A stretch of 64,000 nucleotides of DNA from Lachnospiraceae bacterium JLR.KK008 (GTDB lineage Bacteria > Bacillota > Clostridia > Lachnospirales > Lachnospiraceae): contig CP143548.1 in assembly GCA_037015955.1 (NCBI GenBank), positions 551,501 to 615,500 of the forward strand. The letters are read 5' to 3'. Positions 1 to 64,000 of the stretch are shown piece after piece. The notes beneath the pieces were generated by a model. It saw only the letters and a program-made list of their open reading frames with translations, was not told where the DNA came from and ran no database searches. A program made the position numbers and the translations under genes. The stretch's first letter is position 1; each line of letters begins with the position of its first letter.

Positions 1-2
1 CC

Positions 3-629
3 CTGTTCTGGTTCTTTGGTATCAACGGACCGGCTGTCACAAATACGATTTTCAGCCCGATACATAAAGTGTTGACGGTGGAAAATTATGAGGCGGCACA
101 GGCCGGTTTACAGATGACCAACATTTTTACGGCCGGTTTCTCAGATTTCTTCTGCAACTTCGGTGGTGGCGGTTCCACACTCGGCCTTGTAATCATGATG
201 GCTTTCCTGGGGAAATCAAACCGTATGAAGACGCTCGGCAGGCTGTCTCTGCCGGCCGGTGTTTTCGGAATCAACGAACCGCTGATCTTCGGTCTGCCGA
301 TCGTTCTGAATCCACTGATGGCAGTTCCGTTTATTCTGGCACCAGTTGCCAATACGATCATCGGATATGTGGCCACAGTGACAGGCATTATGCCGATCAC
401 GCTCGGTGTCCAGCTCCCATGGACCTGTCCGATCATCTTCTCAGGCTTCCTGGTGACCGGCTCGGTAATGGGGTCTGTCGTGCAGATCGTGCAGCTTGCC
501 GTGGATATATTGATCTACTATCCGTTCTTCAAACTGCTGGATAAGAGGTATCTGGAGGAAGAAAGTGCGGCCGGCAGTCAGTCAGATGAGTTAGATGATC
601 TGTCGTTTGACGATCTGGAACTGGATTAG
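3..629 (+). CDS. PTS sugar transporter subunit IIC, lactose/cellobiose family (5'-truncated)
   Basis: This is the C-terminal part of a PTS membrane permease that imports a sugar while EIIB phosphorylates it. The frame is open from the window edge and begins LFWFFGINGP, a motif of the Lac/cellobiose-type EIIC family. Further on are the glycine-rich GGGGSTLG stretch and the conserved FGINEPLIFGLPIVLNP segment with the Asn-Glu-Pro sugar-binding motif, followed by hydrophobic segments and an acidic C-terminal tail. About half of a typical 430-residue EIIC is present. The first GTG inside the window (position 69) is not the real start. No EIIA or EIIB lies downstream, so they may lie upstream of the window. 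The gene leads an operon of peptidases and glycosidase-like genes, so the substrate may be a glycosylated amino acid or peptide; that is inference. Confidence 0.9.
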   Translation: MFWFFGINGPAVTNTIFSPIHKVLTVENYEAAQAGLQMTNIFTAGFSDFFCNFGGGGSTLGLVIMMAFLGKSNRMKTLGRLSLPAGVFGINEPLIFGLPIVLNPLMAVPFILAPVANTIIGYVATVTGIMPITLGVQLPWTCPIIFSGFLVTGSVMGSVVQIVQLAVDILIYYPFFKLLDKRYLEEESAAGSQSDELDDLSFDDLELD

Positions 630-648
630 AAACAGGAGAGTGGAAATT

Positions 649-1173
649 ATGAAGATAGTATTAATTTTCGATCAGGGTCTGGCGGGAGCCGGAGGAAAAT
701 CAAATCCCAATGTGGGATTGACTGCCACCAAAGGCGGTATTGGTTCAGCTCTGATGATGGAATCACATTTTGAGAAGATCGGAGCACAGGTTGCCGCCAC
801 GTTATATTGCGGAAACGAATATTTTCTAAACCATCAGGAGGAAGTCGTGACCAAAATGACGGCTATGGTAAAGAAAGTAAATCCGGATTTCGTTGTCTGC
901 GGACCTTGCTTTAACTTCCCGGACTATGCCCGGATGGGAGCGATGATCTCAGCTTCTGTACTGGAACATACGGACATTCCATCCTGTGCCATGATGTCGG
1001 TGGAAAATGCGGAGACGATAGAGAACTATAAAGACAAGACACCGATCGTCAAAATGCCGAAGAAGGGCGGGACCGGTCTCAACGACAGTTTTACAGACTT
1101 GTGTGAACTGATTACTGCCACGGTTGAGAAATCGGGAGAGCTTGAGAGTATTCGCAAACGAGTATGTTATTAA
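649..1173 (+). CDS. Short GrdB-like protein (glycine/sarcosine/betaine reductase component B family, N-terminal part only)
   Basis: The 174-residue product resembles the N-terminal third of GrdB, the selenoprotein subunit of glycine, sarcosine and betaine reductases. Family-like features are the opening KIVLIFDQGLAGAGGK, the CGNEYFLNHQEEV segment (compare CGDNYF in GrdB) and the VVCGPCFNFPDYARMG segment (compare the GPAFNAGRYG region). Full GrdB is about 430 residues with a selenocysteine in the second half; here the frame ends at TAA with no in-frame UGA, so it is a short, selenium-free relative. I chose ATG 649, 11 bases after an AGGAG-like site, over the upstream ATG that overlaps the EIIC gene. 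Its role is unknown. A reductase function is unlikely without the second domain; a binding or processing role on an amino-acid adduct would fit the neighbours. Confidence 0.65.
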   Translation: MKIVLIFDQGLAGAGGKSNPNVGLTATKGGIGSALMMESHFEKIGAQVAATLYCGNEYFLNHQEEVVTKMTAMVKKVNPDFVVCGPCFNFPDYARMGAMISASVLEHTDIPSCAMMSVENAETIENYKDKTPIVKMPKKGGTGLNDSFTDLCELITATVEKSGELESIRKRVCY

Positions 1174-1189
1174 ACGCAGATAAGTGCAG

Positions 1190-1239
1190 AAAGGCTGCCG
1201 CAAATTGGCTGTTAAGAGCGAGTTTTGCGGCAGCCTTTT
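1190..1239 (+). terminator. Perfect 15-bp hairpin inside the operon (terminator or attenuator)
   Basis: The arms 1190-1204 (AAAGGCTGCCGCAAA) and 1224-1238 are perfectly complementary, with a 19-nt loop and a short run of T within and after the right arm. It sits in the only sizeable gap of this operon, between the GrdB-like gene and the first M42 gene, and the next ribosome binding site (AAAAGGAGAG) starts two bases later. It could be a partial terminator or an RNA-processing barrier that lowers expression of the downstream genes. Confidence 0.6.
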
Positions 1240-1252
1240 CAAAAGGAGAGTT

Positions 1253-2278
1253 ATGAACACAAGCAGATTAGAAAAGTTATGTAACAGTTTCGGTGTCAGC
1301 AGTGCGGAGACGACAGTTGGAGAACAGCTTCGGAAAGCGTATGCGCCTTTGTGCGATGAGCTGCAGTATGACCGGCTCGGTTCGGTCTTTGCCGTCAAAA
1401 AGTCCGACAATCCGCAGGCGGCAACATTGATGATTGCCTGTCCGCTCGATGAAGTGGGACTGATGATCTCGGAAGTGAAAAAAGACGGTACGCTTGCCTT
1501 TATTCCACTGGAGAATGTGGCCTGCAATTCTCTGCTGCACCAGCGTGTACGAATCCTCACGAGAAAGAACACATACCTCGACGGCGTGATCTGCATGGAG
1601 AAGAAGGCGCTGGAAGATTCCTGTGAGATCAAAAATGCAGATGATCTGGCAATTACCTGCGGTATGAAATACGAGGAGCTCAAAGAACTCGTTCATCCGG
1701 GAGACCTGGCCGGGTATGCGGGCGTTTTCAGTGAAAAGGATGGTGTCATTCTGTCAGGGGCGTTGTTCCCACGGGTGCTCAATGAGGTAACGCTGGAACT
1801 TTTAGAGAAGGTGCGGGATCTGAAATTCGATTTCCATCTGGCAGCAGGCTGTATCGCACAGTCTGTCATCGGCTATCGGGGAACGAAAACGGCGACTTAT
1901 GTGATCCGGCCGGATGCGGCGATCGCATTGACGACGTTTGACACGGCGAAGAGAAAGGTACAGGTCGGGGACGGCGTGATTGCCGGCTATTATGACCGTC
2001 AGATGCTGCCGTCGCAGGCGTTGCTGCATGATTTTACGGAAGCGACAGGAGCCAGGGCTTATTTTGGGCTGACAGGAAACGACGGTTCGTTTATCCATAA
2101 AACATTGAAAGGGACGCCGTCAGTGAGTGCAGGCATTGCCATCGACAATATGGGCAGCGCCAATGAGATCTGCAGGTGTAGTGATGTCGATGCGCTCGTT
2201 GATGCGCTTGTTTCTTATCTGAGAACGATAGACTCCGGGAAGATTGCTGGATGGGGACTGGGTGAGCGGAATGATTGA
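1253..2278 (+). CDS. M42-family peptidase homologue lacking all metal ligands (predicted pseudoenzyme)
   Basis: This 341-residue protein has the M42 (glutamyl aminopeptidase/cellulase M) fold signature along its length and aligns with its downstream neighbour, for example LGSVFAVK against LGSVIAVK. The catalytic positions are all replaced. The metal His of AHMDEVG is Pro64 in CPLDEVG, FDDR has become FPRV, the catalytic QEE pair has become AQS, the IDTT Asp is lost, and the C-terminal MHTNHS His has become DNMGSANE. TGNDGS stands where GGTDSG is in the partner. ATG 1253 follows AAAAGGAGAG at good spacing. It overlaps the active paralogue by 8 bp. M42 enzymes form dodecamers, so a regulatory or substrate-binding partner role is plausible but inferred. 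Confidence 0.8.
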   Translation: MNTSRLEKLCNSFGVSSAETTVGEQLRKAYAPLCDELQYDRLGSVFAVKKSDNPQAATLMIACPLDEVGLMISEVKKDGTLAFIPLENVACNSLLHQRVRILTRKNTYLDGVICMEKKALEDSCEIKNADDLAITCGMKYEELKELVHPGDLAGYAGVFSEKDGVILSGALFPRVLNEVTLELLEKVRDLKFDFHLAAGCIAQSVIGYRGTKTATYVIRPDAAIALTTFDTAKRKVQVGDGVIAGYYDRQMLPSQALLHDFTEATGARAYFGLTGNDGSFIHKTLKGTPSVSAGIAIDNMGSANEICRCSDVDALVDALVSYLRTIDSGKIAGWGLGERND

Positions 2279-3362
2279 TGAGAAAAAACTGGAAAAGATA
2301 TGTTCTGCCTGTGGGATCTCCTCGTTTGAGCAGGAGATCGGTGAGATCCTGCAGCGCGAATTTGAAGAGCTTGGTCTCACATGCAGTCGTGACGGTCTGG
2401 GCAGCGTCATCGCCGTCAAGTGTGAAGGACAGCCGGGACCGAAAGTGATGGTCGCCGCTCATATGGATGAGGTCGGCTTTATGGTGGAAGAGATCGACGA
2501 GAACGGTTTTCTCAAACTGCGTCCTGTGGGAAGCTGGTGGAGTCATATGGTACTCGGGCAGTGGTATACGGTCGTCACGAGAGGCGGCAGGAAGTATTCC
2601 GCACTCATGGGAAGCATGGCCACACACGGACTGGCAGATGAAGTAAAGAAGAAAACCGTCTCCATGGAAGATATTTATCTTGATCTGGGTGTAAAAGACC
2701 GGGAAGGGGCGCTGTCACTTGGCATTGCCTCCGGGGATATGGTCGTTCCCTGGTCGCATTTCGAGATTATGAACGATCCGAATTATGTATCGTGTAAGGC
2801 GTTCGACGACCGCATCGGCAATTATATTATGACGGAAGTGGCCAGACGGCTGGAAGGGACAGAGCATGTGCCGCTGTATCTGGCGAATACCGTGCAGGAA
2901 GAGCCGGGGCTTCGGGGCGCGCGGACGGCAGTGGAATCGATATGTCCGGATCTGGCATTTGCCATTGATACGACTCTGGCCGGCGACACTCCGATGAATC
3001 ACAATATCTGTTCGCTGGGCGGCGGCGTGGTACTGTCGATGATTGATTCCAATTCGATTGCACCGAGAAAGCTGGTCAGATATGTGGAGACGGTTTGCGA
3101 GAAGCATCACATCGCCTGTCAGTATGCGGTATTTAATAAAGGCGGGACGGATTCGGGCAATATTCACAAGGCGTTTGCGGGAGTCATCAATATGACGCTG
3201 TCCATTCCGATCCGCTACATGCACACGAATCACAGCATGATTCATCTGGAGGATGTGGAAGGTTGTATCCGGCTGCTGTGTGAACTGATTAAAGATATGA
3301 AGGAAGAAACGTTCAGGGAATTGTTGGACTATCAGGAGGGTAGCGTATGTATGGGATCATAG
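2271..3362 (+). CDS. M42 family metallopeptidase (aminopeptidase)
   Basis: A 363-residue cytoplasmic dinuclear-metal aminopeptidase. All family motifs are intact: AHMDEVGFMV (His64, Asp66), CKAFDDRIG (Asp180), NTVQEEPGLRGART (Glu210/Glu211, catalytic base and ligand), AFAIDTT (Asp233), GGTDSGNIH and RYMHTNHSMIH (metal His). Length matches the M42 family. ATG 2271 is used because it overlaps the preceding stop (ATGATTGA), implying translational coupling; an upstream in-frame extension has no better ribosome site. In the operon it would trim amino acids from an imported peptide or glycopeptide. The exact specificity cannot be read from sequence. Confidence 0.92.
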   Translation: MIDEKKLEKICSACGISSFEQEIGEILQREFEELGLTCSRDGLGSVIAVKCEGQPGPKVMVAAHMDEVGFMVEEIDENGFLKLRPVGSWWSHMVLGQWYTVVTRGGRKYSALMGSMATHGLADEVKKKTVSMEDIYLDLGVKDREGALSLGIASGDMVVPWSHFEIMNDPNYVSCKAFDDRIGNYIMTEVARRLEGTEHVPLYLANTVQEEPGLRGARTAVESICPDLAFAIDTTLAGDTPMNHNICSLGGGVVLSMIDSNSIAPRKLVRYVETVCEKHHIACQYAVFNKGGTDSGNIHKAFAGVINMTLSIPIRYMHTNHSMIHLEDVEGCIRLLCELIKDMKEETFRELLDYQEGSVCMGS

Positions 3363-4312
3363 CCACATGGAGAATGGCAAAAGAGGGAATTGAACTTGCA
3401 TCGGAACTGTTAAAAAAGGGAGAACCTTCAGGACAGGCGATTGAAACTGCCATCCGCGCGGTGGAGGATTTTCCGTATTATAAATCGGTCGGTTATGGCG
3501 GTCTGCCCAATGAGGAACAGATCGTGGAGCTGGATGCCGGTTATATGGATGGAGATACGATGAGTGTCGGGGCGATCGGGGCGATCAAAGACTTTGCCAA
3601 TCCGATCAGCATTGCCAGAAAGCTCAGCGAAGAGAAAGTGAACAATGTACTTGTGGGAGCGGGAGCGGAGAAATATGCCCGTGCCTGCAAGTTTGAAGAA
3701 AAAGAGATGCTGACGGAACGTGCGCAGGCTTTTTACAGAAAGAAGAAAAAGGAACTGGCGCAGGAAGCAGAGCAGAAACTGAAACCGTACGACGGTCATG
3801 ACACGGTGGGTATGGTCTGTCTGGATACTTCCGGGACAGTGACAGCGGCTACGAGCACGAGCGGACTGTTTATGAAAAAGAGCGGACGCGTGGGTGATTC
3901 TCCGATCGTTGGCTCCGGATTCTATGCTGATTCCAAAGTGGGTGGCGCCACAGCGACCGGATTGGGTGAAGATCTGATGAAAGGCTGTATCTCCTATGAG
4001 ATCGTCCGTCTGATGAAGGAAGGGCTGACACCGCAGGAAGCCTGTGAAAAGGCAGTGAATGATCTGGACAGAAAGCTGAAGGAAAAGCGGGGAGAGGCCG
4101 GCGATCTCTCTGTCGTTGCCATGAACAACAAAGGAGAGTACGGCTGTGCCACGAATATTGGCGGGTTTTCTTTCAGTGTAGCCACGGAGGGTCAGGAACC
4201 TGTCGTATATCTGGTGAAACGGGAAGAGGATGGTCACTGCACATTTGAAGAGGCATCTCAGGAATGGCTGGAAGAATATATGCGTGTGCGGATGGCGCCG
4301 GTAGAGGAATAA
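3347..4312 (+). CDS. N4-(beta-N-acetylglucosaminyl)-L-asparaginase (glycosylasparaginase)
   Basis: An N-terminal-nucleophile hydrolase that cleaves the amide bond between N-acetylglucosamine and asparagine, giving aspartate and the amino sugar. The self-cleavage site is seen as DGHDTVGMVCLD, with Thr153 as the nucleophile freed by cleavage after Asp152. Downstream are the substrate-binding segments RVGDSPIVGSGFYAD and GGATATGLGEDLM. The 321-residue length fits the family. Secreted relatives carry a signal peptide; this one starts MYGIIATWRMAKEG with none, so it should act in the cytoplasm on imported material. The ATG follows CAGGAGGG and overlaps the M42 gene by 16 bp. It is the most informative gene for the substrate of this operon. 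Confidence 0.92.
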   Translation: MYGIIATWRMAKEGIELASELLKKGEPSGQAIETAIRAVEDFPYYKSVGYGGLPNEEQIVELDAGYMDGDTMSVGAIGAIKDFANPISIARKLSEEKVNNVLVGAGAEKYARACKFEEKEMLTERAQAFYRKKKKELAQEAEQKLKPYDGHDTVGMVCLDTSGTVTAATSTSGLFMKKSGRVGDSPIVGSGFYADSKVGGATATGLGEDLMKGCISYEIVRLMKEGLTPQEACEKAVNDLDRKLKEKRGEAGDLSVVAMNNKGEYGCATNIGGFSFSVATEGQEPVVYLVKREEDGHCTFEEASQEWLEEYMRVRMAPVEE

Positions 4313-4315
4313 GAG

Positions 4316-5440
4316 ATGAAAGAGAAGATCATAACGCATGTGGGAGAACTGCTGCCCTCCCTGGTGGAGGACATCAAAACGATCTGTGGCATGGATTCCC
4401 GGCAGGATGCGGCCACGCCGGAGGATCCATTTGGAAAACGGGTGACAGACTGCCTGAACCGGGCGCTGGAGATCGCTGCAGGACTTGGGTTTGAGACAGA
4501 AAACGTGGGAAATCAGATCGGCGTTGTCTCCTGCGGGCCGGATACGGAAGATTATATTGCCTGTGTGGGCCATCTGGATGTTGTGGATGTCAATGGCGTA
4601 TGGAAGACCGATCCCTTCGTATGCACGGAGAAGGATGGCTATCTGTATGCCAGAGGCGTACTCGACAACAAGGGACCGACGTTCTGTTGTCTGTACGCGC
4701 TGAAAACGCTTGTCGATCTGGGATACAAATTTCCGATTAAGGTAAAAATCCTGTTCGGTACGAACGAAGAGACGGGGATGGAAGATATGAAGTGGTATTT
4801 TAAAGACCACAAATATCCGCTCATGGGCTGGACGCCCGACGTCAAATACCCGGTCATCTATGCGGAGCGCGGACGGGCGGCATACCGCTACAGCCTGCCG
4901 AAAGAGAAGATGAGGGAACTGTTTTCCTTTATGAATGAGTATATTTTGAATCAGAATGATCTGTCGGCGAGCCTTGGTATCGACTATGCGGACGAGGAAT
5001 TTGGAAAGAACCAGGTGAGAAAGGTTGAATTGTTTGAGGATGAGAACCACTGTGGCCTGACGCTTGTCTCCAGTTATCCGGCTTCTTATCCGTTGGAGAC
5101 AATGACAGAAGCGCTGCGCAGTCTGTGCAGGGAATCTATGACTCTGACACTCGATTCCAACATCGATCCGGTCTTCTTTGACAAAGATACGTATCTCATC
5201 AGGACACTGGAAAGAGTATATGAAGAGATCATGAACGAGGATGGCAGCGCGGTGACGACGACGGGCGGCAGCTATGCGAAAGTCGTCAAAAATATTGTAC
5301 CTTTCGGACCGAGCTTCAAAGGCCAGAAAGGGATCGGTCATATGCCGGATGAGTGGATGCGGATCTGCGATATTGAAAAGAATACACAGATCTATGCATA
5401 TGCGCTGTATGAGCTGATGGAAGGCTTAGAGGAGGAATGA
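4316..5440 (+). CDS. Sapep/PepV-type M20 dipeptidase
   Basis: A zinc- or manganese-dependent cytoplasmic dipeptidase of the M20 family. Motifs seen: VGHLDVVD (His86, Asp88), ARGVLDNKGP (Asp117, bridging ligand), FGTNEETGMEDM (Glu151/Glu152), PDVKYPVIYAERG, and a C-terminal GIGHMPDEWM with the last metal His. At 374 residues it is shorter than PepV (about 470), so the lid domain is reduced. The start is 3 bases after the asparaginase stop and the stop overlaps the next start by 4 bp. It probably finishes peptide hydrolysis started by the M42 enzyme. Confidence 0.9.
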   Translation: MKEKIITHVGELLPSLVEDIKTICGMDSRQDAATPEDPFGKRVTDCLNRALEIAAGLGFETENVGNQIGVVSCGPDTEDYIACVGHLDVVDVNGVWKTDPFVCTEKDGYLYARGVLDNKGPTFCCLYALKTLVDLGYKFPIKVKILFGTNEETGMEDMKWYFKDHKYPLMGWTPDVKYPVIYAERGRAAYRYSLPKEKMRELFSFMNEYILNQNDLSASLGIDYADEEFGKNQVRKVELFEDENHCGLTLVSSYPASYPLETMTEALRSLCRESMTLTLDSNIDPVFFDKDTYLIRTLERVYEEIMNEDGSAVTTTGGSYAKVVKNIVPFGPSFKGQKGIGHMPDEWMRICDIEKNTQIYAYALYELMEGLEEE

Positions 5441-6546
5441 AAATGAAGAGACTGGGAATTTCCGTCTATCCGGAGCGGGCGCCAAAAGAGCAGTGCTATG
5501 AGTATATGCGCCTGGCCGGGAAATATGGGTTCCGGAGAGTGTTTACCTGCCTGTTGTCGGTAGAGGAGAGTAAGGAGAAGATCATCGACGATTTTACGGA
5601 GTTTTGCCGGGTCGCGCATGAGAGCGGGCTCACTGTGTCGGTGGATACGAATCCTGACATCTTTACAAAGCTGAACGCTACGCCGATGGACTTGTCGGTA
5701 TTTGCACAGATGGGCGTGGATATTGTCCGTCTGGACGGTCATTTTGGGGAATTCGAAGATATTGAGATCACCAAAAATCATGACGGGATCATGATCGAGT
5801 ACAATGCGTCGAGTACGATCGGTCTTGATCTGATGATCGAAAAAGGGGCAGACAGGAGCAACATGTGCATCTGCAGCAATTTCTATCCGCAGAAAAATAC
5901 AGGTATGGGTCTGGCGCGGTACCGGGAACTGAACAGCCGCTATCAGCCTCTGGGACTGAACAATGCCACATTCGTCACCAGTCAGGAGCCACATACCCAT
6001 GGGCCGTGGGAGGTCTACGACGGGCTGCCGACACTGGAGATCCATCGCAGTCTGCCGATCGACTTGCAGCTTCGTCATTTAAATGCGCTGGGACTGTGTA
6101 ATGACTTTATGATCGGCAACGCCTTCGCCAGCGAAAAAGAGCTGCGGGCAATGGCAGAGACCGATCTGCATAAACTCACATTGAAAGTCGATCCGGAAGA
6201 GCAGGTATCGGAGATTGAACGGGAGATTATCACCTGCGAGTACCATGCCTCGAGAGACGATTGTAACGAACTGGTTGTCAGATCCAGCTTTCCGAGAGTA
6301 AAATATAAGCATGAGAGCATCGTTCCCCGTGGCAACGGAAAAGTGAACTTTACAAAAGGCGATGTGATCATTGTAAACGACAATCTGAAACATTATGCCG
6401 GGGAGCTGATGATCGTTCTGGACCAGATCAGAGCCGACGACTGCTATAACTATGTGGGCCGTATCAATGAAGGCGAGCAGCTCATTCTGGATTGTATCAG
6501 ACCGGCAAACAGTTTCGCGTTGAAGATTCGACAGGCAGGTGAATGA
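5437..6546 (+). CDS. MupG/DUF871 family TIM-barrel protein (6-phospho-glycoside hydrolase homologue)
   Basis: The 369-residue product matches the DUF871 family, whose characterised member MupG hydrolyses MurNAc-6-phosphate-GlcNAc in the cytoplasm during peptidoglycan recycling. Family features include the opening RLGISVYPERAPKEQCYEYM, VSVDTNPDIF, GVDIVRLDGHFGEFE, NFYPQKNTGM and TLEIHRSLPIDLQLRHL in the barrel, then a small C-terminal beta domain (GKVNFTKGDVIIVNDNLKHYAGELMIVLD). It overlaps the neighbours on both sides by 4 bp. Next to a PTS permease it would act on a 6-phosphorylated glycoside made during uptake. No etherase MurQ is nearby, so the substrate need not be MurNAc. Confidence 0.85.
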   Translation: MKMKRLGISVYPERAPKEQCYEYMRLAGKYGFRRVFTCLLSVEESKEKIIDDFTEFCRVAHESGLTVSVDTNPDIFTKLNATPMDLSVFAQMGVDIVRLDGHFGEFEDIEITKNHDGIMIEYNASSTIGLDLMIEKGADRSNMCICSNFYPQKNTGMGLARYRELNSRYQPLGLNNATFVTSQEPHTHGPWEVYDGLPTLEIHRSLPIDLQLRHLNALGLCNDFMIGNAFASEKELRAMAETDLHKLTLKVDPEEQVSEIEREIITCEYHASRDDCNELVVRSSFPRVKYKHESIVPRGNGKVNFTKGDVIIVNDNLKHYAGELMIVLDQIRADDCYNYVGRINEGEQLILDCIRPANSFALKIRQAGE

Positions 6547-7289
6547 GAATGGAAAAAGTAGTGGAAATATGCTGCGGCAGTTATGCGGATGCGCTGGCGG
6601 CATATCGGGGAGGCGCCAGACGCATCGAGTTGAACAGTGCGTTGCATCTGGGAGGGCTGACGCCGTCTCTGGGGACGCTTGTTTTGACCAAGCAGCATAC
6701 GGATCTGAAAGTGATCGCGATGGTGCGTCCGAGAGGTGCGGGATTTTGCTATGATGAGGCCGATTTTGCGGTGATGAAGGAGGATGCGGAGCTTTTGATG
6801 GAAAACGGCGCTGACGGGCTTGCGTTCGGCTGCCTGGATGAAAGCGGAAACCTTCAGGAAGCACAGATCCGGGAGATCGTGGAGATCATAAGGCGGTATC
6901 AGGGAGAGGCCGTGTTCCACCGGGCATTTGACTGTGTCCAGGATCAGTTTACGGCGATGGAGAGACTGATCGGTATGGGTATCCACCGCGTACTCACAAG
7001 CGGTGGGAAGGCAAAAGCGGTGGACGGTGCGGCGCAGATCGCTTCCCTGCAGAAAGCGTATGGGGAGCAGATTGAGATCCTGGCCGGGAGCGGTGTGAAT
7101 GCGGACAATGCCAGGGAACTGATGGAGCGGACCGGGATTTCCCAGGTACACAGTTCCTGCAAGGGGTGGCTTACCGACCCGACGACAGAGGGACCGGATG
7201 TTACTTATGCCTATGTACGGCAGCCAAGTGCGGATGCGTATGAGATGGTCGATGAAAAATCAGTCAAGAGGTTGGTCGATGCCATATGA
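6543..7289 (+). CDS. CutC family TIM-barrel protein
   Basis: A 248-residue protein with the CutC family pattern: VEICCGSYADALAAYRGGARRIELNSALHLGGLTPSLG at the N-terminus, VMVRPRGAGFCY-like MVRPRGAGFCYDEADFAVM, GADGLAFGCLDESG, AVFHRAFDCVQD, GIHRVLTSGGKAKAVDG and EILAGSGVNADNARELM. CutC is commonly named for copper homeostasis, but that role is poorly supported and nothing here points to copper. It is sandwiched between the MupG-like gene and YitT with 4-bp overlaps on both sides, so a role in carbohydrate or amino-sugar breakdown is more likely by context. Start could be ATG 6543 or 6549. Confidence 0.88.
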   Translation: MRMEKVVEICCGSYADALAAYRGGARRIELNSALHLGGLTPSLGTLVLTKQHTDLKVIAMVRPRGAGFCYDEADFAVMKEDAELLMENGADGLAFGCLDESGNLQEAQIREIVEIIRRYQGEAVFHRAFDCVQDQFTAMERLIGMGIHRVLTSGGKAKAVDGAAQIASLQKAYGEQIEILAGSGVNADNARELMERTGISQVHSSCKGWLTDPTTEGPDVTYAYVRQPSADAYEMVDEKSVKRLVDAI

Positions 7290-8164
7290 ACTTTCAAAAG
7301 ATAAGAAATAACGATAAGGCAAGGTGCGTTTACACTTTTATGAGTGTCCTGCTTGCCGGATTCATGCAGGCGGCCGTGATGCAGATCTTTATGAACCCGA
7401 TCAATCTGCTATCGAGCGGCTTTACCGGAGTTGCCATTCTCGTGGAGAAGGTGACGTCCACGTTTTTCGGATTTTCCTTTCCGGTCTCTCTGGGAATGCT
7501 GGTGCTGAATATCCCGGTCGCACTGCTTTGCAGTAAAAGTATCAGCAAACGCTTTACGGCGTTCTCACTGCTGCAGGTATTTTTTGCCAGTTTCTTTTTA
7601 AAGGTGCTGGACTTTGAACCATTGTTTGATGATATTCTGCTCAATGTGATCTTTGGCGGATTTGCATACGGGATCATGACCGTCATCGCTCTTAAGGGAA
7701 ATGCTTCCACTGGCGGCGTGGACTTTGTGGCGCTCTATATTTCCAATAAGCGCGGGAAGTCGATCTGGAGTTATGTATTTGTGTTCAATGCGGTATTGAT
7801 CACGATCTTTGGATTTATGTTTGGCTGGGAGTATGCCGGCTATTCGATTCTGTTCCAGTTCATTTCCACGAAGACGATTGACTCGTTCTATCACCGGTAT
7901 GAGCGTATGACAATGCAGGTGACGACGACGCGGGCAGAGGAAGTCATCCGGGCCTATGTGGCACAGTACCGGCACGGTGTTTCCAGAGTAGACGGGATCG
8001 GCGGTTACAGCGGAATGAAAGTCAGTCTGCTGCACACGGTTGTCTCCAGCTATGAGATTCAGGATATTGCGAAACTGATGCGCAAGGCGGACCCTCATGT
8101 AGTCATTAATACCTTTAAATCAGAAGATTTTTACGGAGGATTTTATTTAAAACCGATCGAATAA
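7286..8164 (+). CDS. YitT family membrane protein (DUF161 + DUF2179)
   Basis: A 292-residue integral membrane protein with about five hydrophobic segments in the first 200 residues, including the NPINLLSSGFTGVAI and GNASTGGVDFVALYISNKRGKS segments typical of the YitT family, and a C-terminal soluble DUF2179 domain (about 205-290, ending DFYGGFYLKPIE). Function is unknown in the family. ATG 7286 overlaps the CutC stop (ATGA), so it is co-translated and may export or import a product of the pathway. It is the last gene of the operon. Confidence 0.9.
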   Translation: MNFQKIRNNDKARCVYTFMSVLLAGFMQAAVMQIFMNPINLLSSGFTGVAILVEKVTSTFFGFSFPVSLGMLVLNIPVALLCSKSISKRFTAFSLLQVFFASFFLKVLDFEPLFDDILLNVIFGGFAYGIMTVIALKGNASTGGVDFVALYISNKRGKSIWSYVFVFNAVLITIFGFMFGWEYAGYSILFQFISTKTIDSFYHRYERMTMQVTTTRAEEVIRAYVAQYRHGVSRVDGIGGYSGMKVSLLHTVVSSYEIQDIAKLMRKADPHVVINTFKSEDFYGGFYLKPIE

Positions 8165-8182
8165 AAATGCCATAACGAACAA

Positions 8183-8231
8183 AGCAAAGGGGACTGCGGC
8201 CGGTATGTTACGGACTGTGGTCCTCTTTGCT
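8183..8231. terminator. Possible bidirectional hairpin between convergent yitT-like and merR-like genes
   Basis: AGCAAAG at 8183-8189 pairs with CTTTGCT at 8225-8231, with a GGAC/GTCC pair continuing inward. It overlaps the last codons of the MerR-type gene on the minus strand. There is no strong T tract on either side, so termination is uncertain. Confidence 0.35.
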
Positions 8232-9068
8232 CTCTGCGGCTTTTACTTGCATGGATATTTTCATGACATACCCGTCGGCGCTCTGGTCGGCGCAAAAGTC
8301 GAGGACGTCCTCCTGATAAATATTGCCGGCGGGGACATAGCCAAGCTGTGCACATTGCTCTTTCAGCATACGGTAGATGCCGTACAGGGAATCATAGCTG
8401 CCGTTGTGCCAGACGATGGCATAGGTTCCCTTTGGCTTACAGTGCAGACGGGGGTCCTCGGCTTTGCGGTCAGTCCGGCTGATATAGAAACTCTCCAGAT
8501 AATTGTCTTTGACAATATTTTCGTAGAGGACCATCTCTCCGCCAAGGGAATGAGAGATACAGTCCAGAGTGCTGCAGTATTGTAAATGTTCCCGGTAATG
8601 CCGGAGGATCTGACTGTCATCCTTTCTGTGCGCCGCATCCGGCGCCGGAGTGGCGATAAAAAATTGTTCTTCGCATTCTGCGATCTGCACCGTATCCATT
8701 TCGATACGCTCCAGATTTTTCATGGTGGAGATCGTATCGGAGAGCAGAGTGCACATTTTCTTGAGTTCGATTCTCTCGGCTTCGGTCTCGGTCAGTTTTG
8801 TCTGCAGTACGGCGAGAAAATTATCCATATCCTGATTCTCGAAATAGGACTGTATTTCTTTCAGCGGAGTTCCCAGCTTTTTAAACGCCGAGATCAGGAG
8901 GAATTTTTCGTATTGTTCCATCGTGTAAAAACGATAGCCGTTTTCCGCGGTCGTCTTCGGACAGAGCAGACCGATCTCCTCATAGTGGTAAAGGGTGTGT
9001 CTTGTAACACCGCAGAGCGCTGCAAATTCATTGGTCTTATAATATTTCTTTTTCATATCCTTTTTCAT
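8208..9068 (-). CDS. MerR family transcriptional regulator with GyrI-like effector domain
   Basis: Residues about 8-80 form a MerR winged helix (KTNEFAALCGVTRHTLYHYEEIGLLCP, then NGYRFYTMEQYEKF), followed by a coiled linker and a C-terminal GyrI/SOUL-like ligand domain (about 135-275, with KPKGTYAIVWHNGSYDSLYGIY). This is the architecture of BmrR-type multidrug sensors. It is divergent from a MATE exporter, and the promoter between them has the long spacer and dyad expected for MerR control, so it probably activates the exporter when it binds a compound. ATG 9066-9068 is used; a second in-frame ATG lies 12 bases downstream. Confidence 0.9.
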   Translation of the reverse strand: MKKDMKKKYYKTNEFAALCGVTRHTLYHYEEIGLLCPKTTAENGYRFYTMEQYEKFLLISAFKKLGTPLKEIQSYFENQDMDNFLAVLQTKLTETEAERIELKKMCTLLSDTISTMKNLERIEMDTVQIAECEEQFFIATPAPDAAHRKDDSQILRHYREHLQYCSTLDCISHSLGGEMVLYENIVKDNYLESFYISRTDRKAEDPRLHCKPKGTYAIVWHNGSYDSLYGIYRMLKEQCAQLGYVPAGNIYQEDVLDFCADQSADGYVMKISMQVKAAESKEDHSP

Positions 9069-9080
9069 TCCATTCCGTTC

Positions 9081-9111
9081 TTGACTTTCGGGTTACCCGA
9101 TACTTTATAAT
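9081..9111 (+). promoter_or_regulatory. MerR-type promoter with operator dyad in a 19-bp spacer
   Basis: TTGACT (9081-9086) and TATAAT (9106-9111) are separated by 19 bp instead of 17. Inside the spacer is a perfect 13-bp dyad, TCGGGT-T-ACCCGA (9088-9100). Over-long spacers carrying a dyad are the hallmark of promoters activated by MerR-family DNA twisting. It faces the MATE gene. Confidence 0.85.
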
Positions 9112-9152
9112 ACCCTGCATCTGAGAAAAGAACAAGGGGAGGGAGAAGATAA

Positions 9153-10484
9153 ATGGAAATCGGGATTTCAAAAAAATTTACATTGCCGGGTCTGGTCCGC
9201 TTTTCATTCCCGGCGATCATCATGCTCATCCTGTCGTCCGTCTATACGACGGTGGACGGTATTTTTGTCTCGCGCTTTGTCGGGAGCGATGCGCTTTCCG
9301 CACTGAATATCGTCCTGCCGGTGGAATATTTTGTATATGGGGTCGCCGTCATGTTTGGCAGCGGCGGCAGCGCGGTCATCGGGAGAAAACTGGGGGAAGG
9401 AAAGACGGAAGAAGCGAAGGATAATTTTACACTGATCACACTGACTGCACTTATCTGTGGGGTACTGATCACAGTAGTCGTCCAGAGCGGGCTTGTGCCC
9501 ATTTCGGGAATGCTTGGCGCAAGTGAGCGGCTTCTGCCCCTCTGTGCGGCGTATGGAAAAGTATTATTTGCCTTTATTGTATTTCATATCATACAGGTTA
9601 TGTACAATACCTTTTTCGTCACGGCCGGGAAGCCTGCACTGGCCCTGGTTATCACAGTGCTCTGTGGTCTGATGAACATCTGCCTGGACTATCTGTTTAT
9701 CGTTGTCTTCGATATGGGCATTGCGGGGGCAGCCTGGGGCACTGTGCTCAGCCGGGCGTTTGGCGGTATCTTTCCGCTGTTTTACTTTATGTGGAGCCGG
9801 ACGGGACTCTGCTATGTCCGCCCGCACCGGAATGTCCCGATGCTGCTGCGGGCGATGGCGAACGGCTCGTCGGAGATGGTGGCCAATCTGGCGACGGCGG
9901 TCACGACCTTTCTGTTTAATGTGACGATGATGAGGCTGACGGGGGAGGACGGGGTGGCGGCCGTTTCCATCATATTATATGCGCAATATGTTTTCACGGC
10001 GATCTTTTTCGGATTTTCGACAAGCGCCGCTCCGATCATCAGTTACAATTACGGCTGCGGCGATACGGCCTATCTGAAAAAGCTGTTTCGCTACTGCCTG
10101 TGGATCATCGGCGGCAGTACGATGTTGATGATCGGCACCGTACTGTTGACGGCAAGGCCGCTGATCGGTGTGTTTGCGCCTGAAGGGAGCAATGTGTATG
10201 CGCTCACATATCATGGTTATCTGCTCTTTATCTGGAACTTTTTGTTTGCGGGATACAATATTTTTTCCTCGGCGTTATTTTCCGCGTTTTCCAACGGGCT
10301 GGTCTCTGCGGTCATCTCTTTTCTGCGCACGCTGGTGTTTATTGTAATCGCGGTACTCACGCTGCCATTCATCTGGGGAATTGACGGACTCTGGCTGGCG
10401 GTGCCGGCTGCGGAGGCGCTGACGTTTCTTGTGGCGGTGTTTTGCCTGGTGAGATATGGGAAGCGCACGTATCATTATCTGTGA
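9153..10484 (+). CDS. MATE family efflux transporter
   Basis: A 443-residue protein with about twelve hydrophobic segments and MATE family features: LPGLVRFSFPAIIMLILSSVYTTVDGIFVSRFVG at the N-terminus, GSGGSAVIGRKLGEGKTEEAKDNF in the first half, and a repeat of the same topology in the second half (NGSSEMVANLATAVTTFLFN, SAAPIISYNYGCGD). MATE proteins export cationic drugs or metabolites using a Na+ or H+ gradient. ATG follows AAGGGGAGGGAG. It is controlled, by inference, by the divergent MerR regulator. Confidence 0.9.
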   Translation: MEIGISKKFTLPGLVRFSFPAIIMLILSSVYTTVDGIFVSRFVGSDALSALNIVLPVEYFVYGVAVMFGSGGSAVIGRKLGEGKTEEAKDNFTLITLTALICGVLITVVVQSGLVPISGMLGASERLLPLCAAYGKVLFAFIVFHIIQVMYNTFFVTAGKPALALVITVLCGLMNICLDYLFIVVFDMGIAGAAWGTVLSRAFGGIFPLFYFMWSRTGLCYVRPHRNVPMLLRAMANGSSEMVANLATAVTTFLFNVTMMRLTGEDGVAAVSIILYAQYVFTAIFFGFSTSAAPIISYNYGCGDTAYLKKLFRYCLWIIGGSTMLMIGTVLLTARPLIGVFAPEGSNVYALTYHGYLLFIWNFLFAGYNIFSSALFSAFSNGLVSAVISFLRTLVFIVIAVLTLPFIWGIDGLWLAVPAAEALTFLVAVFCLVRYGKRTYHYL

Positions 10485-10534
10485 AGGGAACTGCAGGCGG
10501 GCTTTGAGAGCGATATGAGAGACTGAGAATCCAT

Positions 10535-10563
10535 TTGACAAGCTATCCGGAATCAAATACACT
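10535..10563 (+). promoter_or_regulatory. Sigma-A promoter for the ThyX-like gene
   Basis: TTGACA (10535-10540), 17-bp spacer, TACACT (10558-10563), about 35 bp upstream of the start codon at 10600. Confidence 0.6.
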
Positions 10564-10599
10564 ATATCGTGACGCAAAGAAAGAAGACGAGGTATCAGA

Positions 10600-11322
10600 A
10601 TGAACATATACGTAAATGAAATCAACGGCATTCCGGATGCGATTACATCCATGTTTATGAGCAGACGTTCCTGGACGCGGGAAAAGGAGCTGGAGATCAG
10701 AGCAGTCTGCAGCCGCGTGCTGGACCGGCAGGGAAGACTGCTGGATACGGCTGATCCGGCAGATAAGACACAGTATCAGGCGTGGATGGACAGTCTTATC
10801 AAGTGGGGCTGGCGGCATATTACGATGCTGCGCTTTATTGATATTTCCGTGACCGTGGAAGGGTTGCACAGAGCAGGACAGGACGACTGGGATTCCCATG
10901 CGGCGAGATTTAACAACAGGATTATTCGCAGCAGTACGAGACTGGCAGATTTTGGCTATGAGATGTCCGACTGGTATGAGGACAAGATCATTCCCACCGA
11001 TCAGGCTCTGACGCTTTTGGGGATCGAAGCACCGGAGCGGATCGAACACGGCGGAGTGCCGTATGTCAAGACGATCAATGGGTATATTAAAGAAGAATAC
11101 GCGGATTCTCACGACGTAAAGAGGGGGCTGTATATGCTCAGCATTCCCAGCAATTTTATCTTCAAGATCAATCTGACCGAATGGGCGCATGTATATAAAG
11201 AGAGAAACGAGAAGGGGACAGCCAACCCGGAAGTGAAACTCTGCTGTGAAGGGATCGCCGATCAGATCGAACAGTTCCAGCCGGCCTTTGACAGGGAACT
11301 ATTTGAAAAAATCAAAAACTGA
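10600..11322 (+). CDS. Divergent ThyX-like protein (FAD-dependent thymidylate synthase superfamily)
   Basis: This 240-residue protein is not a clear match to any named enzyme, but its layout follows ThyX. KWGWRHITMLRFIDISVTVEGLHRA resembles the ThyX segment GHxSxxEHxxFTFxIxGxSRA. FNNRIIRSSTRLADFG lies where the RHRxxSxNExSxRY flavin/dUMP motif normally is. The C-terminal NLTEWAHVYKERN-GTANPEVKLCCEGIADQI matches the end helix of ThyX. The canonical RHR triad is not preserved, so it may be inactive as thymidylate synthase or have another substrate. Identification is by pattern only. It precedes an ABC-class ATPase gene by 39 bp and may be co-transcribed. Confidence 0.5.
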   Translation: MNIYVNEINGIPDAITSMFMSRRSWTREKELEIRAVCSRVLDRQGRLLDTADPADKTQYQAWMDSLIKWGWRHITMLRFIDISVTVEGLHRAGQDDWDSHAARFNNRIIRSSTRLADFGYEMSDWYEDKIIPTDQALTLLGIEAPERIEHGGVPYVKTINGYIKEEYADSHDVKRGLYMLSIPSNFIFKINLTEWAHVYKERNEKGTANPEVKLCCEGIADQIEQFQPAFDRELFEKIKN

Positions 11323-11361
11323 CAGCAGGCAGTGAGCGAAAAATAAAAAGGATTATAAAAT

Positions 11362-13116
11362 ATGAAAACATCAAATGAACTGCGCAGTGAACTGCGTGCG
11401 ATTGATCACAGAGGGTATCCGGCCTACAAGTCTCTGGCAGGGAGCTATCGGTTCGAGACGTTTTGTCTGTTTATTGATCACGTACAGGGAGACCCGTTTG
11501 CGTCTCCTTCCAGTCTTCATGTGGAGGTTGGACACAGCGCCGCCGGATTTCCGGAAGAATATATTACGAAACGCTGTTACCGTGTCGCCTTGCAGGACTT
11601 TCTCACAAGGCGGCTTGCGGATTCATTCGAAGACTTTAATTTCAAAGCCAAAGGTTCCGGAAAGAGCGGGCTTTTGTCTGTCACAAGGTGCGGACAGGAA
11701 GTGTTGGAACGCAGCGCCTGTCAGATCACAGAGTCGAAGATCATCGCTCGCTTTCATGTCGGTTTTCCGGCGTTCGGCCGGACGATCAATGCGGGGGAAC
11801 TGGAAAAGATCCTGTTTGACTTTCTTCCCCGCTGCGTGGAGAGCAGTCTCTTTTATTGCAGGCTCGACCGGAAAAAGGTGGAGCAGGCACTTTTTCTGGC
11901 ACAGGACCAGGAGGCGCTGCGCGGCCTGTTGAGAGAGGAAGGGCTGGCGGCTTTTGTAGCCAATGGCTCTGTCCTGCCGAGGAAGAGTGGTGTCTCAGAT
12001 CTGCCGCTGCAGGGTAGTGTCCCCTTTGTCTCACCGGCCTCCATGGCGCGGACTTTCGTGCTTCCCCATGCAGGAGAGGTAACAGGAATGGCGATTCCGG
12101 AAGGTATCACTCTGATCGTGGGCGGCGGCTATCATGGGAAGTCGACGCTGCTGGAGGCATTACAGTCCGGTGTCTATGACCATATCGCCGGGGACGGGCG
12201 AGAGTTTGTGCTTACGGAGGACACGGCGGTCAAACTCCGCGCGGAGGACGGACGCTCGATATGCAGAGCTGACATCTCCCTCTTTATCCGGGATCTGCCG
12301 AATAAGACGGACACGGCCTGCTTCAGCACGCAGGATGCCAGCGGCAGCACATCGCAGGCAGCAGGCGTTATCGAGAGTATGGAGGCGGGCACGAGTCTGT
12401 TTCTGATCGATGAGGACACGTCGGCGACAAACTTTATGCTGCGGGATGAGTTTATGCAGGAAGTGATCAGCCGGGACAAGGAACCGATCACCCCTTTTCT
12501 CGAGCGGGCCAGAGACCTGTATGAGCAGGCCGGCGTATCTGCGATATTGGTTGCCGGAAGTTCCGGGGCATTTTTCCATATTGCCGACCATATCATTCAG
12601 ATGGACTGCTATCGTCCGGTCGACATTACGGACCGGGTCAGGGAGCTATGCGCAGAGCATACCGCGCCGCGGATGCGGGCGCCGGGGTTTGCCGTTCCTG
12701 CATTTGAACGGGTTTTGCAGCCGATAGAGTCAGAGAGAAGAACCGGAGAACGCCGGGACAGGGGCCGGCGCCAACATGGAGGACAACAGGAGCGTAACCA
12801 TGAGTGCAGGAAAGTGAAGACGCTTGGACGCGATGCGTTTTCTATTGATAAGGAGACTGTGGATCTGCGGTATGTGGAGCAGCTTGCGGACAGCGAACAG
12901 ACGGGCGCGCTGGCGCATCTTTTGCGGTACGCACTGGAACAGGCAGCAGATGGAAAGCGGACTGTCCGTGAGGTCGTCCGCCTGCTCTCCGACACAATGG
13001 ACCGGAAAGGGTGGGAACCGTTTTGTGGATCGTATATACCGTGCGGGCTTGCCAGACCGAGAGAGCAGGAGATCTTTGCCTGTCTGAATCGTTACCGCAG
13101 GTGGCGGGCGGAATAG
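11362..13116 (+). CDS. ABC-class ATPase domain protein (PF09818 type)
   Basis: A 584-residue soluble protein of the "predicted ATPase of the ABC class" family. The N-terminal part (RGYPAYKSLAGSYRFETFCLFIDHVQGDPFASPSSLHV) is diagnostic. The Walker A loop is GGGYHGKSTLLEAL (about 254-267), an unusual ABC signature region lies in STQDASGSTSQAAG, and the Walker B is SLFLIDEDTSATNFM. A charged basic linker (ERRTGERRDRGRRQHGG) follows near residue 470. There are no membrane segments, so it is not a transporter subunit. A trypanosome relative (MRB1590) works with RNA, so an RNA-related role is possible. AAGGA precedes the ATG. Confidence 0.8.
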   Translation: MKTSNELRSELRAIDHRGYPAYKSLAGSYRFETFCLFIDHVQGDPFASPSSLHVEVGHSAAGFPEEYITKRCYRVALQDFLTRRLADSFEDFNFKAKGSGKSGLLSVTRCGQEVLERSACQITESKIIARFHVGFPAFGRTINAGELEKILFDFLPRCVESSLFYCRLDRKKVEQALFLAQDQEALRGLLREEGLAAFVANGSVLPRKSGVSDLPLQGSVPFVSPASMARTFVLPHAGEVTGMAIPEGITLIVGGGYHGKSTLLEALQSGVYDHIAGDGREFVLTEDTAVKLRAEDGRSICRADISLFIRDLPNKTDTACFSTQDASGSTSQAAGVIESMEAGTSLFLIDEDTSATNFMLRDEFMQEVISRDKEPITPFLERARDLYEQAGVSAILVAGSSGAFFHIADHIIQMDCYRPVDITDRVRELCAEHTAPRMRAPGFAVPAFERVLQPIESERRTGERRDRGRRQHGGQQERNHECRKVKTLGRDAFSIDKETVDLRYVEQLADSEQTGALAHLLRYALEQAADGKRTVREVVRLLSDTMDRKGWEPFCGSYIPCGLARPREQEIFACLNRYRRWRAE

Positions 13117-13152
13117 ATGATGACCAAAGCAAAATAAGTTGTAACATGCCTA

Positions 13153-13184
13153 CAGGCGCAGAAGGAATTCTGTGTCTGTTTTTT
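13153..13184 (+). terminator. Rho-independent terminator after the ABC-class ATPase gene
   Basis: An 11-bp stem (13153-13163 with 13168-13178, two G-U pairs) closed by a GGAA loop and followed by six T (13179-13184). Confidence 0.75.
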
Positions 13185-13197
13185 ATGTGCAGCCCCA

Positions 13198-13224
13198 TGC
13201 AACGAAAATCATAAAATCCGTATC
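13198..13224 (+). promoter_or_regulatory. Possible ECF-sigma promoter upstream of the sigma factor gene
   Basis: TGCAAC (13198-13203), 15 bp, CGTATC (13219-13224). The AAC/CGT pair resembles the ECF consensus TGAAAC-N16-CGT, which would allow autoregulation. The match is short and may be chance. Confidence 0.3.
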
Positions 13225-13297
13225 TAATATCTGTAAGCCGATGAGCTTTACCCCGGACTGCAGTAGAGTCAATACATAGGAGAGAGGGAGGATCAAG

Positions 13298-13786
13298 ATG
13301 GACAGGTTAGTGAAAAAAGCGCAGAGAGGAGATGCGGAGGCGTTTATCGCCCTGATCGAAGAGAATAAAATGGCGCTCAGAAGAGTTGCACTTGGATATT
13401 TGGGTAACGATGAGGATGTTGCTGATGCGATACAGGATACGATACTGGACGCATTCGAACACATCAGGGAACTGAGGCGGGAAGAATATTTTAAGACTTG
13501 GCTTGTGCGGATTTTGATTAATAATTGTACGAGGATGTATCGGAAGAACAAAAACAGGGTGAGCCTGGAAGAAGTCAGAGACATGGGAGTCTGTGACAGA
13601 CAGACGGCAGAAATGGAATTCCTGCAATTATTATGCAGTCTGCCGGAGGACAGCCGGACGATCTTTCAGCTATATTATGGGGAACGGTTTACGACAAGGG
13701 AGATCGCCGAGGTACTGGAGATGAAAGAGAATACGGTAAAGAGCAGGCTGCACAGGGGGAAAGAGCAGCTTCGGGCGGAAGTTTAG
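13298..13786 (+). CDS. ECF-type RNA polymerase sigma factor
   Basis: A 162-residue sigma factor with only regions 2 and 4. Region 2 includes RVALGYLGNDEDVADAIQDTILDAFEHIREL and FKTWLVRILINNCTRMYRK; region 4 includes LPEDSRTIFQLYYGERFTTREIAEVLEMKENTVKSRLHRGKEQL. It directs RNA polymerase to a small regulon, probably linked to envelope stress. GGGAGG lies just before ATG 13298. The next gene, 20 bases on, encodes a single-pass membrane protein that is the likely anti-sigma factor. Confidence 0.92.
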   Translation: MDRLVKKAQRGDAEAFIALIEENKMALRRVALGYLGNDEDVADAIQDTILDAFEHIRELRREEYFKTWLVRILINNCTRMYRKNKNRVSLEEVRDMGVCDRQTAEMEFLQLLCSLPEDSRTIFQLYYGERFTTREIAEVLEMKENTVKSRLHRGKEQLRAEV

Positions 13787-13806
13787 GCAAGGCAGGAGGT
13801 AGCGAT

Positions 13807-15153
13807 ATGAGCAGATACAGTTTGGAAAAAGAATGGCAAGAGATTTTGGGAGCGGAGTTTGGCAGGAACAAAGTGATCGATGCCCGCATCAATGAGACAT
13901 ACGCGAAGCTGCGAAAGACAGAGCGCAGGGAAGAAAAACATAAAAAGCGTGTCCGCAGGCGGGTGCTGATCGGAGCAGGCAGTATGGCGGCGGCTTTCCT
14001 GCTGATGGTTATGTTCTGCACCATGAATCCGGTACTGGCCAGGGAGATACCGATATTTGGCAATATTTTCGGAAAGCTGGCGGAAGTGTTTTCCTTCGGG
14101 GCGCTGCCGGAGGAGGATACGATCGTATTTCCGGTGCAGGATGAGGAAAGGCTGTCAGGAACTTCGAAAGACGGTGAGCTGGAAAACCAAAATGTTTATC
14201 AGGTAAAAGACGGGAGCCTGACCGTCACATTGACCGAAGAATACGCTTCCAATCAGGCGGTCTACATCGGTGTGCGTATGGAAAAGGATGAGGGTTTCCC
14301 TGAGATAATGGCGTATGAGGATGGCAGAACGGAGCTGCAGTTTATGACTTCGGAAACCTATTCGTTCCGTGAGGACACGCTGGAAAATAATATGCGGACA
14401 GTGGAAGGAAAGTTCGAGGATTCGCATACGTTTATCGGTATTATGCGGATTGACTATTCGGATATTAATGCCGATTACAGCAAATATGAACAATATTGTG
14501 CGGAGAATGGGTCTGCAGCGCTCCCTGCTTTGACAGAGGAAAATCTGCACGAGTTTATGGACTACTATGAGATTCCCGATACGTTCGGGATGGGTCTGAA
14601 GATCACACAGATCATAGGATACCTGGAGGAACCCACACGGCCGGAAGGTATGAAGAGTGATGAGGAGCTGGCGCAGATGTCGGATGAGGACTGGGAAAGC
14701 TATATGAAGTCGCTGCCGCCGGAATGGGATCAATTCCCGAATGATTACGAGCACTGGCATCAGGAGGGAAGCTGGGACTACGAAGTGACGATTATGCAAA
14801 AAGACAAAGGCTCTCAGAGAATCGAGGTCAATGAGATCAACGGACAGGGAATCGGTGTGGAAAGTATTGAACTGTCATCGGTGGAGATGACGGTGAACAT
14901 TGTGGGAGCAGATATTTTTGCAGTCGTGCTGGACGCCGACGGGAACTGGATGGAAAGTGCAAATGACGGCGCTTATGTACTGCCAATCGAAGGACACGAT
15001 ATTTCTCAAATTACGATTTATATCTGTGACTATACGGAATATATGAATGAGATCAAAGGTTATGCCGTTTCCGGAGAGGCTGAAGGAAAGAGCTTTCAGG
15101 AGGTGTTAGAAGAGAGAGCTGTATTTAAAACAAGCGTTACGCAGGATTTTTAA
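13807..15153 (+). CDS. DUF4179-type membrane protein, probable anti-sigma factor
   Basis: 448 residues. A basic, charged N-terminal domain of about 50 residues (cytoplasmic) precedes one membrane segment (VLIGAGSMAAAFLLMVMFCTM, about 56-76), then the segment NPVLAREIPIFGNIFGKLAEVF that is typical of DUF4179 proteins encoded beside ECF sigma factors. A large acidic external domain makes up the rest (about 90-448). The arrangement suggests that the N-terminus holds the ECF sigma factor and the external domain senses a surface signal. I chose ATG 13807 after GGCAGGAGGT. No cysteine zinc motif (ZAS) is seen. Confidence 0.75.
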   Translation: MSRYSLEKEWQEILGAEFGRNKVIDARINETYAKLRKTERREEKHKKRVRRRVLIGAGSMAAAFLLMVMFCTMNPVLAREIPIFGNIFGKLAEVFSFGALPEEDTIVFPVQDEERLSGTSKDGELENQNVYQVKDGSLTVTLTEEYASNQAVYIGVRMEKDEGFPEIMAYEDGRTELQFMTSETYSFREDTLENNMRTVEGKFEDSHTFIGIMRIDYSDINADYSKYEQYCAENGSAALPALTEENLHEFMDYYEIPDTFGMGLKITQIIGYLEEPTRPEGMKSDEELAQMSDEDWESYMKSLPPEWDQFPNDYEHWHQEGSWDYEVTIMQKDKGSQRIEVNEINGQGIGVESIELSSVEMTVNIVGADIFAVVLDADGNWMESANDGAYVLPIEGHDISQITIYICDYTEYMNEIKGYAVSGEAEGKSFQEVLEERAVFKTSVTQDF

Positions 15154-15173
15154 CAAAATCACAGATTATTCCA

Positions 15174-15202
15174 TTGTTTTTTTCTCCATAATTTTTTATT
15201 CT
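15174..15202 (+). promoter_or_regulatory. Possible promoter for the EamA transporter
   Basis: TTGTTT (15174-15179), 17 bp, TATTCT (15197-15202) in an AT-rich gap of 94 bp. The match is moderate. Confidence 0.35.
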
Positions 15203-15247
15203 GAAAGAGATAAATATCAGAGATAAGAAGCAGGAGGAGGGAAAAAG

Positions 15248-16189
15248 ATGGGGAAGGTAAGCGGCCTGGCAGCGGGCATATTCTGGGCACTGGATACGGT
15301 GGTGATAGGAATAGCTCTGAGCCAGGCCGTCTTTTATGGCACAGAGGAAGCTGTTTTTCTGGCGCCTTTTGTCAGTACTTTTCTCCATGATCTCAGCTCC
15401 TGTTTGTGGATGCTGGTGTATACATCGTTAAAAAAAGGATTTGTAAAGGTACGCAGGGCGCTTGGCACAAGAAGCGGCAAATTTATTATTTTAGGCGCTC
15501 TTCTGGGCGGGCCTGTGGGGATGACCGGCTATGTGTCTGCGGTCAGGTTTCTCGGACCCTCTTATACGGCAGCAATCTCGGCGCTGTATCCTGCACTGGG
15601 TGCGTTCCTTTCCCGGATCTTCTTAAAAGAACATCTGAAAAAAAAGCAGATGGCAGGCTTTGCCCTTTCTCTCAGCGGTATGATGCTGCTCGGTATTCTC
15701 ACAAAAGGACAGCAGCCGGAACATTTCGTACTGGGGTTTGGCTGTGCGCTTTTGTGTGTGACGGGGTGGGCGCTGGAAGTGGTGATCTGTGCCTGGGGTA
15801 TGAAAGATGTGAATGTCGACAATGAACAGGCGCTGATGATCCGCCAGAGCACTTCCGCATTATTCTATGGAGTTGTCGTCCTGAATGTACTCAAAGGATT
15901 CAGGTTTGTGCTTTCACCGGAGATTTCCGGAGTGCTTCCGGTCATATTGATCGCAGCGTTTTTTGGAACCGTATCTTATCTCTGTTATTACAACGCAATC
16001 CGTAATGTAGGTCCTTCACTGGCAATGACACTGAATATCACTTATGCGGCGTGGGCGCTTGTCTTTGAATTTTTACTGCTCAGAAAATTTCCACAGGCAG
16101 AAAATATCTTCTGCGGCATGTTAATACTGGCAGGAGCCTTTCTGACGGCGGCCGGTGCTGCAGATCAGAGACGACAGCCGGCAGAGTAA
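15248..16189 (+). CDS. EamA/DMT family transporter
   Basis: 313 residues with ten hydrophobic segments in two five-helix repeats, the EamA (drug/metabolite transporter) layout. The first repeat ends in ALYPALGAFLSRIFLKEHLKKKQMAGFALSLSGMMLLG, and the second in NITYAAWALVFEFLLLRKFPQAENIFCGMLILAGAFL; both are the usual repeat-end patterns. The substrate is not readable. It lies 44 bp upstream of the alpha-galactosidase gene on the same strand and may share its transcript. RBS AGGAGGG precedes the ATG. Confidence 0.85.
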   Translation: MGKVSGLAAGIFWALDTVVIGIALSQAVFYGTEEAVFLAPFVSTFLHDLSSCLWMLVYTSLKKGFVKVRRALGTRSGKFIILGALLGGPVGMTGYVSAVRFLGPSYTAAISALYPALGAFLSRIFLKEHLKKKQMAGFALSLSGMMLLGILTKGQQPEHFVLGFGCALLCVTGWALEVVICAWGMKDVNVDNEQALMIRQSTSALFYGVVVLNVLKGFRFVLSPEISGVLPVILIAAFFGTVSYLCYYNAIRNVGPSLAMTLNITYAAWALVFEFLLLRKFPQAENIFCGMLILAGAFLTAAGAADQRRQPAE

Positions 16190-16233
16190 GCGATAAAATG
16201 GATTCCTGATGACAGGAGAAAGGGAAGTGATTT

Positions 16234-18360
16234 ATGGGATATGTGGAAGTGGAGAGAGACAATCTGTATCTGTGTTTTTGTCTGGAGGCAGGGCAGGAAG
16301 CAAAACTGCTGAAAGCATCGTCGGCCCGGGGGAACTGGCAGCCCGGGGGGATCTGGGGAGACGGGGAGGAAACGGACGCCAGACGGGGACATGATGCGGC
16401 ACGGGTCGTGGAGATCCAGAAAGCCGGGGGGAGACATACTTCCTTCCGGGGAGCGAAAAACTTTTATGATATTCCGCAGACAAAATTGTGTTATGTCGGC
16501 CATGAGATGACGAAGAACAGACTGACGATACGTCAGAGGGGAGAAAGCCTTCTCGTGAGAACAACCTATCATTTTTATGACGGACTGCCGGTCTTTTCCT
16601 GTGAAACCTGTGTTGAAAATGAGGGAGAGGAAGACGTATGGCTGTATGGCGTTACTTCGTTCTGCTATGGCAATGTGACTATGTATGAGGAAGGCACGCA
16701 TGGGTGTAAAGAAGATCTGCAGATCTATTATGCCTGCAATACCTGGTCGGAAGAGTGCCGATGGGTGCACAAAAGTCTGGGGGAATGTGGGGTCATTCCC
16801 TATGGCAATCTCAGTTATGACCGGTTTTTTCTCGGTAATCACAGCGGATTTTCGAGTGGAGAATATCTGCCGATGGGCGCAGTCTACAATCTGAAAGATA
16901 ATGAGAGCATTGTCTGGCAGATAGAAAGCAGCGGGGCGTGGTTTTTTGAGACGGGGGCAGCGCTTCATGACTACAGAGAGTCATTTCTTGACAAAAAATA
17001 TGACCAGTGGGTCTATTTGCTGCTTTCCGGACCGACGATGGAAAGCGGCTATTGGCAGAAGAAACTGGCGCCGGGGGATTCTTTTACTACGGTACCGGCA
17101 GCCGTCGGCTTTTATCACGGCAGGCCGGAGGAAGGTTTGACAGCTCTCACTGCATACCGCAGGAAAAAGAAGAGAGTGGAAGCGCTTCCGGTTATCTTTA
17201 ATGATTACATGAACTGTCTGATGGGAGACTCCACAACGGAACTTCTGCGGCCTTATATTAAAAGGGCGGCGCAGGCAGGCTGCGAGATCTTCGTGGTGGA
17301 CTGTGGCTGGTATGATACAGGAGACTGGCAGTATACGTTTGGCACATTTGAAGAGTGTGAGGAGAGATACCCGGGAGGCCTGTGTGAAGTGATGGATGAG
17401 ATTCGTGCCTGTGGCATGAAACCCGGGTTGTGGCTTGAACTGGAAGCCTTTGGTATTGATAATGAGAGAGCGGACAGCCTGCCGTCTGACTGGATTTTTA
17501 CAATGCATGGGAAGCCGGTTGTGGACAGCGGTCGTTATCATCTGGATTATCGCAATCCACAGGTGCGCAAACATGCTTCCGCTATTGTCAAAAGAGTTGT
17601 CGAAACGTATCGGTTGTCTTACCTGAAGATCGATTATAATCTCTGTCTCTGCTGGGGAACGGACTATGACAGCGATAGTCCGGGAGACGGACTGCTTGCG
17701 CATAACAGAGCTTATTTAAGCTGGCTGGAGCAGGAGATGAAAAAATATCCTCATGTGATATGGGAAAACTGTGGGAGCGGCGGGCTGCGCATGGACTACG
17801 CACTTCTGTCCCGTATGGATATTCAGTCGGTCAGCGATCAGGAGGACTATCGAATCATGGCGATGATTGCCGCCAACTGCGCCAGCGCGGTGCTTCCGGA
17901 GCAGGCCGGTATCTGGGCATATCCGAGAAGGGAAGGAGATATGGATGAGACTGTCATGAATATGGTATCTGCCATGCCTTTCCGTATCTGTCTGGGTGGC
18001 CATCTGGCGGAGCTGTCGGAGGAGAGATTTGCTCTCGTGAGGGAAGCCATCGACTGCTATAAAGAAATACGCAGTGAGATACCGAAGATGACGCCTTGCT
18101 GGCCGCTTGGCCTGCACGCATTTGACTGCGGGTGGCTCTGCTTTGGCTTAAAAGGAGAGACAGGCAGTTATCTCACAGTAATCCGGCGCAATACGGAGAA
18201 AGAGACGATAGTCATACCCATGGAAACGCCTCTTTCCCATGTGAGAATTTTATATCCATCGGCAAGCGAGGCAAAGATCCAGTTGGTCCCGGGTGAAAAT
18301 GACCGGTTCCGGATCACTCTGCCCAGGCAGAACATGGGATGCTTTCTGCGAGTCGACTAA
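16234..18360 (+). CDS. Alpha-galactosidase, glycoside hydrolase family 36
   Basis: A 708-residue retaining alpha-galactosidase. The N-terminal beta domain (1-310) is followed by a TIM barrel. Key motifs: EIFVVDCGWYD (about 351-361), KPGLWLELEAFG, YLKIDYN with nucleophile Asp467, IWENCGSGGLRMDYALLSRMDIQSVSDQEDY with acid/base Asp535. There is no signal peptide, so it acts on imported oligosaccharides in the cytoplasm. The stop overlaps the convergent sensor kinase gene by 4 bp. Together with the GH42 gene and ABC transporter it forms a locus for substrates containing both alpha- and beta-galactose. Confidence 0.93.
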   Translation: MGYVEVERDNLYLCFCLEAGQEAKLLKASSARGNWQPGGIWGDGEETDARRGHDAARVVEIQKAGGRHTSFRGAKNFYDIPQTKLCYVGHEMTKNRLTIRQRGESLLVRTTYHFYDGLPVFSCETCVENEGEEDVWLYGVTSFCYGNVTMYEEGTHGCKEDLQIYYACNTWSEECRWVHKSLGECGVIPYGNLSYDRFFLGNHSGFSSGEYLPMGAVYNLKDNESIVWQIESSGAWFFETGAALHDYRESFLDKKYDQWVYLLLSGPTMESGYWQKKLAPGDSFTTVPAAVGFYHGRPEEGLTALTAYRRKKKRVEALPVIFNDYMNCLMGDSTTELLRPYIKRAAQAGCEIFVVDCGWYDTGDWQYTFGTFEECEERYPGGLCEVMDEIRACGMKPGLWLELEAFGIDNERADSLPSDWIFTMHGKPVVDSGRYHLDYRNPQVRKHASAIVKRVVETYRLSYLKIDYNLCLCWGTDYDSDSPGDGLLAHNRAYLSWLEQEMKKYPHVIWENCGSGGLRMDYALLSRMDIQSVSDQEDYRIMAMIAANCASAVLPEQAGIWAYPRREGDMDETVMNMVSAMPFRICLGGHLAELSEERFALVREAIDCYKEIRSEIPKMTPCWPLGLHAFDCGWLCFGLKGETGSYLTVIRRNTEKETIVIPMETPLSHVRILYPSASEAKIQLVPGENDRFRITLPRQNMGCFLRVD

Positions 18361-20156
18361 TAACATGTTTCGGGCAGAGCGGAATTCTCGAACCAAAAGC
18401 CGGTCTGCCCGGCAGGCAGGATAAGCGTAACAATGGTGCCGTGAGGAGAGCGGGGAACGATCTTAAATTCCTGCTCTTCTTTCAGCAGATAGGAAAGCCG
18501 CCAACGAATGTTGGCGATGCCAATGTGCTGTCCGCGGCTGTATTCACTGGAGGCATCAAACTCTTTGGATTCCTTACAGATCTTTTCGTAGTTATCGAGA
18601 TCGATGCCGACACCATTGTCCTCAACTTCCAGACAAATCTGTGTTTTCTGACGGATCAGACAGATCCGTATCCTGATAAAAGGCATTTCCTGATCGAAAC
18701 TTTCCAGTTCATTTTCCAGAAATCCGTGAATGATGGCATTTTCGACGAGCGGTTGTAAAATATGCTTTGGAATCATCTGTCTGCGGGCATCCGGGTCAAT
18801 ATCCCAGATGATCTTGATCTGTTCTTCGTAGCGGTATTCCTGAATCTTTAAATACTGTTCGGTTACTTTCAGCTCTGTGTCTACCGTATCGAAAACGGAA
18901 GTTTCATTGATGCGCAGGCTGTCTTTCATAATATGAATCAGGGCGTTATTGATAACGACAATGTCTTCGGTACGGTTTTTTCTCGCCAGATAATTGATCG
19001 TATTCATCGTGTTATAGATAAAATGCGGATTGATCTGGGATATGCGCAGGCCATATTCCAGTTTCTGCTCGTTCTGCTGCTTTGCGAGCAGCATTTCCAC
19101 ATGTTTTTTCAGTTCCAGAGACATCTCATTGAAGGCATCGCTCAGCGCTTCGATCTCATCGCCGGTATGGATGTCGACCGGGCTGGCATCCTCATAGGAA
19201 AAATCCCGCATATGTTCGGAGAGCAATTCCAGGGGAGAAACAATATTCTGGATCAGCGGTTTGAGAATGGCGCCGGAGAGCAGCATAATGAAAGCGATGG
19301 ACAGGAGCAGCACGAAAAAAGTCGGCAGAAAAGGAATCAACAGTTCGCTGTATGGTACAAAGGCGATAAATTTCCATCTCGTAATATCGCTGTAATGGGC
19401 GATGAAGATTCCCTTTTGATTATAAAAGATATACTCGTCATAGAAAGAGTTTTTCCGGTCGCCGGCAAGCGTCTCAAACAGATAGTCCTTCTGATCAAAG
19501 GCGTGATCAATCAGTGGATTGTTCTGGTTATCGATCCAGATGTAGTGGTCAAATGTTTTATTGGCGCTGTTCAGAATCTGGTCCAGGTCATCTGCGCGCA
19601 GTGTTACGATCATCTCTCCCGTCAGGTAAGAACTGTCATCCAGCCGCATACTGTAATGAAATGTCCCGTCTGTTTTATCTGGAGCAGAAAAATAACGCAG
19701 ATATTTGAGCTCTTTCAGATTGAGATACCAGGGAGAGTCAAGGATTTCCCGCATTTGGGAATCGCTGATAAAGACTGAATGATAGATACCGCCATCACAG
19801 TTCAGGATAATGCTTTTGATGCCGGAGCCGTTGCCACACAGTTCCATCAGACGGTTTTCGATATGAGCTCTGTTCTGTCTGGTATCTTTGTTTTTCAAAA
19901 GCGACAGGAGCGTATGATCGTTTGGAATCTGACTGCAGGAAGTGATGACATTGGAGGTGTTCAGATCAAGCTGCTGAATGATCTGCCCGGAGATCGTATT
20001 CAAACGGGTGATACTGTCTTTTAAATAGTTGAAGGAGAACAGACCGATCATAGGCAGGGCAGTGACAAGCAGCGTGATTATGACCAGCCTTAATGTACTG
20101 CTGCGCAGTTTCCGGCCGATCTTCCCTCCATTTTGCCTTGACAATATCAGTTTCAT
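18357..20156 (-). CDS. YesM-like sensor histidine kinase
   Basis: 599 residues. A transmembrane helix near the N-terminus (LRLVIITLLVTALPMIGLF), an extracellular sensor domain of about 230 residues, a second membrane helix (LLIPFLPTFFVLLLSIAFIMLLSG), a HAMP linker (SPLELLSEHMRDFSYEDASPV), then a His_kinase domain with phospho-acceptor His in SQINPHFIYNTMNTINYLARK and an ATPase part with ILQPLVENAIIHGF and VEDNGVGID. It matches LytS/YesM-class kinases that control sugar transport. The stop codon overlaps the start of nothing else on its strand; its start overlaps the response-regulator stop by 4 bp. Confidence 0.92.
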   Translation of the reverse strand: MKLILSRQNGGKIGRKLRSSTLRLVIITLLVTALPMIGLFSFNYLKDSITRLNTISGQIIQQLDLNTSNVITSCSQIPNDHTLLSLLKNKDTRQNRAHIENRLMELCGNGSGIKSIILNCDGGIYHSVFISDSQMREILDSPWYLNLKELKYLRYFSAPDKTDGTFHYSMRLDDSSYLTGEMIVTLRADDLDQILNSANKTFDHYIWIDNQNNPLIDHAFDQKDYLFETLAGDRKNSFYDEYIFYNQKGIFIAHYSDITRWKFIAFVPYSELLIPFLPTFFVLLLSIAFIMLLSGAILKPLIQNIVSPLELLSEHMRDFSYEDASPVDIHTGDEIEALSDAFNEMSLELKKHVEMLLAKQQNEQKLEYGLRISQINPHFIYNTMNTINYLARKNRTEDIVVINNALIHIMKDSLRINETSVFDTVDTELKVTEQYLKIQEYRYEEQIKIIWDIDPDARRQMIPKHILQPLVENAIIHGFLENELESFDQEMPFIRIRICLIRQKTQICLEVEDNGVGIDLDNYEKICKESKEFDASSEYSRGQHIGIANIRWRLSYLLKEEQEFKIVPRSPHGTIVTLILPAGQTGFWFENSALPETCY

Positions 20157-21676
20157 GTACGTTCCTTCTTTCTGTAGTCCAACGGTTTTACGCCGATCTG
20201 CTTATAAAACACCTGACTGAAATATTGCGGGGAAGCATATCCGGTCATTTCGGCAACCTCGTATATTTTGGCGTTTGAAGTGCGTAAGATCCGGCATGCT
20301 TTGCGGATACGCAGTTTTGTCAGATAATCCCAGACAGTATCGCCTGTGGCAGTCTTAAATACACGGGAGAGATGCGTGGAGGAAAGACCGATCTCCTCGG
20401 CGATCTCCTGAATCGATAACGATTCTTCACTGAAATGATCCTCAATATATTGGATCGCCCGTTTCACTTCATAGGGCAGGTCGGGATTATGATTTTCGTA
20501 TAGTTCTTTCACTGCCTGTATGATAAATGCTCTGATATGAGCAATGTCAGTCAGATCCGCATCTTCCAGGGAGAGCGGGTTTTCCATTCTCTTTGACAGA
20601 AAGGAAAAACAGACGTTGACAAGGAGGGAAAGCCCGTGATAATTGTGTCCGGCGATCACGGTGTCAAACATCTCTTCGATCAGCTCGATAAGATTTGGCT
20701 GTGCCTTCTCAAAAGCATTTTTGAGATCATCTTCGGTGAGAGCAATCTTTTCATTGTGAATAAAAAGCCGGGGAGAATCAAGAGATTCCCGCAGGCGGCC
20801 ACCAAGAAAATATCTGGCTCGTACCGCCCTCTGTTTCGAAAAAAAGTCTTCGTGTATCCTCTCCAGATCCATGGGAATGTAGCTGTAAAAAGCAGAAAAG
20901 GAGAGCGCGCACTGCCGCCAGAGTTCCTGTACCAGAGAGTCGGAAAAATGCTGCATTTTTTCTAACAGGCTGCTTGTGGAAATATTCTCCGACATTCGCA
21001 GGAGAATGATGATCTTGTTATTGTAGGCGGAAACAGAGCAGTAATTTTCGATTCCCGGATATTGATAGGTCTCCACAAGTGGCATGGCGGTATCGATGAT
21101 CCTGGGAATGGAAAATTTCTGACTGATCAGCAGATCTTCTATCCAGGGGAGAATCATGTCAGGGGCCAGTATGCAGTACAAAAAACTTCCATGAGAAATC
21201 TCTGGAAGGTCTCTGGCAACGGCACAGCTGCTGTCGCTGAAATATTTGCGCAGTTTTTTTTGTAGAAAAGAGTACGACTGGCTGAGAGAAGCCAGATACT
21301 TTTCACGGATCTTATATAGTTTTGCCTGTAAGATAGCAGGTGTGATCTCATTTTTGATCAGATAGTCCTCGACGCCAAGCTGAAAGGCGCTTTTCATATA
21401 ATTGATCTCCGCATAGGCCGTCAGCAGAAGGAACAGCAGCCTGGGGTTTTTCTGTTGTAACTGTTCCACGAGAGTGATCCCGTTCATCCCCGGCATACTG
21501 ATGTCCGTGATGACGAGATCGGCGGGCGCGGACTCAAAGGCGTGTAGTGCCTGTCTGCCGGAGCGTGCAGTTGCACAGATCTCAAAGCCGAGCGCATTCC
21601 AGTCTATCAGTGTTTTTAAGTCTTCGATTGCCAGATATTCGTCATCTACAAGCATAACCTGTATTTTTTTCTGCAT
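20153..21676 (-). CDS. YesN-like AraC-type response regulator
   Basis: 507 residues. An N-terminal receiver domain (VMLVDDEYLAIEDLKTLI, phospho-acceptor Asp58 in LVITDISMPGMNG), a middle region of about 270 residues, and a C-terminal AraC double helix-turn-helix (about 405-505: YIEDHFSEESLSIQEIAEEIGLSSTHLSRVFK and VAEMTGYASPQYFSQVFYKQIG). It is the partner of the adjacent kinase and is divergent from the CUT2 sugar transporter operon, its likely target. Confidence 0.93.
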   Translation of the reverse strand: MQKKIQVMLVDDEYLAIEDLKTLIDWNALGFEICATARSGRQALHAFESAPADLVITDISMPGMNGITLVEQLQQKNPRLLFLLLTAYAEINYMKSAFQLGVEDYLIKNEITPAILQAKLYKIREKYLASLSQSYSFLQKKLRKYFSDSSCAVARDLPEISHGSFLYCILAPDMILPWIEDLLISQKFSIPRIIDTAMPLVETYQYPGIENYCSVSAYNNKIIILLRMSENISTSSLLEKMQHFSDSLVQELWRQCALSFSAFYSYIPMDLERIHEDFFSKQRAVRARYFLGGRLRESLDSPRLFIHNEKIALTEDDLKNAFEKAQPNLIELIEEMFDTVIAGHNYHGLSLLVNVCFSFLSKRMENPLSLEDADLTDIAHIRAFIIQAVKELYENHNPDLPYEVKRAIQYIEDHFSEESLSIQEIAEEIGLSSTHLSRVFKTATGDTVWDYLTKLRIRKACRILRTSNAKIYEVAEMTGYASPQYFSQVFYKQIGVKPLDYRKKERT

Positions 21677-21706
21677 AAGATGTCCCTCCCCGTTGTCGTG
21701 TTTTTT

Positions 21707-21735
21707 ATTTTAGCATACCGGTCTGACGCCGTAAA
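21707..21735 (-). promoter_or_regulatory. Promoter for the response regulator/kinase operon
   Basis: On the minus strand TTTACG (21730-21735), 17-bp spacer, TAAAAT (21707-21712). Confidence 0.55.
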
Positions 21736-21807
21736 CCGAGGGCAAAAGATATGCTCGAAATTCTAACAAAAAAGTGGGATTGTATTATTATTCCGGCTTC
21801 TCTTCTC

Positions 21808-21816
21808 TGTTATACT
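21808..21816 (+). promoter_or_regulatory. Extended -10 promoter for the ABC transporter/GH42 operon
   Basis: TGT-TATACT (21808-21816) is a strong extended -10 element 30 bp before the start codon. No clear -35 box is present at the expected position, which fits a promoter that depends on the AraC-type regulator encoded divergently. Confidence 0.55.
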
Positions 21817-21845
21817 TTGTCAGAGAGAAGGGGGCGAGTCAGAGT

Positions 21846-23348
21846 ATGGAAAAAGAAGCGATACTTACCGTACAGAATATCAGCAAAGATTTCGGGACGG
21901 TTCAGGCTTTAAAAGATGTCAGCATCTCGTTTATGCCGGGAAAGATTCATGGCCTGATCGGAGAAAACGGCTCCGGCAAATCCACGCTGTCCTCCGTGAT
22001 CAGCGGTATTTATCCTGCCAGCGGCGGGAAAATGTTTTTAAATGGCAGGGAATATTGTCCGGCCAGCATTTTAGAGGGAGAGAAAAGCGGGATCTGTATG
22101 ATCGTTCAGGAGATGGGAACGATTGGAGGAATCACAACGGCAGCCAATATCTTTGCCGGCCAGGAAAATCTGTTTTCGAAATTTGGCATAGTGGATAAGA
22201 AAGCGATGACGAGGGCGGCACAGAAAGCTCTGGATGATATTGGGGCTTCGGATATTGATGCCGGCGCCAGCATTGATGAGGAGTCATTTGAGAACAGGAA
22301 GATCGTGGAGATCGCCAGAGCGATGTATCATCCGGTACAGGTCTTAATTGTAGATGAGACGACGACCGCGCTGTCGCAAAAGGGCAGAACGATCATTTAT
22401 GAGATTATGAATAAGCTCCGCGATGAAGGGAAAGTGGTGATCTTTATCTCTCATGATCTGGATGAGCTGACGGAACACTGCGATGTGGTGACGATCCTGC
22501 GTGATGGGGTCTATATCGATACCCTGCAAAAAGAAAATATCATGCCGGATACGATGCGCCGCCTGATGGTCGGCCGTCAGATTGAGGATGACTATTACCG
22601 GAACGATTATGAGGCATTCCGGCCGGGGAAACCGGTGCTTTCGGTCTCAGGACTGTGTCTGGAACAGGCGTTGAAAGATATTTCCTTTCAGCTTCACGAG
22701 GGGGAGATACTGGGGATTGGAGGTCTTACGGATAGCGGGATGCACGATCTTGGAAAACTCGTCTTTGGTATCGGAAGACCGGATGAGGGGGAGGTCGTGT
22801 TCTGTGCGGATGGAGAGCGTGTGAAATCTCCGGGGATAGCGATCCGGCATAAGATGGGGTATGTGTCCAAAAACAGAGACAAGGAATCCGTCTTAAATCA
22901 GTCCGATATACAGGACAATATCTGTTTACCCTCTTATGACAAGATAAAGAAAGGCTGCTTTATCTCTCCGGCCAGCGAAAAAGAACTGGCGACAGAGCAG
23001 AGTAACACACTGCAGATCAAGATGAGTTCTCTGCGGCAGCTCTGCGGACAGCTCTCAGGCGGTAACAAGCAGAAAGTGGCGCTGGCAAAGTGGCTGGGCA
23101 ATGATTCGGATATTCTGATCATGGATTGTCCCACGAGAGGGATCGATGTCGGGGTGAAAGCCGCTATTTATAAACTGATGGATGAGTACAGAAAAAGCGG
23201 CAGATCCATTTTGATGATCTCGGAGGAATTGCCGGAATTGATCGGTATGAGTGACCGGATTCTGATATTAAAAGAGGGAAGACTGGTGAAAGAGTTTACA
23301 CGGGATAAAAAACTGGCTGAGTCGGATGTGATCCGGCACATGATTTAG
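21846..23348 (+). CDS. Sugar ABC transporter ATP-binding protein (CUT2, RbsA/MglA type)
   Basis: 500 residues with two fused nucleotide-binding domains. Domain 1: Walker A GLIGENGSGKST, Walker B VLIVDETTTALS, H-loop FISHDLDEL; its signature segment is SFENRKIVEIARAM, so the usual LSVGQ motif is degenerate. Domain 2: the Walker A region is the non-canonical GIGGLTDSGMHDL, as in RbsA/MglA, with an intact signature LSGGNKQKVALAKWL and Walker B ILIMDCPTRGIDVG. I used ATG 21846 after AGAAGGGGG rather than upstream in-frame starts. It energises the two permease subunits encoded downstream. Confidence 0.93.
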   Translation: MEKEAILTVQNISKDFGTVQALKDVSISFMPGKIHGLIGENGSGKSTLSSVISGIYPASGGKMFLNGREYCPASILEGEKSGICMIVQEMGTIGGITTAANIFAGQENLFSKFGIVDKKAMTRAAQKALDDIGASDIDAGASIDEESFENRKIVEIARAMYHPVQVLIVDETTTALSQKGRTIIYEIMNKLRDEGKVVIFISHDLDELTEHCDVVTILRDGVYIDTLQKENIMPDTMRRLMVGRQIEDDYYRNDYEAFRPGKPVLSVSGLCLEQALKDISFQLHEGEILGIGGLTDSGMHDLGKLVFGIGRPDEGEVVFCADGERVKSPGIAIRHKMGYVSKNRDKESVLNQSDIQDNICLPSYDKIKKGCFISPASEKELATEQSNTLQIKMSSLRQLCGQLSGGNKQKVALAKWLGNDSDILIMDCPTRGIDVGVKAAIYKLMDEYRKSGRSILMISEELPELIGMSDRILILKEGRLVKEFTRDKKLAESDVIRHMI

Positions 23349-23363
23349 AGGAGGCAGAACGAT

Positions 23364-24317
23364 ATGTCCGATTTTGCATTAAATAAAAAAAGAATGCTTC
23401 CGGAAGGAAAGATACGGGAGATCATTCCGTTTATCAGTCTGATACTGGTGATCGTCTTTTTTCAGATCGTAACAGGCGGAACGCTGTTATCCTTCCGGAA
23501 TTTGAAACTGATTCTGAATCAGTCGTTTGTATTGATGGTGGGAAGTGTTGCCAGTTCCTTTATCGTCGCCCAGGGAGACGTGGATTTCTCCATGGGGTCC
23601 ATGGTTGGAATCACAGCGGTATGCGCGGCGTGGGTGTCACAGGTATGTGCGCCTCTGGCGCTGCCGGCGGGAATGCTGATCGGTCTCTTTTTTGGGATCA
23701 TCAATGGCGTTCTGTATGTGAAATGCCGGATTCCCTCATTTGTCGTCACGCTCAGTATGCTGATGATTCTGAGAGGACTCACGGTCTTTATCTCCGGCGG
23801 CGGTTCCGTCAGTGTGCCTTTTGCACTGTATGACTGGGACAGCACGGGATTGAAGCTGTTTATCGTTATCGCAGTTATTCTGGCGGCGACTTTCGCGTTT
23901 AACTATACAAAGATCGGAAAATGGTGCAAGGCGATCGGCTCTGGTGTGACGGCCGCCTATCAGTCCGGAGTACCGGTGAACCGGATGCGCATTTTCGGGT
24001 ATGCACTCTCTGCCGCCATGTGCGGTCTCTGCGGATTTTTCAATATGGTGCGGGCAGGAAGTGCGGCTACCAATACCGGCAATTTTTTTGAGACGGATGT
24101 TCTGATCGCGCTTGTTCTGGGAGGAATGCCATTGTCCGGCGGCTCTACGTCTAAGATCAGGTGCGCGGTGATCGGCAGTCTGACGCTGGCCATACTCGTC
24201 AACGGCTTTGCCTGCTGGAGTATCAATGAGAAATTACAGCAGGGCATCAAGGGCGTAATCTTTCTGATCGCCGTATGGCTTACGTTTGATAAGAAAAATA
24301 CCCAATTAATCAAATAA
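23364..24317 (+). CDS. Sugar ABC transporter permease (CUT2, RbsC family), first
   Basis: 317 residues with 8-10 hydrophobic segments. Family patterns include GSVASSFIVAQGDVDFSMGSMVGITA, KCRIPSFVVTLSMLMILRGLTVFISGG, GSGVTAAYQSGVPVNRMRIFGYALSAAMCGLCGFFNMVRAGSA and the ALVLGGMPLSGGSTSKIRCAVIGSL end motif. RBS AGAGGAGG precedes it. It pairs with the second permease at 25577, making a heterodimeric channel. Confidence 0.92.
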   Translation: MSDFALNKKRMLPEGKIREIIPFISLILVIVFFQIVTGGTLLSFRNLKLILNQSFVLMVGSVASSFIVAQGDVDFSMGSMVGITAVCAAWVSQVCAPLALPAGMLIGLFFGIINGVLYVKCRIPSFVVTLSMLMILRGLTVFISGGGSVSVPFALYDWDSTGLKLFIVIAVILAATFAFNYTKIGKWCKAIGSGVTAAYQSGVPVNRMRIFGYALSAAMCGLCGFFNMVRAGSAATNTGNFFETDVLIALVLGGMPLSGGSTSKIRCAVIGSLTLAILVNGFACWSINEKLQQGIKGVIFLIAVWLTFDKKNTQLIK

Positions 24318-24337
24318 AAAAAGGGAGGTAACAGGGT

Positions 24338-25543
24338 ATGAAGAAAAAAGTGATTTCGTTGTTATTGTGTGCGGCTCTGACTTTGGGACTGCTTGCGGGC
24401 TGTGGAAGCAGCGGCGGAGCTGAGCCGGGGCAGGAAGGACAGCAGAGTGAGGAGCAGGCTGAGACTGCCGGGGAAGAAGCTACCGTGGCGGAGGCGATGG
24501 GAGACAAGCTCCCGGAAAAATTTAAGATCGGTGTCGTCATCTGGTCTACGGTCGATGACCTTGGAAGAGCCAGTGCGGAAATGCTGAACTATGCCTCCGA
24601 TGTACTTGGCTGCGAGATGGTATATAATACGAATATTTCCTCTCCGGAAAGTCAGATTACCGCGACGGAAAACCTGATTGCCGCAGACTGTGACGCTGTT
24701 GCAATCTGCAATTACAGTGATGATATTCTGCCGAAGATCGCAAAGATTTGTGAGGAAAATGAGGTATACTTTACGCTGATCTGGAGGAGCATTGCCGATC
24801 CGGAAGTAAAAGAGATCGTGGAAAGCTGCCCTTATTATCTTGGAAATACCTGTGAGGACGAGGAGAAGATCGGTTACCGCATGGGTAAATCACTGTATGA
24901 CAAAGGCTGCAAGAACATTGCCGTAATCACAATGGAGAAAGGGGATGCGACAGCAGATGCCCGTGACCGTGGTTTTGACAAAGCCTGTGCCGAGTTTGGC
25001 ATGAACCGGATCAGCGAGGTCAGAAACAATACGCTGACCGCGGAGGAGACGACAAAGGCAGTTGAGAACTTTATCGCGTCTTTCCCTGAGCTTGACGGTA
25101 TCTTTGTTATCGGCGGCAGCAATACGATTCTTGAAGGCGTGATCCAGGCGCTGGCGCTCCATGAAAAGACAGGTGAAGTGAAGGTGGCATGTATTGACTT
25201 TGTCTCCGATCTGGACAAATATATTGACGAGGGTGCGATTGATGCTATCTCCGGCGGCCATTTTGTCGATCCGCTGTTCTCCTATATGCTGATGGTGAAT
25301 AAGCTGGCGGGAACGCCGCTCTCTGATACTTGTGAGACCGTGAATCTGAACTTTGTCAACCTGGAATCCGTAGAAGATGCCGTAAATTATTATACTTACG
25401 TGGAAGGCGATACCTTCCCTTACAATGAGGAAGAGATCCGGGCGATGGTCAAATACTTCAACCCGGATATGACGATCGACGAGCTGCGCAGGATCGCAGA
25501 CGCCTACAGTGTCGACGATGTTGTGGAGCGTCACGGAGAATAA
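24338..25543 (+). CDS. Sugar-binding lipoprotein (periplasmic-binding protein type 1 family)
   Basis: 401 residues. A lipoprotein signal peptide (KKKVISLLLCAALTLGLLAGCGSSG, lipobox LAGC) is followed by an acidic, Glu/Gln-rich linker and a two-lobed sugar-binding domain beginning KFKIGVVIWSTVDDLGRASAEML. It captures the substrate outside the membrane and hands it to the permeases. Sequence alone does not give the sugar. Its place beside GH42 and GH36 genes suggests galactosides. Confidence 0.9.
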   Translation: MKKKVISLLLCAALTLGLLAGCGSSGGAEPGQEGQQSEEQAETAGEEATVAEAMGDKLPEKFKIGVVIWSTVDDLGRASAEMLNYASDVLGCEMVYNTNISSPESQITATENLIAADCDAVAICNYSDDILPKIAKICEENEVYFTLIWRSIADPEVKEIVESCPYYLGNTCEDEEKIGYRMGKSLYDKGCKNIAVITMEKGDATADARDRGFDKACAEFGMNRISEVRNNTLTAEETTKAVENFIASFPELDGIFVIGGSNTILEGVIQALALHEKTGEVKVACIDFVSDLDKYIDEGAIDAISGGHFVDPLFSYMLMVNKLAGTPLSDTCETVNLNFVNLESVEDAVNYYTYVEGDTFPYNEEEIRAMVKYFNPDMTIDELRRIADAYSVDDVVERHGE

Positions 25544-25576
25544 AGAGAATTATTACAAGATGAAGGAAGGAATTTT

Positions 25577-26527
25577 ATGAAACAGAAAAAATGGCTTCAG
25601 AATATGATCATACCTGTTGCGATGCCGCTGGCTGTTTTCCTGGTCTTTTTTATCGGACAGCCGGATCGGTTTGGAACACCGGAAGGGATTCGGATTATGC
25701 TGCAGCAGTCTGTCATAAACTCTGTGATCGGATTTGGATTATGTATGAACCTTGTCATCGACACTTGGGATTTCTCGGCGGGAGCCCAGTTGGTGCTGGC
25801 GGGTCTGCTTGGGGCAAACTTTGCTCAGAATTATGGATTTGCGGGACTGCTCGTTGCCACGATACTGACGGCCGTTTTGCTGGGAACGATCACGGGGCTG
25901 GTGTACTCCGTCTTTAAGATTCCTTCCATTATCGTGACGATCGGGATGATGCTTGTCTATGAATCAATCGGGTCGCTGTATCACGGGGGAGAGAGCATTA
26001 CGATCTCGCAGGAGATCAGCTTTCTCGGGAAATCCCCATGGATCTTTGTTGCCGGCATTCTCACTTACGCGCTCGCCTATGTGATCTATCATCACACAAA
26101 GTTCGGTTATAATGTGCGCGCGGTTGGAAATGGGGAGGCTACGGCCAAGAGCATCGGTATCAACTCTATCAGAATAAGATTTCTCTGTTTTGTCATCGGC
26201 GGTATTTTCGTGGGGATCGCCGGCGTGCTGCAAGTCAGCTATGGCGGCGCGATCGCTCCCAAGGGTGGCATGAATACGATGGGGATGGTATTTCCCCCGT
26301 TCATGGGTGTCTTTATCGGGCAATATCTGGAACGGTACTGTGATATTATGCTTGGCATCTTCCTCGGAGTGTTTTCAATGACGATGATCAATTCCGGACT
26401 GATTGCCATGGGGCTTCCCGGTACGCTGCAGCAGGTGGTGACAGGTTGTTTCATGCTGATCTTTATGGCGATCAGTATCAGCAGAGAACAGTCGATTCTG
26501 AAAAAAAGAAAGGCGGAAGTGATATGA
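25577..26527 (+). CDS. Sugar ABC transporter permease (CUT2, RbsC family), second
   Basis: 316 residues, about nine membrane segments. Family features: VINSVIGFGLCMNLVIDTWDFSAGAQLVLAGLLGANF, FKIPSIIVTIGMMLVYESIG, GYNVRAVGNGEATAKSIGINSIRIRFLCFVIGGIFVGIAGVLQVSYGG. It is a paralogue of the first permease. GAAGGAA precedes the ATG, and the stop overlaps the GH42 start by 4 bp, so translation is coupled. Confidence 0.92.
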   Translation: MKQKKWLQNMIIPVAMPLAVFLVFFIGQPDRFGTPEGIRIMLQQSVINSVIGFGLCMNLVIDTWDFSAGAQLVLAGLLGANFAQNYGFAGLLVATILTAVLLGTITGLVYSVFKIPSIIVTIGMMLVYESIGSLYHGGESITISQEISFLGKSPWIFVAGILTYALAYVIYHHTKFGYNVRAVGNGEATAKSIGINSIRIRFLCFVIGGIFVGIAGVLQVSYGGAIAPKGGMNTMGMVFPPFMGVFIGQYLERYCDIMLGIFLGVFSMTMINSGLIAMGLPGTLQQVVTGCFMLIFMAISISREQSILKKRKAEVI

Positions 26528-28524
26528 TAATCGGAGCAGCCTATTATCCGGAACACTGGGACAGAAAACGGTGGGAGACGGATTGCAGGCTGATGCGGGA
26601 TATGGGTATCAATACGGTGAGAATGGGCGAGTTTGGATGGTCCGTCATGGAGAGAGAAGAAGGGAAACTTGATTTCTCTCTCTATGACGAGGCCATTGGC
26701 CTTTTGTGGGAGCATGGTATTTCCACGATCCTTGGCACGCCCACCGCTACCCCTCCCGCATGGCTGTGCGAGAAGTATCCGGATATTTATATGGAAGACA
26801 GAGACGGCCAGGTCAGGGGATTTGGCAGCAGGAGACATTACTGTTACCGGCATAAAGGATACCTCTGGGCGACAGCAAAGATTGTGCGGGCAATGGCAGA
26901 GCACTATAAAGATGACAAGCGTGTCATAGCCTGGCAGATTGATAACGAACTGGGCTGTGAGGATGAAGTCCGCTGCTATTGTGAGGACTGCAGGGAGACT
27001 TTTAGCCAATGGCTGAAACGAAAATATAAAAGTCTGGACGCTCTGAACGAGGCATGGGGGACTGTCTTTTGGAGCCAGATCTACACAAAATGGGAACAGA
27101 TCGTGCTGCCCAGGCAGACTGTGGTTGATCCTTATACGGGCAACGGACACAATCCGGGACTGCTTCTTGACTTTGCAGAGTTTTCTTCGGATTCTCTGAT
27201 CGAATTTGCCAAGATACAGTGCGATGTCCTGCGCAGTCTGACAGACAAGCCGATCGTACATAATGTTGTCTCAGAGTACTGTGACAACTATAAACTGACG
27301 GCGCTGCTGGACGGGGCCGGCTATGACGCTTATCCCCGGTCAGAATGGGATCTGAACAGTCCGGGAAGGATCGGCTTCCATTATGATCTGACAAGGGGAT
27401 ATGATGACAGGAAACCGTTCTGGATTCTGGAACAGCAGAGCGGTCCCTGTGGCTGGAATGTGCTGGGGCGGACGCCAAGAAGGGGACAGCTTGCACTTTG
27501 GAGCGTTCAGGGGACGGCGCGCGGTGCACAGGCACTCGTCTATTTCCGCTGGCGTAGCTGCCTGTTTGGTGCGGAACAGTTCTGGTATGGGATTCTCGAC
27601 CATGACGGACTGCCCGGCAGACGTTATGAGGAGCTGCAGTCCGCCGTTGCCGGAATCAAGGCCCATGAGTCTGTTCTCAGTATGAAAGGGCAAAAGCAGG
27701 CACTTGTTCTGTATGACTATTACAATAAATTCAGTCTGGAGTTCCAGCCTCATGCGAGAAACTTTGTGTACAAGGAGGAAGTGATCGGCTATTATGAGGC
27801 ACTGATGAATCTGCATCTCTCAGTGGATGTGGGAGGGTTAGAGAGCGACTTCTCTTCTTATCCGCTGGTCGTATTTCCGTATGCCTGTATGACAGATGTG
27901 GGAATCGCGGAAAGGCTGGAGGCTTATGTGAGGAACGGCGGGATTCTCATCCTCACAGCATTGTGCGGCCGAAAAGAAAGAAACAACCAGATGTCGCAGC
28001 AGACGCAGCCCGGTGTATTCCGGGAGCTGGCAGGCGTTTGCGTGGAGGAGTTTGACAGTCTCGAGGAGCAGAAAGAGCGGATCGTGTGGCCGGACGGACA
28101 GGGTGGCCGGACATTTATGAGCGCGCGTCTGTGGTGTGAAACGCTGCGTATGGAAGGGGCAGAGCCGCTTGCTTACTATGAAGCCGGACAGGGCGAAGAG
28201 TGCCGGGAGTATCCGGCGGCGGCAGTCCATACCTGGCAGGAAGGAAGGGTGTACTATATCGGAGCCGTACTCGAAGACACGGAGAAAGCGCTGAGAAAGA
28301 TCTGTGACAGAGAGAGATTGGAACGGCCTGATCTGCCGACAGAGATCGAATGCGTGACAAAGGAGGGCGGCGAGTACCGGATTCTTCTGAATCACAGCAG
28401 CGGGAAAAAAACGGTGCGGATGGAAGGCTATGAGCTTCTGGGAGAGATCTGCGGCGGCTGTAAGGCCGGCAGAGAAGGTACAGAGCTGGACGGCTTTGCC
28501 AGTGCAGTGTTTCGGAAGGCCTGA
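26524..28524 (+). CDS. Beta-galactosidase, glycoside hydrolase family 42
   Basis: 666 residues, cytoplasmic. The TIM barrel opens with IIGAAYYPEHWDRKRWETDCRLMRDMGINTVRMGEFGWS. The acid/base is Glu142 in AWQIDNELG and the nucleophile Glu303 in FWILEQQSGP. The zinc-site cysteines of the family are present (Cys107, Cys151, Cys153, Cys156). A Rossmann-like trimerisation domain and a short beta domain follow. ATG 26524 overlaps the permease stop. The enzyme would cleave beta-galactosides brought in by the adjacent CUT2 system. It ends the operon at a strong terminator. Confidence 0.94.
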   Translation: MIIGAAYYPEHWDRKRWETDCRLMRDMGINTVRMGEFGWSVMEREEGKLDFSLYDEAIGLLWEHGISTILGTPTATPPAWLCEKYPDIYMEDRDGQVRGFGSRRHYCYRHKGYLWATAKIVRAMAEHYKDDKRVIAWQIDNELGCEDEVRCYCEDCRETFSQWLKRKYKSLDALNEAWGTVFWSQIYTKWEQIVLPRQTVVDPYTGNGHNPGLLLDFAEFSSDSLIEFAKIQCDVLRSLTDKPIVHNVVSEYCDNYKLTALLDGAGYDAYPRSEWDLNSPGRIGFHYDLTRGYDDRKPFWILEQQSGPCGWNVLGRTPRRGQLALWSVQGTARGAQALVYFRWRSCLFGAEQFWYGILDHDGLPGRRYEELQSAVAGIKAHESVLSMKGQKQALVLYDYYNKFSLEFQPHARNFVYKEEVIGYYEALMNLHLSVDVGGLESDFSSYPLVVFPYACMTDVGIAERLEAYVRNGGILILTALCGRKERNNQMSQQTQPGVFRELAGVCVEEFDSLEEQKERIVWPDGQGGRTFMSARLWCETLRMEGAEPLAYYEAGQGEECREYPAAAVHTWQEGRVYYIGAVLEDTEKALRKICDRERLERPDLPTEIECVTKEGGEYRILLNHSSGKKTVRMEGYELLGEICGGCKAGREGTELDGFASAVFRKA

Positions 28525-28560
28525 AGACAGGGTGGCTGCGGCCACGGCAGAGAGCGAAAG

Positions 28561-28593
28561 GAAGCGGCAAAATTAAGTTGTCGCTTCTTTTTT
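28561..28593 (+). terminator. Rho-independent terminator of the ABC transporter/GH42 operon
   Basis: A 10-bp stem (28561-28570 with 28578-28587, one G-U pair), 7-nt loop and six T (28588-28593). Confidence 0.85.
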
Positions 28594-28606
28594 CCTGTGA
28601 TAGAAT
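28578..28606 (+). promoter_or_regulatory. Promoter for the aldo/keto reductase gene, overlapping the terminator
   Basis: TTGTCG (28578-28583), 17-bp spacer, TAGAAT (28601-28606) with TG one base upstream of the -10. The -35 box is the right arm of the preceding terminator stem. Confidence 0.6.
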
Positions 28607-28675
28607 ATATGCAGCGAATGATCGTTAGGATCATACATAAATTGGATTTCTACAGGGAAAAAGGAGGGGTATGGA

Positions 28676-29809
28676 TTGGTCTGTAACGAGTACCAGAATC
28701 TGCAGCTGTCTGCGCTTGGCCTGGGTGCAATGCGTCTGCCTGTCATAGATAAGGACGATGCCCGGATCGACGAAGAAAAGACCGCGGAAATGATCGCTTA
28801 TGCGATGGCGCATGGGATCAATTATTATGACACCGCATGGGGGTATCACGGTGGCAACTCTGAAACAGTCATCGGCAAAATATTACAGCAGTATCCGCGG
28901 GAGTCATTTTATCTGGCGACGAAATTTCCCGGATATGATCTGGCTAACATGGATCAGGTGGAAAAGATCTTTGAAGAACAGTTAAAAAAATGCCGTGTGG
29001 AGTATTTTGATTTCTATCTGTTCCATAACGTATGTGAGATGAATATCGACGCCTATCTGGATGAGAAATATGGGATTTATGACCACCTGATGAAACAGAA
29101 AGAAAACGGCCGGATCCGTCATCTCGGGTTTTCCGCTCATGGAAGTTATGCCGTCATGAAACGTTTTCTTGACAGATATGGAAAAGATATGGAGTTTTGC
29201 CAGATTCAGCTTAACTGGCTCGACTGGTCGTTCCAGGATGCGAAAGGGAAGGTAGAGCTGTTAAAGGAATATGGGATTCCGGTCTGGGTTATGGAGCCGC
29301 TGCGCGGCGGACGGCTGGCTTCTCTGGCGCAGGAAGATGAGAAAAAGCTGAAAGCCTGCAGACCGGACGAAAAGACGGCTGCCTGGGCATTTCGGTTTCT
29401 GCAGAGTCTGCCGGAAGTGAAGATGGTTCTCTCCGGGATGTCAGACCTCACACAATTACAGGAGAATATCGAAACGTTTGAGACAGAAAAACCGCTGGAT
29501 GAGCAAGAGATGGCTTTACTGCTTGGCATTGCACAGGAGATGTGCAAACAGAGCAGTCTGCCCTGTACGGCCTGCCATTACTGTGTCAGCCATTGTCCGC
29601 AGGGGCTTGCCATACCGGAGCTGATTTCGCTGTATAATGAGCACTGCTTTACCGGCGGAGGCTTTCTGGCGCCGATGGCAATCGGCGTCATGCCGGAGGA
29701 CAAGCGGCCTGCGGCCTGTGTTGGCTGTCGGAGCTGTGAGGCAGTATGCCCACAGCAGATCAAAATATCAGAAGCCATGTCTGACTTTGCCGCTAAGCTG
29801 AACGGATGA
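28676..29809 (+). CDS. Aldo/keto reductase with C-terminal 4Fe-4S ferredoxin domain
   Basis: 377 residues. The AKR barrel starts LQLSALGLGAMRLPV and contains GINYYDTAWGYHGGNSE (catalytic Asp, Tyr), and HLGFSAHGS. The C-terminus carries a two-cluster ferredoxin domain: CTACHYCVSHCPQGLAIPEL (about 299-318) and CVGCRSCEAVCPQQIKISEAM (about 349-369). Such fused oxidoreductases are common in anaerobes; the substrate is unknown. The start is a TTG at 28676, 9 bases after GGAGG. An ATG 5 bases upstream is in another frame and soon stops, so either TTG is the real start or the first codons carry a frameshift. Confidence 0.85.
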   Translation: MVCNEYQNLQLSALGLGAMRLPVIDKDDARIDEEKTAEMIAYAMAHGINYYDTAWGYHGGNSETVIGKILQQYPRESFYLATKFPGYDLANMDQVEKIFEEQLKKCRVEYFDFYLFHNVCEMNIDAYLDEKYGIYDHLMKQKENGRIRHLGFSAHGSYAVMKRFLDRYGKDMEFCQIQLNWLDWSFQDAKGKVELLKEYGIPVWVMEPLRGGRLASLAQEDEKKLKACRPDEKTAAWAFRFLQSLPEVKMVLSGMSDLTQLQENIETFETEKPLDEQEMALLLGIAQEMCKQSSLPCTACHYCVSHCPQGLAIPELISLYNEHCFTGGGFLAPMAIGVMPEDKRPAACVGCRSCEAVCPQQIKISEAMSDFAAKLNG

Positions 29810-29879
29810 CGACAACGCTGACGGGATCGAGCAGTGAACTTCAGCGGAGAATGAATGATGACGAGGGGAGTGACGGCAA

Positions 29880-30788
29880 ATGAGAGGAAAGATGCCCGCA
29901 GTGGGGAAACGGGCAGGTAAGCTGTGTGGGTTTTTGCTGCTGACACTGCTGCTCACAGCCTGTGGGAGCGGTACGGCAAACGAGACGGAGACGGAAGCGG
30001 CAGTCACATCCGAATCGGAGGCTGATTCGGACAATGCCGGAGACGATGAGGAGCCGCAGTCAGAGGCAGACGATGACGCCAGTCAGCAGTCGGATGCTGT
30101 GACTGCGCTGGAAGGTTGGGCGGAAGCCTTTGCCAGCCGGGACGGAGAAGCGATCGCGGTCATGAGTTCTCAGGGCGTGACAGATACTTTCAGAGAGCAC
30201 GGGCTTATCATAGAGGAGGGCGGCGGATTCGGCTGGTCCAGTCCCTGGCCCTGGGGAGGCGCGGACGATTACCGGATCACAGAACAGACGGATACGACAG
30301 CGGTTATCCTTTACTATGCCTGGGTTTCCGATCCTCATGTCACCGTATGGAGGGAGACACTGACCTATCATATGGAGGAGGCCGGGATTGTCGTGGAGGA
30401 AGAAGAGCTGTACATGATGGATGCCATCTGTACGGGGGAAGAGTATGCCAACGCTTATCCGGCCGGCATCAATGGGACCCGGATGGATTATCTGTACAAT
30501 GACGCCGGACAGGCGCTCAATGACAATGCAAAAGACAGTCGTGACAAGCAAAGCGGAGGACCTTATGAGAAACTGTTTGAGCCGGACACGGCGGCGGTCC
30601 GGCTGCTGAATCTGCTGGACAATCCGGGCAAGGTGGAAGCAACGGTTTTATCGGATACGGAGAGCGGCGAGGCGACAGTGGACATCCATTTCACGGAGGA
30701 TGGCAGTACATTACAGGTGAAGATGATCAGGCCATTTGGAGAGGATAGCATCTGGATTCCGCAGGATTTTTTGGCAGAGATGGAGTAA
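29880..30788 (+). CDS. Lipoprotein of unknown function with acidic linker
   Basis: 302 residues. A lipoprotein signal (KLCGFLLLTLLLTACGSG, lipobox LTAC) is followed by a long Glu/Asp/Ser/Thr-rich linker (about 38-75) and a globular domain from about 78 (DAVTALEGWAEAFASRDGEAIAVMSSQG), which resembles the start of a NTF2-like or DUF4829-type fold, then FGWSSPWPWGGADDYRI. The domain call is tentative. It is anchored outside the membrane. A second lipoprotein follows 43 bp later, so the two are probably one unit. Confidence 0.7.
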   Translation: MRGKMPAVGKRAGKLCGFLLLTLLLTACGSGTANETETEAAVTSESEADSDNAGDDEEPQSEADDDASQQSDAVTALEGWAEAFASRDGEAIAVMSSQGVTDTFREHGLIIEEGGGFGWSSPWPWGGADDYRITEQTDTTAVILYYAWVSDPHVTVWRETLTYHMEEAGIVVEEEELYMMDAICTGEEYANAYPAGINGTRMDYLYNDAGQALNDNAKDSRDKQSGGPYEKLFEPDTAAVRLLNLLDNPGKVEATVLSDTESGEATVDIHFTEDGSTLQVKMIRPFGEDSIWIPQDFLAEME

Positions 30789-30831
30789 TCCACAGCAAAT
30801 ATAAATAATGACAAAAAGGAGAATGAGTAAC

Positions 30832-31458
30832 ATGAAAAAAGCAATCAAGTATTTATTTCTGACATTTTTGCTGGCAGCTTTTCTGACAGGCTGCGGCAGC
30901 TCGGCGGAGGAAGAGGCAGCGGAGGCAACGCCGCAGCAGGAACTGTATCCGGTGACGATCGATGGAACAGAAGTGCGGCTGGGTGAGACGACGGTTCAGG
31001 CATTGCTTGACAAAGGGCTGAAACTGACTGTGTCCGAGGCAGACGAGAACATGAACATTACGGAGTATGAGATTGATCCGGAGATGGAGCTGGAGCCGAA
31101 TTCCTATTATTCCGGAGGTTCGATTTCCATAACGGATAATATGTTTGCCCATATCTCGCTTGTGACCGATGAGAAAGCGGTGCGGATGGGCGACGCGGTT
31201 ATCGCATACATGGAGTTCTATTTCCAGAGTGAAGATAAGAGCGAGCTGGAAAAGATCATGTTTAACGGCGTGCCTGTGACCGAGATATCCAGAGAAAAAG
31301 CAGGAGAGATGTTCCCGGATTTCACAGGAGACGATAATATGTGGTTACAGTATGGACCGGACTATGACTATACGCTCAGCTTTGACTCTGACAAAATGCT
31401 GGTCAAACTCTCACTCTCGAAAAATTATGACGTAGACTGGAGCAGCGGCGCACAGTAA
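30832..31458 (+). CDS. Small lipoprotein of unknown function
   Basis: 208 residues. Signal peptide with lipobox LTGC (AIKYLFLTFLLAAFLTGCGSS), then a short Glu/Ala-rich linker and a domain beginning LYPVTIDGTEVRLGETTVQALLDKGLKLTVSE. That pattern (an "INGTEIRLGETTVQDLLDAG"-like stretch) recurs in clostridial surface lipoproteins of unknown role. ATG 30832 has AAAGGAG at 10 bases; the upstream ATG codons are too close to or before this site. It ends at a clear terminator. Confidence 0.75.
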   Translation: MKKAIKYLFLTFLLAAFLTGCGSSAEEEAAEATPQQELYPVTIDGTEVRLGETTVQALLDKGLKLTVSEADENMNITEYEIDPEMELEPNSYYSGGSISITDNMFAHISLVTDEKAVRMGDAVIAYMEFYFQSEDKSELEKIMFNGVPVTEISREKAGEMFPDFTGDDNMWLQYGPDYDYTLSFDSDKMLVKLSLSKNYDVDWSSGAQ

Positions 31459-31485
31459 ATAATAATGGAGAAATATTACGGAATG

Positions 31486-31525
31486 AACGCCGTCACAGAG
31501 AATGTTTTCTGTGGCGGCGTTTTTG
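31486..31525 (+). terminator. Rho-independent terminator after the lipoprotein pair
   Basis: A 14-bp stem (AACGCCGTCACAGA at 31486-31499 with 31508-31521, one G-T mismatch), 8-nt loop and a T run (31520-31524). Confidence 0.85.
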
Positions 31526-31663
31526 TATGGCCGGGATTTGTAGCAACCTAATTCCTGCGTATTCCACAGATTTTGATTTTGAGGGGTAATTCTCGATGCA
31601 AATATCATTACGAAATGTCCCCTTGTCCACTGAGGGTTTCCAAGCAGTATAAGAGCGTTTATT

Positions 31664-32290
31664 TCAGTTCACCCGTATGTCCCGCCCCCTCTTTTCAATT
31701 ACCCCGTCTGCGTGCATCCTGCTTAGTTCTGTCATCAGGGAGCTGCGGTCTATGGCCAGATAGTCTGCCAGATCGGAGTAGGGGACAGGAATGCGGACGA
31801 GCGTGTTCTCCTGCCGGATCACCTGTTCGTGCAGGAAAGCCAGCAGCTTACCGCGGATCGTCTTTTGCTGCAAAATGTGGCAGTGCTCGTTTCTGGCGGC
31901 AGTCATGGAAAACAACAGGTCAAAAAGAAGCTCTGCCAGACCGGAGGAAGGATTGCCGTACAGATAAGCCATCAGATCATGACGATCGAGGCAGGCGACA
32001 GTGCAGGGGTATTTTGCGTACAGATAACAATGTCCGCTGTCCGCTGCAGGCAGCATCTCATGAAACAGAATCTGGCCTTTAAAGAAGAAGTCAAGAAGCT
32101 GTCTGCCGCCATATTTATTTTCCACGCACAAATAGGAGGTGCCTTTTAAGAGAAGCAGGAGTCTGCTGTCAGGGGTATCTTTCTGTAAGATTGTCTCTCC
32201 TTTTTTCAATTCTTTTGTTTTGGGCTCGAACCACTTCAGCAGGGAATGTACGGTTTTATCACTGAGGATAAGGCTGCTTGAGAATTCCAT
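31664..32290 (-). CDS. Crp/Fnr family transcriptional regulator
   Basis: 208 residues. An N-terminal cyclic-nucleotide-binding-like beta barrel (about 15-120: KELKKGETILQKDTPDSRLLLLLKGTSYLCVEN) and a C-terminal winged helix (about 140-205: PVPYSDLADYLAIDRSSLMTELSRMHADGVIEKRGRDIRV). No N-terminal FNR-type cysteine cluster is seen. It is divergent from nrdDG. The start codon at 32288-32290 has AAAGGAG at 9 bases. The promoter and a palindrome lie just upstream, so it may regulate itself and nrdDG. Confidence 0.85.
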   Translation of the reverse strand: MEFSSSLILSDKTVHSLLKWFEPKTKELKKGETILQKDTPDSRLLLLLKGTSYLCVENKYGGRQLLDFFFKGQILFHEMLPAADSGHCYLYAKYPCTVACLDRHDLMAYLYGNPSSGLAELLFDLLFSMTAARNEHCHILQQKTIRGKLLAFLHEQVIRQENTLVRIPVPYSDLADYLAIDRSSLMTELSRMHADGVIEKRGRDIRVN

Positions 32291-32331
32291 ATATAGATAC
32301 TCCTTTATTCGACAATACTATATCTAGTATT
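32284..32331. promoter_or_regulatory. Operator region: perfect palindrome and possible NrdR-box pair upstream of nrdD
   Basis: AATACTA-N4-TAGTATT (32314-32331) is a perfect inverted repeat. Its core CTATATCTAG (32318-32327) matches 9 of 10 positions of the NrdR-box core CWATATATWG. A second core, CCATATATAG (32287-32296), also matches 9 of 10, and the two centres are 31 bp apart, the three-helical-turn spacing known for NrdR-box pairs. The palindrome could alternatively be the site of the Crp/Fnr protein, whose start codon overlaps the second core. Confidence 0.6.
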
Positions 32332-32357
32332 ATAAATGAAAAGTGTGGGCTGTGCAA
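32329..32357 (-). promoter_or_regulatory. Promoter of the Crp/Fnr-type gene
   Basis: On the minus strand TTGCAC (32352-32357), 17-bp spacer, TATAAT (32329-32334). The palindrome overlaps its -10 and start-site region, so a bound protein would block it. Confidence 0.75.
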
Positions 32358-32420
32358 CAGTATTTGCGCAGACATCGTGTTATAGTAGGAGATACGAGAA
32401 AGGGTTGGAGGAGAGGCATT

Positions 32421-34577
32421 ATGAAAGTGATTAAACGCAATGGTTCGGAAGTGGATTTTCATATCGAGAAGATTCAGGCGGCCATTTCAAAGGCAAATAA
32501 GGCGGCCATTCGTCAGGAGTTGACGCAGGAGCAGATCAATGAGATCGCGGAATACATAAATTTTAAATGCAGCAGAATGAATCGGGCAGTCTCTGTGGAA
32601 GAGATGCAGGATATGGTGGAAAACCAGATCATGTCTCAGGGGGCGTTCAATGTGGCCAGGTGTTATGTGCGCTACCGCTATACCCGTTCTCTTGTGAGAA
32701 AGAGCAATACGACGGACGACAGGATACTTTCTCTGATTGAGTGCAATAACGAAGAAGTGCTTCAGGAGAATTCCAATAAAGACCCGGTAATCAACAGTGT
32801 ACAGAGAGACTATATGGCCGGGGAGGTGAGCCGTGATCTGACAAAGAGACTGCTCCTTCCGCCGGAGATCGTGAAAGCGGACAGGGAGGGGCTGATCCAT
32901 TTCCATGATTCTGACTATTTTGCACAGCATATGCACAACTGTGATCTCGTCAACCTGGAGGACATGCTGCAAAATGGGACGGTGATCAGTGAGACATTTA
33001 TCGACAAGCCGCACAGCTTTTCCACGGCCTGCAATATCGCCATGCAGATCGTGGCCCAGGTGGCGAGCAGCCAGTATGGCGGACAGAGCATTTCTCTGAC
33101 ACATCTGGCGCCCTTCGTGCAGATCTCGAGGGAAAAGATCAGAAAAGAGGTTGAGGAAGATATGGCGCTGACAGGCGCCGCACCTTCGGAGGACGTGATC
33201 AGCCGGATCGTGGAAAAACGTCTGTTAAAGGAGATCGAAAAAGGAGTACAGACGATACAGTATCAGGTCATCACGCTGATGACGACAAATGGACAGGCTC
33301 CGTTTCTGACCGTATTTATGTATCTCAACGAGGCAAAAGACGAGAGGGAAAAATATGATCTGGCGCTCATTATTGAGGAGACATTGCGCCAGCGCATTCA
33401 GGGCGTGAAAAATGAGCGGGGTGTCTGGATCACGCCGGCGTTTCCGAAGCTGATCTATGTGCTGGAAGAAGATAATATCCGGGAAGGATGCCAGTATTAT
33501 TATCTGACGGAGCTGGCAGCCAGATGCACGGCGAAACGGATGGTTCCCGATTATATCTCCGAAAAGATCATGAAAGAATTGAAAGAGGGAAACTGTTTTC
33601 CGGTGATGGGATGCCGCAGCGCGCTCTCGGCCTGGAAGGACGAGAAGGGAACCTATCAATTTTATGGCAGGTTTAATCAGGGAGTCGTCACGATCAATCT
33701 TGTGGATGTGGCCTTATCCTCCGGCGGCGATATGGAAAAATTCTGGAGAATATTTGACGAAAGACTCGACCTGTGCTATCAGGGACTGATGTGCCGGCAC
33801 AACAGACTGAAGGGGACATTGTCCGACGCGGCGCCGATTCTGTGGCAGTATGGCGCGCTGGCAAGACTGAACAGGGGAGAGACGATCGACAGACTGTTAT
33901 ATGGAGGATATTCCACGATCTCCCTCGGCTACGCCGGACTGTGCGAATGTGTGAAATATATGACAGGGAAATCCCATACCGATCCGGAGGCAAAGCCGTT
34001 TGCACTGGAAGTGATGCGGTATATGAATAAGGCCTGTGACAGATGGCGCGAGGAGACGAACATCGGCTTTAGCATTTACGGTTCGCCGATCGAAAGCACG
34101 ACGTATAAGTTTGCCAAGTGTCTGCAGCAGCGGTTCGGCATCATAGAGGGTGTGACGGATAAAGGATATATTACGAACAGCTATCATGTAAATGTAACGG
34201 AAAACATTGACGCTTTTTCCAAGCTGAAATTTGAGTCGGAGTTTCAGGCGTTGTCTATGGGCGGCGCCGTGAGCTATGTGGAAGTGCCGGATATGCAGAA
34301 TAATATTCCGGCGGTTATCAGTGTTATTCAGTTTATTTATGACAATATCATGTATGCGGAGCTGAATACGAAGAGCGACTATTGTCAGGAATGTGGCTTT
34401 GACGGAGAGATAGCGATTGTGGAAGACGACGGCAAGCTGATGTGGGAATGCCCGAACTGCGGCAACCGCAATCAGGAATCGCTGAATGTGGCCAGAAGGA
34501 CCTGTGGCTATATCGGTACGCAGTTCTGGAATCAGGGCAGGACACAGGAGATCAGAGAGAGAGTGCTGCATCTGTAG
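32421..34577 (+). CDS. nrdD: Anaerobic ribonucleoside-triphosphate reductase
   Basis: 718 residues. Class III ribonucleotide reductase, which makes deoxyribonucleotides without oxygen using a glycyl radical. An ATP-cone domain (MKVIKRNGSEVDFHIEKIQAAISKAN) starts the protein. The catalytic domain has VQRDYMAGEVSRDL, FHDSDYFAQHMHNCDL and QSISLTHLAPFV. The C-terminus has the zinc motif CQECGF and CPNCGN, then the glycyl-radical motif RTCGYIGTQFWNQGR (about 693-707). ATG 32421 follows GGAGGAGAGG. A TGn-extended -10 (TGT-TATAGT, 32378-32386) with no good -35 precedes it. nrdG follows 12 bp later. Confidence 0.96.
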   Translation: MKVIKRNGSEVDFHIEKIQAAISKANKAAIRQELTQEQINEIAEYINFKCSRMNRAVSVEEMQDMVENQIMSQGAFNVARCYVRYRYTRSLVRKSNTTDDRILSLIECNNEEVLQENSNKDPVINSVQRDYMAGEVSRDLTKRLLLPPEIVKADREGLIHFHDSDYFAQHMHNCDLVNLEDMLQNGTVISETFIDKPHSFSTACNIAMQIVAQVASSQYGGQSISLTHLAPFVQISREKIRKEVEEDMALTGAAPSEDVISRIVEKRLLKEIEKGVQTIQYQVITLMTTNGQAPFLTVFMYLNEAKDEREKYDLALIIEETLRQRIQGVKNERGVWITPAFPKLIYVLEEDNIREGCQYYYLTELAARCTAKRMVPDYISEKIMKELKEGNCFPVMGCRSALSAWKDEKGTYQFYGRFNQGVVTINLVDVALSSGGDMEKFWRIFDERLDLCYQGLMCRHNRLKGTLSDAAPILWQYGALARLNRGETIDRLLYGGYSTISLGYAGLCECVKYMTGKSHTDPEAKPFALEVMRYMNKACDRWREETNIGFSIYGSPIESTTYKFAKCLQQRFGIIEGVTDKGYITNSYHVNVTENIDAFSKLKFESEFQALSMGGAVSYVEVPDMQNNIPAVISVIQFIYDNIMYAELNTKSDYCQECGFDGEIAIVEDDGKLMWECPNCGNRNQESLNVARRTCGYIGTQFWNQGRTQEIRERVLHL

Positions 34578-34589
34578 GAAGGGGAAGTC

Positions 34590-35123
34590 ATGTATTACGG
34601 AAATATCAAGCCATTTTCCATTGAGAATGGACCGGGTGTGCGGGTATCTCTGTTTGTCTCCGGCTGTACGCACAAGTGCGAGGGGTGCTTCAGCGCCGAC
34701 ACCTGGGATTTCCGGTACGGTGAACCCTATACGGAGGAAACGGAAGAAGCAGTGATCGGGATGCTGCGCCCCGCCTATATTCAGGGTTTGACGCTGCTTG
34801 GCGGCGATCCCGGCGAGCCGGTGAATCAGCGGGCGCTGCTGCCGTTGCTTCGGCGGATCAGAAGAGAACTGCCGGGAAAAGATGTGTGGGTCTACAGCGG
34901 TTATCTGTATGAGGAATTCCGCTCCGGCGGTCCGGCCGCCTGCGAGGTCACAGAGGAGTTTCTCTCACTCTGTGATGTGATGGTGGACGGACCATTTGTC
35001 AGAGAACAGAAAAATCAGATGCTCAGTTTTCGCGGTTCGGAAAACCAGCGTATTATCGCTCTGAGAGAGACGGAGCGATTGGGCCGGGTCACGGAGCTGT
35101 CCTGTGACCGGCAGCAGGTGTGA
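34590..35123 (+). CDS. nrdG: Anaerobic ribonucleotide reductase activating protein
   Basis: 177 residues. A radical-SAM enzyme that installs the glycyl radical on NrdD. The cluster motif is C-x3-C-x2-C (Cys26, Cys30, Cys33) in SGCTHKCEGCFS. Further on are LLGGDPGEPVNQRALLPLL and VWVYSGYLYEEF, typical of NrdG. The spacing from nrdD is 12 bp with GGAAGGGGA as RBS. The last 35 bp overlap the 3' end of the convergent P-type ATPase gene. Confidence 0.95.
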   Translation: MYYGNIKPFSIENGPGVRVSLFVSGCTHKCEGCFSADTWDFRYGEPYTEETEEAVIGMLRPAYIQGLTLLGGDPGEPVNQRALLPLLRRIRRELPGKDVWVYSGYLYEEFRSGGPAACEVTEEFLSLCDVMVDGPFVREQKNQMLSFRGSENQRIIALRETERLGRVTELSCDRQQV

Positions 35124-37830
35124 GACAGGTACGCTCTTTCGCAGCCGCCTGTGCAGCCTCTTTTTTATTTGCCGGCCGCAGCAGAAGCATAATCTCATGC
35201 GCGAGAAGCGGAAAAGCGGCCAGTATGAGCAGGAATCCCCACTCTACCGGCAGCAGGTGTACGGTACCGAATGCACGGATAAAAAGAGGAATCTCTGTCA
35301 CGGCAAATTGCAGGCCGAGTCCGATGACCAGGGCGGCAAGCATCAGTTTATTGCGCAGATGGTGCATACGGAAGACGGAGGTATGGATGCTGCGCATACC
35401 GACGGCATGAAACAGCTGAGACATGCCGAGCACGGTGAATGCATATGTCTGGGCGCGCATCCGGATTTCCTCCCGTCCAAGCAGCGCGGCAAGATAAGAA
35501 AACGTCACAGGAAGTCCGCGCTTTGCCAGAATCGTATAGGGAAAGGTGAAAAAGGCGGTCAGGCTGATCGCTGCTATGAGAATGCCATAGAAGCAGGTAC
35601 AGGCCAGCGCGCCGCCGGCAAACAGACTTTCCCCATGCTTTCTCGGGGGCATCTGCATCAGCGCCTGACCGTCGTTGTCGTCGACACCAAGTGCAAGTGC
35701 GGGCAGTGAGTCGGTGATCAGATTGATCCAGAGAATATGGCTGGATTTCAGTGGGGAGGCGAGCCCGGCCGTCACGGCCAGAAACATCGTCATGATCTCT
35801 CCCAGGTTGGAGGAGAGCAGGAAGATGACGGATTTCTTTATGTTTTCATAAACACCGCGCCCTTCTTCGATCGCTTTTTCGATCGTCGCAAAGTTATCGT
35901 CTGTCAGGATCACATCTGCCGCCTGTTTGGCCACATCGGTACCATTTAATCCCATGGCAATGCCAATATCGGCAGCTTTCAGAGAAGGGGCGTCATTGAC
36001 GCCGTCTCCGGTCATGGCTACGATGTTATTTTTAGCCTGAAATCCTTTAACGATCTGTACTTTCTGTGCGGGCGAGATGCGGGCAAAGACACGGACCGTG
36101 TCAAGCCGTCTGACAAAGGCCTCCGGAGAGAGCCGTGATATTTCGCTGCCTGACAGGCACTGGTTTCTGTGCTGGACGATGTTGAGCTGCCTGGCGATGG
36201 CGTATGCGGTATCGATATGATCTCCGGTGATCATGACCGTGCTTACGCCGGCGCTGCGACATGCCTGCACTGCGGCGGCAGCCTCCGGTCTGGCCGGGTC
36301 CTGCATTCCGACAAGTCCGACGAAGGTGAGATCAGTTTCCATCGGGCCGCGGCCATCTGTTTTCATGGCGATCGCCAGAGTGCGCAGCGCCTGCGATGAC
36401 ATGAGTTTCAGGTTTTCCCTGATCTTTGTCAGATGATCTGCAGTGATCGGGCAGGGCTTGCCATAGAGAAGGACCTTGGTACATTTTCTGAGAATTTCAT
36501 CAGGGGCGCCTTTTGTATAACTGACACTTCCGCTGCCGAGACGATGAAAGGTCGTCATCATTTTGCGGTTCGAGTCGAAGGGCAGTTCCTGCAGGCGTGG
36601 CATACGCTGTTCGAGCACTGTGCGCGTGAGGCCTTGTGTGTCTGCCAGTTCAAGCAGAGCCAGTTCCGTGGGGTCGCCGATCTTTTGCCCCGGTTCCAGC
36701 ACGGCATCATTGCATAAAGTCATGCCGGTCAGAAACTCCAGGCAGTCTCTTTTCTGTAATGCGTCGGCTGAGATCAGGCTCTGGTTACAAAAGCAGGTCA
36801 CGACGTGCATCCGGTTTTGGGTCAGCGTTCCTGTCTTGTCGGAGCAGATTACGCTGACAGCGCCGAGCGTCTCCACGGAAGGCAGCCTGCGGATAATTGT
36901 ATGGACGCGCACCATGCGCGTGACACTGAGCGCGAGACAGATGGTGACAATGGCAGGCAGCCCCTCCGGCACGGCGGCGACGGCAAGAGAGATTGCGGTA
37001 ATGAGCATATCAAAGAGATTTCTGTGCTGCAGGACACTGATCAGAAAGAGAAGGGCACATAAAATCAGAGAGAGAATGCTCAGCACGGTTCCCAGTTCTC
37101 CCAGACGCTTTTGCAGAGGCGTCAGCTCTTCCCGGGCTTCCTGGATCATGGAGGCGATCTTTCCGATCTCTGTGTTCACTCCGGTGGCTGTGACGATGCC
37201 CGTTCCTCTTCCGTATGTGACGATTGTCGACATATATGCCATATTGAGCCGGTCTCCGAGAGGAATTTCCGGGCCGGCATTCTCTCTGACACGGACAAAG
37301 GCCGCCGCGTCTTTTTCTACAGGGACGGATTCTCCCGTGAGTGCGGATTCTTCCGTTTTCAGGCTTTCCGATTCAATCAGGCGCAGATCGGCAGGAACCT
37401 GACAGCCAGCCTCCAGACAAACGACATCGCCAATGACGAGAGAGGAGGCTGGAATTTCCGCTTTTCTGCCGTCCCGGATAACGACGGCATGAGGACTGGT
37501 CAGCTTCTTCAGGGAGTCAAGCGCTCTCTGCGCTTTTCCCTCCTGGATAAGACCGATCAGTGCATTCATGATGACGACGAACAATATGATGATGGTATCG
37601 CTCACCTCATCAAGCAGAAGAGAAATAGCGGCGGCAGCCAGCAGCACATAGATCAGGGGGTCCTGAAGCTGTCCGAGAAACCGGACGAGCGGATTCTTTT
37701 TTCCGGCAGCGGGCAGCTCGTTTTTTCCGTCCGTGCGCAGCCTCCTTCCTGCTTCCATTTCCGTGAGGCCTTTTTGCATATCGCTTTTCAGTATCGTGCA
37801 TGTTTCTTTGATGCTTTTTGATTCAAACAT
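35089..37830 (-). CDS. Calcium-translocating P-type ATPase (P2 family)
   Basis: 913 residues. The cation-transporting ATPase N-terminal domain, then the actuator motif LTGESVPVEKD, the PEGLP membrane motif (VAAVPEGLPAIVTICLALSVTRM), the phosphorylation site ICSDKTGTLTQNRM, KGAPDEIL in the nucleotide domain, TGDGVNDAPSLKAADIGIAMG in the hinge, and a C-terminal membrane domain with SHILWINLITDSLPALALG. These place it with SERCA/PMR1-like Ca2+ pumps, exporting Ca2+ (perhaps Mn2+) from the cell. It is monocistronic and overlaps nrdG at the 3' end. Confidence 0.92.
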   Translation of the reverse strand: MFESKSIKETCTILKSDMQKGLTEMEAGRRLRTDGKNELPAAGKKNPLVRFLGQLQDPLIYVLLAAAAISLLLDEVSDTIIILFVVIMNALIGLIQEGKAQRALDSLKKLTSPHAVVIRDGRKAEIPASSLVIGDVVCLEAGCQVPADLRLIESESLKTEESALTGESVPVEKDAAAFVRVRENAGPEIPLGDRLNMAYMSTIVTYGRGTGIVTATGVNTEIGKIASMIQEAREELTPLQKRLGELGTVLSILSLILCALLFLISVLQHRNLFDMLITAISLAVAAVPEGLPAIVTICLALSVTRMVRVHTIIRRLPSVETLGAVSVICSDKTGTLTQNRMHVVTCFCNQSLISADALQKRDCLEFLTGMTLCNDAVLEPGQKIGDPTELALLELADTQGLTRTVLEQRMPRLQELPFDSNRKMMTTFHRLGSGSVSYTKGAPDEILRKCTKVLLYGKPCPITADHLTKIRENLKLMSSQALRTLAIAMKTDGRGPMETDLTFVGLVGMQDPARPEAAAAVQACRSAGVSTVMITGDHIDTAYAIARQLNIVQHRNQCLSGSEISRLSPEAFVRRLDTVRVFARISPAQKVQIVKGFQAKNNIVAMTGDGVNDAPSLKAADIGIAMGLNGTDVAKQAADVILTDDNFATIEKAIEEGRGVYENIKKSVIFLLSSNLGEIMTMFLAVTAGLASPLKSSHILWINLITDSLPALALGVDDNDGQALMQMPPRKHGESLFAGGALACTCFYGILIAAISLTAFFTFPYTILAKRGLPVTFSYLAALLGREEIRMRAQTYAFTVLGMSQLFHAVGMRSIHTSVFRMHHLRNKLMLAALVIGLGLQFAVTEIPLFIRAFGTVHLLPVEWGFLLILAAFPLLAHEIMLLLRPANKKEAAQAAAKERTCLTPAAGHRTAP

Positions 37831-37846
37831 AGGTCACTCCTGTGTA

Positions 37847-37880
37847 CCGCCGTGCGGCCAGTCCGCAGGCGGATTTTTTT
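37847..37880 (+). terminator. Plus-strand terminator-like hairpin between divergent genes
   Basis: CCGCC-G-TGCGG (37847-37857) pairs with CCGCA-GGCGG (37863-37872) around a 5-nt loop, followed by seven T (37874-37880). It points right although the gene on its left is on the minus strand. Confidence 0.65.
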
Positions 37881-37983
37881 ATACAAGCATATGGCGTGTT
37901 GGGACAAAATATGTTGCCGTTTATGACATGACGGTTAAGAAATCCGGTGATCAGCCGATAACTGATACAGGAGGTGGATGACA

Positions 37984-38643
37984 ATGATAAACAGTAATAT
38001 AGAACAGGGAAGCTGGACAGATTCTTTTCATCAATATCGGGCGGATATTATGAACAAAATTAAAAGAGGAGAAACGGAGGACTCGATTGCGATCGGCGGT
38101 TCTTCCTTTACCCAGACCGAGTGGAAGCGGGCGCTGAAGAGCGTGGATAAACAACTGGAGGACATAAAAGAAGAGCAGCGGATTCGTTTCGAGAAGGAAG
38201 GGGATCGGGCGGAAGCCGTACGGGCCTATGAGGCGGCCGTTGCCGGCAAGGGAAGCGCGATGGATTCTCTTCATCAGGTGTCGGATGTTCCTTATGGATA
38301 TATGGCCAAAGACGGTGTGATCGAATATAACGGGGTTGTCTTTGTCTGCGACTCCCTGACGAACAGTATCTGTCTGGGAGATGTGAGCGATAAGGAAAAT
38401 ACGCTGACGATCCCGCTGGAAGCCGGCGGCTGTCTGAAAGTAAACAGGAATAATCTGGATGAGCTGCAAAAGGCGATCGGCATGTTTTCGCCGGAAGATG
38501 TGAACCGCATTCTGCGTGCGATCACCAAGGACAGAAAGACAAGGGAGATGGCACAGGAGCTGGAAGAGACGGAGTCGACAGTGACGGATCTGGGAGCGGA
38601 AGATGCGGCGCAGGTGTCTGAGTCGTCTAAGAGTAAAAAATGA
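37984..38643 (+). CDS. Conserved hypothetical protein, coiled and hydrophilic
   Basis: 219 residues, no signal peptide or membrane segment. The N-terminal half is rich in charged residues (KRGETEDSIAIGGSSFTQTEWKRALKSVDKQLEDIKEEQRIRFEKEGDRAEAVRAYEAAVAG, probably helical). The middle holds GVIEYNGVVFVCDSLTNSICLGDVSDKENTLTIPLEAGGCLKVNRNNLDELQKAIGMFSPEDVNRILRAI. I do not recognise the family. ATG 37984 is preferred over the ATG at 37978, which is only 2 bases from CAGGAGG. The stop overlaps the DUF2752 start by 4 bp, so the two are co-translated. A weak promoter (TTGGGA-17-TATGAC, 37899-37927) lies upstream. Confidence 0.7.
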   Translation: MINSNIEQGSWTDSFHQYRADIMNKIKRGETEDSIAIGGSSFTQTEWKRALKSVDKQLEDIKEEQRIRFEKEGDRAEAVRAYEAAVAGKGSAMDSLHQVSDVPYGYMAKDGVIEYNGVVFVCDSLTNSICLGDVSDKENTLTIPLEAGGCLKVNRNNLDELQKAIGMFSPEDVNRILRAITKDRKTREMAQELEETESTVTDLGAEDAAQVSESSKSKK

Positions 38644-39131
38644 ATCGGATCAGCAGGAGAGAGATTAGAAAGATGCCGGGCAGGATTGTTGCAGACCTGA
38701 AAGAGTATCGCTTTGCAATCGCGGGTCTGCTCGTCTATAGTATGATTACCAGACTGATATTTCATGCGTTTTGTCCGATGGTGATCGTGACGGGGCTGCC
38801 CTGTCCGGGCTGCGGCCTGAACAGGGCGGTCCTGTTTCTGCTGCGGGGAGAGTTTGCACGTTCCTTTGCTCTCCATCCTCTGGCAGCGCTGTGGCTGGCG
38901 CTGATCTTCTGGTTTCTGGCCGGCCGTTATGTGGCAGGGCGCCGGGTGTCGAGGGGCTTTATGGTCTGCCTGGGCATTGTGGCGGCTGCCACGTTAGTGT
39001 TATACGGTTATCGTATGTTATGGCTGTTTCCTGATTATCCGCCTGCGTCCTATACGGGCGGCAGTCTGTGCGAACGGCTTTTCCCCGAATATCGTCAGGA
39101 AGTTCTTGCGTTTTTTCGGTTGTTTCGATAA
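38640..39131 (+). CDS. DUF2752 family membrane protein
   Basis: 163 residues with three or four membrane segments. The diagnostic DUF2752 motif is seen in TGLPCPGCGLNRAVLFLLRGEFARSFALHPLAAL (about 52-85): a CPGCG motif, an Arg-Ala pair and a His-Pro. Function of the family is unknown. ATG 38640 overlaps the upstream stop (ATGA). Confidence 0.85.
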   Translation: MNRISRREIRKMPGRIVADLKEYRFAIAGLLVYSMITRLIFHAFCPMVIVTGLPCPGCGLNRAVLFLLRGEFARSFALHPLAALWLALIFWFLAGRYVAGRRVSRGFMVCLGIVAAATLVLYGYRMLWLFPDYPPASYTGGSLCERLFPEYRQEVLAFFRLFR

Positions 39132-39148
39132 AAAATGTGTGCTATACT
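39120..39148 (+). promoter_or_regulatory. Promoter for the small membrane protein gene
   Basis: TTGTTT (39120-39125), 17-bp spacer, TATACT (39143-39148), with TG at 39140-39141 making an extended -10. Confidence 0.65.
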
Positions 39149-39204
39149 GGATAAAACAAACGGCGAGTGAAAAACTCAGGGATTGACAGATAAGGGGTAA
39201 GTAA

Positions 39205-39564
39205 ATGGACAACAATAATATGTATGGACAGAATCAAAATGGTTATGGTCAAAATCAGAATGGCACACAGAGCGGACAGCAGTATTCTTCTTATTATGAA
39301 GCGCCTGCCCAGCCGCAGGTGCAGGTACCAATCGGGCAGGATCTGGAAGAGCCGGTTACGATGGGAGAATGGCTGATCACGATGCTGCTCATGTGCATTC
39401 CGTGTGTCAACATTGTTTTGATGTTTGTGTGGGCGTTTGGCAGCTCCACGAAAAAGAGCAAATCAAACTATTTCAAGGCATCGTTGATCTGCTCTGCAAT
39501 CGGTATCGGACTCTGGTTTATTATGATGATTCTGATGTCTGCCGGAATGGTGGCAGCTCTGTAA
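39205..39564 (+). CDS. Small membrane protein with Asn/Gln-rich N-terminus
   Basis: 119 residues. The first 25 or so residues consist of a low-complexity YGQNQNG-type repeat (NNNMYGQNQNGYGQNQNGTQSGQQYSS). A linker with PAQPQVQVP follows, then two membrane segments (about 54-75 and 92-115) around a basic loop (GSSTKKSKSNYFKASLI). Proteins with this layout (disordered head plus two helices of the "EWLITMLLMCIPCVNIV" type) are common in Firmicutes; their function is not known to me. AAGGGGTAAG is a weak RBS. Confidence 0.8.
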   Translation: MDNNNMYGQNQNGYGQNQNGTQSGQQYSSYYEAPAQPQVQVPIGQDLEEPVTMGEWLITMLLMCIPCVNIVLMFVWAFGSSTKKSKSNYFKASLICSAIGIGLWFIMMILMSAGMVAAL

Positions 39565-39575
39565 GCGGACAGATG

Positions 39576-40436
39576 CTACCGGCTCCATCTGCCGGAGGCT
39601 CCGCATGGCAGTACGAGACCGCTGTCCGTGACGGGCAGGCCGATCTCGCCGGCCTCCACATGACCGCCGAATTTTTTGACGATCACGCTGTTGATCATGT
39701 AAGACAGGACAGCGGGCTGCAGCCCTGTTGTATAAGAGTTGATCAGGTAAAAGACAGCGTCCGGCGATAAGATCTGTGCGGTCAGTTCCAGAAAAGGATA
39801 GACAGATTGTTCTATTTTCCAAATTTCACCTTTTGGTCCCCGTCCATAGGAGGGCGGGTCCAGAAGGATACCGTCATATTGACTGCCGCGCCGGATTTCG
39901 CGCTGCACGAACTTTACGCAGTCGTCTACGAGCCAGCGGATCGGAGCATCCGCCAGACCCGAAGAGGCGGCGTTTTCTTTTGCCCAGCCGACCATGCCTT
40001 TGGAGGCATCGACGTGAGTCACCGCTGCTCCCGCTTTCGCGGCGGCGAGGGTGGCGCCGCCTGTATAGGCGAACAGATTTAGTATTTTCAGCGGCCGCCC
40101 GGCGGTCCTGATCTTTTCTGAAAACCAGTTCCAGTTTACCGCCTGTTCGGGGAAAAGTCCGGTGTGCTTGAATTTAAACGGTTTCAGATGGAAAGTCAGA
40201 TCCCTGTAGTGGATTGACCATTCGTCAGGCAGATGGGCGCCTTTCCATTCTCCGCCGCCATTGCTGCTGCGATAGTAGTGCCCGTCGGGATGTTTCCAGG
40301 CGGGATTTTTTCTTTCTGTATTCCAGATGACCTGGGGGTCCGGCCTGACGAGGATATAATCTCCCCAGCGTTCCAGCTTTTCTCCGTCCGAGGTATCCAG
40401 CACTTCATATTCTTTCCAGGTATCGGCAATCCACAT
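39576..40436 (-). CDS. Class I SAM-dependent methyltransferase, RlmI/RlmK-like
   Basis: 286 residues. The SAM-binding motif is ILNLFAYTGGATLAAAKAGAAVTHVDASKGMVGWAKENA (about 118-157), followed by IRWLVDDCVKFVQRE and the catalytic-type motif DGILLDPPSYGRGPKGE. The DPPSYGRG segment is usual for 23S rRNA cytosine-5 or guanine methylases of the RlmI/RlmKL group, but an N-terminal PUA domain is absent. Target unknown. It is convergent with the small membrane gene and divergent from putP. Confidence 0.85.
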   Translation of the reverse strand: MWIADTWKEYEVLDTSDGEKLERWGDYILVRPDPQVIWNTERKNPAWKHPDGHYYRSSNGGGEWKGAHLPDEWSIHYRDLTFHLKPFKFKHTGLFPEQAVNWNWFSEKIRTAGRPLKILNLFAYTGGATLAAAKAGAAVTHVDASKGMVGWAKENAASSGLADAPIRWLVDDCVKFVQREIRRGSQYDGILLDPPSYGRGPKGEIWKIEQSVYPFLELTAQILSPDAVFYLINSYTTGLQPAVLSYMINSVIVKKFGGHVEAGEIGLPVTDSGLVLPCGASGRWSR

Positions 40437-40537
40437 GATAACAGTCTCCTTTTTCTTTCTATCATACTATACGATCAGCGACAAGGCAATTTATTACATT
40501 AAAAAATTACCGTGGTGAATGGATGCAACGGAAGTTG

Positions 40538-40567
40538 TTGACGTCATGCACTTTTCTATATTATAAT
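40538..40567 (+). promoter_or_regulatory. Promoter of putP
   Basis: TTGACG (40538-40543), 18-bp spacer, TATAAT (40562-40567). Confidence 0.7.
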
Positions 40568-40627
40568 GATACCCGATGTCATATGGGATGTAGTATTACA
40601 GGAATGGAATGAGAGGAAGAGGAGAAT

Positions 40628-42169
40628 ATGCAGGGATCGATCATATGGATTTTAGCGGCCTTTGTGATATATCTGTTGTTGATGATAGTCATCGGGCTTA
40701 TGTATGCGAAAAAAAATGAAAATGCAGAAGATTATTTTCTGGGCGGCAGGAAGCTGAGCGGTGCGGTGGCGGCGCTCTCCGCACAGGCGTCCGATATGAG
40801 CGGCTGGCTGCTCATGGGACTGCCTGGATCCGTCTATGCGCTGGGGACAGGACAGTCGTGGATCGCCATCGGTCTGTTTATCGGCACTGTTTGCAACTGG
40901 CTGTTTATTTCCAAACGGCTTCGCAGATATACGATCCGTGCAGGCAACGCACTGACACTCCCTACATACTTTGAAAACAGATTTCATGACCGGAAGCGGG
41001 TACTGCTGTTTATCTCTTCCGTGACAATCGTCATCTTTTTCCTTGTATATACGGCTTCAGCGCTGGCAGCGGGAGGGAAGCTCTTTACTTCCGTGTTTGG
41101 AGTGGAGTATAAGATCGCGCTGACGATCGGGGCAGCCGTTATTTTGATCTATACGTTTCTGGGCGGATTTCTTGCGGTCTGTACGACAGACTTCATTCAG
41201 GGAATGCTGATGCTGGTGGCGCTTCTGATTGTGCCGCTTGTCGCTTATATCACCATGAGCGGCGATATAGTGTCCGCTCTGGAGGCAAGCGGTGTGGCCG
41301 GAGGCGCGCCGGCTTATATGAGCCTGATGAGCAACGGCGGCAAAGCGTATGGAGCTGTCGATATTATCTCACAGATTGCCTGGGGGCTTGGCTACTGCGG
41401 TATGCCGCATATCCTGGTCCGTTTTATGGCGGTAAAGAATGAAAAAGAACTGAACAAGTCCAAAGGGATCGCTATCATATGGGTGGCATTGTCACTGATA
41501 TTTGCCTGTATGATCGGTGTGCTCGGAAGAGCCTATCTGTATCCGGGACTTCTGACAGACGGAGCGGAAGAGAAAGTATTTATTGAGATGATTATTAAGA
41601 TGTTCACGGTAGACTATCGTCTTCCGATCGTGGGCGGGCTGTTTCTGTGCGGGATACTAGCGGCGATTATGTCCACAGCAGATTCCCAGCTTCTTGTCAG
41701 CGCCTCCAGTGTGGCGGAAGATATTTACCGGGGTGTGATTAAAAAAGAGGCGGACGACAAGGCGGTGCTGCGCATGAGCCGGGTGACCGTGCTTGTCATC
41801 GCGGTGCTGGCCTATATCATCGCGCTTGATCCGAACAGCTCCATTATGGGGCTGGTGTCCAATGCCTGGGCAGGCCTGGGAGCGGCTTTCGGGCCTACGG
41901 TACTTCTGTCTCTGTTCTGGAGACGCACTAATTTTCAGGGGGCGGTGGCAGGTATCGTCACAGGAGCTCTGACGGTCATCATCTGGGATTACATCCCGCT
42001 GGTGGGCGGACAGACGCCGGGAAGCGCCACTGGTCTGTATTCGCTTGTAATTGGCTTTGCCCTGAGTCTTCTGGCGATCGTTGTCGTCAGTCTGGCAACA
42101 CCGGCGCCTTCGGCGGAAATGATGCAGGAATTTGACGATGTGGTCAATAACCGGAACATCGAAGGGTAA
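40628..42169 (+). CDS. putP: Sodium/proline symporter
   Basis: 513 residues with 12-13 membrane segments of the SSS (LeuT-fold) family. PutP-specific segments: YAKKNENAEDYFLGGRKLSGAVAALSAQASDMSGWLLMGLPG at the start, ISKRLRRYTIRAGNALTLPTYFENRF, LGGFLAVCTTDFIQGMLMLVAL and ILAAIMSTADSQLLVSASSVAEDIYR (Na+ site serines). It imports proline with Na+. RBS GAGGAAGAGGAG. Two hairpins follow the stop. Confidence 0.92.
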   Translation: MQGSIIWILAAFVIYLLLMIVIGLMYAKKNENAEDYFLGGRKLSGAVAALSAQASDMSGWLLMGLPGSVYALGTGQSWIAIGLFIGTVCNWLFISKRLRRYTIRAGNALTLPTYFENRFHDRKRVLLFISSVTIVIFFLVYTASALAAGGKLFTSVFGVEYKIALTIGAAVILIYTFLGGFLAVCTTDFIQGMLMLVALLIVPLVAYITMSGDIVSALEASGVAGGAPAYMSLMSNGGKAYGAVDIISQIAWGLGYCGMPHILVRFMAVKNEKELNKSKGIAIIWVALSLIFACMIGVLGRAYLYPGLLTDGAEEKVFIEMIIKMFTVDYRLPIVGGLFLCGILAAIMSTADSQLLVSASSVAEDIYRGVIKKEADDKAVLRMSRVTVLVIAVLAYIIALDPNSSIMGLVSNAWAGLGAAFGPTVLLSLFWRRTNFQGAVAGIVTGALTVIIWDYIPLVGGQTPGSATGLYSLVIGFALSLLAIVVVSLATPAPSAEMMQEFDDVVNNRNIEG

Positions 42170-42198
42170 GGAAACCATAACTGCAGATAACTTTATGC

Positions 42199-42273
42199 GC
42201 CGGGAACCGGACACGGTTCCCGGCAGAGAAATGATGTACAGGTGTTGGGGAATCGCGGATGCGCGATTTTTTT
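42199..42273 (+). terminator. Double hairpin terminator of putP
   Basis: First hairpin: GCCGGGAACC (42199-42208) with a perfect complement at 42215-42224, no T tract. Second: AATCGCG (42251-42257) with CGCGATT (42262-42268), loop GATG, then a T run to 42273. The second should end putP transcription before the ribosomal operon. Confidence 0.8.
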
Positions 42274-42311
42274 CTTTCATTAAAAAATTATTAAATTTTT
42301 TCCAAAAACGC

Positions 42312-42340
42312 TTGCAATCTTCTGAAACACCCGTTATACT
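42312..42340 (+). promoter_or_regulatory. Promoter of the S10-spc-alpha ribosomal operon
   Basis: TTGCAA (42312-42317), 17-bp spacer, TATACT (42335-42340). This starts transcription about 230 bases before rpsJ. The same TTGCAA -35 recurs in the promoter before rpmJ. Confidence 0.85.
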
Positions 42341-42347
42341 AGTCTAT

Positions 42348-42574
42348 GCTGTGACATGATAGCGATGAAACGTGAGGTTGCTGCCCATTGTGGCAGGTTT
42401 TCCGTGGAGCGAATGTCAAGTTAGGAAACTGACGACAAGTCACTGTACAGGCAACAGAGGTCTACCATAAGAGTAGAAACGACGTGTGAGTATTTATGAC
42501 ACACACGGGAGAGTGTACAGTCACCGCTTGTCGTACTTAAGATCAGAAAGTGCGAAAAGGAGGCGACTTTTTTT
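42348..42574 (+). promoter_or_regulatory. Structured 5' leader RNA of the S10 operon
   Basis: The gene-free stretch from putP to rpsJ ends with a leader that folds. ACGACAAG (42432-42439) pairs with CTTGTCGT (42527-42534) and ACTGTACA (42442-42449) with TGTACAGT (42514-42521), closing a long-range stem. Inside it are CTAC/GTAG (42462-42476) and CGTGTG/CACACG (42483-42507) hairpins, and before it a GTCAAGTT/AAACTGAC hairpin near 42415-42432. GTACTT/AAGTGC after it ends just before the rpsJ ribosome site. In other bacteria the S10 leader is bound by L4 for feedback; that role here is inference. Confidence 0.6.
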
Positions 42575-42892
42575 ATGGCAAGTCAGGTAATGAGAATTAC
42601 ATTAAAAGCTTATGAGCATCAGCTGGTTGATGCTTCTGCCAAAAAAATCATCGAAACAGTTAAGAAAAACGGATCTCAGGTGAGCGGGCCGGTACCCCTT
42701 CCCACGAAAAAGGAAGTGGTTACAATTCTCAGGGCAGTTCACAAATATAAAGATTCCCGTGAGCAGTTCGAGCAGAGAACTCATAAGAGACTGATTGACA
42801 TCATTTCACCGACGCCAAAGACGGTGGATGCGCTGCAGAGACTGGAAATGCCGGCGGGCGTGTACATCGATATTAAAATGAAGAACAAATAA
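42575..42892 (+). CDS. rpsJ: 30S ribosomal protein S10
   Basis: 105 residues, matching S10 ([70 protein letters not shown]). S10 sits in the 30S head and also works as NusE in antitermination. It is the first gene of the operon; the RBS AAAGGAGG lies 12 bases before the ATG, with a T7 run between. Confidence 0.98.
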
Positions 42893-42953
42893 CCCCTACT
42901 AGTATGAACGGTCTGTCCGTTCCGCTGTAGAACAAACAGGAGGTAAAAAGGAA

Positions 42954-43637
42954 ATGAAGAAAGCGATTTTAGCAACTAAAGTCGGCATGACACAGATCTT
43001 TGATGAAGACGGCACCCTGATTCCGGTAACCGTGCTTCAGGCAGGACCCTGTGTGGTGACACAGATAAAGACGCTGGAAAACGATGGCTACAGCGCAGTA
43101 CAGGTCGGTTTTGTGGATAAGAAAGACAGGATCGTCAACAGAGACAAAGGCGGCAAAAAAGAAGTCATCCACAGACATGGCGTGAACAAAGCGCAGAAGG
43201 GACATTTTGAAAAAGCAGGTGTTTCTTCCAAGAGATATGTGAGAGAGCTGAAGCTGGAGAATGCACAGGATTATGCGCTTGGCAATGAGATCAAGGCAGA
43301 TATTTTCGCAGCAGGCGACAGAGTGGATGCGACGGCTATTTCCAAAGGAAAAGGGTTCCAGGGCGCCATCAAGAGACATGGACAGCACAGAGGGCCTATG
43401 GCTCACGGTTCCAAATTCCATCGTCATCAGGGTTCCAACGGTGCATGTTCTTCTCCGAGCAAAGTATTTAAGGGAAAAGGAATGCCGGGTCATATGGGCT
43501 GTGTGAGAGTCACTGTCCAGAATTTAAGCATCGTGAGAGCAGACGCAGAGAAGAATCTGCTTCTCGTAAAAGGTGCGGTGCCAGGACCGAAAAAAGCTCT
43601 GGTAACAATTAAAGAGACTACGAGAGTAGAAGCTTAA
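42954..43637 (+). CDS. rplC: 50S ribosomal protein L3
   Basis: 227 residues. L3 is an early assembly protein near the peptidyl-transferase centre. It starts [36 protein letters not shown] and has the central loop [55 protein letters not shown] precedes the ATG. Gap to rpsJ is 61 bp. Confidence 0.98.
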
Positions 43638-43663
43638 TTCAGGATGAAAGGAGGACTACACAG

Positions 43664-44284
43664 ATGGCAAACATATCTGTTTATAATATGGAAGGCAAGG
43701 AAGTTGAAACAATGGAATTGAGCGATGCGGTGTTCGGTGTTGCAGTCAACGAGCATCTCGTACACATGGCAGTTGTTCAGCAGCTTGCAAATAAGCGTCA
43801 GGGAACGCAGAAAGCGAAGACGCGTTCTGAGGTTTCCGGCGGCGGAAGAAAACCGTGGAGACAGAAAGGAACCGGTCATGCAAGACAGGGTTCCACAAGA
43901 GCACCGCAGTGGAAAGGCGGCGGCGTTGTATTCGCTCCGGTTCCGAGAGATTATTCCTTTAAGATGAATAAAAAAGAAAAGAGGCTGGCACTCAAGTCGG
44001 CATTGACAAGCAGAGTACAGGAAAACAAACTGATCGTTGTCAACGAGTTGAAGCTGGATGAGATCAAGACAAAGAACTTTAAAAAGGTCATGGACAATCT
44101 GCATGTGACTAAAGGGCTTGTCGTACTTGCGGAGAATGATGAAAACGTGGTTATGTCCGCAAAGAATATTTATGGAATCAACACTACACTTACAAATGCG
44201 ATCAGTGTTTATGACATTCTCAAGGGCGATACCCTTGTATTGACAAAGGATGCCGTAAAGAAAATTGAGGAGGTGTATGCATAA
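43664..44284 (+). CDS. rplD: 50S ribosomal protein L4
   Basis: 206 residues. L4 lines the exit tunnel through its extended loop ([41 protein letters not shown]) and, in many bacteria, represses its own operon. Its stop overlaps the rplW start by one base (TAATG), showing coupled translation. Confidence 0.98.
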
Positions 44285-44583
44285 TGGCAGCATTACAGTA
44301 TTATGATGTGATCCTCAAACCGGTTATCACAGAGAAGAGCATGGCTGGCATGAGTGAGAAGAAATATACGTTCCTTGTTCATACGGAGGCAAACAAGGCT
44401 CAGATCAAAGAAGCCGTGGAAAAAATGTTTGAGGGAACGAAGGTAAAGAGCGTCAATACCATGAATCAGGATGGAAAGAAGAAAAGACGCGGCATGGTAG
44501 TCGGCAGAACGGCAAAGACGAAGAAGGCGATCGTACAGCTCACAGAGGACAGCAAGGAGATCGAAATCTTTACAGGCTTATAA
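44284..44583 (+). CDS. rplW: 50S ribosomal protein L23
   Basis: 99 residues. L23 lies at the tunnel exit and docks trigger factor and SRP. It has [42 protein letters not shown] and ends IEIFTGL. Its stop codon TAA is immediately followed by the first base of a 95-bp repeat array. Confidence 0.98.
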
Positions 44584-44799
44584 GCACTTGACGAGGTATC
44601 TCACGAGTCTAGTGCGGAGCCGTTCCGGGAGCTTGGCGAGGTGCTTTCGAGCTTAGCGAGCGGAACATACCCGAAAGAGCACTTGACGAGGTATCTCACG
44701 AGTCTAGTGCGGAGCCGTTCCGGGAGCTTGGCGAGGTGCTTTCGAGCTTAGCGAGCGGAACATACCCGAAAGAGCACTTGACGAGGTATCTCACGAGTC
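44584..44799 (+). repeat. Tandem 95-bp hairpin repeat array between rplW and rplB
   Basis: Copies start at 44584 and 44679 and are identical over 95 bp; a third begins at 44774 and is broken off after about 26 bp. Each copy holds two hairpin modules: A, GCACT...AGTGC ends around a GACGAGGTA...CGAGTCTAG core, and B, GTTCCG...CGGAAC ends around a GGCGAGGTG...CGAGCTTAG core. The array starts at the base after the rplW stop. The gap rplW-rplB is 276 bp, far longer than most gaps in this operon. Confidence 0.95.
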
Positions 44800-44859
44800 A
44801 AACATCACTAAGCACAGAAAAGTGCGATAATAAATCGAGAATCGAAAGGAGAAACAACA

Positions 44860-45702
44860 ATGGGAATCAAGACATACAACCCATATACACCTTCCAGAAG
44901 AAATATGACCGGTTCTGATTTTGCAGAGATCACAAAGAAGACTCCTGAAAAGAGTCTGGTCGTATCTCTGAAGAAGAACGCAGGTCGTAATAACCAGGGA
45001 AAGATCACAGTAAGGCACCGCGGCGGCGGAAGCAGAAGAAAATACAGACTGATTGATTTTAAGAGAAATAAAGACGGCGTACCGGCAACGGTAATCGGTG
45101 TGGAATATGATCCGAACAGGACGGCAAACATCGCGCTGATCTGCTATGCGGACGGAGAAAAGGCATACATTCTTGCTCCGGAAGGTCTGACAGACGGAAT
45201 GAAAGTAATGAACGGACCGGAAGCTGAAGTAAGAGTCGGCAACTGCCTGCCTTTATCGGAAATTCCGGTAGGTACGCAGCTGCATAACATAGAGCTGTAC
45301 CCGGGAAAAGGCGGCCAGATGGTACGCAGCGCGGGAAACAGTGCACAGTTAATGGCAAAGGAAGGAAAATATGCGACACTCAGACTTCCTTCCGGTGAGA
45401 TGAGAATGGTTCCCATCGTATGCCGCGCTACGGTCGGCGTCGTTGGAAACGGTGATCACAGCCTGATTAATATCGGTAAAGCAGGTCGTAAGCGTCATAT
45501 GGGCATCAGACCTACGGTCCGCGGTTCTGTTATGAACCCCAATGACCATCCGCACGGCGGCGGCGAGGGCAAGACCGGAATCGGACGTCCGGGTCCCTGC
45601 ACACCATGGGGAAAACCGGCACTCGGCCTGAAGACGAGAAAGAAAAAGAAACAGTCTAACAAGCTGATCGTAAGAAGACGTGACGGCAGAGCGATTAAGT
45701 AA
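44860..45702 (+). CDS. rplB: 50S ribosomal protein L2
   Basis: 280 residues. L2 binds 23S rRNA domain IV and is needed for subunit joining and peptidyl transfer. It starts [24 protein letters not shown] and has [26 protein letters not shown] and [36 protein letters not shown] with the conserved His. RBS AAAGGAG. Confidence 0.98.
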
Positions 45703-45727
45703 TCGATATTAATAGGAGGAATCAAAA

Positions 45728-46009
45728 ATGGCTAGATCATTAAAAAAAGGACCATTTGCAGATGAGAGCCTGCTGAAAAAAGTAGATGCTCTGAATGCAT
45801 CAGGACAGAAACAGGTTATTAAGACCTGGTCCCGCCGTTCTACAATCTTCCCATCTTTCGTGGGACACACGATTGCAGTGCATGACGGAAGAAAACATGT
45901 ACCGGTATATGTAACAGAGGATATGGTTGGTCATAAACTCGGTGAGTTCGTTGCGACAAGAACTTACAGAGGACATGGAAAAGACGAAAAGAAATCGAAA
46001 GTAAGATAA
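45728..46009 (+). CDS. rpsS: 30S ribosomal protein S19
   Basis: 93 residues. S19 lies in the 30S head next to S13. It opens [18 protein letters not shown] and has [57 protein letters not shown] precedes the ATG; the gap from rplB is 25 bp. Confidence 0.98.
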
Positions 46010-46031
46010 TTTTGAAAGGAGGTTTCCATTC

Positions 46032-46418
46032 ATGGCAAAAGGACATAGAAGTCAGATTAAGAGAGAAAGAAATGCGAACAAGGATACCAGACCATCAGCA
46101 AAGTTATCTTATGCCAGAGTATCCGTTCAGAAAGCATGTTTTGTTTTAGACGCCATCAGAGGCAAAGACGTACAGACTGCACTTGGTATTTTGGAATACA
46201 ATCCGAGATACGCATCAAGCCTGATCAAGAAGCTGCTGGAATCAGCCATTGCGAATGCTGAGAACAACAATGGCATGAACAGGGACAATCTTTATGTTGC
46301 AGAGTGCTATGCGAACAAAGGACCTACAATGAAAAGGATCAGACCGAGGGCGCAGGGCAGAGCTTACAGGATTGAAAAGAGAATGAGCCACATAACAGTT
46401 GTGCTTGATGAGAGATAG
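46032..46418 (+). CDS. rplV: 50S ribosomal protein L22
   Basis: 128 residues. L22 lines the exit tunnel with a beta hairpin. It has [30 protein letters not shown] and [35 protein letters not shown] precedes it by 8-9 bases. Confidence 0.98.
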
Positions 46419-46429
46419 GAGGAAAAATA

Positions 46430-47089
46430 ATGGGACAGAAAGTTAATCCTCACGGTTTGAGAGTCGGCATTATTAAGGACTGGGATTCCAGATGGTATGC
46501 TTCTGATGCTGAGTTTTCGGATCTTCTGGTGGAAGATTATAATATCAGAAAATATCTGAAGAAGAAATTATACAGTGCAGGTATTTCCAAGATTGAGATA
46601 GAGAGAGCTTCTGACCGCGTGAAGGTGATCATCTACACGGCAAAACCGGGCGTTGTCATCGGTAAGGGCGGTGCAGAGATCGAACTGACAAAGAAGGAAC
46701 TCACAAAACTGACAGATAAAAAAGTTCTGGTTGATATTAAAGAGATCAAGAGACCTGACAAAGACGCACAGCTCGTTGCTGAAAACATCGCGCAGCAGCT
46801 TGAAAACCGTGTGTCCTTCAGACGCGCTATGAAGTCCTGTATGGGCAGAACGATGAAAGCAGGCGCAATGGGTATCAAGACTTCCGTTTCCGGCCGTCTG
46901 GGCGGCGCTGATATGGCTCGTACGGAGTTCTACAGCGACGGTACGATCCCGCTTCAGACGCTTCGTGCAGATATTGAGTATGGATTTGCAGAAGCAGATA
47001 CCACATATGGCAAAGTCGGTGTTAAGGTATGGATTTACAAGGGCGAGGTACTTCCTACCAAGGGAAACAAGGAAGGGAGCGATAAATAA
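46430..47089 (+). CDS. rpsC: 30S ribosomal protein S3
   Basis: 219 residues. S3 helps form the mRNA entry site. It starts [23 protein letters not shown], has the KH-domain loop [20 protein letters not shown], and ends with the second domain [37 protein letters not shown]. Its stop overlaps the rplP start by one base (TAATG). Confidence 0.98.
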
Positions 47090-47529
47090 TGTTAATGCCA
47101 AAAAGAGTAAAACGTCGTAAACAGTTCCGTGGTTCTATGGCAGGCAAGGCTACAAGAGGCAATACGATCACGTATGGTGAGTACGGTATCATTGCCACAG
47201 AGCCATGTTGGATTAAATCAAATCAGATCGAAGCAGCCCGTATCGCGATGACGCGTTATATCAAGCGTGGCGGCCAGGTCTGGATCAAGATCTTTCCGGA
47301 TAAGCCGGTAACTACGAAGCCGGCAGAGACACGTATGGGTTCCGGTAAAGGTACGCTTGAATACTGGGTAGCAGTTGTAAAGCCGGGCCGTGTCATGTTC
47401 GAGATCTCCGGCGTGCCGGAAGAAACCGCAAAAGAAGCGTTACGTCTTGCGACACATAAGCTTCCATGCAAATGTAAAATTGTTTCTAAAGCAGACTTGG
47501 AAGGCGGTGTATCAAATGAAAACGAATAA
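47089..47529 (+). CDS. rplP: 50S ribosomal protein L16
   Basis: 146 residues. L16 stabilises A-site tRNA. It begins [35 protein letters not shown] and has [29 protein letters not shown]. It overlaps rpsC by 1 bp and rpmC by 14 bp. Confidence 0.98.
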
Positions 47530-47725
47530 GTATGTAGAAGATTTAAAGACCAAATCAGCTGCGGAACTGGAGCAGGAATTGGTAGCTGCAAAAAAAGAAC
47601 TTTTCAATTTGAGATTCCAGAATGCGACAAATCAGTTGGATAACACAGCGAGAATCCGTGAAGTAAGAAAAAATATTGCCAGAATTCAGACTGTTATCAC
47701 TGAGAAAAAGAAAGCGCAGGCATAG
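47516..47725 (+). CDS. rpmC: 50S ribosomal protein L29
   Basis: 69 residues, two long helices: [57 protein letters not shown]29 sits by the tunnel exit with L23. ATG 47516 is inside the rplP end, and the full protein fits the family length; longer upstream starts belong to rplP in another frame. Confidence 0.97.
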
Positions 47726-47762
47726 GACTTAATTTATTTTAAGTGCAGAAAGGAGAATCACA

Positions 47763-48017
47763 GTGGAAAGAAATTTGAGGAAAACCCGTACTGGTAAAGT
47801 TACCAGTAATAAAATGGATAAAACGATTGTTGTGGCAGTGGAAGATCATGTAAAACATCCGCTTTACAACAAGATTATCAAGAGAACTTATAAGTTGAAA
47901 GCTCACGACGAGAACAATGAGTGCAATATCGGCGACACCGTAAAGGTCATGGAAACAAGGCCGCTGTCTAAGGACAAACGTTGGAGACTTGTGGAAATCG
48001 TAGAAAAGGTTAAATAG
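47763..48017 (+). CDS. rpsQ: 30S ribosomal protein S17
   Basis: 84 residues. S17 is an early 16S rRNA binder. It starts [34 protein letters not shown] and has the OB fold. The start is GTG at 47763, 6-7 bases after AAAGGAG. Confidence 0.97.
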
Positions 48018-48055
48018 TTTTCAGTTGACAGAGAAGAAGTAAAAGGAGAATTAGC

Positions 48056-48424
48056 ATGATACAACAGGAAAGCAGACTGAAGGTCGCTGATAACACAGGT
48101 GCAAAAGAGCTTTTATGTATCAGGGTTATGGGCGGATCTACAAGAAGATATGCAAACATTGGCGATGTGATTGTTGCTACTGTTAAAGATGCAACACCCG
48201 GCGGTGTTGTTAAAAAGGGCGATGTCGTAAAAGCTGTCGTTGTACGTACTGTAAAAGGCGCCCGCCGTAAAGACGGTTCTTATATCAAATTTGACGAGAA
48301 TGCTGCTGTTATCATCAAAGAAGATAAGACCCCGAGGGGAACTCGTATTTTTGGACCAGTAGCAAGAGAGCTTCGTGAAAAACAGTTTATGAAAATTGTT
48401 TCCCTGGCTCCGGAAGTATTATAA
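48056..48424 (+). CDS. rplN: 50S ribosomal protein L14
   Basis: 122 residues. L14 lies at the subunit interface and binds the silencing factor RsfS in other bacteria. It starts [45 protein letters not shown] and ends in [27 protein letters not shown] precedes it. Confidence 0.98.
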
Positions 48425-48436
48425 GGAGGTGCCGGA

Positions 48437-48748
48437 ATGTCTACAATGAAAATCAAAAAGGGCGACACGGTGAAAGTGATCGCCGGTAAAGATAGCGGAA
48501 AAGAAGGAAAAGTTATATCTGTTGACCCCAAAAAGAACAGAGTGCTTGTAGAAGGCGTAAACATGATCTCGAAACATACAAAACCTTCGGCGGCCAATCA
48601 GAATGGCGGAATCGTTCAGAGAGAAGCAGCGATCGACATTTCCAATGTTATGTATGTTCACAAAGGAAAGGCAACGAGAGTTGGCTTTAAAGTTGAGAAC
48701 GGCAAAAAAGTACGTTTCGCAAAATCTACAGGCGACGTGATCGATTGA
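48437..48748 (+). CDS. rplX: 50S ribosomal protein L24
   Basis: 103 residues. L24 starts 50S assembly. The KOW motif is [43 protein letters not shown] lies before the ATG, and the gap to rplN is 12 bp. Confidence 0.98.
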
Positions 48749-48772
48749 TTCTAAGGAAGGAGGTCTTAACAG

Positions 48773-49312
48773 GTGAGTAGACTGAAAGATATGTATAAAA
48801 ACCAGATCATAGACGCTATGGTCAAAAAGTTTGGATATAAAAATATCATGGAAGTGCCGAAGCTCGAGAAAATCGTAGTTAATATGGGCGTTGGCGAGGC
48901 AAAAGAAAACGCAAAAGTCTTAGAGTCTGCAATGGCAGACATGGAAAAGATCACAGGACAGAAGGCGATCGTTACAAAGGCGAAAAATTCGATTGCTAAC
49001 TTTAAGATCAGAGAAGGCATGGCGATCGGCTGTAAGGTAACTCTGCGCGGCGAGAAAATGTATGAGTTTGCAGATCGTCTGATCAATCTTGCATTGCCCC
49101 GTGTGCGTGACTTCAGAGGTGTAAATCCCAATGCGTTTGACGGAAGAGGAAACTATGCGCTGGGCATCAAAGAGCAGCTTATCTTCCCTGAGATCGAGTA
49201 CGATAAAATAGACAAGGTAAGAGGTATGGACGTTGTCTTTGTGACAACAGCCAAAACGGACGAAGAAGCTCGTGAATTGTTGACATTGTTCAATATGCCG
49301 TTTGCAAAATAG
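48773..49312 (+). CDS. rplE: 50S ribosomal protein L5
   Basis: 179 residues. L5 binds 5S rRNA and contacts P-site tRNA. It has [57 protein letters not shown] and ends with [23 protein letters not shown]. The start is GTG 48773 after AAGGAGG. Confidence 0.98.
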
Positions 49313-49326
49313 AAGGAGGGTAATTC

Positions 49327-49512
49327 ATGGCTAAGACAGCAATGAAGATCAAACAGCAGCGCAAACCGAAATTTTCCACAAGACAGTACAGCCGTTGCAA
49401 AATCTGTGGTCGTCCACATGCGTACCTGCGTAAATACGGAATTTGCAGAATTTGCTTCCGTGAATTAGCATATAAAGGCCAGATCCCGGGCGTGAAAAAA
49501 GCAAGCTGGTGA
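49327..49512 (+). CDS. rpsN: 30S ribosomal protein S14, zinc-binding type (S14 type Z)
   Basis: 61 residues. The four zinc cysteines are visible in [25 protein letters not shown], so this is the zinc-dependent C+ form. The gap to rplE is 14 bp with AGGAGGG. After its TGA stop there is a short CAT-TGA and then the second repeat array. Confidence 0.98.
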
Positions 49513-49518
49513 CATTGA

Positions 49519-49868
49519 GCACTTGACGAGGTATTGTCGAGTCTAGTGCGAAAGTCGTTCTCTGAGATAGGCGAGGTACTGCACGAGCCGTAGCGAAGAG
49601 AACATCGACAGCCCGCTTGACGAGGTATTGTCGAGTCTAGTGCGAGGTCGTTCTCTGAGATAGGCGAGGTATTATACGAGCCGTAGCGAAGAGAACATCG
49701 ACAGCCCGCTTGACGAGGTATTGTCGAGTCTAGTGCGAAAGTCGTTCTCTGAGATAGGCGAGGTATTATACGAGCCATAGCGAAGAGAACATCGACAGCC
49801 CGCTTGACGAGGGATGTCGGGTCCGGTGTGAAAGCAGTTCTTTGAGCTTGGCGAAAAGAACTTCCACG
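49519..49868 (+). repeat. Tandem 93-94-bp hairpin repeat array between rpsN and rpsH
   Basis: The CTTGACGAGG core recurs at 49522, 49616, 49709 and 49803, so three near-identical copies and a diverged fourth. Each copy has module A (GCACTTGAC...GTCTAGTGC in the first copy) and module B (GTTCTCT...AGAGAAC ends at about 49557-49603 in the first). Copies differ by a few bases and one length change (GAAAGTCG against GAGGTCG). The gap rpsN-rpsH is 388 bp and holds nothing else apart from the rpsH ribosome site. Confidence 0.95.
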
Positions 49869-49900
49869 ACACAGATATAAATTCAAGGAGGTAAATCGAA

Positions 49901-50302
49901 ATGACAATGAGCGATCCTATTGCAGATATGCTTACGAGAATCCGTAATGCAAATACTGCAAAACATGATACCGTAGATGTTCCTTCTTCTAAAATGAAAC
50001 TTGCGATTGCACAGATTCTTTTGGAGGAGGGTTATATAAAAAAATTCGATGTTGTAGAAGATGGTAATTTCAAGACGATCCGTATCGCATTGAAATATGG
50101 CGCAGATAAAAATGAGAAGATTATCACAGGACTGAAGAGAATCTCCAAACCGGGTCTGCGTGTCTATGCAGGCAAGGATGATATGCCGAAGGTACTGGGC
50201 GGACTTGGTGTGGCAATCGTTTCCACGAACCAGGGCGTAATCACTGATAAGAAAGCAAGAGAACTCCAGGTCGGCGGAGAAGTATTAGCTTTTGTATGGT
50301 AG
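49901..50302 (+). CDS. rpsH: 30S ribosomal protein S8
   Basis: 133 residues. S8 organises the 16S central domain and, in other bacteria, represses the spc operon. It starts [45 protein letters not shown] and has the C-terminal [38 protein letters not shown] precedes it. Confidence 0.98.
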
Positions 50303-50470
50303 GAGCGAAAAATCAAGCATGAGCGAAGCGAGTATTTGATTTTTGCGACCCATACAGCGAAAGAATCGGAAGCGGCGTGAGCCGCGGAAAATGCGCAGCA
50401 TTTTGATTCTTGAGCGGAAGTGGTGGAAGTTTCGCGAGGTGTTTACGAGCTTAGCGAAAGGAACTTCCCT
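50303..50470 (+). repeat. Hairpin element between rpsH and rplF
   Basis: Not a tandem array, but several inverted repeats in a row: AAAAATCAA (50308-50316) with TTGATTTTT (50336-50344); GCGGC/GCCGC and AAAATGC/GCATTTT inside an AGAATC...GATTCT pair; and GGAAGTT (50425-50431) with AACTTCC (50462-50468). The last encloses CGCGAGGTG...CGAGCTTAGCG, the same core as module B in the arrays. It starts directly after the rpsH stop. Confidence 0.85.
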
Positions 50471-50522
50471 GAAAATAACTGATAACAACGTTTCAACATA
50501 GAAATTCACAGGAGGTACGGGC

Positions 50523-51065
50523 ATGTCACGTATAGGAAGAATGCCAATCGCGATTCCTGCAGGCGTTACTGTAGAAGTTGCAGAAAATAATAAAGTGACT
50601 GTAAAAGGTCCTAAAGGGACTCTGGAAAGAGTATTGCCATCCGAGATGGAGATTAAGGCAGAAGGTGCCGAAGTCGTTGTTTCCAGACCGAACGATTTGA
50701 AGAAAATGAAGTCCTTACATGGACTGACAAGAACATTGATCCATAACATGGTTGTGGGTGTAACAGACGGCTTCGAGAAGAAGCTGGAAGTAAACGGAGT
50801 AGGTTACAGAGCAGCGAAATCCGGTAAGAAATTAACCTTATCTTTAGGATATTCCCACCCGGTGGAAATGGAAGATCCGGAGGGCATCGAGACTGTTCTC
50901 GAAGGTCAGAATGTGATCATCGTGAAAGGGATCGATAAAGAAAAAGTTGGCCAGTTCGCAGCGGAAATCAGAGACAAGAGAAGACCGGAACCTTACAAGG
51001 GCAAAGGTATCAAGTATGCTGATGAAGTGATCAGACGCAAAGTAGGTAAGACTGGTAAGAAATAA
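50523..51065 (+). CDS. rplF: 50S ribosomal protein L6
   Basis: 180 residues, two L6 domains. It starts [41 protein letters not shown], with [24 protein letters not shown] and the end motif [30 protein letters not shown]6 sits near the factor-binding site. AGGAGGT precedes it. Confidence 0.98.
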
Positions 51066-51085
51066 AAGATAAGGAGTGTGTGAAA

Positions 51086-51454
51086 ATGGTCAACAAAGAG
51101 TCAAGATCGAAAGTTCGTGTAAAAAAACATAAAAAGATACGTAACCGATTCAGTGGCACGTCGCAGAGACCTCGTCTGTCTGTGTTCAGAAGCAATAATC
51201 ACATGTACGCACAGATTATCGACGATACCGTTGGCAACACTCTGGTATCTGCCTCTACACTTGAAAAAGATGTAAAAGCAGAGCTGGAAAAAACCAACAA
51301 CGTTGATGCAGCGGCATATCTTGGAACAGTGATCGGAAAGAGAGCAGTCGAAAAAGGCATCAAAGAGGTTGTCTTTGACAGAGGCGGCTTTATCTATCAG
51401 GGAAAAATCGCAGCATTAGCTGACGCAGCCAGAGAAGCTGGCCTGGAATTCTAG
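51086..51454 (+). CDS. rplR: 50S ribosomal protein L18
   Basis: 122 residues. L18 carries 5S rRNA into the 50S subunit. It has [48 protein letters not shown] and ends [17 protein letters not shown] 51086 has AAGGAG at 9 bases; the GTG two codons upstream is only 3 bases from it. Confidence 0.96.
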
Positions 51455-51471
51455 GAAAGGAAGAAGGAAGC

Positions 51472-51981
51472 ATGAAGAATACGATCATAGATGTAAGCCA
51501 GTTAGAGTTGAACGACAAGGTTGTTGCCATCAAGCGTGTAACAAAAACCGTAAAGGGTGGACGTAACATGCGGTTTACGGCTCTCGTAGTCGTTGGAGAT
51601 GGTAACGGGCATGTAGGCGCTGGACTTGGCAAGGCTGTAGAAATTCCTGAGGCAATTCGTAAAGGAAAAGAAGATGCGATGAAGCATATCATTACCGTTG
51701 CTCTCGACGAGAACAATTCCATTACTCATGATTTCATCGGCAAATACGGCGCTGCAAGCGTTCTTCTCAAGAGAGCTGCAGCCGGTACCGGTATTATTGC
51801 AGGCGGTCCTGCGCGTAATGTGTGCGAGCTTGCAGGCATTAAAAATATCCGTACGAAATGTCTTGGTTCCAATAACAAGCAGAATGTTGTACTTGCAACG
51901 ATCGAAGGTCTGCGCCAGTTGAAAACTCCTGAAGAGGTAGCAAGGAACCGTGGAAAATCTGTCGAAGAGATTTTAGGCTAA
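51472..51981 (+). CDS. rpsE: 30S ribosomal protein S5
   Basis: 169 residues. S5 guards decoding accuracy. It has [51 protein letters not shown] and [43 protein letters not shown] site precedes it. Confidence 0.98.
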
Positions 51982-51994
51982 GGAGGGAACCGAA

Positions 51995-52177
51995 ATGGCA
52001 AAAACGTTAAAAGTTACTTTGGTAAAATCTCCGATCGGTGCAGTTCCCAAGCATAAGAAAACGGTGATAGCAATGGGACTTCGGAAACTGAACAAGACTG
52101 TAGAGCTTCCGGACAATGATGCAACGAGAGGCATGATTAAACAAGTTGGATATATGGTTAAAGTTGAAGAAGCATAA
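51995..52177 (+). CDS. rpmD: 50S ribosomal protein L30
   Basis: 60 residues. Short L30 form: [64 protein letters not shown] precedes it; gap from rpsE is 13 bp. Confidence 0.98.
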
Positions 52178-52199
52178 ATAAGTATAAGGAGGTGTCAGC

Positions 52200-52640
52200 A
52201 TGGATTTATCTAATTTAAAGCCGGCGGAAGGTTCAAAACACAGCGACAGTTTCAGACGCGGCCGTGGCCACGGTTCAGGAAACGGAAAGACTGCCGGAAA
52301 AGGACACAAAGGTCAGAAGGCCCGTTCCGGAGCGACAAGACCGGGATTTGAAGGCGGTCAGATGCCGTTATACAGACGAATTCCCAAGAGAGGTTTTACA
52401 AACAGGAACACGAAGGAGATCGTTGGCATCAATTTAACAGTGTTAGAGAGATTTGATGATGGTGCAACCGTTGACGTAGAGGCATTAATTGCAGCAGGCA
52501 TTGTAAAAAATCCAAGAGATGGAGTGAAGATTCTCGGGAATGGAGAATTTACCAAGAAGCTCAATGTGAAGGCAAATGCGTTCAGCGCATCTGCCAAAGA
52601 AAAGATTGAGGCGCTTGGTGGAACAGCAGAGGTGATTTAA
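52200..52640 (+). CDS. rplO: 50S ribosomal protein L15
   Basis: 146 residues. L15 is a late-assembly protein. It starts [65 protein letters not shown]. The stop TAA overlaps the secY start by one base. Confidence 0.98.
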
Positions 52641-53959
52641 TGCTTAAAACACTGAAAAATGCGTTTAAAGTCAAAGAGATCAGGAACAAGGTCTTGTATA
52701 CACTGGTAATGTTAGTTGTGATCCGTCTGGGATCACAGCTTCCCATACCGGGGGTAAACAGACATTATTTCCGTGATTGGTTTGCAATGCAGACCGGGGA
52801 CAGTTTTAATTTCTTTGATGCTTTTACAGGTGGTTCTTTTTTAAACATGTCAGTGTTTGCACTGAATATTACACCGTATATCACATCTTCCATTATTATC
52901 CAGCTTTTGACGATTGCAATTCCGAAGCTGGAGGAGATGCAGAAGGACGGTGAAGACGGCAGAAAGAAACTGGCGTCTATTACTCGTTATGTAACGATAG
53001 CCCTGGCATTGATCGAGTCTGTTGCGATGGCAGTGGGATTTGGCAGATCAGGGCTGCTTGAGGAGTTCAATGCACTGAATATTATTTCTGTTGTCTGTGC
53101 TCTTGTAGCAGGCAGTGCTTTACTCATGTGGATCGGAGAGAGAATCACGGAAAATGGCATTGGAAACGGCATTTCCATTGTGCTCGTAATCAATATTATT
53201 TCCAGACTTCCTCAGGATTTCACAGGCTTGTATCAGCAGTTTATCAAAAATAAACCAATCGCGATCGGCGTCGTCTCTGCAGTCGTTATTCTGGCGATTG
53301 TAGTCGGCATGGTAGTCCTTGTTATCTTATTGAATGACGGTACCCGGAAAATACCGGTGCAGTATTCCAAGAAGATTCAGGGCCGGAAAGCGACCGGCGG
53401 ACAGTCCGGTAATATTCCGTTGAAGATCAATACGGCAGGCGTGATTCCGATCATCTTTGCCTCTTCTCTGATGCAGTTTCCGATCATTATCTGTTCCTTT
53501 GCCGGATATAAAGGAGAAGGTTTCTGGGGAGAGATCCTGCGCGGATTGAATTCCGGCAACTGGTGTAATCCCAGTCCCGGTCAGCTTAAATATTCTATCG
53601 GGTTGATCGTGTATGTTGCCTTGGTTATCTTTTTTGCCTACTTCTATACATCGATTACTTTTAATCCGTTGGAAGTCGCCAACAATATGAAAAAAAATGG
53701 CGGGTTTATTCCGGGTATCAGACCGGGCAGACCGACAAGCGATTATTTGACCAAAATTTTGAACTATATTATTTTTATTGGTGCGTGCGGACTGACGATC
53801 GTTGCCGTGATTCCATTTTTCTTTAATGGGGTATTTCACGCGAGCGTTTCTTTTGGAGGGACAAGTCTGATTATTATCGTCAGTGTTGTTCTGGAGACGA
53901 TCAAGCAGATAGAGTCACAGATGCTTGTCCGCAATTATAAAGGTTTTTTGAATGACTGA
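52640..53959 (+). CDS. secY: Preprotein translocase subunit SecY
   Basis: 439 residues, ten membrane helices. SecY forms the export channel with SecE and SecG. It opens LKTLKNAFKVKEIRNKVLYTLVMLVVIRLGSQLPIPGVN, and has FALNITPYITSSIIIQLLTIAIPKLEEM (plug and helix 2), RKIPVQYSKKIQGRKATGGQSGNIPLKINTAGVIPIIFASSLMQFP, and ETIKQIESQMLVRNYKGFL at the end. It overlaps rplO by one base. Confidence 0.97.
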   Translation: MLKTLKNAFKVKEIRNKVLYTLVMLVVIRLGSQLPIPGVNRHYFRDWFAMQTGDSFNFFDAFTGGSFLNMSVFALNITPYITSSIIIQLLTIAIPKLEEMQKDGEDGRKKLASITRYVTIALALIESVAMAVGFGRSGLLEEFNALNIISVVCALVAGSALLMWIGERITENGIGNGISIVLVINIISRLPQDFTGLYQQFIKNKPIAIGVVSAVVILAIVVGMVVLVILLNDGTRKIPVQYSKKIQGRKATGGQSGNIPLKINTAGVIPIIFASSLMQFPIIICSFAGYKGEGFWGEILRGLNSGNWCNPSPGQLKYSIGLIVYVALVIFFAYFYTSITFNPLEVANNMKKNGGFIPGIRPGRPTSDYLTKILNYIIFIGACGLTIVAVIPFFFNGVFHASVSFGGTSLIIIVSVVLETIKQIESQMLVRNYKGFLND

Positions 53960-54034
53960 TCAGAAGGTTTATAAGGTTTTGGGACAGGACGGGAACGCAC
54001 TGTCCCTGAACCTGCCCTATTGGAGGATATGGAT

Positions 54035-54679
54035 ATGAAAGTTGTTATGTTGGGCGCTCCCGGTGCAGGGAAGGGAACACAGGCAGAGATGATTGCCGAT
54101 AAATACAATGTGCCTCATGTGTCTACGGGAGATATTTTCAGAGCTAATATTAAAGAAGGTACGGAGCTTGGGAAAGAAGCACAGGCGTATATGAACAAGG
54201 GTCTTCTTGTACCTGATGAACTGACTGTGAAGATTCTGCTTGACAGAGTGGCGAAAGATGACTGTAAAAACGGATATGTGCTGGATGGATTTCCGCGTAC
54301 GATCGCTCAGGCAGAGACGCTTGACAAGGCGCTGCATGAGCTGGGAGATGCGATCGACTTTGCAATCAATGTGGATGTGCCTGACGAAAATATCGTGAGC
54401 AGAATGTCCGGCAGACGTGCCTGTGTGGACTGCGGCGCAACTTATCATATTGTACATATTCCGCCGAAAGCAGAAGGAATATGCGATAAATGCGGAAAAG
54501 AGCTTATACTTCGGGACGATGACAGACCGGAGACAATAAGCAGGCGTCTTGATGTCTATCATGAGCAGACGCAGCCTTTGATCGAGTTCTATGACCGGAA
54601 AGGTGTTTTGAAGACAATCAACGGAACTGTGGATATGAAAGAGGTATTTGCGGCGATTGTTACTATTTTGGGAGAGTGA
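54035..54679 (+). CDS. adk: Adenylate kinase
   Basis: 214 residues. It converts ATP + AMP to 2 ADP. P-loop GAPGAGKGTQ (about 7-16), ALDGFPRTIAQAETL-like VLDGFPRTIAQAETL, and a LID with four cysteines (CVDCGATYHIVHIPPKAEGICDKCG) for zinc, as in Gram-positive enzymes. ATG 54035 gives the usual MKVVMLGAPG start and lies 8 bases from GGAGG; upstream TTG and ATG are not needed. Confidence 0.97.
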   Translation: MKVVMLGAPGAGKGTQAEMIADKYNVPHVSTGDIFRANIKEGTELGKEAQAYMNKGLLVPDELTVKILLDRVAKDDCKNGYVLDGFPRTIAQAETLDKALHELGDAIDFAINVDVPDENIVSRMSGRRACVDCGATYHIVHIPPKAEGICDKCGKELILRDDDRPETISRRLDVYHEQTQPLIEFYDRKGVLKTINGTVDMKEVFAAIVTILGE

Positions 54680-54681
54680 AG

Positions 54682-55446
54682 ATGGCTGTATCAATTAAGT
54701 CCGCGAGGGAAATAGAACTGATGCGTCAGTCTGCCAGACTGTTGGAGGATGTTTTTTCCAAACTGGAACAGGCTGTCAAACCGGGAATTTCCACAAAGGA
54801 GATCGACAGACTAGGTGAGAAACTGATCAGAGCACACGGATGTGAACCTAATTTTCTGAATTATAACGGGTATCCGGCGTCTGTCTGTGTTTCTGTCAAT
54901 GATGAAGTGGTACATGGCATCCCTCACAGTGCGCATATTCTGCAGGAAGGCGATATTGTCAGTCTGGACGCCGGACTGATCTACAAAGGCTATCATTCTG
55001 ATATGGCAAGAACATTTGGCGTCGGAGAAATATCGGAGGAAGCCAGGAAGCTGATTGCAGTAACCCGGCAGAGCTTTTTTGAGGGTATCCGGATGGCGAA
55101 AGCCGGAAATCACCTGTATGATATTTCTAACGCCATCGATGCCTATGTAACACCGCATGGATATGGCATTGTCAGAGACCTGGTGGGCCACGGGATCGGT
55201 ACGAAACTTCATGAGGACCCTCAGGTTCCCAATTTCGCACAGAGAAAAAAGGGATTATTGTTACAGGCCGGCATGACACTTGCCATTGAACCTATGATCA
55301 ATATGGGACGTGCGGATGTGGAGTGGCTGGATGATGACTGGACAGTCGTGACTGAGGACGGTTCTATCTCGGCACATTATGAGAATACGATATTGATCAC
55401 TGACGGAGAGCCGGAGATTCTGACAATGAGCGGAATATGTGAATAG
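54682..55446 (+). CDS. map: Methionine aminopeptidase, type I
   Basis: 254 residues. It removes the initiator methionine from new proteins. Metal ligands are seen in VSLDAGLIYKGYHSDMARTFGVG (two Asp), LVGHGIGTKLHEDPQVPN (His), MTLAIEPMINMG (Glu) and SAHYENTILIT (Glu). The start is ATG 54682, 2 bases after the adk stop; GTG 54676 in frame overlaps adk. Confidence 0.97.
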   Translation: MAVSIKSAREIELMRQSARLLEDVFSKLEQAVKPGISTKEIDRLGEKLIRAHGCEPNFLNYNGYPASVCVSVNDEVVHGIPHSAHILQEGDIVSLDAGLIYKGYHSDMARTFGVGEISEEARKLIAVTRQSFFEGIRMAKAGNHLYDISNAIDAYVTPHGYGIVRDLVGHGIGTKLHEDPQVPNFAQRKKGLLLQAGMTLAIEPMINMGRADVEWLDDDWTVVTEDGSISAHYENTILITDGEPEILTMSGICE

Positions 55447-55457
55447 GAGTCTGAGAT

Positions 55458-55718
55458 ATGCGGGGAATGTATGCCATATCGAGAGCCGGACATGACAAAG
55501 GGAAATTATATATCATAATCATGGAAGAGGAAGAATATGTATACTTGTCAGACGGTCGGTTAAAACCGGTGGAAGCGCCGAAAAAGAAAAAAAAGAAACA
55601 TATTCAGATCATAAAAAAGACAGAGGAACAGATCTATCTGACGATAGATGAAAATAAGCAGATCAGTAACGAAGAAATAAAGCGTGCCATTAAAGAATAT
55701 ATGCGCAAACTGATTTAG
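55458..55718 (+). CDS. KOW-domain RNA-binding protein (L14e-like)
   Basis: 86 residues. A KOW-type start ([52 protein letters not shown]) resembling the archaeal/eukaryal L14e family, with a Lys-rich stretch after residue 41. The same small gene sits between map and infA in many clostridia, so it is probably a ribosome-associated factor, but its role is not established. Confidence 0.85.
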
Positions 55719-55728
55719 GAGGGAAAAT

Positions 55729-55947
55729 ATGTCGAAAGCCGATGTTATTGAAATCGAAGGTACAGTCGTGGAGAAACTGCCAAATACCATGTTTCAGGTA
55801 GAACTGGAAAACGGGCATAAGGTACTTGCTCATATCAGTGGAAAACTCAGACAGAATTTCATTCGTATCTTGCCGGGTGATAAAGTGACTTTGGAACTGT
55901 CTCCTTACGACCTCACAAAAGGCAGAATCATTTGGAGAGATAAGTGA
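55729..55947 (+). CDS. infA: Translation initiation factor IF-1
   Basis: 72 residues, the usual length. S1-like OB fold: [73 protein letters not shown]-1 blocks the A site during initiation. AGGAGGG precedes the ATG. Its TGA stop is directly followed by a repeat element. Confidence 0.98.
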
Positions 55948-56110
55948 GCACTTAGCGAAAACGAGTGCGTAGCACGAAGTTTGAGCTTAGTGCGAACTTA
56001 GTTCTGCGGAGCTTAGTGATGCTTTGAGCACTTGATGAGGTATTTTCGAATCTAGTGCGAAAGTATGCGAAGCGGTGTTTTCGAACTTAGCGAGCAGAAC
56101 ATCCCGAACC
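55948..56110 (+). repeat. Hairpin element between infA and rpmJ
   Basis: It starts on the base after the infA stop with GCACTTAGCG. It contains GCACTT...AGTGC pairs and a GAGCACTTGATGAGGTATTT...CGAATCTAGTGC copy (about 56028-56060), which is module A, then GTTCTGC and GCAGAAC-like ends (56001-56100). It is more diverged than the other elements. The rest of this 335-bp gap holds the promoter before rpmJ. Confidence 0.85.
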
Positions 56111-56220
56111 ATAGCAAGAAGTGTATAAACTCAGTCTGAACTGTTTAGTACGAACTGGTTCAGCGGGCAGAAAAACCCCGGAAAATCCCCAAAATAAAGT
56201 ATTTTGCAGGCATAACCCAC

Positions 56221-56249
56221 TTGCAAATTGCTATATAGCATGATATAAT
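56221..56249 (+). promoter_or_regulatory. Internal promoter upstream of rpmJ
   Basis: TTGCAA (56221-56226), 17-bp spacer, TATAAT (56244-56249) with TG one base before the -10. It would drive rpmJ to rplQ separately from the S10 promoter and shares its TTGCAA -35. Confidence 0.8.
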
Positions 56250-56282
56250 ACACAATGGTCTTTTTTGAAAGGAGGGTTTTAA

Positions 56283-56396
56283 GTGAAGGTCAGATCATCA
56301 GTAAAGCCTATTTGCGAAAAGTGCAAAGTAATTAAAAGAAAAGGAACGATCAGAATTATCTGTGAAAATCCGAAACACAAACAGAGACAAGGATAA
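56283..56396 (+). CDS. rpmJ: 50S ribosomal protein L36
   Basis: 37 residues, too short for most gene callers. Translation: [20 protein letters not shown] then [16 protein letters not shown]. Zinc ligands are Cys11, Cys14, Cys27 and His32, so this is the zinc-binding C+ form. The start is GTG after AAGGAGGG. The position between infA and rpsM is the standard one. Confidence 0.96.
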
Positions 56397-56729
56397 TATC
56401 AGTTCTTGTCACATTTTTATGTACGGCTACAGGATGCTTTGCAGGTATCCTGATTAAATAATTGAACGTAGATGAGCCTACGGGAGATTACATTTGATAC
56501 TATTTCGCGTCGCTCAATCAGATCAGATGCGCGCTGGTACAGGGGAAAGCTGTGTCAGGGCGGAATTTTGTGGGTGGATTTTTATTTGGTTCACTCAACT
56601 GCATCGGAGCGGTCAGCGTGATAGAGGCCGGACAGAAGTCTGGTGGTGCAGGTTATCTGTGCCCAATCAAACAGTAACTGTAACGTGTCGGCATCGATAC
56701 CGGCATGAAGAAAATGGAGGAAACAAAGA
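56397..56729 (+). promoter_or_regulatory. 333-nt non-coding leader before rpsM (possible S4-type regulator)
   Basis: No gene is supported here. The stretch has hairpins: CAGGAT...ATCCTG (about 56430-56453) and CGTAG...CTACG (about 56467-56481), and ends with the AATGGAGG ribosome site. Unlike the other long gaps it lacks the GAGGTR/CGAG repeat core. In bacteria that keep rpsD in the alpha operon, S4 represses by binding the leader upstream of rpsM; rpsD is in the operon here, so the same role is possible. This is inference. Confidence 0.45.
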
Positions 56730-57098
56730 ATGGCTCGTATCGCAGGTGTTGATTTACCAAGAGACAAACGTGTGGAGATCGGTTTGACTTACATCTACGG
56801 AATTGGCAGAGTAAGCGCAAACAAGATTCTGGCAGAAGCGAAAGTCAATCCTGACACTCGTGTCAGAGAACTGACGGATGATGAAGTAAAGAAATTAAGT
56901 GAGATCATTTCCGAACACTATATCGTGGAAGGTGATCTCAGAAGAGAAGTTGCACTCAACATTAAGAGACTGCAGGAGATTGGATGCTACAGAGGCATTC
57001 GCCACAGGAAAGGACTTCCTGTACGCGGTCAGAATACAAAGACAAATGCAAGAACAAGAAAAGGCCCTAAGAGAACAGTTGCTAATAAGAAAAAGTGA
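56730..57098 (+). CDS. rpsM: 30S ribosomal protein S13
   Basis: 122 residues. S13 bridges the subunits in the 30S head. It starts [47 protein letters not shown] and has [39 protein letters not shown] precedes it. The TGA stop is followed at once by a repeat array. Confidence 0.98.
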
Positions 57099-57451
57099 GC
57101 ACTTAATGAAAACAAGTGCGTAGCACGAAGTTTGAATTTAGTGCGAACTTTGTTCTGCGCTGCTTAGAGAGGTGGTATCGAGCTTAGCAAGCAGAACGAC
57201 CAAAAGGACACTTAATGAAAACAAGTGCGTAGCACGAAGTTTGAATTTAGTGCGAACTTTGTTCTGCGCTGCTTAGAGAGGTGGTATCGAGCTTAGCAAG
57301 CAGAACGACCAAAAGGACACTTAATGAAAACAAGTGCGTAGCACGAAGTTTGAATTTAGTGCGAACTTTGTTCTGCGCTGCTTAGTGAGGTAGTATCGAG
57401 CTTAGCAAGCAGAACGACCAAAGGATACTTAATGAAAGTGAGCGTATAGCG
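57099..57451 (+). repeat. Tandem 109-bp hairpin repeat array between rpsM and rpsK
   Basis: CACTTAATG starts recur at 57100, 57209 and 57318, period 109 bp; a fourth partial copy starts near 57426. Copies one and two are identical, copy three differs at a few bases. Module A has GCACTT...AGTGC ends, module B has GTTCTGC...GCAGAAC ends around AGAGAGGTG...CGAGCTTAGCA. The array begins at the base after the rpsM stop. The gap is 394 bp. Confidence 0.95.
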
Positions 57452-57492
57452 CAAAGGTTGTATGTAGAAAGGTGAAAGTAGGTTAGTTTAAA

Positions 57493-57888
57493 ATGGCTAA
57501 AAAAGTTGCAAAGAAAGTAACAAAAAAGCGTGTAAAGAAAAACGTTGAACGTGGACAGGCACATATTCAGTCTTCCTTTAATAACACAATTGTCACATTG
57601 ACGGATACGGAAGGAAATGCTCTGAGCTGGGCAAGTGCCGGTGGTCTTGGATTTAGAGGTTCAAAGAAATCTACTCCTTATGCTGCACAGATGGCGGCAG
57701 AGACAGCGACAAAAGCTGCTCTTATCCATGGATTAAAGACAGTAGATGTAATGGTGAAAGGTCCCGGTTCCGGACGTGAAGCGGCGATTCGTGCACTGCA
57801 GGCATGTGGTCTGGAAGTGACCAGCATTAAAGACGTGACACCGGTGCCTCACAATGGCTGCCGTCCGCCGAAACGCCGTAGAGTATAG
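57493..57888 (+). CDS. rpsK: 30S ribosomal protein S11
   Basis: 131 residues. S11 lies on the platform near the E site. It has [114 protein letters not shown]. The ribosome site is weak (AGAAAGGTGAAAG). Confidence 0.98.
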
Positions 57889-57950
57889 TAACTATTGACC
57901 GTTGGAAGAAGATACTATCGTATTGTAAACAACATGTGAGGAGGAAACGA

Positions 57951-58115
57951 AAACAAGCGGCTGCGTAGCAGACATTTGTTTTCGTCCGACGAAACAACGA
58001 GAAAATCAGGAGCACGAAGTGCGGGCACTGCGAGCGTCAGCGAAGCAGAGTGATTTTCGAGGTGCTTAAGCAGCATACCGAAGCTGCTTACTTGAGAGGT
58101 GCGCGGCAGAGTGCA
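57951..58115 (+). repeat. Hairpin element between rpsK and rpsD
   Basis: A cluster of inverted repeats: CGAAAACAA (57951-57959) with TTGTTTTCG (about 57975-57983); GAAAATCA with TGATTTTC (about 58001-58058); TAAGCAGC with GCTGCTTA (about 58066-58091). It resembles the rpsH-rplF element in layout. Nothing else is seen in this 263-bp gap apart from the rpsD ribosome site. Confidence 0.8.
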
Positions 58116-58151
58116 GAGATTTTCCAGGTTAGAAAGAGAGGAAACAGAAAA

Positions 58152-58745
58152 ATGGCAGTAAACAGAGTTCCGGTTTTAAAAAGATGCAGAGCGCTTGGAT
58201 TGGAACCGGCATATCTTGGCTATGACAAGAAATCTAACAGAACCAACGCAAGAGCAGGAAAGAAAGTAAGTGAATATGGCCTTCAGCTCAGAGAGAAGCA
58301 GAAAGCAAAATTCATTTATGGTGTGTTGGAAAAACCTTTCCGCAATTATTATAAGAAAGCAGACAGGGCCAAAGGAATGACAGGTGAGAACCTGATGATT
58401 CTTTTGGAGAGAAGACTTGACAATGTAATTTTCAGACTTGGATTTGCAAGAACCCGCAGAGAGGCAAGACAGGTTGTCGGACATAAGCATGTACTTGTAA
58501 ACGGAAAATGTGTAAATATCCCTTCCTATAGTATAAGCGCCGGTGATGTGATCGAAATCAAAGAGAAAGCCAGAAGTATGCAGAGATATAAAGATATTGC
58601 AGAAGTAACGGCAGGCAGACTGGTTCCGGAGTGGCTTGATGCAGATTTAGAAGGATTCAAGGGAACGATAAAGATGCTTCCTACGAGAGAGATCATCGAT
58701 GTTCCTGTAAATGAAATGCTTATCGTCGAGTTGTATTCTAAATAA
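58152..58745 (+). CDS. rpsD: 30S ribosomal protein S4
   Basis: 197 residues. S4 starts 30S assembly and commonly regulates the alpha operon. It starts [45 protein letters not shown] and has the S4 RNA-binding domain (about 88-150: [51 protein letters not shown]). I chose ATG 58152 for the standard MAVNR start. It lies inside the alpha operon, unlike Bacillus. Confidence 0.97.
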
Positions 58746-58779
58746 TAAATGTGTCGGCTTATAGCAAGGAGGGTATTGC

Positions 58780-59739
58780 ATGTTTGATTTTGAAAGACCA
58801 AACATTGAAGTTGCAGAAATTTCAGAAGACAGAAAGTATGGAAAGTTCGTTGTAGAGCCTTTGGAAAGAGGTTATGGCATTACATTAGGAAATTCTCTGA
58901 GAAGAATTATGCTCTCTTCCTTACCAGGTGCAGCGGTAAGCCAGGTAAAAATTGACGGTGTTTTACATGAATTCAGTTCGATTCCGGCAGTAAAGGAAGA
59001 TGTAACTGAGATTATTATGAATATCAAAAGCCTTGCGATCAGAAATGACAGTCTGGGAAACGAACCAAAGACGGCATACATTGAGTTTGAGGGTGAAGGC
59101 GAGGTAAAGGCATCTGATATTCAGGTAGACCAGGACATTGAGATATTGAATCCTGACTTGACAATCGCTACATTGAGCGGCGGCAAAGACAGCAGATTAA
59201 ACATGGAACTTACCATAACAAAAGGCAGAGGCTACGTAAGCGCTGATAAAAACAAAGGCGAGGATCTGCCGATTGGTGTGATTGCGGTTGATTCTATCTA
59301 CACCCCTGTAGAGAGAGTGAATCTTACAGTAGAAAATACCCGTGTTGGACAAATTACAGACTTCGATAAGCTAACATTAGATGTTTATACAAACGGAGCG
59401 CTTGCTCCGGATGAGGCAGTCAGTCTGGCTGCAAAAGTATTGAGCGAGCATTTGAGTCTCTTCATCGATCTGTCCGAAAACGCCAGAAGTGCGGAAGTGA
59501 TGATTGAGAAAGAAGACGACGAGAAAGAAAAGGTGTTGGAGATGAGCATTGATGAGCTGGAGCTGTCGGTGCGTTCTTACAACTGCCTGAAACGTGCAGG
59601 AATCAATACGGTAGAGGAATTGACGAACAAGACTTCTGAGGATATGATGAAGGTCCGCAATCTGGGACGTAAATCTCTGGAGGAAGTGCTTGCAAAGTTA
59701 AAGGAACTTGGATTGCAGTTGAATCCGAGTGACGAATAA
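58780..59739 (+). CDS. rpoA: DNA-directed RNA polymerase subunit alpha
   Basis: 319 residues. The N-terminal dimerisation domain has [61 protein letters not shown]. After an acidic linker, the C-terminal domain that binds UP elements and activators is [62 protein letters not shown] precedes it. Confidence 0.98.
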
Positions 59740-59871
59740 AAGGTTTGATGCTTCGGAAGGTAAGACCGACGGGCGCATCTGAGGCTGACTCATCATTGGA
59801 ACGATTGACACATATTTGGCCAGTAAGACCGAAGAGCGTGGCCGAATATCCCATGAATGGAGGGTTTAAAA

Positions 59872-60408
59872 ATGGCAAAGTACAGAAAACTTGGAAGAAC
59901 ATCTTCTCAGAGAAAGGCACTGCTCAGAAATCAGGTGACAAATCTTCTGTATCACGGAAAGATTGTGACAACGCAGGCAAAAGCAAAAGAAGTGCAGAAA
60001 ATTGCAGAAGGTCTTGTTGCGCTTGCAATCAAAGAGAAAGACAATTTTGAGACAGTGAAGGTAACTGCCAAAGTTGCGAGAAAAGATAAAGATGGCAAGA
60101 GAGTGAAAGAAGTAAAAGACGGCAAGAAAGTAACGGTCTACGATGAGGTAGAGAAAGAGATCAAAAAGGATCTTCCGAGCAGACTTCATGCGAGAAGACA
60201 GATGCTGCGTGTTCTTTATCCGATCACGGAAGTTCCTGTAAAAAATGCAGGTAAGAAGAGAAACACAAAGAGGATTGATTTGCCGGCAAAACTGTTTGAT
60301 GAGATCGCTCCTAAATATACAGACCGCAAAGGTGGTTATACAAGAATCATCAAGATCGGTCAGCGTAAAGGTGACGGTGCGATGGAAGTTGTTCTTGAGC
60401 TGGTATAA
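59872..60408 (+). CDS. rplQ: 50S ribosomal protein L17, long form
   Basis: 178 residues. L17 lies near the tunnel exit. It starts AKYRKLGRTSSQRKALLRNQVTNLLYHGKIVTTQAKAKEVQKIAEGLV and ends GGYTRIIKIGQRKGDGAMEVVLELV. A charged insert (about 64-97: KVARKDKDGKRVKEVKDGKKVTVYDEVEKEIKKDLP) makes it about 50 residues longer than E. coli-type L17. The 132-bp spacer from rpoA has two GTAAGACCGA direct repeats (59760 and 59823) and a TTGGCC/GGCCGA hairpin. A strong terminator follows. Confidence 0.97.
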   Translation: MAKYRKLGRTSSQRKALLRNQVTNLLYHGKIVTTQAKAKEVQKIAEGLVALAIKEKDNFETVKVTAKVARKDKDGKRVKEVKDGKKVTVYDEVEKEIKKDLPSRLHARRQMLRVLYPITEVPVKNAGKKRNTKRIDLPAKLFDEIAPKYTDRKGGYTRIIKIGQRKGDGAMEVVLELV

Positions 60409-60437
60409 TGTCGAAAAGGTAATAAACAGAGAGACAG

Positions 60438-60470
60438 ACTGCCGCATACGGAAGTATGCGGCAGTTTTTT
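60438..60470 (+). terminator. Rho-independent terminator of the ribosomal operon
   Basis: Perfect 12-bp stem, ACTGCCGCATAC (60438-60449) with 60454-60465, GGAA loop, then T6 (60465-60470). Confidence 0.95.
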
Positions 60471-60587
60471 ATCGTTTTTTATCATATCGTAATTTTCTAT
60501 ACGATAAAAATCAAAATGCACAGCTCACTTATTTCGATTGTCTTAATAAATTCCTAAATTTTCAGGGCTTTCTTTTTCTCAAAAACA

Positions 60588-60596
60588 TGCTATAAT
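60588..60596 (+). promoter_or_regulatory. Extended -10 promoter for the LTA-synthase-like gene
   Basis: TGC-TATAAT (60588-60596). No good -35 is present. Only about 20 bases separate it from the start codon, so the leader is very short. Confidence 0.55.
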
Positions 60597-60620
60597 CTTG
60601 CAGTGGAAGAGGAGATTATG

Positions 60621-62387
60621 ATGAAAGAGAAGCTGCGGGCAAGTATGCCCTTATTGGGATTTCTTCTCTGTCCGGTCGTGACGATGATTCTGACAGAGCT
60701 GTATACCCACGATCCTTTTCAGGATATGAAGAAGACTCCCTGGATATTGAATATTATATTATATTGGCTTTTGGCGGCATTTCTCGTTATGGCGACCGGG
60801 AGATTGCGGGCGGCGCTGCGTATACAGACATTATTTTTCATGCTCGCCGGTCTGGCCAATTATTATGTGATCGCATTTCGTTCCTCGCCGATCTTGCCAT
60901 GGGATATTTATTCTGCCGGTACGGCGGCGTCTGTGGCGGATAACTTCAGCTATACCCTTCCTGCAAGGGTGTGGATGGTGCTTTTGGGCTTTTGTTTTTT
61001 ACTTGGGGCGGAGCAGTTGTTTGCTTATCGATTATACCGCAAGCGCGTCCGACTGGCGGGATTGCTCGTCTGCACAGCGCTGCTCACCGCATTTACCACA
61101 TTCCTTCATCAGGAGTCTGTCGTGACGCGGCTGCGTCTGTATGATAAGATGTTTACGCCGGGCGTGGTGCAAAAGCGCAATGGCTGCGCAGTGGCCTTTG
61201 CCATGGAACTGAAATATCTGCTGCCGGACAGACCGGAGGGATACAGCGAGGAGGAGAGCAGAGAACTGCTGGAGTCTTATCGAAGTGATGCGCCTTTGCC
61301 GGAGACAGAGGAACTGCCAAATATTATCGTTATTATGGACGAGGCGTTTGCAGACATGTCGTATGTGGGGGACTTTACATGTGACCGGGAAGTCATGCCT
61401 TTTGTACAGAGCCTTACGGGAGCGGATAACGTAATTTCGGGGCGGCTGCATGTTTCTGTACTGGGCGGTAATACTGCCAATACGGAGTTTGAATTTCTGA
61501 CAGGGAATACGATGGCATTTCTGCCGGAAGGGAGCATACCTTATCAGCAATATATGCGGGGAACGGTGCCTTCGCTTGTCTCCGAGCTGAAGAGGTTTGG
61601 TTACGAAGCGGTTGCCATGCACCCGTATTATGCGTCCGGCTGGAGACGGGACAAGGTATATTCCTGGATGGGATTTGATTCGATGCGTTTCCTGGAAGAT
61701 TTTGAGGACGTGGAGTATGTGCGTAAGTATGCGAGCGATCATTGGGACTTTGCACAGATCATTCGGGAATATGAACAGAGAGAGAAAGACAGACCCTTCT
61801 TTTTGTTTAATGTGACGATGCAGAATCACGGCGGTTATGATCAGGCTTATGACAATTTTGAGGCGGATATAAAAGCAGAAGGAATAGAATCACAATCGTT
61901 ATCGAATTATCTTTCCCTGATCAATCTGACAGATCAGGCGCTTCAGGAGTTGATTGCTTATTTTGAGCAGGAGGAGGAGCCTGTGCTACTTGTGTTCTTT
62001 GGGGATCACCAGCCGAATGACACCGTGGCAAGGCCAATTCGTACCTTTAATGGTGTCCGGCAGCAAAATATCACATGGGAACAGGAGATGGATCGGTATC
62101 AGGTGCCGTTTTTTATCTGGGCCAATTATGAGATTGAGGAGAAACAGCAGGTAGACATCAGTGCCAATTTCCTGGCGCTGGAGGTGCTGAAACAGGCAGA
62201 CATTCCGGCCGAGGGCTACTACGGATACTTGAATGAGCTGCGGGAGAGCTGCCCGGTAGTCAGTGGAAAGCAGGTTATTCTGGCAGACGGGAGCAGTCTG
62301 GACAGCGGCGCGGGGAAAGAGCTGGAGGAGATGAAACGTTACCGTAAGTTACAGTATTATCGGATGTTTGAGGCATACAAAGAGTAA
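60621..62387 (+). CDS. LTA synthase/sulfatase-fold membrane protein (phosphoglycerol transferase-like)
   Basis: 588 residues. Five N-terminal membrane segments (to about residue 165) are followed by a large extracellular sulfatase-fold domain. Motifs: IIVIMDEAFADMSYVG (metal Asp/Glu), VSVLGGNTANTEFEFLTGNTMAF (the Thr nucleophile region, as in LtaS), FGYEAVAMHPYYASGWRRDKVY, FNVTMQNHGGYD and LVFFGDHQPND (metal Asp, His). It probably transfers phosphoglycerol-type groups to a surface polymer. I used ATG 60621, 6 bases after AGAGGAG; ATG 60618 and GTG 60603 are alternatives. Confidence 0.85.
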   Translation: MKEKLRASMPLLGFLLCPVVTMILTELYTHDPFQDMKKTPWILNIILYWLLAAFLVMATGRLRAALRIQTLFFMLAGLANYYVIAFRSSPILPWDIYSAGTAASVADNFSYTLPARVWMVLLGFCFLLGAEQLFAYRLYRKRVRLAGLLVCTALLTAFTTFLHQESVVTRLRLYDKMFTPGVVQKRNGCAVAFAMELKYLLPDRPEGYSEEESRELLESYRSDAPLPETEELPNIIVIMDEAFADMSYVGDFTCDREVMPFVQSLTGADNVISGRLHVSVLGGNTANTEFEFLTGNTMAFLPEGSIPYQQYMRGTVPSLVSELKRFGYEAVAMHPYYASGWRRDKVYSWMGFDSMRFLEDFEDVEYVRKYASDHWDFAQIIREYEQREKDRPFFLFNVTMQNHGGYDQAYDNFEADIKAEGIESQSLSNYLSLINLTDQALQELIAYFEQEEEPVLLVFFGDHQPNDTVARPIRTFNGVRQQNITWEQEMDRYQVPFFIWANYEIEEKQQVDISANFLALEVLKQADIPAEGYYGYLNELRESCPVVSGKQVILADGSSLDSGAGKELEEMKRYRKLQYYRMFEAYKE

Positions 62388-62459
62388 CAGATAATGATGA
62401 AAAAAGTGGTAAAAAATAGTTAAATCTATAATTAATATTTATTCAGGAGTTTTCAGGCA

Positions 62460-64000
62460 ATGAAACGAAAGAGAAGACCATTGCTGACCGCGTTTTGTAT
62501 TCCGGTGGCAATTATGATTGCGGCTGTTATTTATAAAGAGATCTATCCTTTTGGGGATCGTTGTTTTTTGCGTGTGGATCTGTACAATCAATACCTGCCT
62601 TTTTTTACGGAATTACAGAGAAAGTTACAGGAGGGCGGCAGTCTGTTTTTTTCCTGGCGTGCCGGTCTGGGCGCTAACTTTCTGGCGCTGTATGCCTATT
62701 ATCTTGCCAGTCCCATGAACTGGCTGCTTGTCCTCTGTCCTCGCGGACTGATGATAGAATTTATGACGCTGCTTATCATTGTTAAAATTGGTCTCTGCGG
62801 GCTCAGCTTTGCCTGGTATCTGAAGCGGCATTATCGCACGGACCGCTATGCGGTCGCACTGTTCGCGGTATTTTATGCGCTGTCCGGTTATCTGTGTGCG
62901 TACAACTGGAACATTATGTGGCTGGACTGCATTATTCTCGCACCGATCATCATTTTGGGACTGGAAGAGCTTGTGTATGGCGGAAAGCCTGTGCGTTATT
63001 GTCTGTCGCTTGGCCTGTCTGTGCTCACGAATTATTATATCTCTATTTTTATCTGCATTTTTCTTATACTGTACTATACAGTGCTGATTCTTCCGCTTTC
63101 TGTGAAAGAAAAATTGAGAAGTCTGAAGCAGTTTGTCCTGTATTCCCTTCTGGCAGGCGGTCTATCCGGTGCAGTCCTGCTGCCGGGGACACTGGCGCTG
63201 CGGGCCACCCGCTTTGATCATGCCGACTTTCCGGACCGTTTTCGATTTTATTTTCATAGTCTGAACGTGGTGGCAAGGCATTGTGTCAATGTGATGCCGG
63301 AGATCCGCAATGCACACTGGCCGAACTTATACTGCGGTGTGGCAGTTTTCCTGCTGCTTCCGGTTTATCTGTGCAGCAGGCGGATCAGCTGGAAAGAAAA
63401 GCTGCCAAGGATCGCACTGCTTGTGATTTTTCTGTTGAGTTTTTCCATAAATATTCTGGAATTTTTGTGGCATGGGCTGAATTTTCCGGACAGCCTTCCG
63501 GCAAGGCAGTCTTTTCTCTATATTTTTCTCGTGCTTACGCTTAGCTTTGAAGGATATTTACACATTTGGGAAATTTCCCGCAGACAGTTGATCGGAATTG
63601 TGTCAGGTGTGATATTTTTTCTGCTCCTGTGCCGGCAGTTGGCGGACGGAGATGATTTTTTAAAAGGCAGTTTTCGCTTCACGATGCTGTATGTGGTGCT
63701 CTATGCGCTGCTCCTCTACTGGCGGGAACGGGGCAGTTTGAAGAGGACTCTGGCGGCGGGACTGCTATCGGCTCTCGTGATTACGGAAGCATCAATGAAT
63801 ACGGTGGAGACCAGTGTCTTTACGACAAGCCGTTCCCAATATCTGGCGCACCAGCAGGCGTTTCAGGCACTTTCAACTGCTGCGCCGCTACAGGATTTGG
63901 AGGAAGCGGTGTTTCCGCGGATGGAACAATATGATTACATGACGAAAAATGACGGGATGCTGGCCGGAGTGGCGACAGCCACATTCTTTTCTTCTACGGT
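62460..64000 (+). CDS. YfhO family membrane protein (3'-truncated by the window)
   Basis: The frame is open to the end of the window, with at least 513 residues. It is a polytopic membrane protein of the YfhO type. The family start is clear: FLRVDLYNQYLPFFTELQRKLQEGGSLFFSWRAGLGANFLALYAYYLASPMNWLL (about 36-90), followed by many hydrophobic segments, for example LALYTNYYISIFICIFLILYY-like TNYYISIFICIFLILYYTVL. B. subtilis YfhO is needed for glycosylation of lipoteichoic acid. It follows the LTA-synthase-like gene by 72 bp, which supports a cell-surface polymer role. AGGAG lies 10 bases before the ATG. Confidence 0.85.
   Translation, partial: MKRKRRPLLTAFCIPVAIMIAAVIYKEIYPFGDRCFLRVDLYNQYLPFFTELQRKLQEGGSLFFSWRAGLGANFLALYAYYLASPMNWLLVLCPRGLMIEFMTLLIIVKIGLCGLSFAWYLKRHYRTDRYAVALFAVFYALSGYLCAYNWNIMWLDCIILAPIIILGLEELVYGGKPVRYCLSLGLSVLTNYYISIFICIFLILYYTVLILPLSVKEKLRSLKQFVLYSLLAGGLSGAVLLPGTLALRATRFDHADFPDRFRFYFHSLNVVARHCVNVMPEIRNAHWPNLYCGVAVFLLLPVYLCSRRISWKEKLPRIALLVIFLLSFSINILEFLWHGLNFPDSLPARQSFLYIFLVLTLSFEGYLHIWEISRRQLIGIVSGVIFFLLLCRQLADGDDFLKGSFRFTMLYVVLYALLLYWRERGSLKRTLAAGLLSALVITEASMNTVETSVFTTSRSQYLAHQQAFQALSTAAPLQDLEEAVFPRMEQYDYMTKNDGMLAGVATATFFSST

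Follow-up and report, generated by a model that had tools for sequence, protein, structure and literature searches.

Hairpins that include stop-codon bases between genes of the ribosomal protein operon in Lachnospiraceae

It is not settled how bacteria draw unequal protein amounts from a single operon, and the ribosomal protein operon of Lachnospiraceae bacterium JLR.KK008, contained in the stretch of 64,000 nucleotides analysed here (the window), raises the question of what the long, hairpin-bearing spacers between some of its genes may be. An initial annotation had placed hairpin elements in six gaps, which was borne out and proved an understatement.

Hairpin elements in the ribosomal protein operon

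The six spacers are rplW-rplB (276 bp), rpsN-rpsH (388 bp), rpsH-rplF (220 bp), infA-rpmJ (335 bp), rpsM-rpsK (394 bp) and rpsK-rpsD (263 bp). A seventh long gap, rpmJ-rpsM (333 bp), is also long in relatives (median 275, n = 63); the rpoA-rplQ spacer is 132 bp, and all other junctions of the operon are at most 75 bp. The features, by position in the window, are:

44573-44799, + strand: rplW-rplB array, 2.3 units of 95 bp (model R1 match 44573-44621, 25.8 bits; fold)
44581-44583, + strand: rplW stop codon UAA
44584-44615 and 44679-44710, + strand: copies of hairpin A (GCACTT..AGTGC), rplW-rplB
44622-44666, + strand: hairpin B (GTTCC..GGAAC), rplW-rplB
49509-49854, + strand: rpsN-rpsH array, approximately 3.6 units of 93 bp (R1 match 49509-49556, 48.3 bits)
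49511-49513 with 49554-49556, + strand: rpsN closing helix, GAC with GUC (from comparison with relatives)
49557-49603, + strand: hairpin B, rpsN-rpsH
50293-50356, + strand: first rpsH-rplF hairpin, of another sequence class (fold prediction)
50425-50468, + strand: second rpsH-rplF hairpin, GGAAGTT..AACTTCC (from sequence)
55941-56105, + strand: infA-rpmJ element (fold; R1 matches 55941-56000, 55 bits, and 56018-56065, 38.8 bits)
55942-56000, + strand: first infA-rpmJ hairpin A, the last infA codon AAG and the U of UGA paired to ACUU
56028-56058, + strand: second infA-rpmJ hairpin A, with a short loop, followed by the 3' arm of hairpin B
57089-57437, + strand: rpsM-rpsK array, 3.2 units of 109 bp (R1 matches 57089-57151, 57201-57260 and 57310-57369; fold)
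57941-58145, + strand: rpsK-rpsD hairpin block, of another type (from sequence)

The six gaps had been taken as one group, but a single hairpin family accounts for four of them (rplW-rplB, rpsN-rpsH, infA-rpmJ and rpsM-rpsK), and rpsH-rplF and rpsK-rpsD differ. Three tandem arrays are indeed present (44583-44799, period 95; 49522-49854, period 93; 57091-57437, period 109), and copies are near identical within a gap and different between gaps, in agreement with the local array expansion proposed earlier. The stop contexts read as annotated: TAA-GCACTT after rplW, TGA-GCACTT after infA and rpsM, and TGA-CATTGA-GCACTT after rpsN, where GCACTT stands six bases past the stop. "Stop-codon-abutting", the term first applied to these hairpins, is correct in that they adjoin the stop but too weak, for the stop codon sits inside the hairpin foot. 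In the first rpsM-rpsK copy, ACUU pairs with the last rpsM codon AAG and the U of UGA, and the rpsN closing helix, which single-sequence folding of the window did not show, would draw two of its bases, G and A, from the stop codon UGA of rpsN (49510-49512).

In the first rpsH-rplF hairpin the final codons of rpsH, UGUAUGG, are predicted to pair with CCAUACA and the foot to take up the stop codon UAG as well, its third base, G, having a predicted pairing probability of 0.91 (fold). The pattern of this class matched once in the strain's own genome and once in that of L009 among 8 genomes, and the class was therefore rejected as a high-copy repeat. The second hairpin shares the GAGGT..CGAGCTTAG tip with the copies of hairpin B. 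The rpsK-rpsD block, flanked by the direct repeat GAGGAAAC (57941-57948 and 58138-58145), looks like a separate insertion outside the stop-codon family, with hairpins that are not at the stop. A TTGGAAGAAG..TGTAAACAA stretch before rpsD was considered as an S4 leader and dropped, as it had no supporting Rfam match; the mir-15 model reached 18.3 bits, against a gathering score of 57.3, on the rpsK-rpsD block.

Structure of the hairpins and pairing of the stop codon

The family has the core CACUU-RRY-GA...GA-RYY-UAGUG, in which a U.U mismatch is fixed, GA/GA stands in tandem and the stems covary; 14 of 31 copies show an A.A mismatch in place of the R-Y pair. When no partner strand was prescribed, UAG stood opposite GCC in 23 copies, UAA opposite GCU in 4 and other combinations were found in 4, among the 31 copies (of 34) with a TAGTG arm; the three without it are L189 (at a contig end), L196 and L205, and of the outliers L208 was given a false arm (its true arm is GCC) and L192, L118 and L119 look degenerate. 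At UGA stops, UGA-C stands opposite GUC. The four UAA/GCU copies, because all are at rpsH, may derive from one or two events. In a 32-row alignment, comprising 30 of 38 copies (shorter ones omitted) and two window copies, all picked with the outer arms and the partner given, 94.4% of cells were paired (81.2 when shuffled) and 98 cells had double changes (31.6 when shuffled); RNAalifold recovered the same stems. A second hairpin follows immediately on the first in 37 of 38 copies, against 12.4 expected from shuffles.

Operon genes that carry the element end in UAG or UGA in 24 of 28 cases, versus 523 of 2025 other operon genes. A scan of operon genes that was blind to the stop gave 13 of 15, after 4 of its 19 matches (three at rpsD, one at rpsM of L077) had been removed by eye as chance. 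The hairpin family and its structure are well supported.

No Rfam 15 family was found on the hairpins of the window (44500-58200 also at E <= 5) or of the relatives (five loci at gathering scores, 15 loci at E <= 1). MicroRNA models scored far below gathering on palindromes of L140 and L142. The Clostridia leaders in Rfam, S10-Clostridia (RF03136, found at 42357-42438 of the window) and S4-Clostridia (RF03140), are likewise conserved RNAs of this operon, but they are other families, and the present hairpins match neither. Intrinsic terminators, marked by a G+C-rich stem with a T run behind it, were rejected: a scan of 42000-60700 returned 18 terminator-like sites (14.8 expected), and none of those on the + strand lies in any of the six gaps. 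A - strand terminator-like site (57119-57099) overlaps the rpsM array.

Distribution in the genome and among relatives

In the strain's own genome (3.19 Mb), nine of ten model matches (150 of 797 candidates scored) and eight of nine strict cores lie inside the operon, as do all seven genome places matched by a 195-bp piece of the rplW array. Plasmid records gave no match to this array. The two-arm pattern occurs 12 times on the + strand (nine in the operon, three at one other locus) and never on the - strand or in the reversed control. A mismatch scan of the window was clean when GA was required; when it was not, 67 and 52 matches came up on the two strands, most of them due to chance.

Of 200 Lachnospiraceae genomes, 67 contain the strict core (reversed control 0) and 133 lack it; none of 143 genomes of the same class outside the family has it. 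The 67 comprise 58 counted genomes, the strain's own, G016 and seven in which rpsH was not matched. Across the 58, the operon holds 35 of 200 listed copies (1.18 expected), a count that omits the strain's own genome and G016 (101 cores, only the first places listed) and includes 20 of the 27 matches of G171. An operon copy is present in 23 of the 58 genomes (1.16 expected), which is the safer figure because copies cluster. Of these 35, thirteen run antisense to the operon and three sit just beyond its last gene. Of the signature copies, also 35 in number, 34 were read, and the remaining one, G175:C75, was assigned to the rpsH stop from its coordinates alone. The model gave 52 matches across 81 operon loci, 49 of them in the sense direction; named relatives matched by it include Lacrimispora xylanisolvens and Blautia parvula. 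Comparison among genomes shows the structure, the covariation of the stop codon, the sense orientation and the enrichment in the operon.

Absence of the hairpins from close relatives, proposed earlier as grounds for abandoning them, holds for the same-genus genome G080 (no model match at E <= 1) and not for the same-genus G397, which has the element after both infA and rpsN, so that these two junctions are not assembly artefacts. The element is not essential, judging by its absence from G080, from 62 of 80 operon loci of relatives (no model match at E <= 0.05) and from the 133 family genomes above. Other host genes include pgk, gapA, tuf, ssb, rplK, dnaK, gdhA, argC and argJ (the pgk host at L168 and the ssb host at L177 named from C-termini alone), and the stop-adjacent hosts encode abundant proteins.

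Possible functions and relation to known systems

The explanation that we prefer, and to which we give an even chance, is a module between cistrons which the terminating ribosome gates and which gives neighbouring cistrons separate fates, a function that we infer from sequence comparison. The module would consist of the two gapless hairpins, the first closed by pairs that include stop-codon bases of the upstream gene. A terminating ribosome shields the stop codon together with roughly 15 nt beyond it, and hairpin A would therefore fold only once that ribosome has left. The folded A+B block would then keep 3' exonucleases from passing the stop codon and offer an endonuclease a cut site. In this way the upstream cistron may gain a protected 3' end of its own, the downstream one may gain a structured 5' end, neighbours in the same operon would be held at different levels, and gain or loss of tandem units in the arrays would alter the dose. 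The role in RNA processing or in the ratio of neighbours that had been suggested at the outset would fit the mostly sense orientation in the operon, the intercistronic sites in operons for abundant proteins and the retention of the structure through compensatory changes. Against the preferred explanation stand the antisense operon copies and the three beyond the last gene, the genomes and operon loci that lack the element, the A.A mismatches, the rpsN closing helix missing from single-sequence folding and the restriction of the UAA/GCU copies to rpsH. In addition, at 63 of 80 other places (picked for spread, not at random, and including one, L165, inside the operon) no same-strand stop lies within 15 nt. 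More tentatively, the family might represent a new translation-gated class, in which a hairpin specific to the family has the stop codon built into its structure and departure of the ribosome switches the RNA from open to folded. The translation load upstream would then decide the fate of the neighbours, above all where operons encode the translation machinery or serve central metabolism.

It is rather improbable that the hairpin instead acts as an insulator at the level of translation, on termination, recycling and re-initiation, with post-termination ribosomes kept off the next start or release slowed, each cistron translated at its own rate and RNA decay a side effect. The helix does start within the stop codon, operon junctions that overlap or are tightly spaced are not the ones at which elements are gained, and 33 of 38 copies have their next in-frame stop after 1 or 4 codons; but the second, abutting hairpin would be superfluous, and the core also occurs at places with no upstream stop, such as directly after TATAAT/TATACT boxes. 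The same 33 copies, together with extensions of 13-32 codons in the remaining five, led us to reject a programmed readthrough or recoding signal, for which a conserved in-frame extension was sought; the hairpin starting at the stop and the favouring of UAG and UGA over UAA lend it some appeal, but that preference is attributable to the pairing, and the reading is scarcely credible. A putative binding site for a ribosomal protein, exerting feedback on the operon, is very unlikely: enrichment in this operon and the rplK and ssb(-rpsR) hosts speak for it, but the element is also at pgk, gapA, tuf, gdhA, dnaK, argC and argJ, is placed behind genes and not in operon leaders, and matches no ribosomal leader in Rfam.

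That the element is a selfish or mobile repeat of the REP/BIME kind, or is carried passively by another element, and is tolerated behind the stops of strongly expressed operons and partly domesticated there, is unlikely. The strict core ranges from 0 to 101 copies per genome, near-identical dispersed copies occur in G101 and G171, both strands are used outside the operon, local arrays are formed and direct repeats flank the rpsK-rpsD insertion. The stop-targeted mobile repeat of the initial annotation is conceivable, because some genomes have many dispersed copies off stops, but mobility gives no reason to expect covariation between stop-codon bases and the opposite side of the hairpin. Also against it, one rpsH site is occupied in several genera, and the operon copy is the only copy in seven genomes (a set chosen for having it). 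REP/BIME elements are short modular intergenic hairpin repeats, sometimes in arrays and with fixed stem irregularities, features that the present element shares; they have many dispersed palindromic copies per genome and are linked to a REP-associated (Y1) transposase. Unlike them, the present element is mostly in sense in the operon, has the stop codon in its helix and is enriched in one operon, its dispersal varying from the near confinement described above for the strain's own genome to the copy numbers of other genomes.

A precedent for the module that we prefer is the cip-cel operon of Ruminiclostridium cellulolyticum, where intergenic stem-loops are reported to be cleavage signals that stabilise both ends and set stoichiometry (PMC10311766, in the parts consulted). 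Both cases concern Clostridia and place stem-loops in the gaps of an operon, but those of cip-cel are reported for a single operon and not described as a sequence family, stop-codon pairing is not mentioned in those parts of the paper, and processing was measured there, whereas here we infer it (PMC10311766). A human-microbiome catalogue of 3161 intergenic candidate structured RNAs could include the present element, although the words "stop codon", "Blautia", "lachno" and "rpsH" do not occur in its main text (PMC8040213, in the part consulted).

A literature search, with most subscription papers outside its scope, found no report of a stop codon that covaries with a distant strand, and we know of no such described feature of bacterial mRNAs. 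By its layout, with a hairpin that starts inside the stop codon and precedes the next gene, the element could set the amount of each neighbour. It is a recognisable module at set junctions of the most conserved operon, scorable from sequence. Its presence in some genera and absence from others is a natural experiment, in which a given junction can be compared with and without it for transcript ends and for the ratios of the proteins.

Structure and location of the double hairpin

The initial annotation had described hairpin elements in six gaps of the ribosomal protein operon, three of them tandem arrays and several beginning at the base directly after a stop codon; the sequence bears out each of these points. 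The surrounding genome (3,188,748 bp, a single contig) contains 12 matches to CTTRRYGAGGT..CGARYYTAG on the plus strand, none on the minus strand and none to the reversed control, of which nine lie in the operon and three at ~1,943,545-1,943,701. The covariance model built from the element gives 10 matches in this genome at E up to 1, nine of them in the ribosomal protein operon. Genome-wide, 195 bp of the rplW array find matches at seven places, all within this operon. The sole site outside the operon is:

G000:C1:1943532-1943701 (own genome, plus strand; locus L095): hairpin between an RnfC-domain gene and an RNase_H_2-domain gene

The L095 hairpin starts ~7 nt 3' of a TATACT box, so it would form the 5' terminus of a transcript. 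The same layout, with the hairpin just past a TATAAT/TATACT box, was observed in two relatives (G046 and G099).

A scan for the core (4 bp, T.T mismatch, 3 bp, GA...GA, 3 bp, 4 bp) in the operon loci of 80 relatives and the window gave 43 hits: 36 intergenic, four in coding sequence and three beyond the mapped genes. Eleven of the 43 are in the window. The intergenic hits comprise 30 on the operon's strand and six opposite, and at least one (in locus L026) looks like chance. In four control scans with another mismatch base or dinucleotide, intergenic hits never exceeded one on the operon's strand and three on the other; a fifth variant is the motif's reverse complement and scores accordingly. 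The inner three pairs of the core covary (GAC/GTC, AGC/GCT, AAT/ATT, GAT/ATC). In 37 of 38 copies (12.4 expected from shuffles), the five bases immediately 3' of the closing helix form a further stem with downstream sequence, and thus the two hairpins abut; the arm sequences of the second hairpin differ (e.g. GUUC/GAAC, CAUCC/GGAUG, GCUCC/GGAGC).

Stop codons in the closing helix

Sequence comparison shows that the stop codon is part of the helix. A signature of the 5' strand only (TRRGCAYTGARCACTTRRYGA), from which the 3' strand was excluded, is found 35 times across 27 of 397 family genomes (control, none), with TAG (30) or TAA (5) as first triplet. In all 34 copies read, this triplet terminates a gene in frame: rpsH (13), rpsN (8, including that of locus L214, with a reading frame only partly intact), rpsM, ssb and gdhA (2 each), and rpmJ, tuf, gapA, dnaK, pgk, argC and a GGGtGRT-family protein (one each). 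In the 31 copies with a partner arm, UAG lies opposite GCC in 23 and UAA opposite GCU in four (others, four); the next variable pair is U-A (19), C-G (7) or other (5), and the pair after that G-C (10), A-U (6), A.A (14) or G.A (1). Both forms occur in one genome, G026 (rpsN UAG..GCC, rpsH UAA..GCU; locus L200). The window's rpsN has a UGA form (UGA-C..GUC), which also occurs in other genomes, including that of locus L079 (rpsH UGA..GUC, rpsM UAG..GCC). At the window's infA and rpsM, folding places the last sense codon in the helix (AAGU before GA, opposite GA-ACUU). By eye, the element recurs 3' of infA and rpsN in G397, of the same genus, where the rpsN foot is altered yet still pairs (GACC/GGUC).

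In an alignment of 32 copies, whose rows are related species so that neither the covariation nor the stop-codon figures here represent independent events, 94.4% of cells are paired versus 81.2% in shuffles, both sides change in 13 of 20 pairs, double-change cells number 98 versus 31.6 (sd 5.0), and covariation scores 0.404 versus 0.169 shuffled and at most 0.088 slid; the count of further pair types is not above shuffles. Because selection of the rows took the outer arms and partner as given, the test resides in the inner pairs, which were left free and contain 12, 21 and 16 double changes. RNAalifold recovers the same stems from the aligned copies (18 pairs). UAG or UGA terminates 24 of 28 genes with the element versus 523 of 2025 other genes of the same loci, or 23 of 27 versus 48 of 335 within the five genes concerned, as counted with a model that includes the stop bases; a scan blind to stop codons gives 13 of 15.

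Folded singly, 33 signature copies have a mean energy of -26.5 kcal/mol and a mean pairing probability of 0.85 for the third stop base; at 23 other operon stops in the window the values are -14.0 kcal/mol and, averaged over all three stop bases, 0.33. Within the window, pairing involves the first stop position at infA (0.99) and rpsM (0.85), and the third position at rpsH (0.91) and rplW (0.78). No stop base of the window's rpsN pairs in single-sequence folding (at most 0.02), and the closing helix proposed there rests on comparison with relatives.

Distribution and hosts

Of 200 family genomes, 67 carry the strict core (CACTTRRYGA-N3-33-GARYYTAGTG; reversed control, none); in a class-wide sample it is present in three of five family members versus none of 143 genomes outside the family (one reversed-control hit). 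Judging by the names of the relatives, this family is probably Lachnospiraceae. In 58 genomes with hits and a located rpsH, 35 of 200 copies among the matches listed fall within the interval from 8 kb upstream to 11 kb downstream of that gene (1.18 expected), and 23 of the 58 genomes have a listed copy there (1.16 expected). These 35 copies are on the operon's strand (22) or opposite (13), and three, all in G171, are just beyond the last operon gene. Every copy is in the operon in 12 of 41 genomes with three or fewer. Sixteen genomes selected for positive-looking operon loci include seven with a single strict-core copy, located in the operon, four without a match, and one with a reversed-control hit. 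With the covariance model, 52 matches at E up to 0.05 fall in the window and in 18 of the operon loci from 80 relatives, the other 62 loci having none; 49 of the 52 are sense. Of these 49, 28 are no more than 12 nt from a stop codon, 22 of them in register exactly or to within 1 nt.

Eighty further places were hand-picked and read for stop codons near the hairpin, which lies within 15 nt past a same-strand stop at 17: pgk in six genomes, and dnaK, rplK, rpsM (in the operon), ssb, argC, argJ, gdhA, rnfB, grdB and oadB once each. The last of the 17, a recD2-type helicase gene, is a doubtful host because of a TATAAT box there. The other 63 are just past TATAAT/TATACT boxes (G046, G099), in a palindrome arm, or in mixed gaps. 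At six loci of other genomes (L112, L113, L123, L140, L142, L146) the T.T/GA hairpin caps one arm of a large palindrome with self-matching outer arms that differ between copies.

With the stop omitted, the signature is found 84 times, in 28 of 200 genomes. G171 accounts for 29 of the 84, and at none of the nine G171 loci read is the match at a stop. Among the remaining 55, a stop lies within 2 nt of the signature start in 27, within 8 nt in three more, and neither in 25. Several copies remote from stops retain the closing helix in other letters. The element family is broader than its stop-codon form.

Neighbouring features and possible roles

The hairpin in the rpsH-rplF gap is of another kind; its predicted pairing takes in the G of UAG along with the last rpsH codons, and its sequence class has one copy in the genome. 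Between rpsK and rpsD the hairpins are remote from the stop and flanked by two 8-bp direct repeats, and the block looks like an insertion; it stands between rpsD and a short conserved segment (TTGGAAGAAG, then a small hairpin, then TGTAAACAA; window 57896-57940) present in many of loci L008-L069 and matching no Rfam family. In L015-L033, another hairpin class (TTCTAAGGCGTC..GACGCCGCCTAAGAA, A.A mismatch) directly follows the stop in rpsN-rpsH and rpsH-rplF. GAAAGTAGGTTAGTTTA is strikingly conserved just 5' of rpsK (window 57465-57490, and rpsM-rpsK spacers of many of L009-L081). Downstream of its hairpins, the infA-rpmJ gap has a promoter-like TTGCAA-17-TATAAT whose -10 is preceded by TG (window 56221-56249). 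A small ORF between map and infA (window 55458-55718), kept in many relatives, has no Pfam hit at 1e-5; we take its product to be L14e/KOW-like.

No Rfam 15 family matches the element in the window or relatives' loci, and no description was found in the literature searched; the element may stand unnamed in the supplementary tables of PMC8040213. A role as binding site for a ribosomal protein is unlikely, as is one in stop-codon readthrough. Two rivals are live: a translational insulator, and a mobile repeat that has been domesticated. The structure, orientation and sites of the module are shown by the comparisons here; where the module lies, its make-up of two hairpins and the precedent of cip-cel (PMC10311766) lead us to infer that it may be read by RNA decay or processing, and its geometry suggests that the terminating ribosome would gate it.
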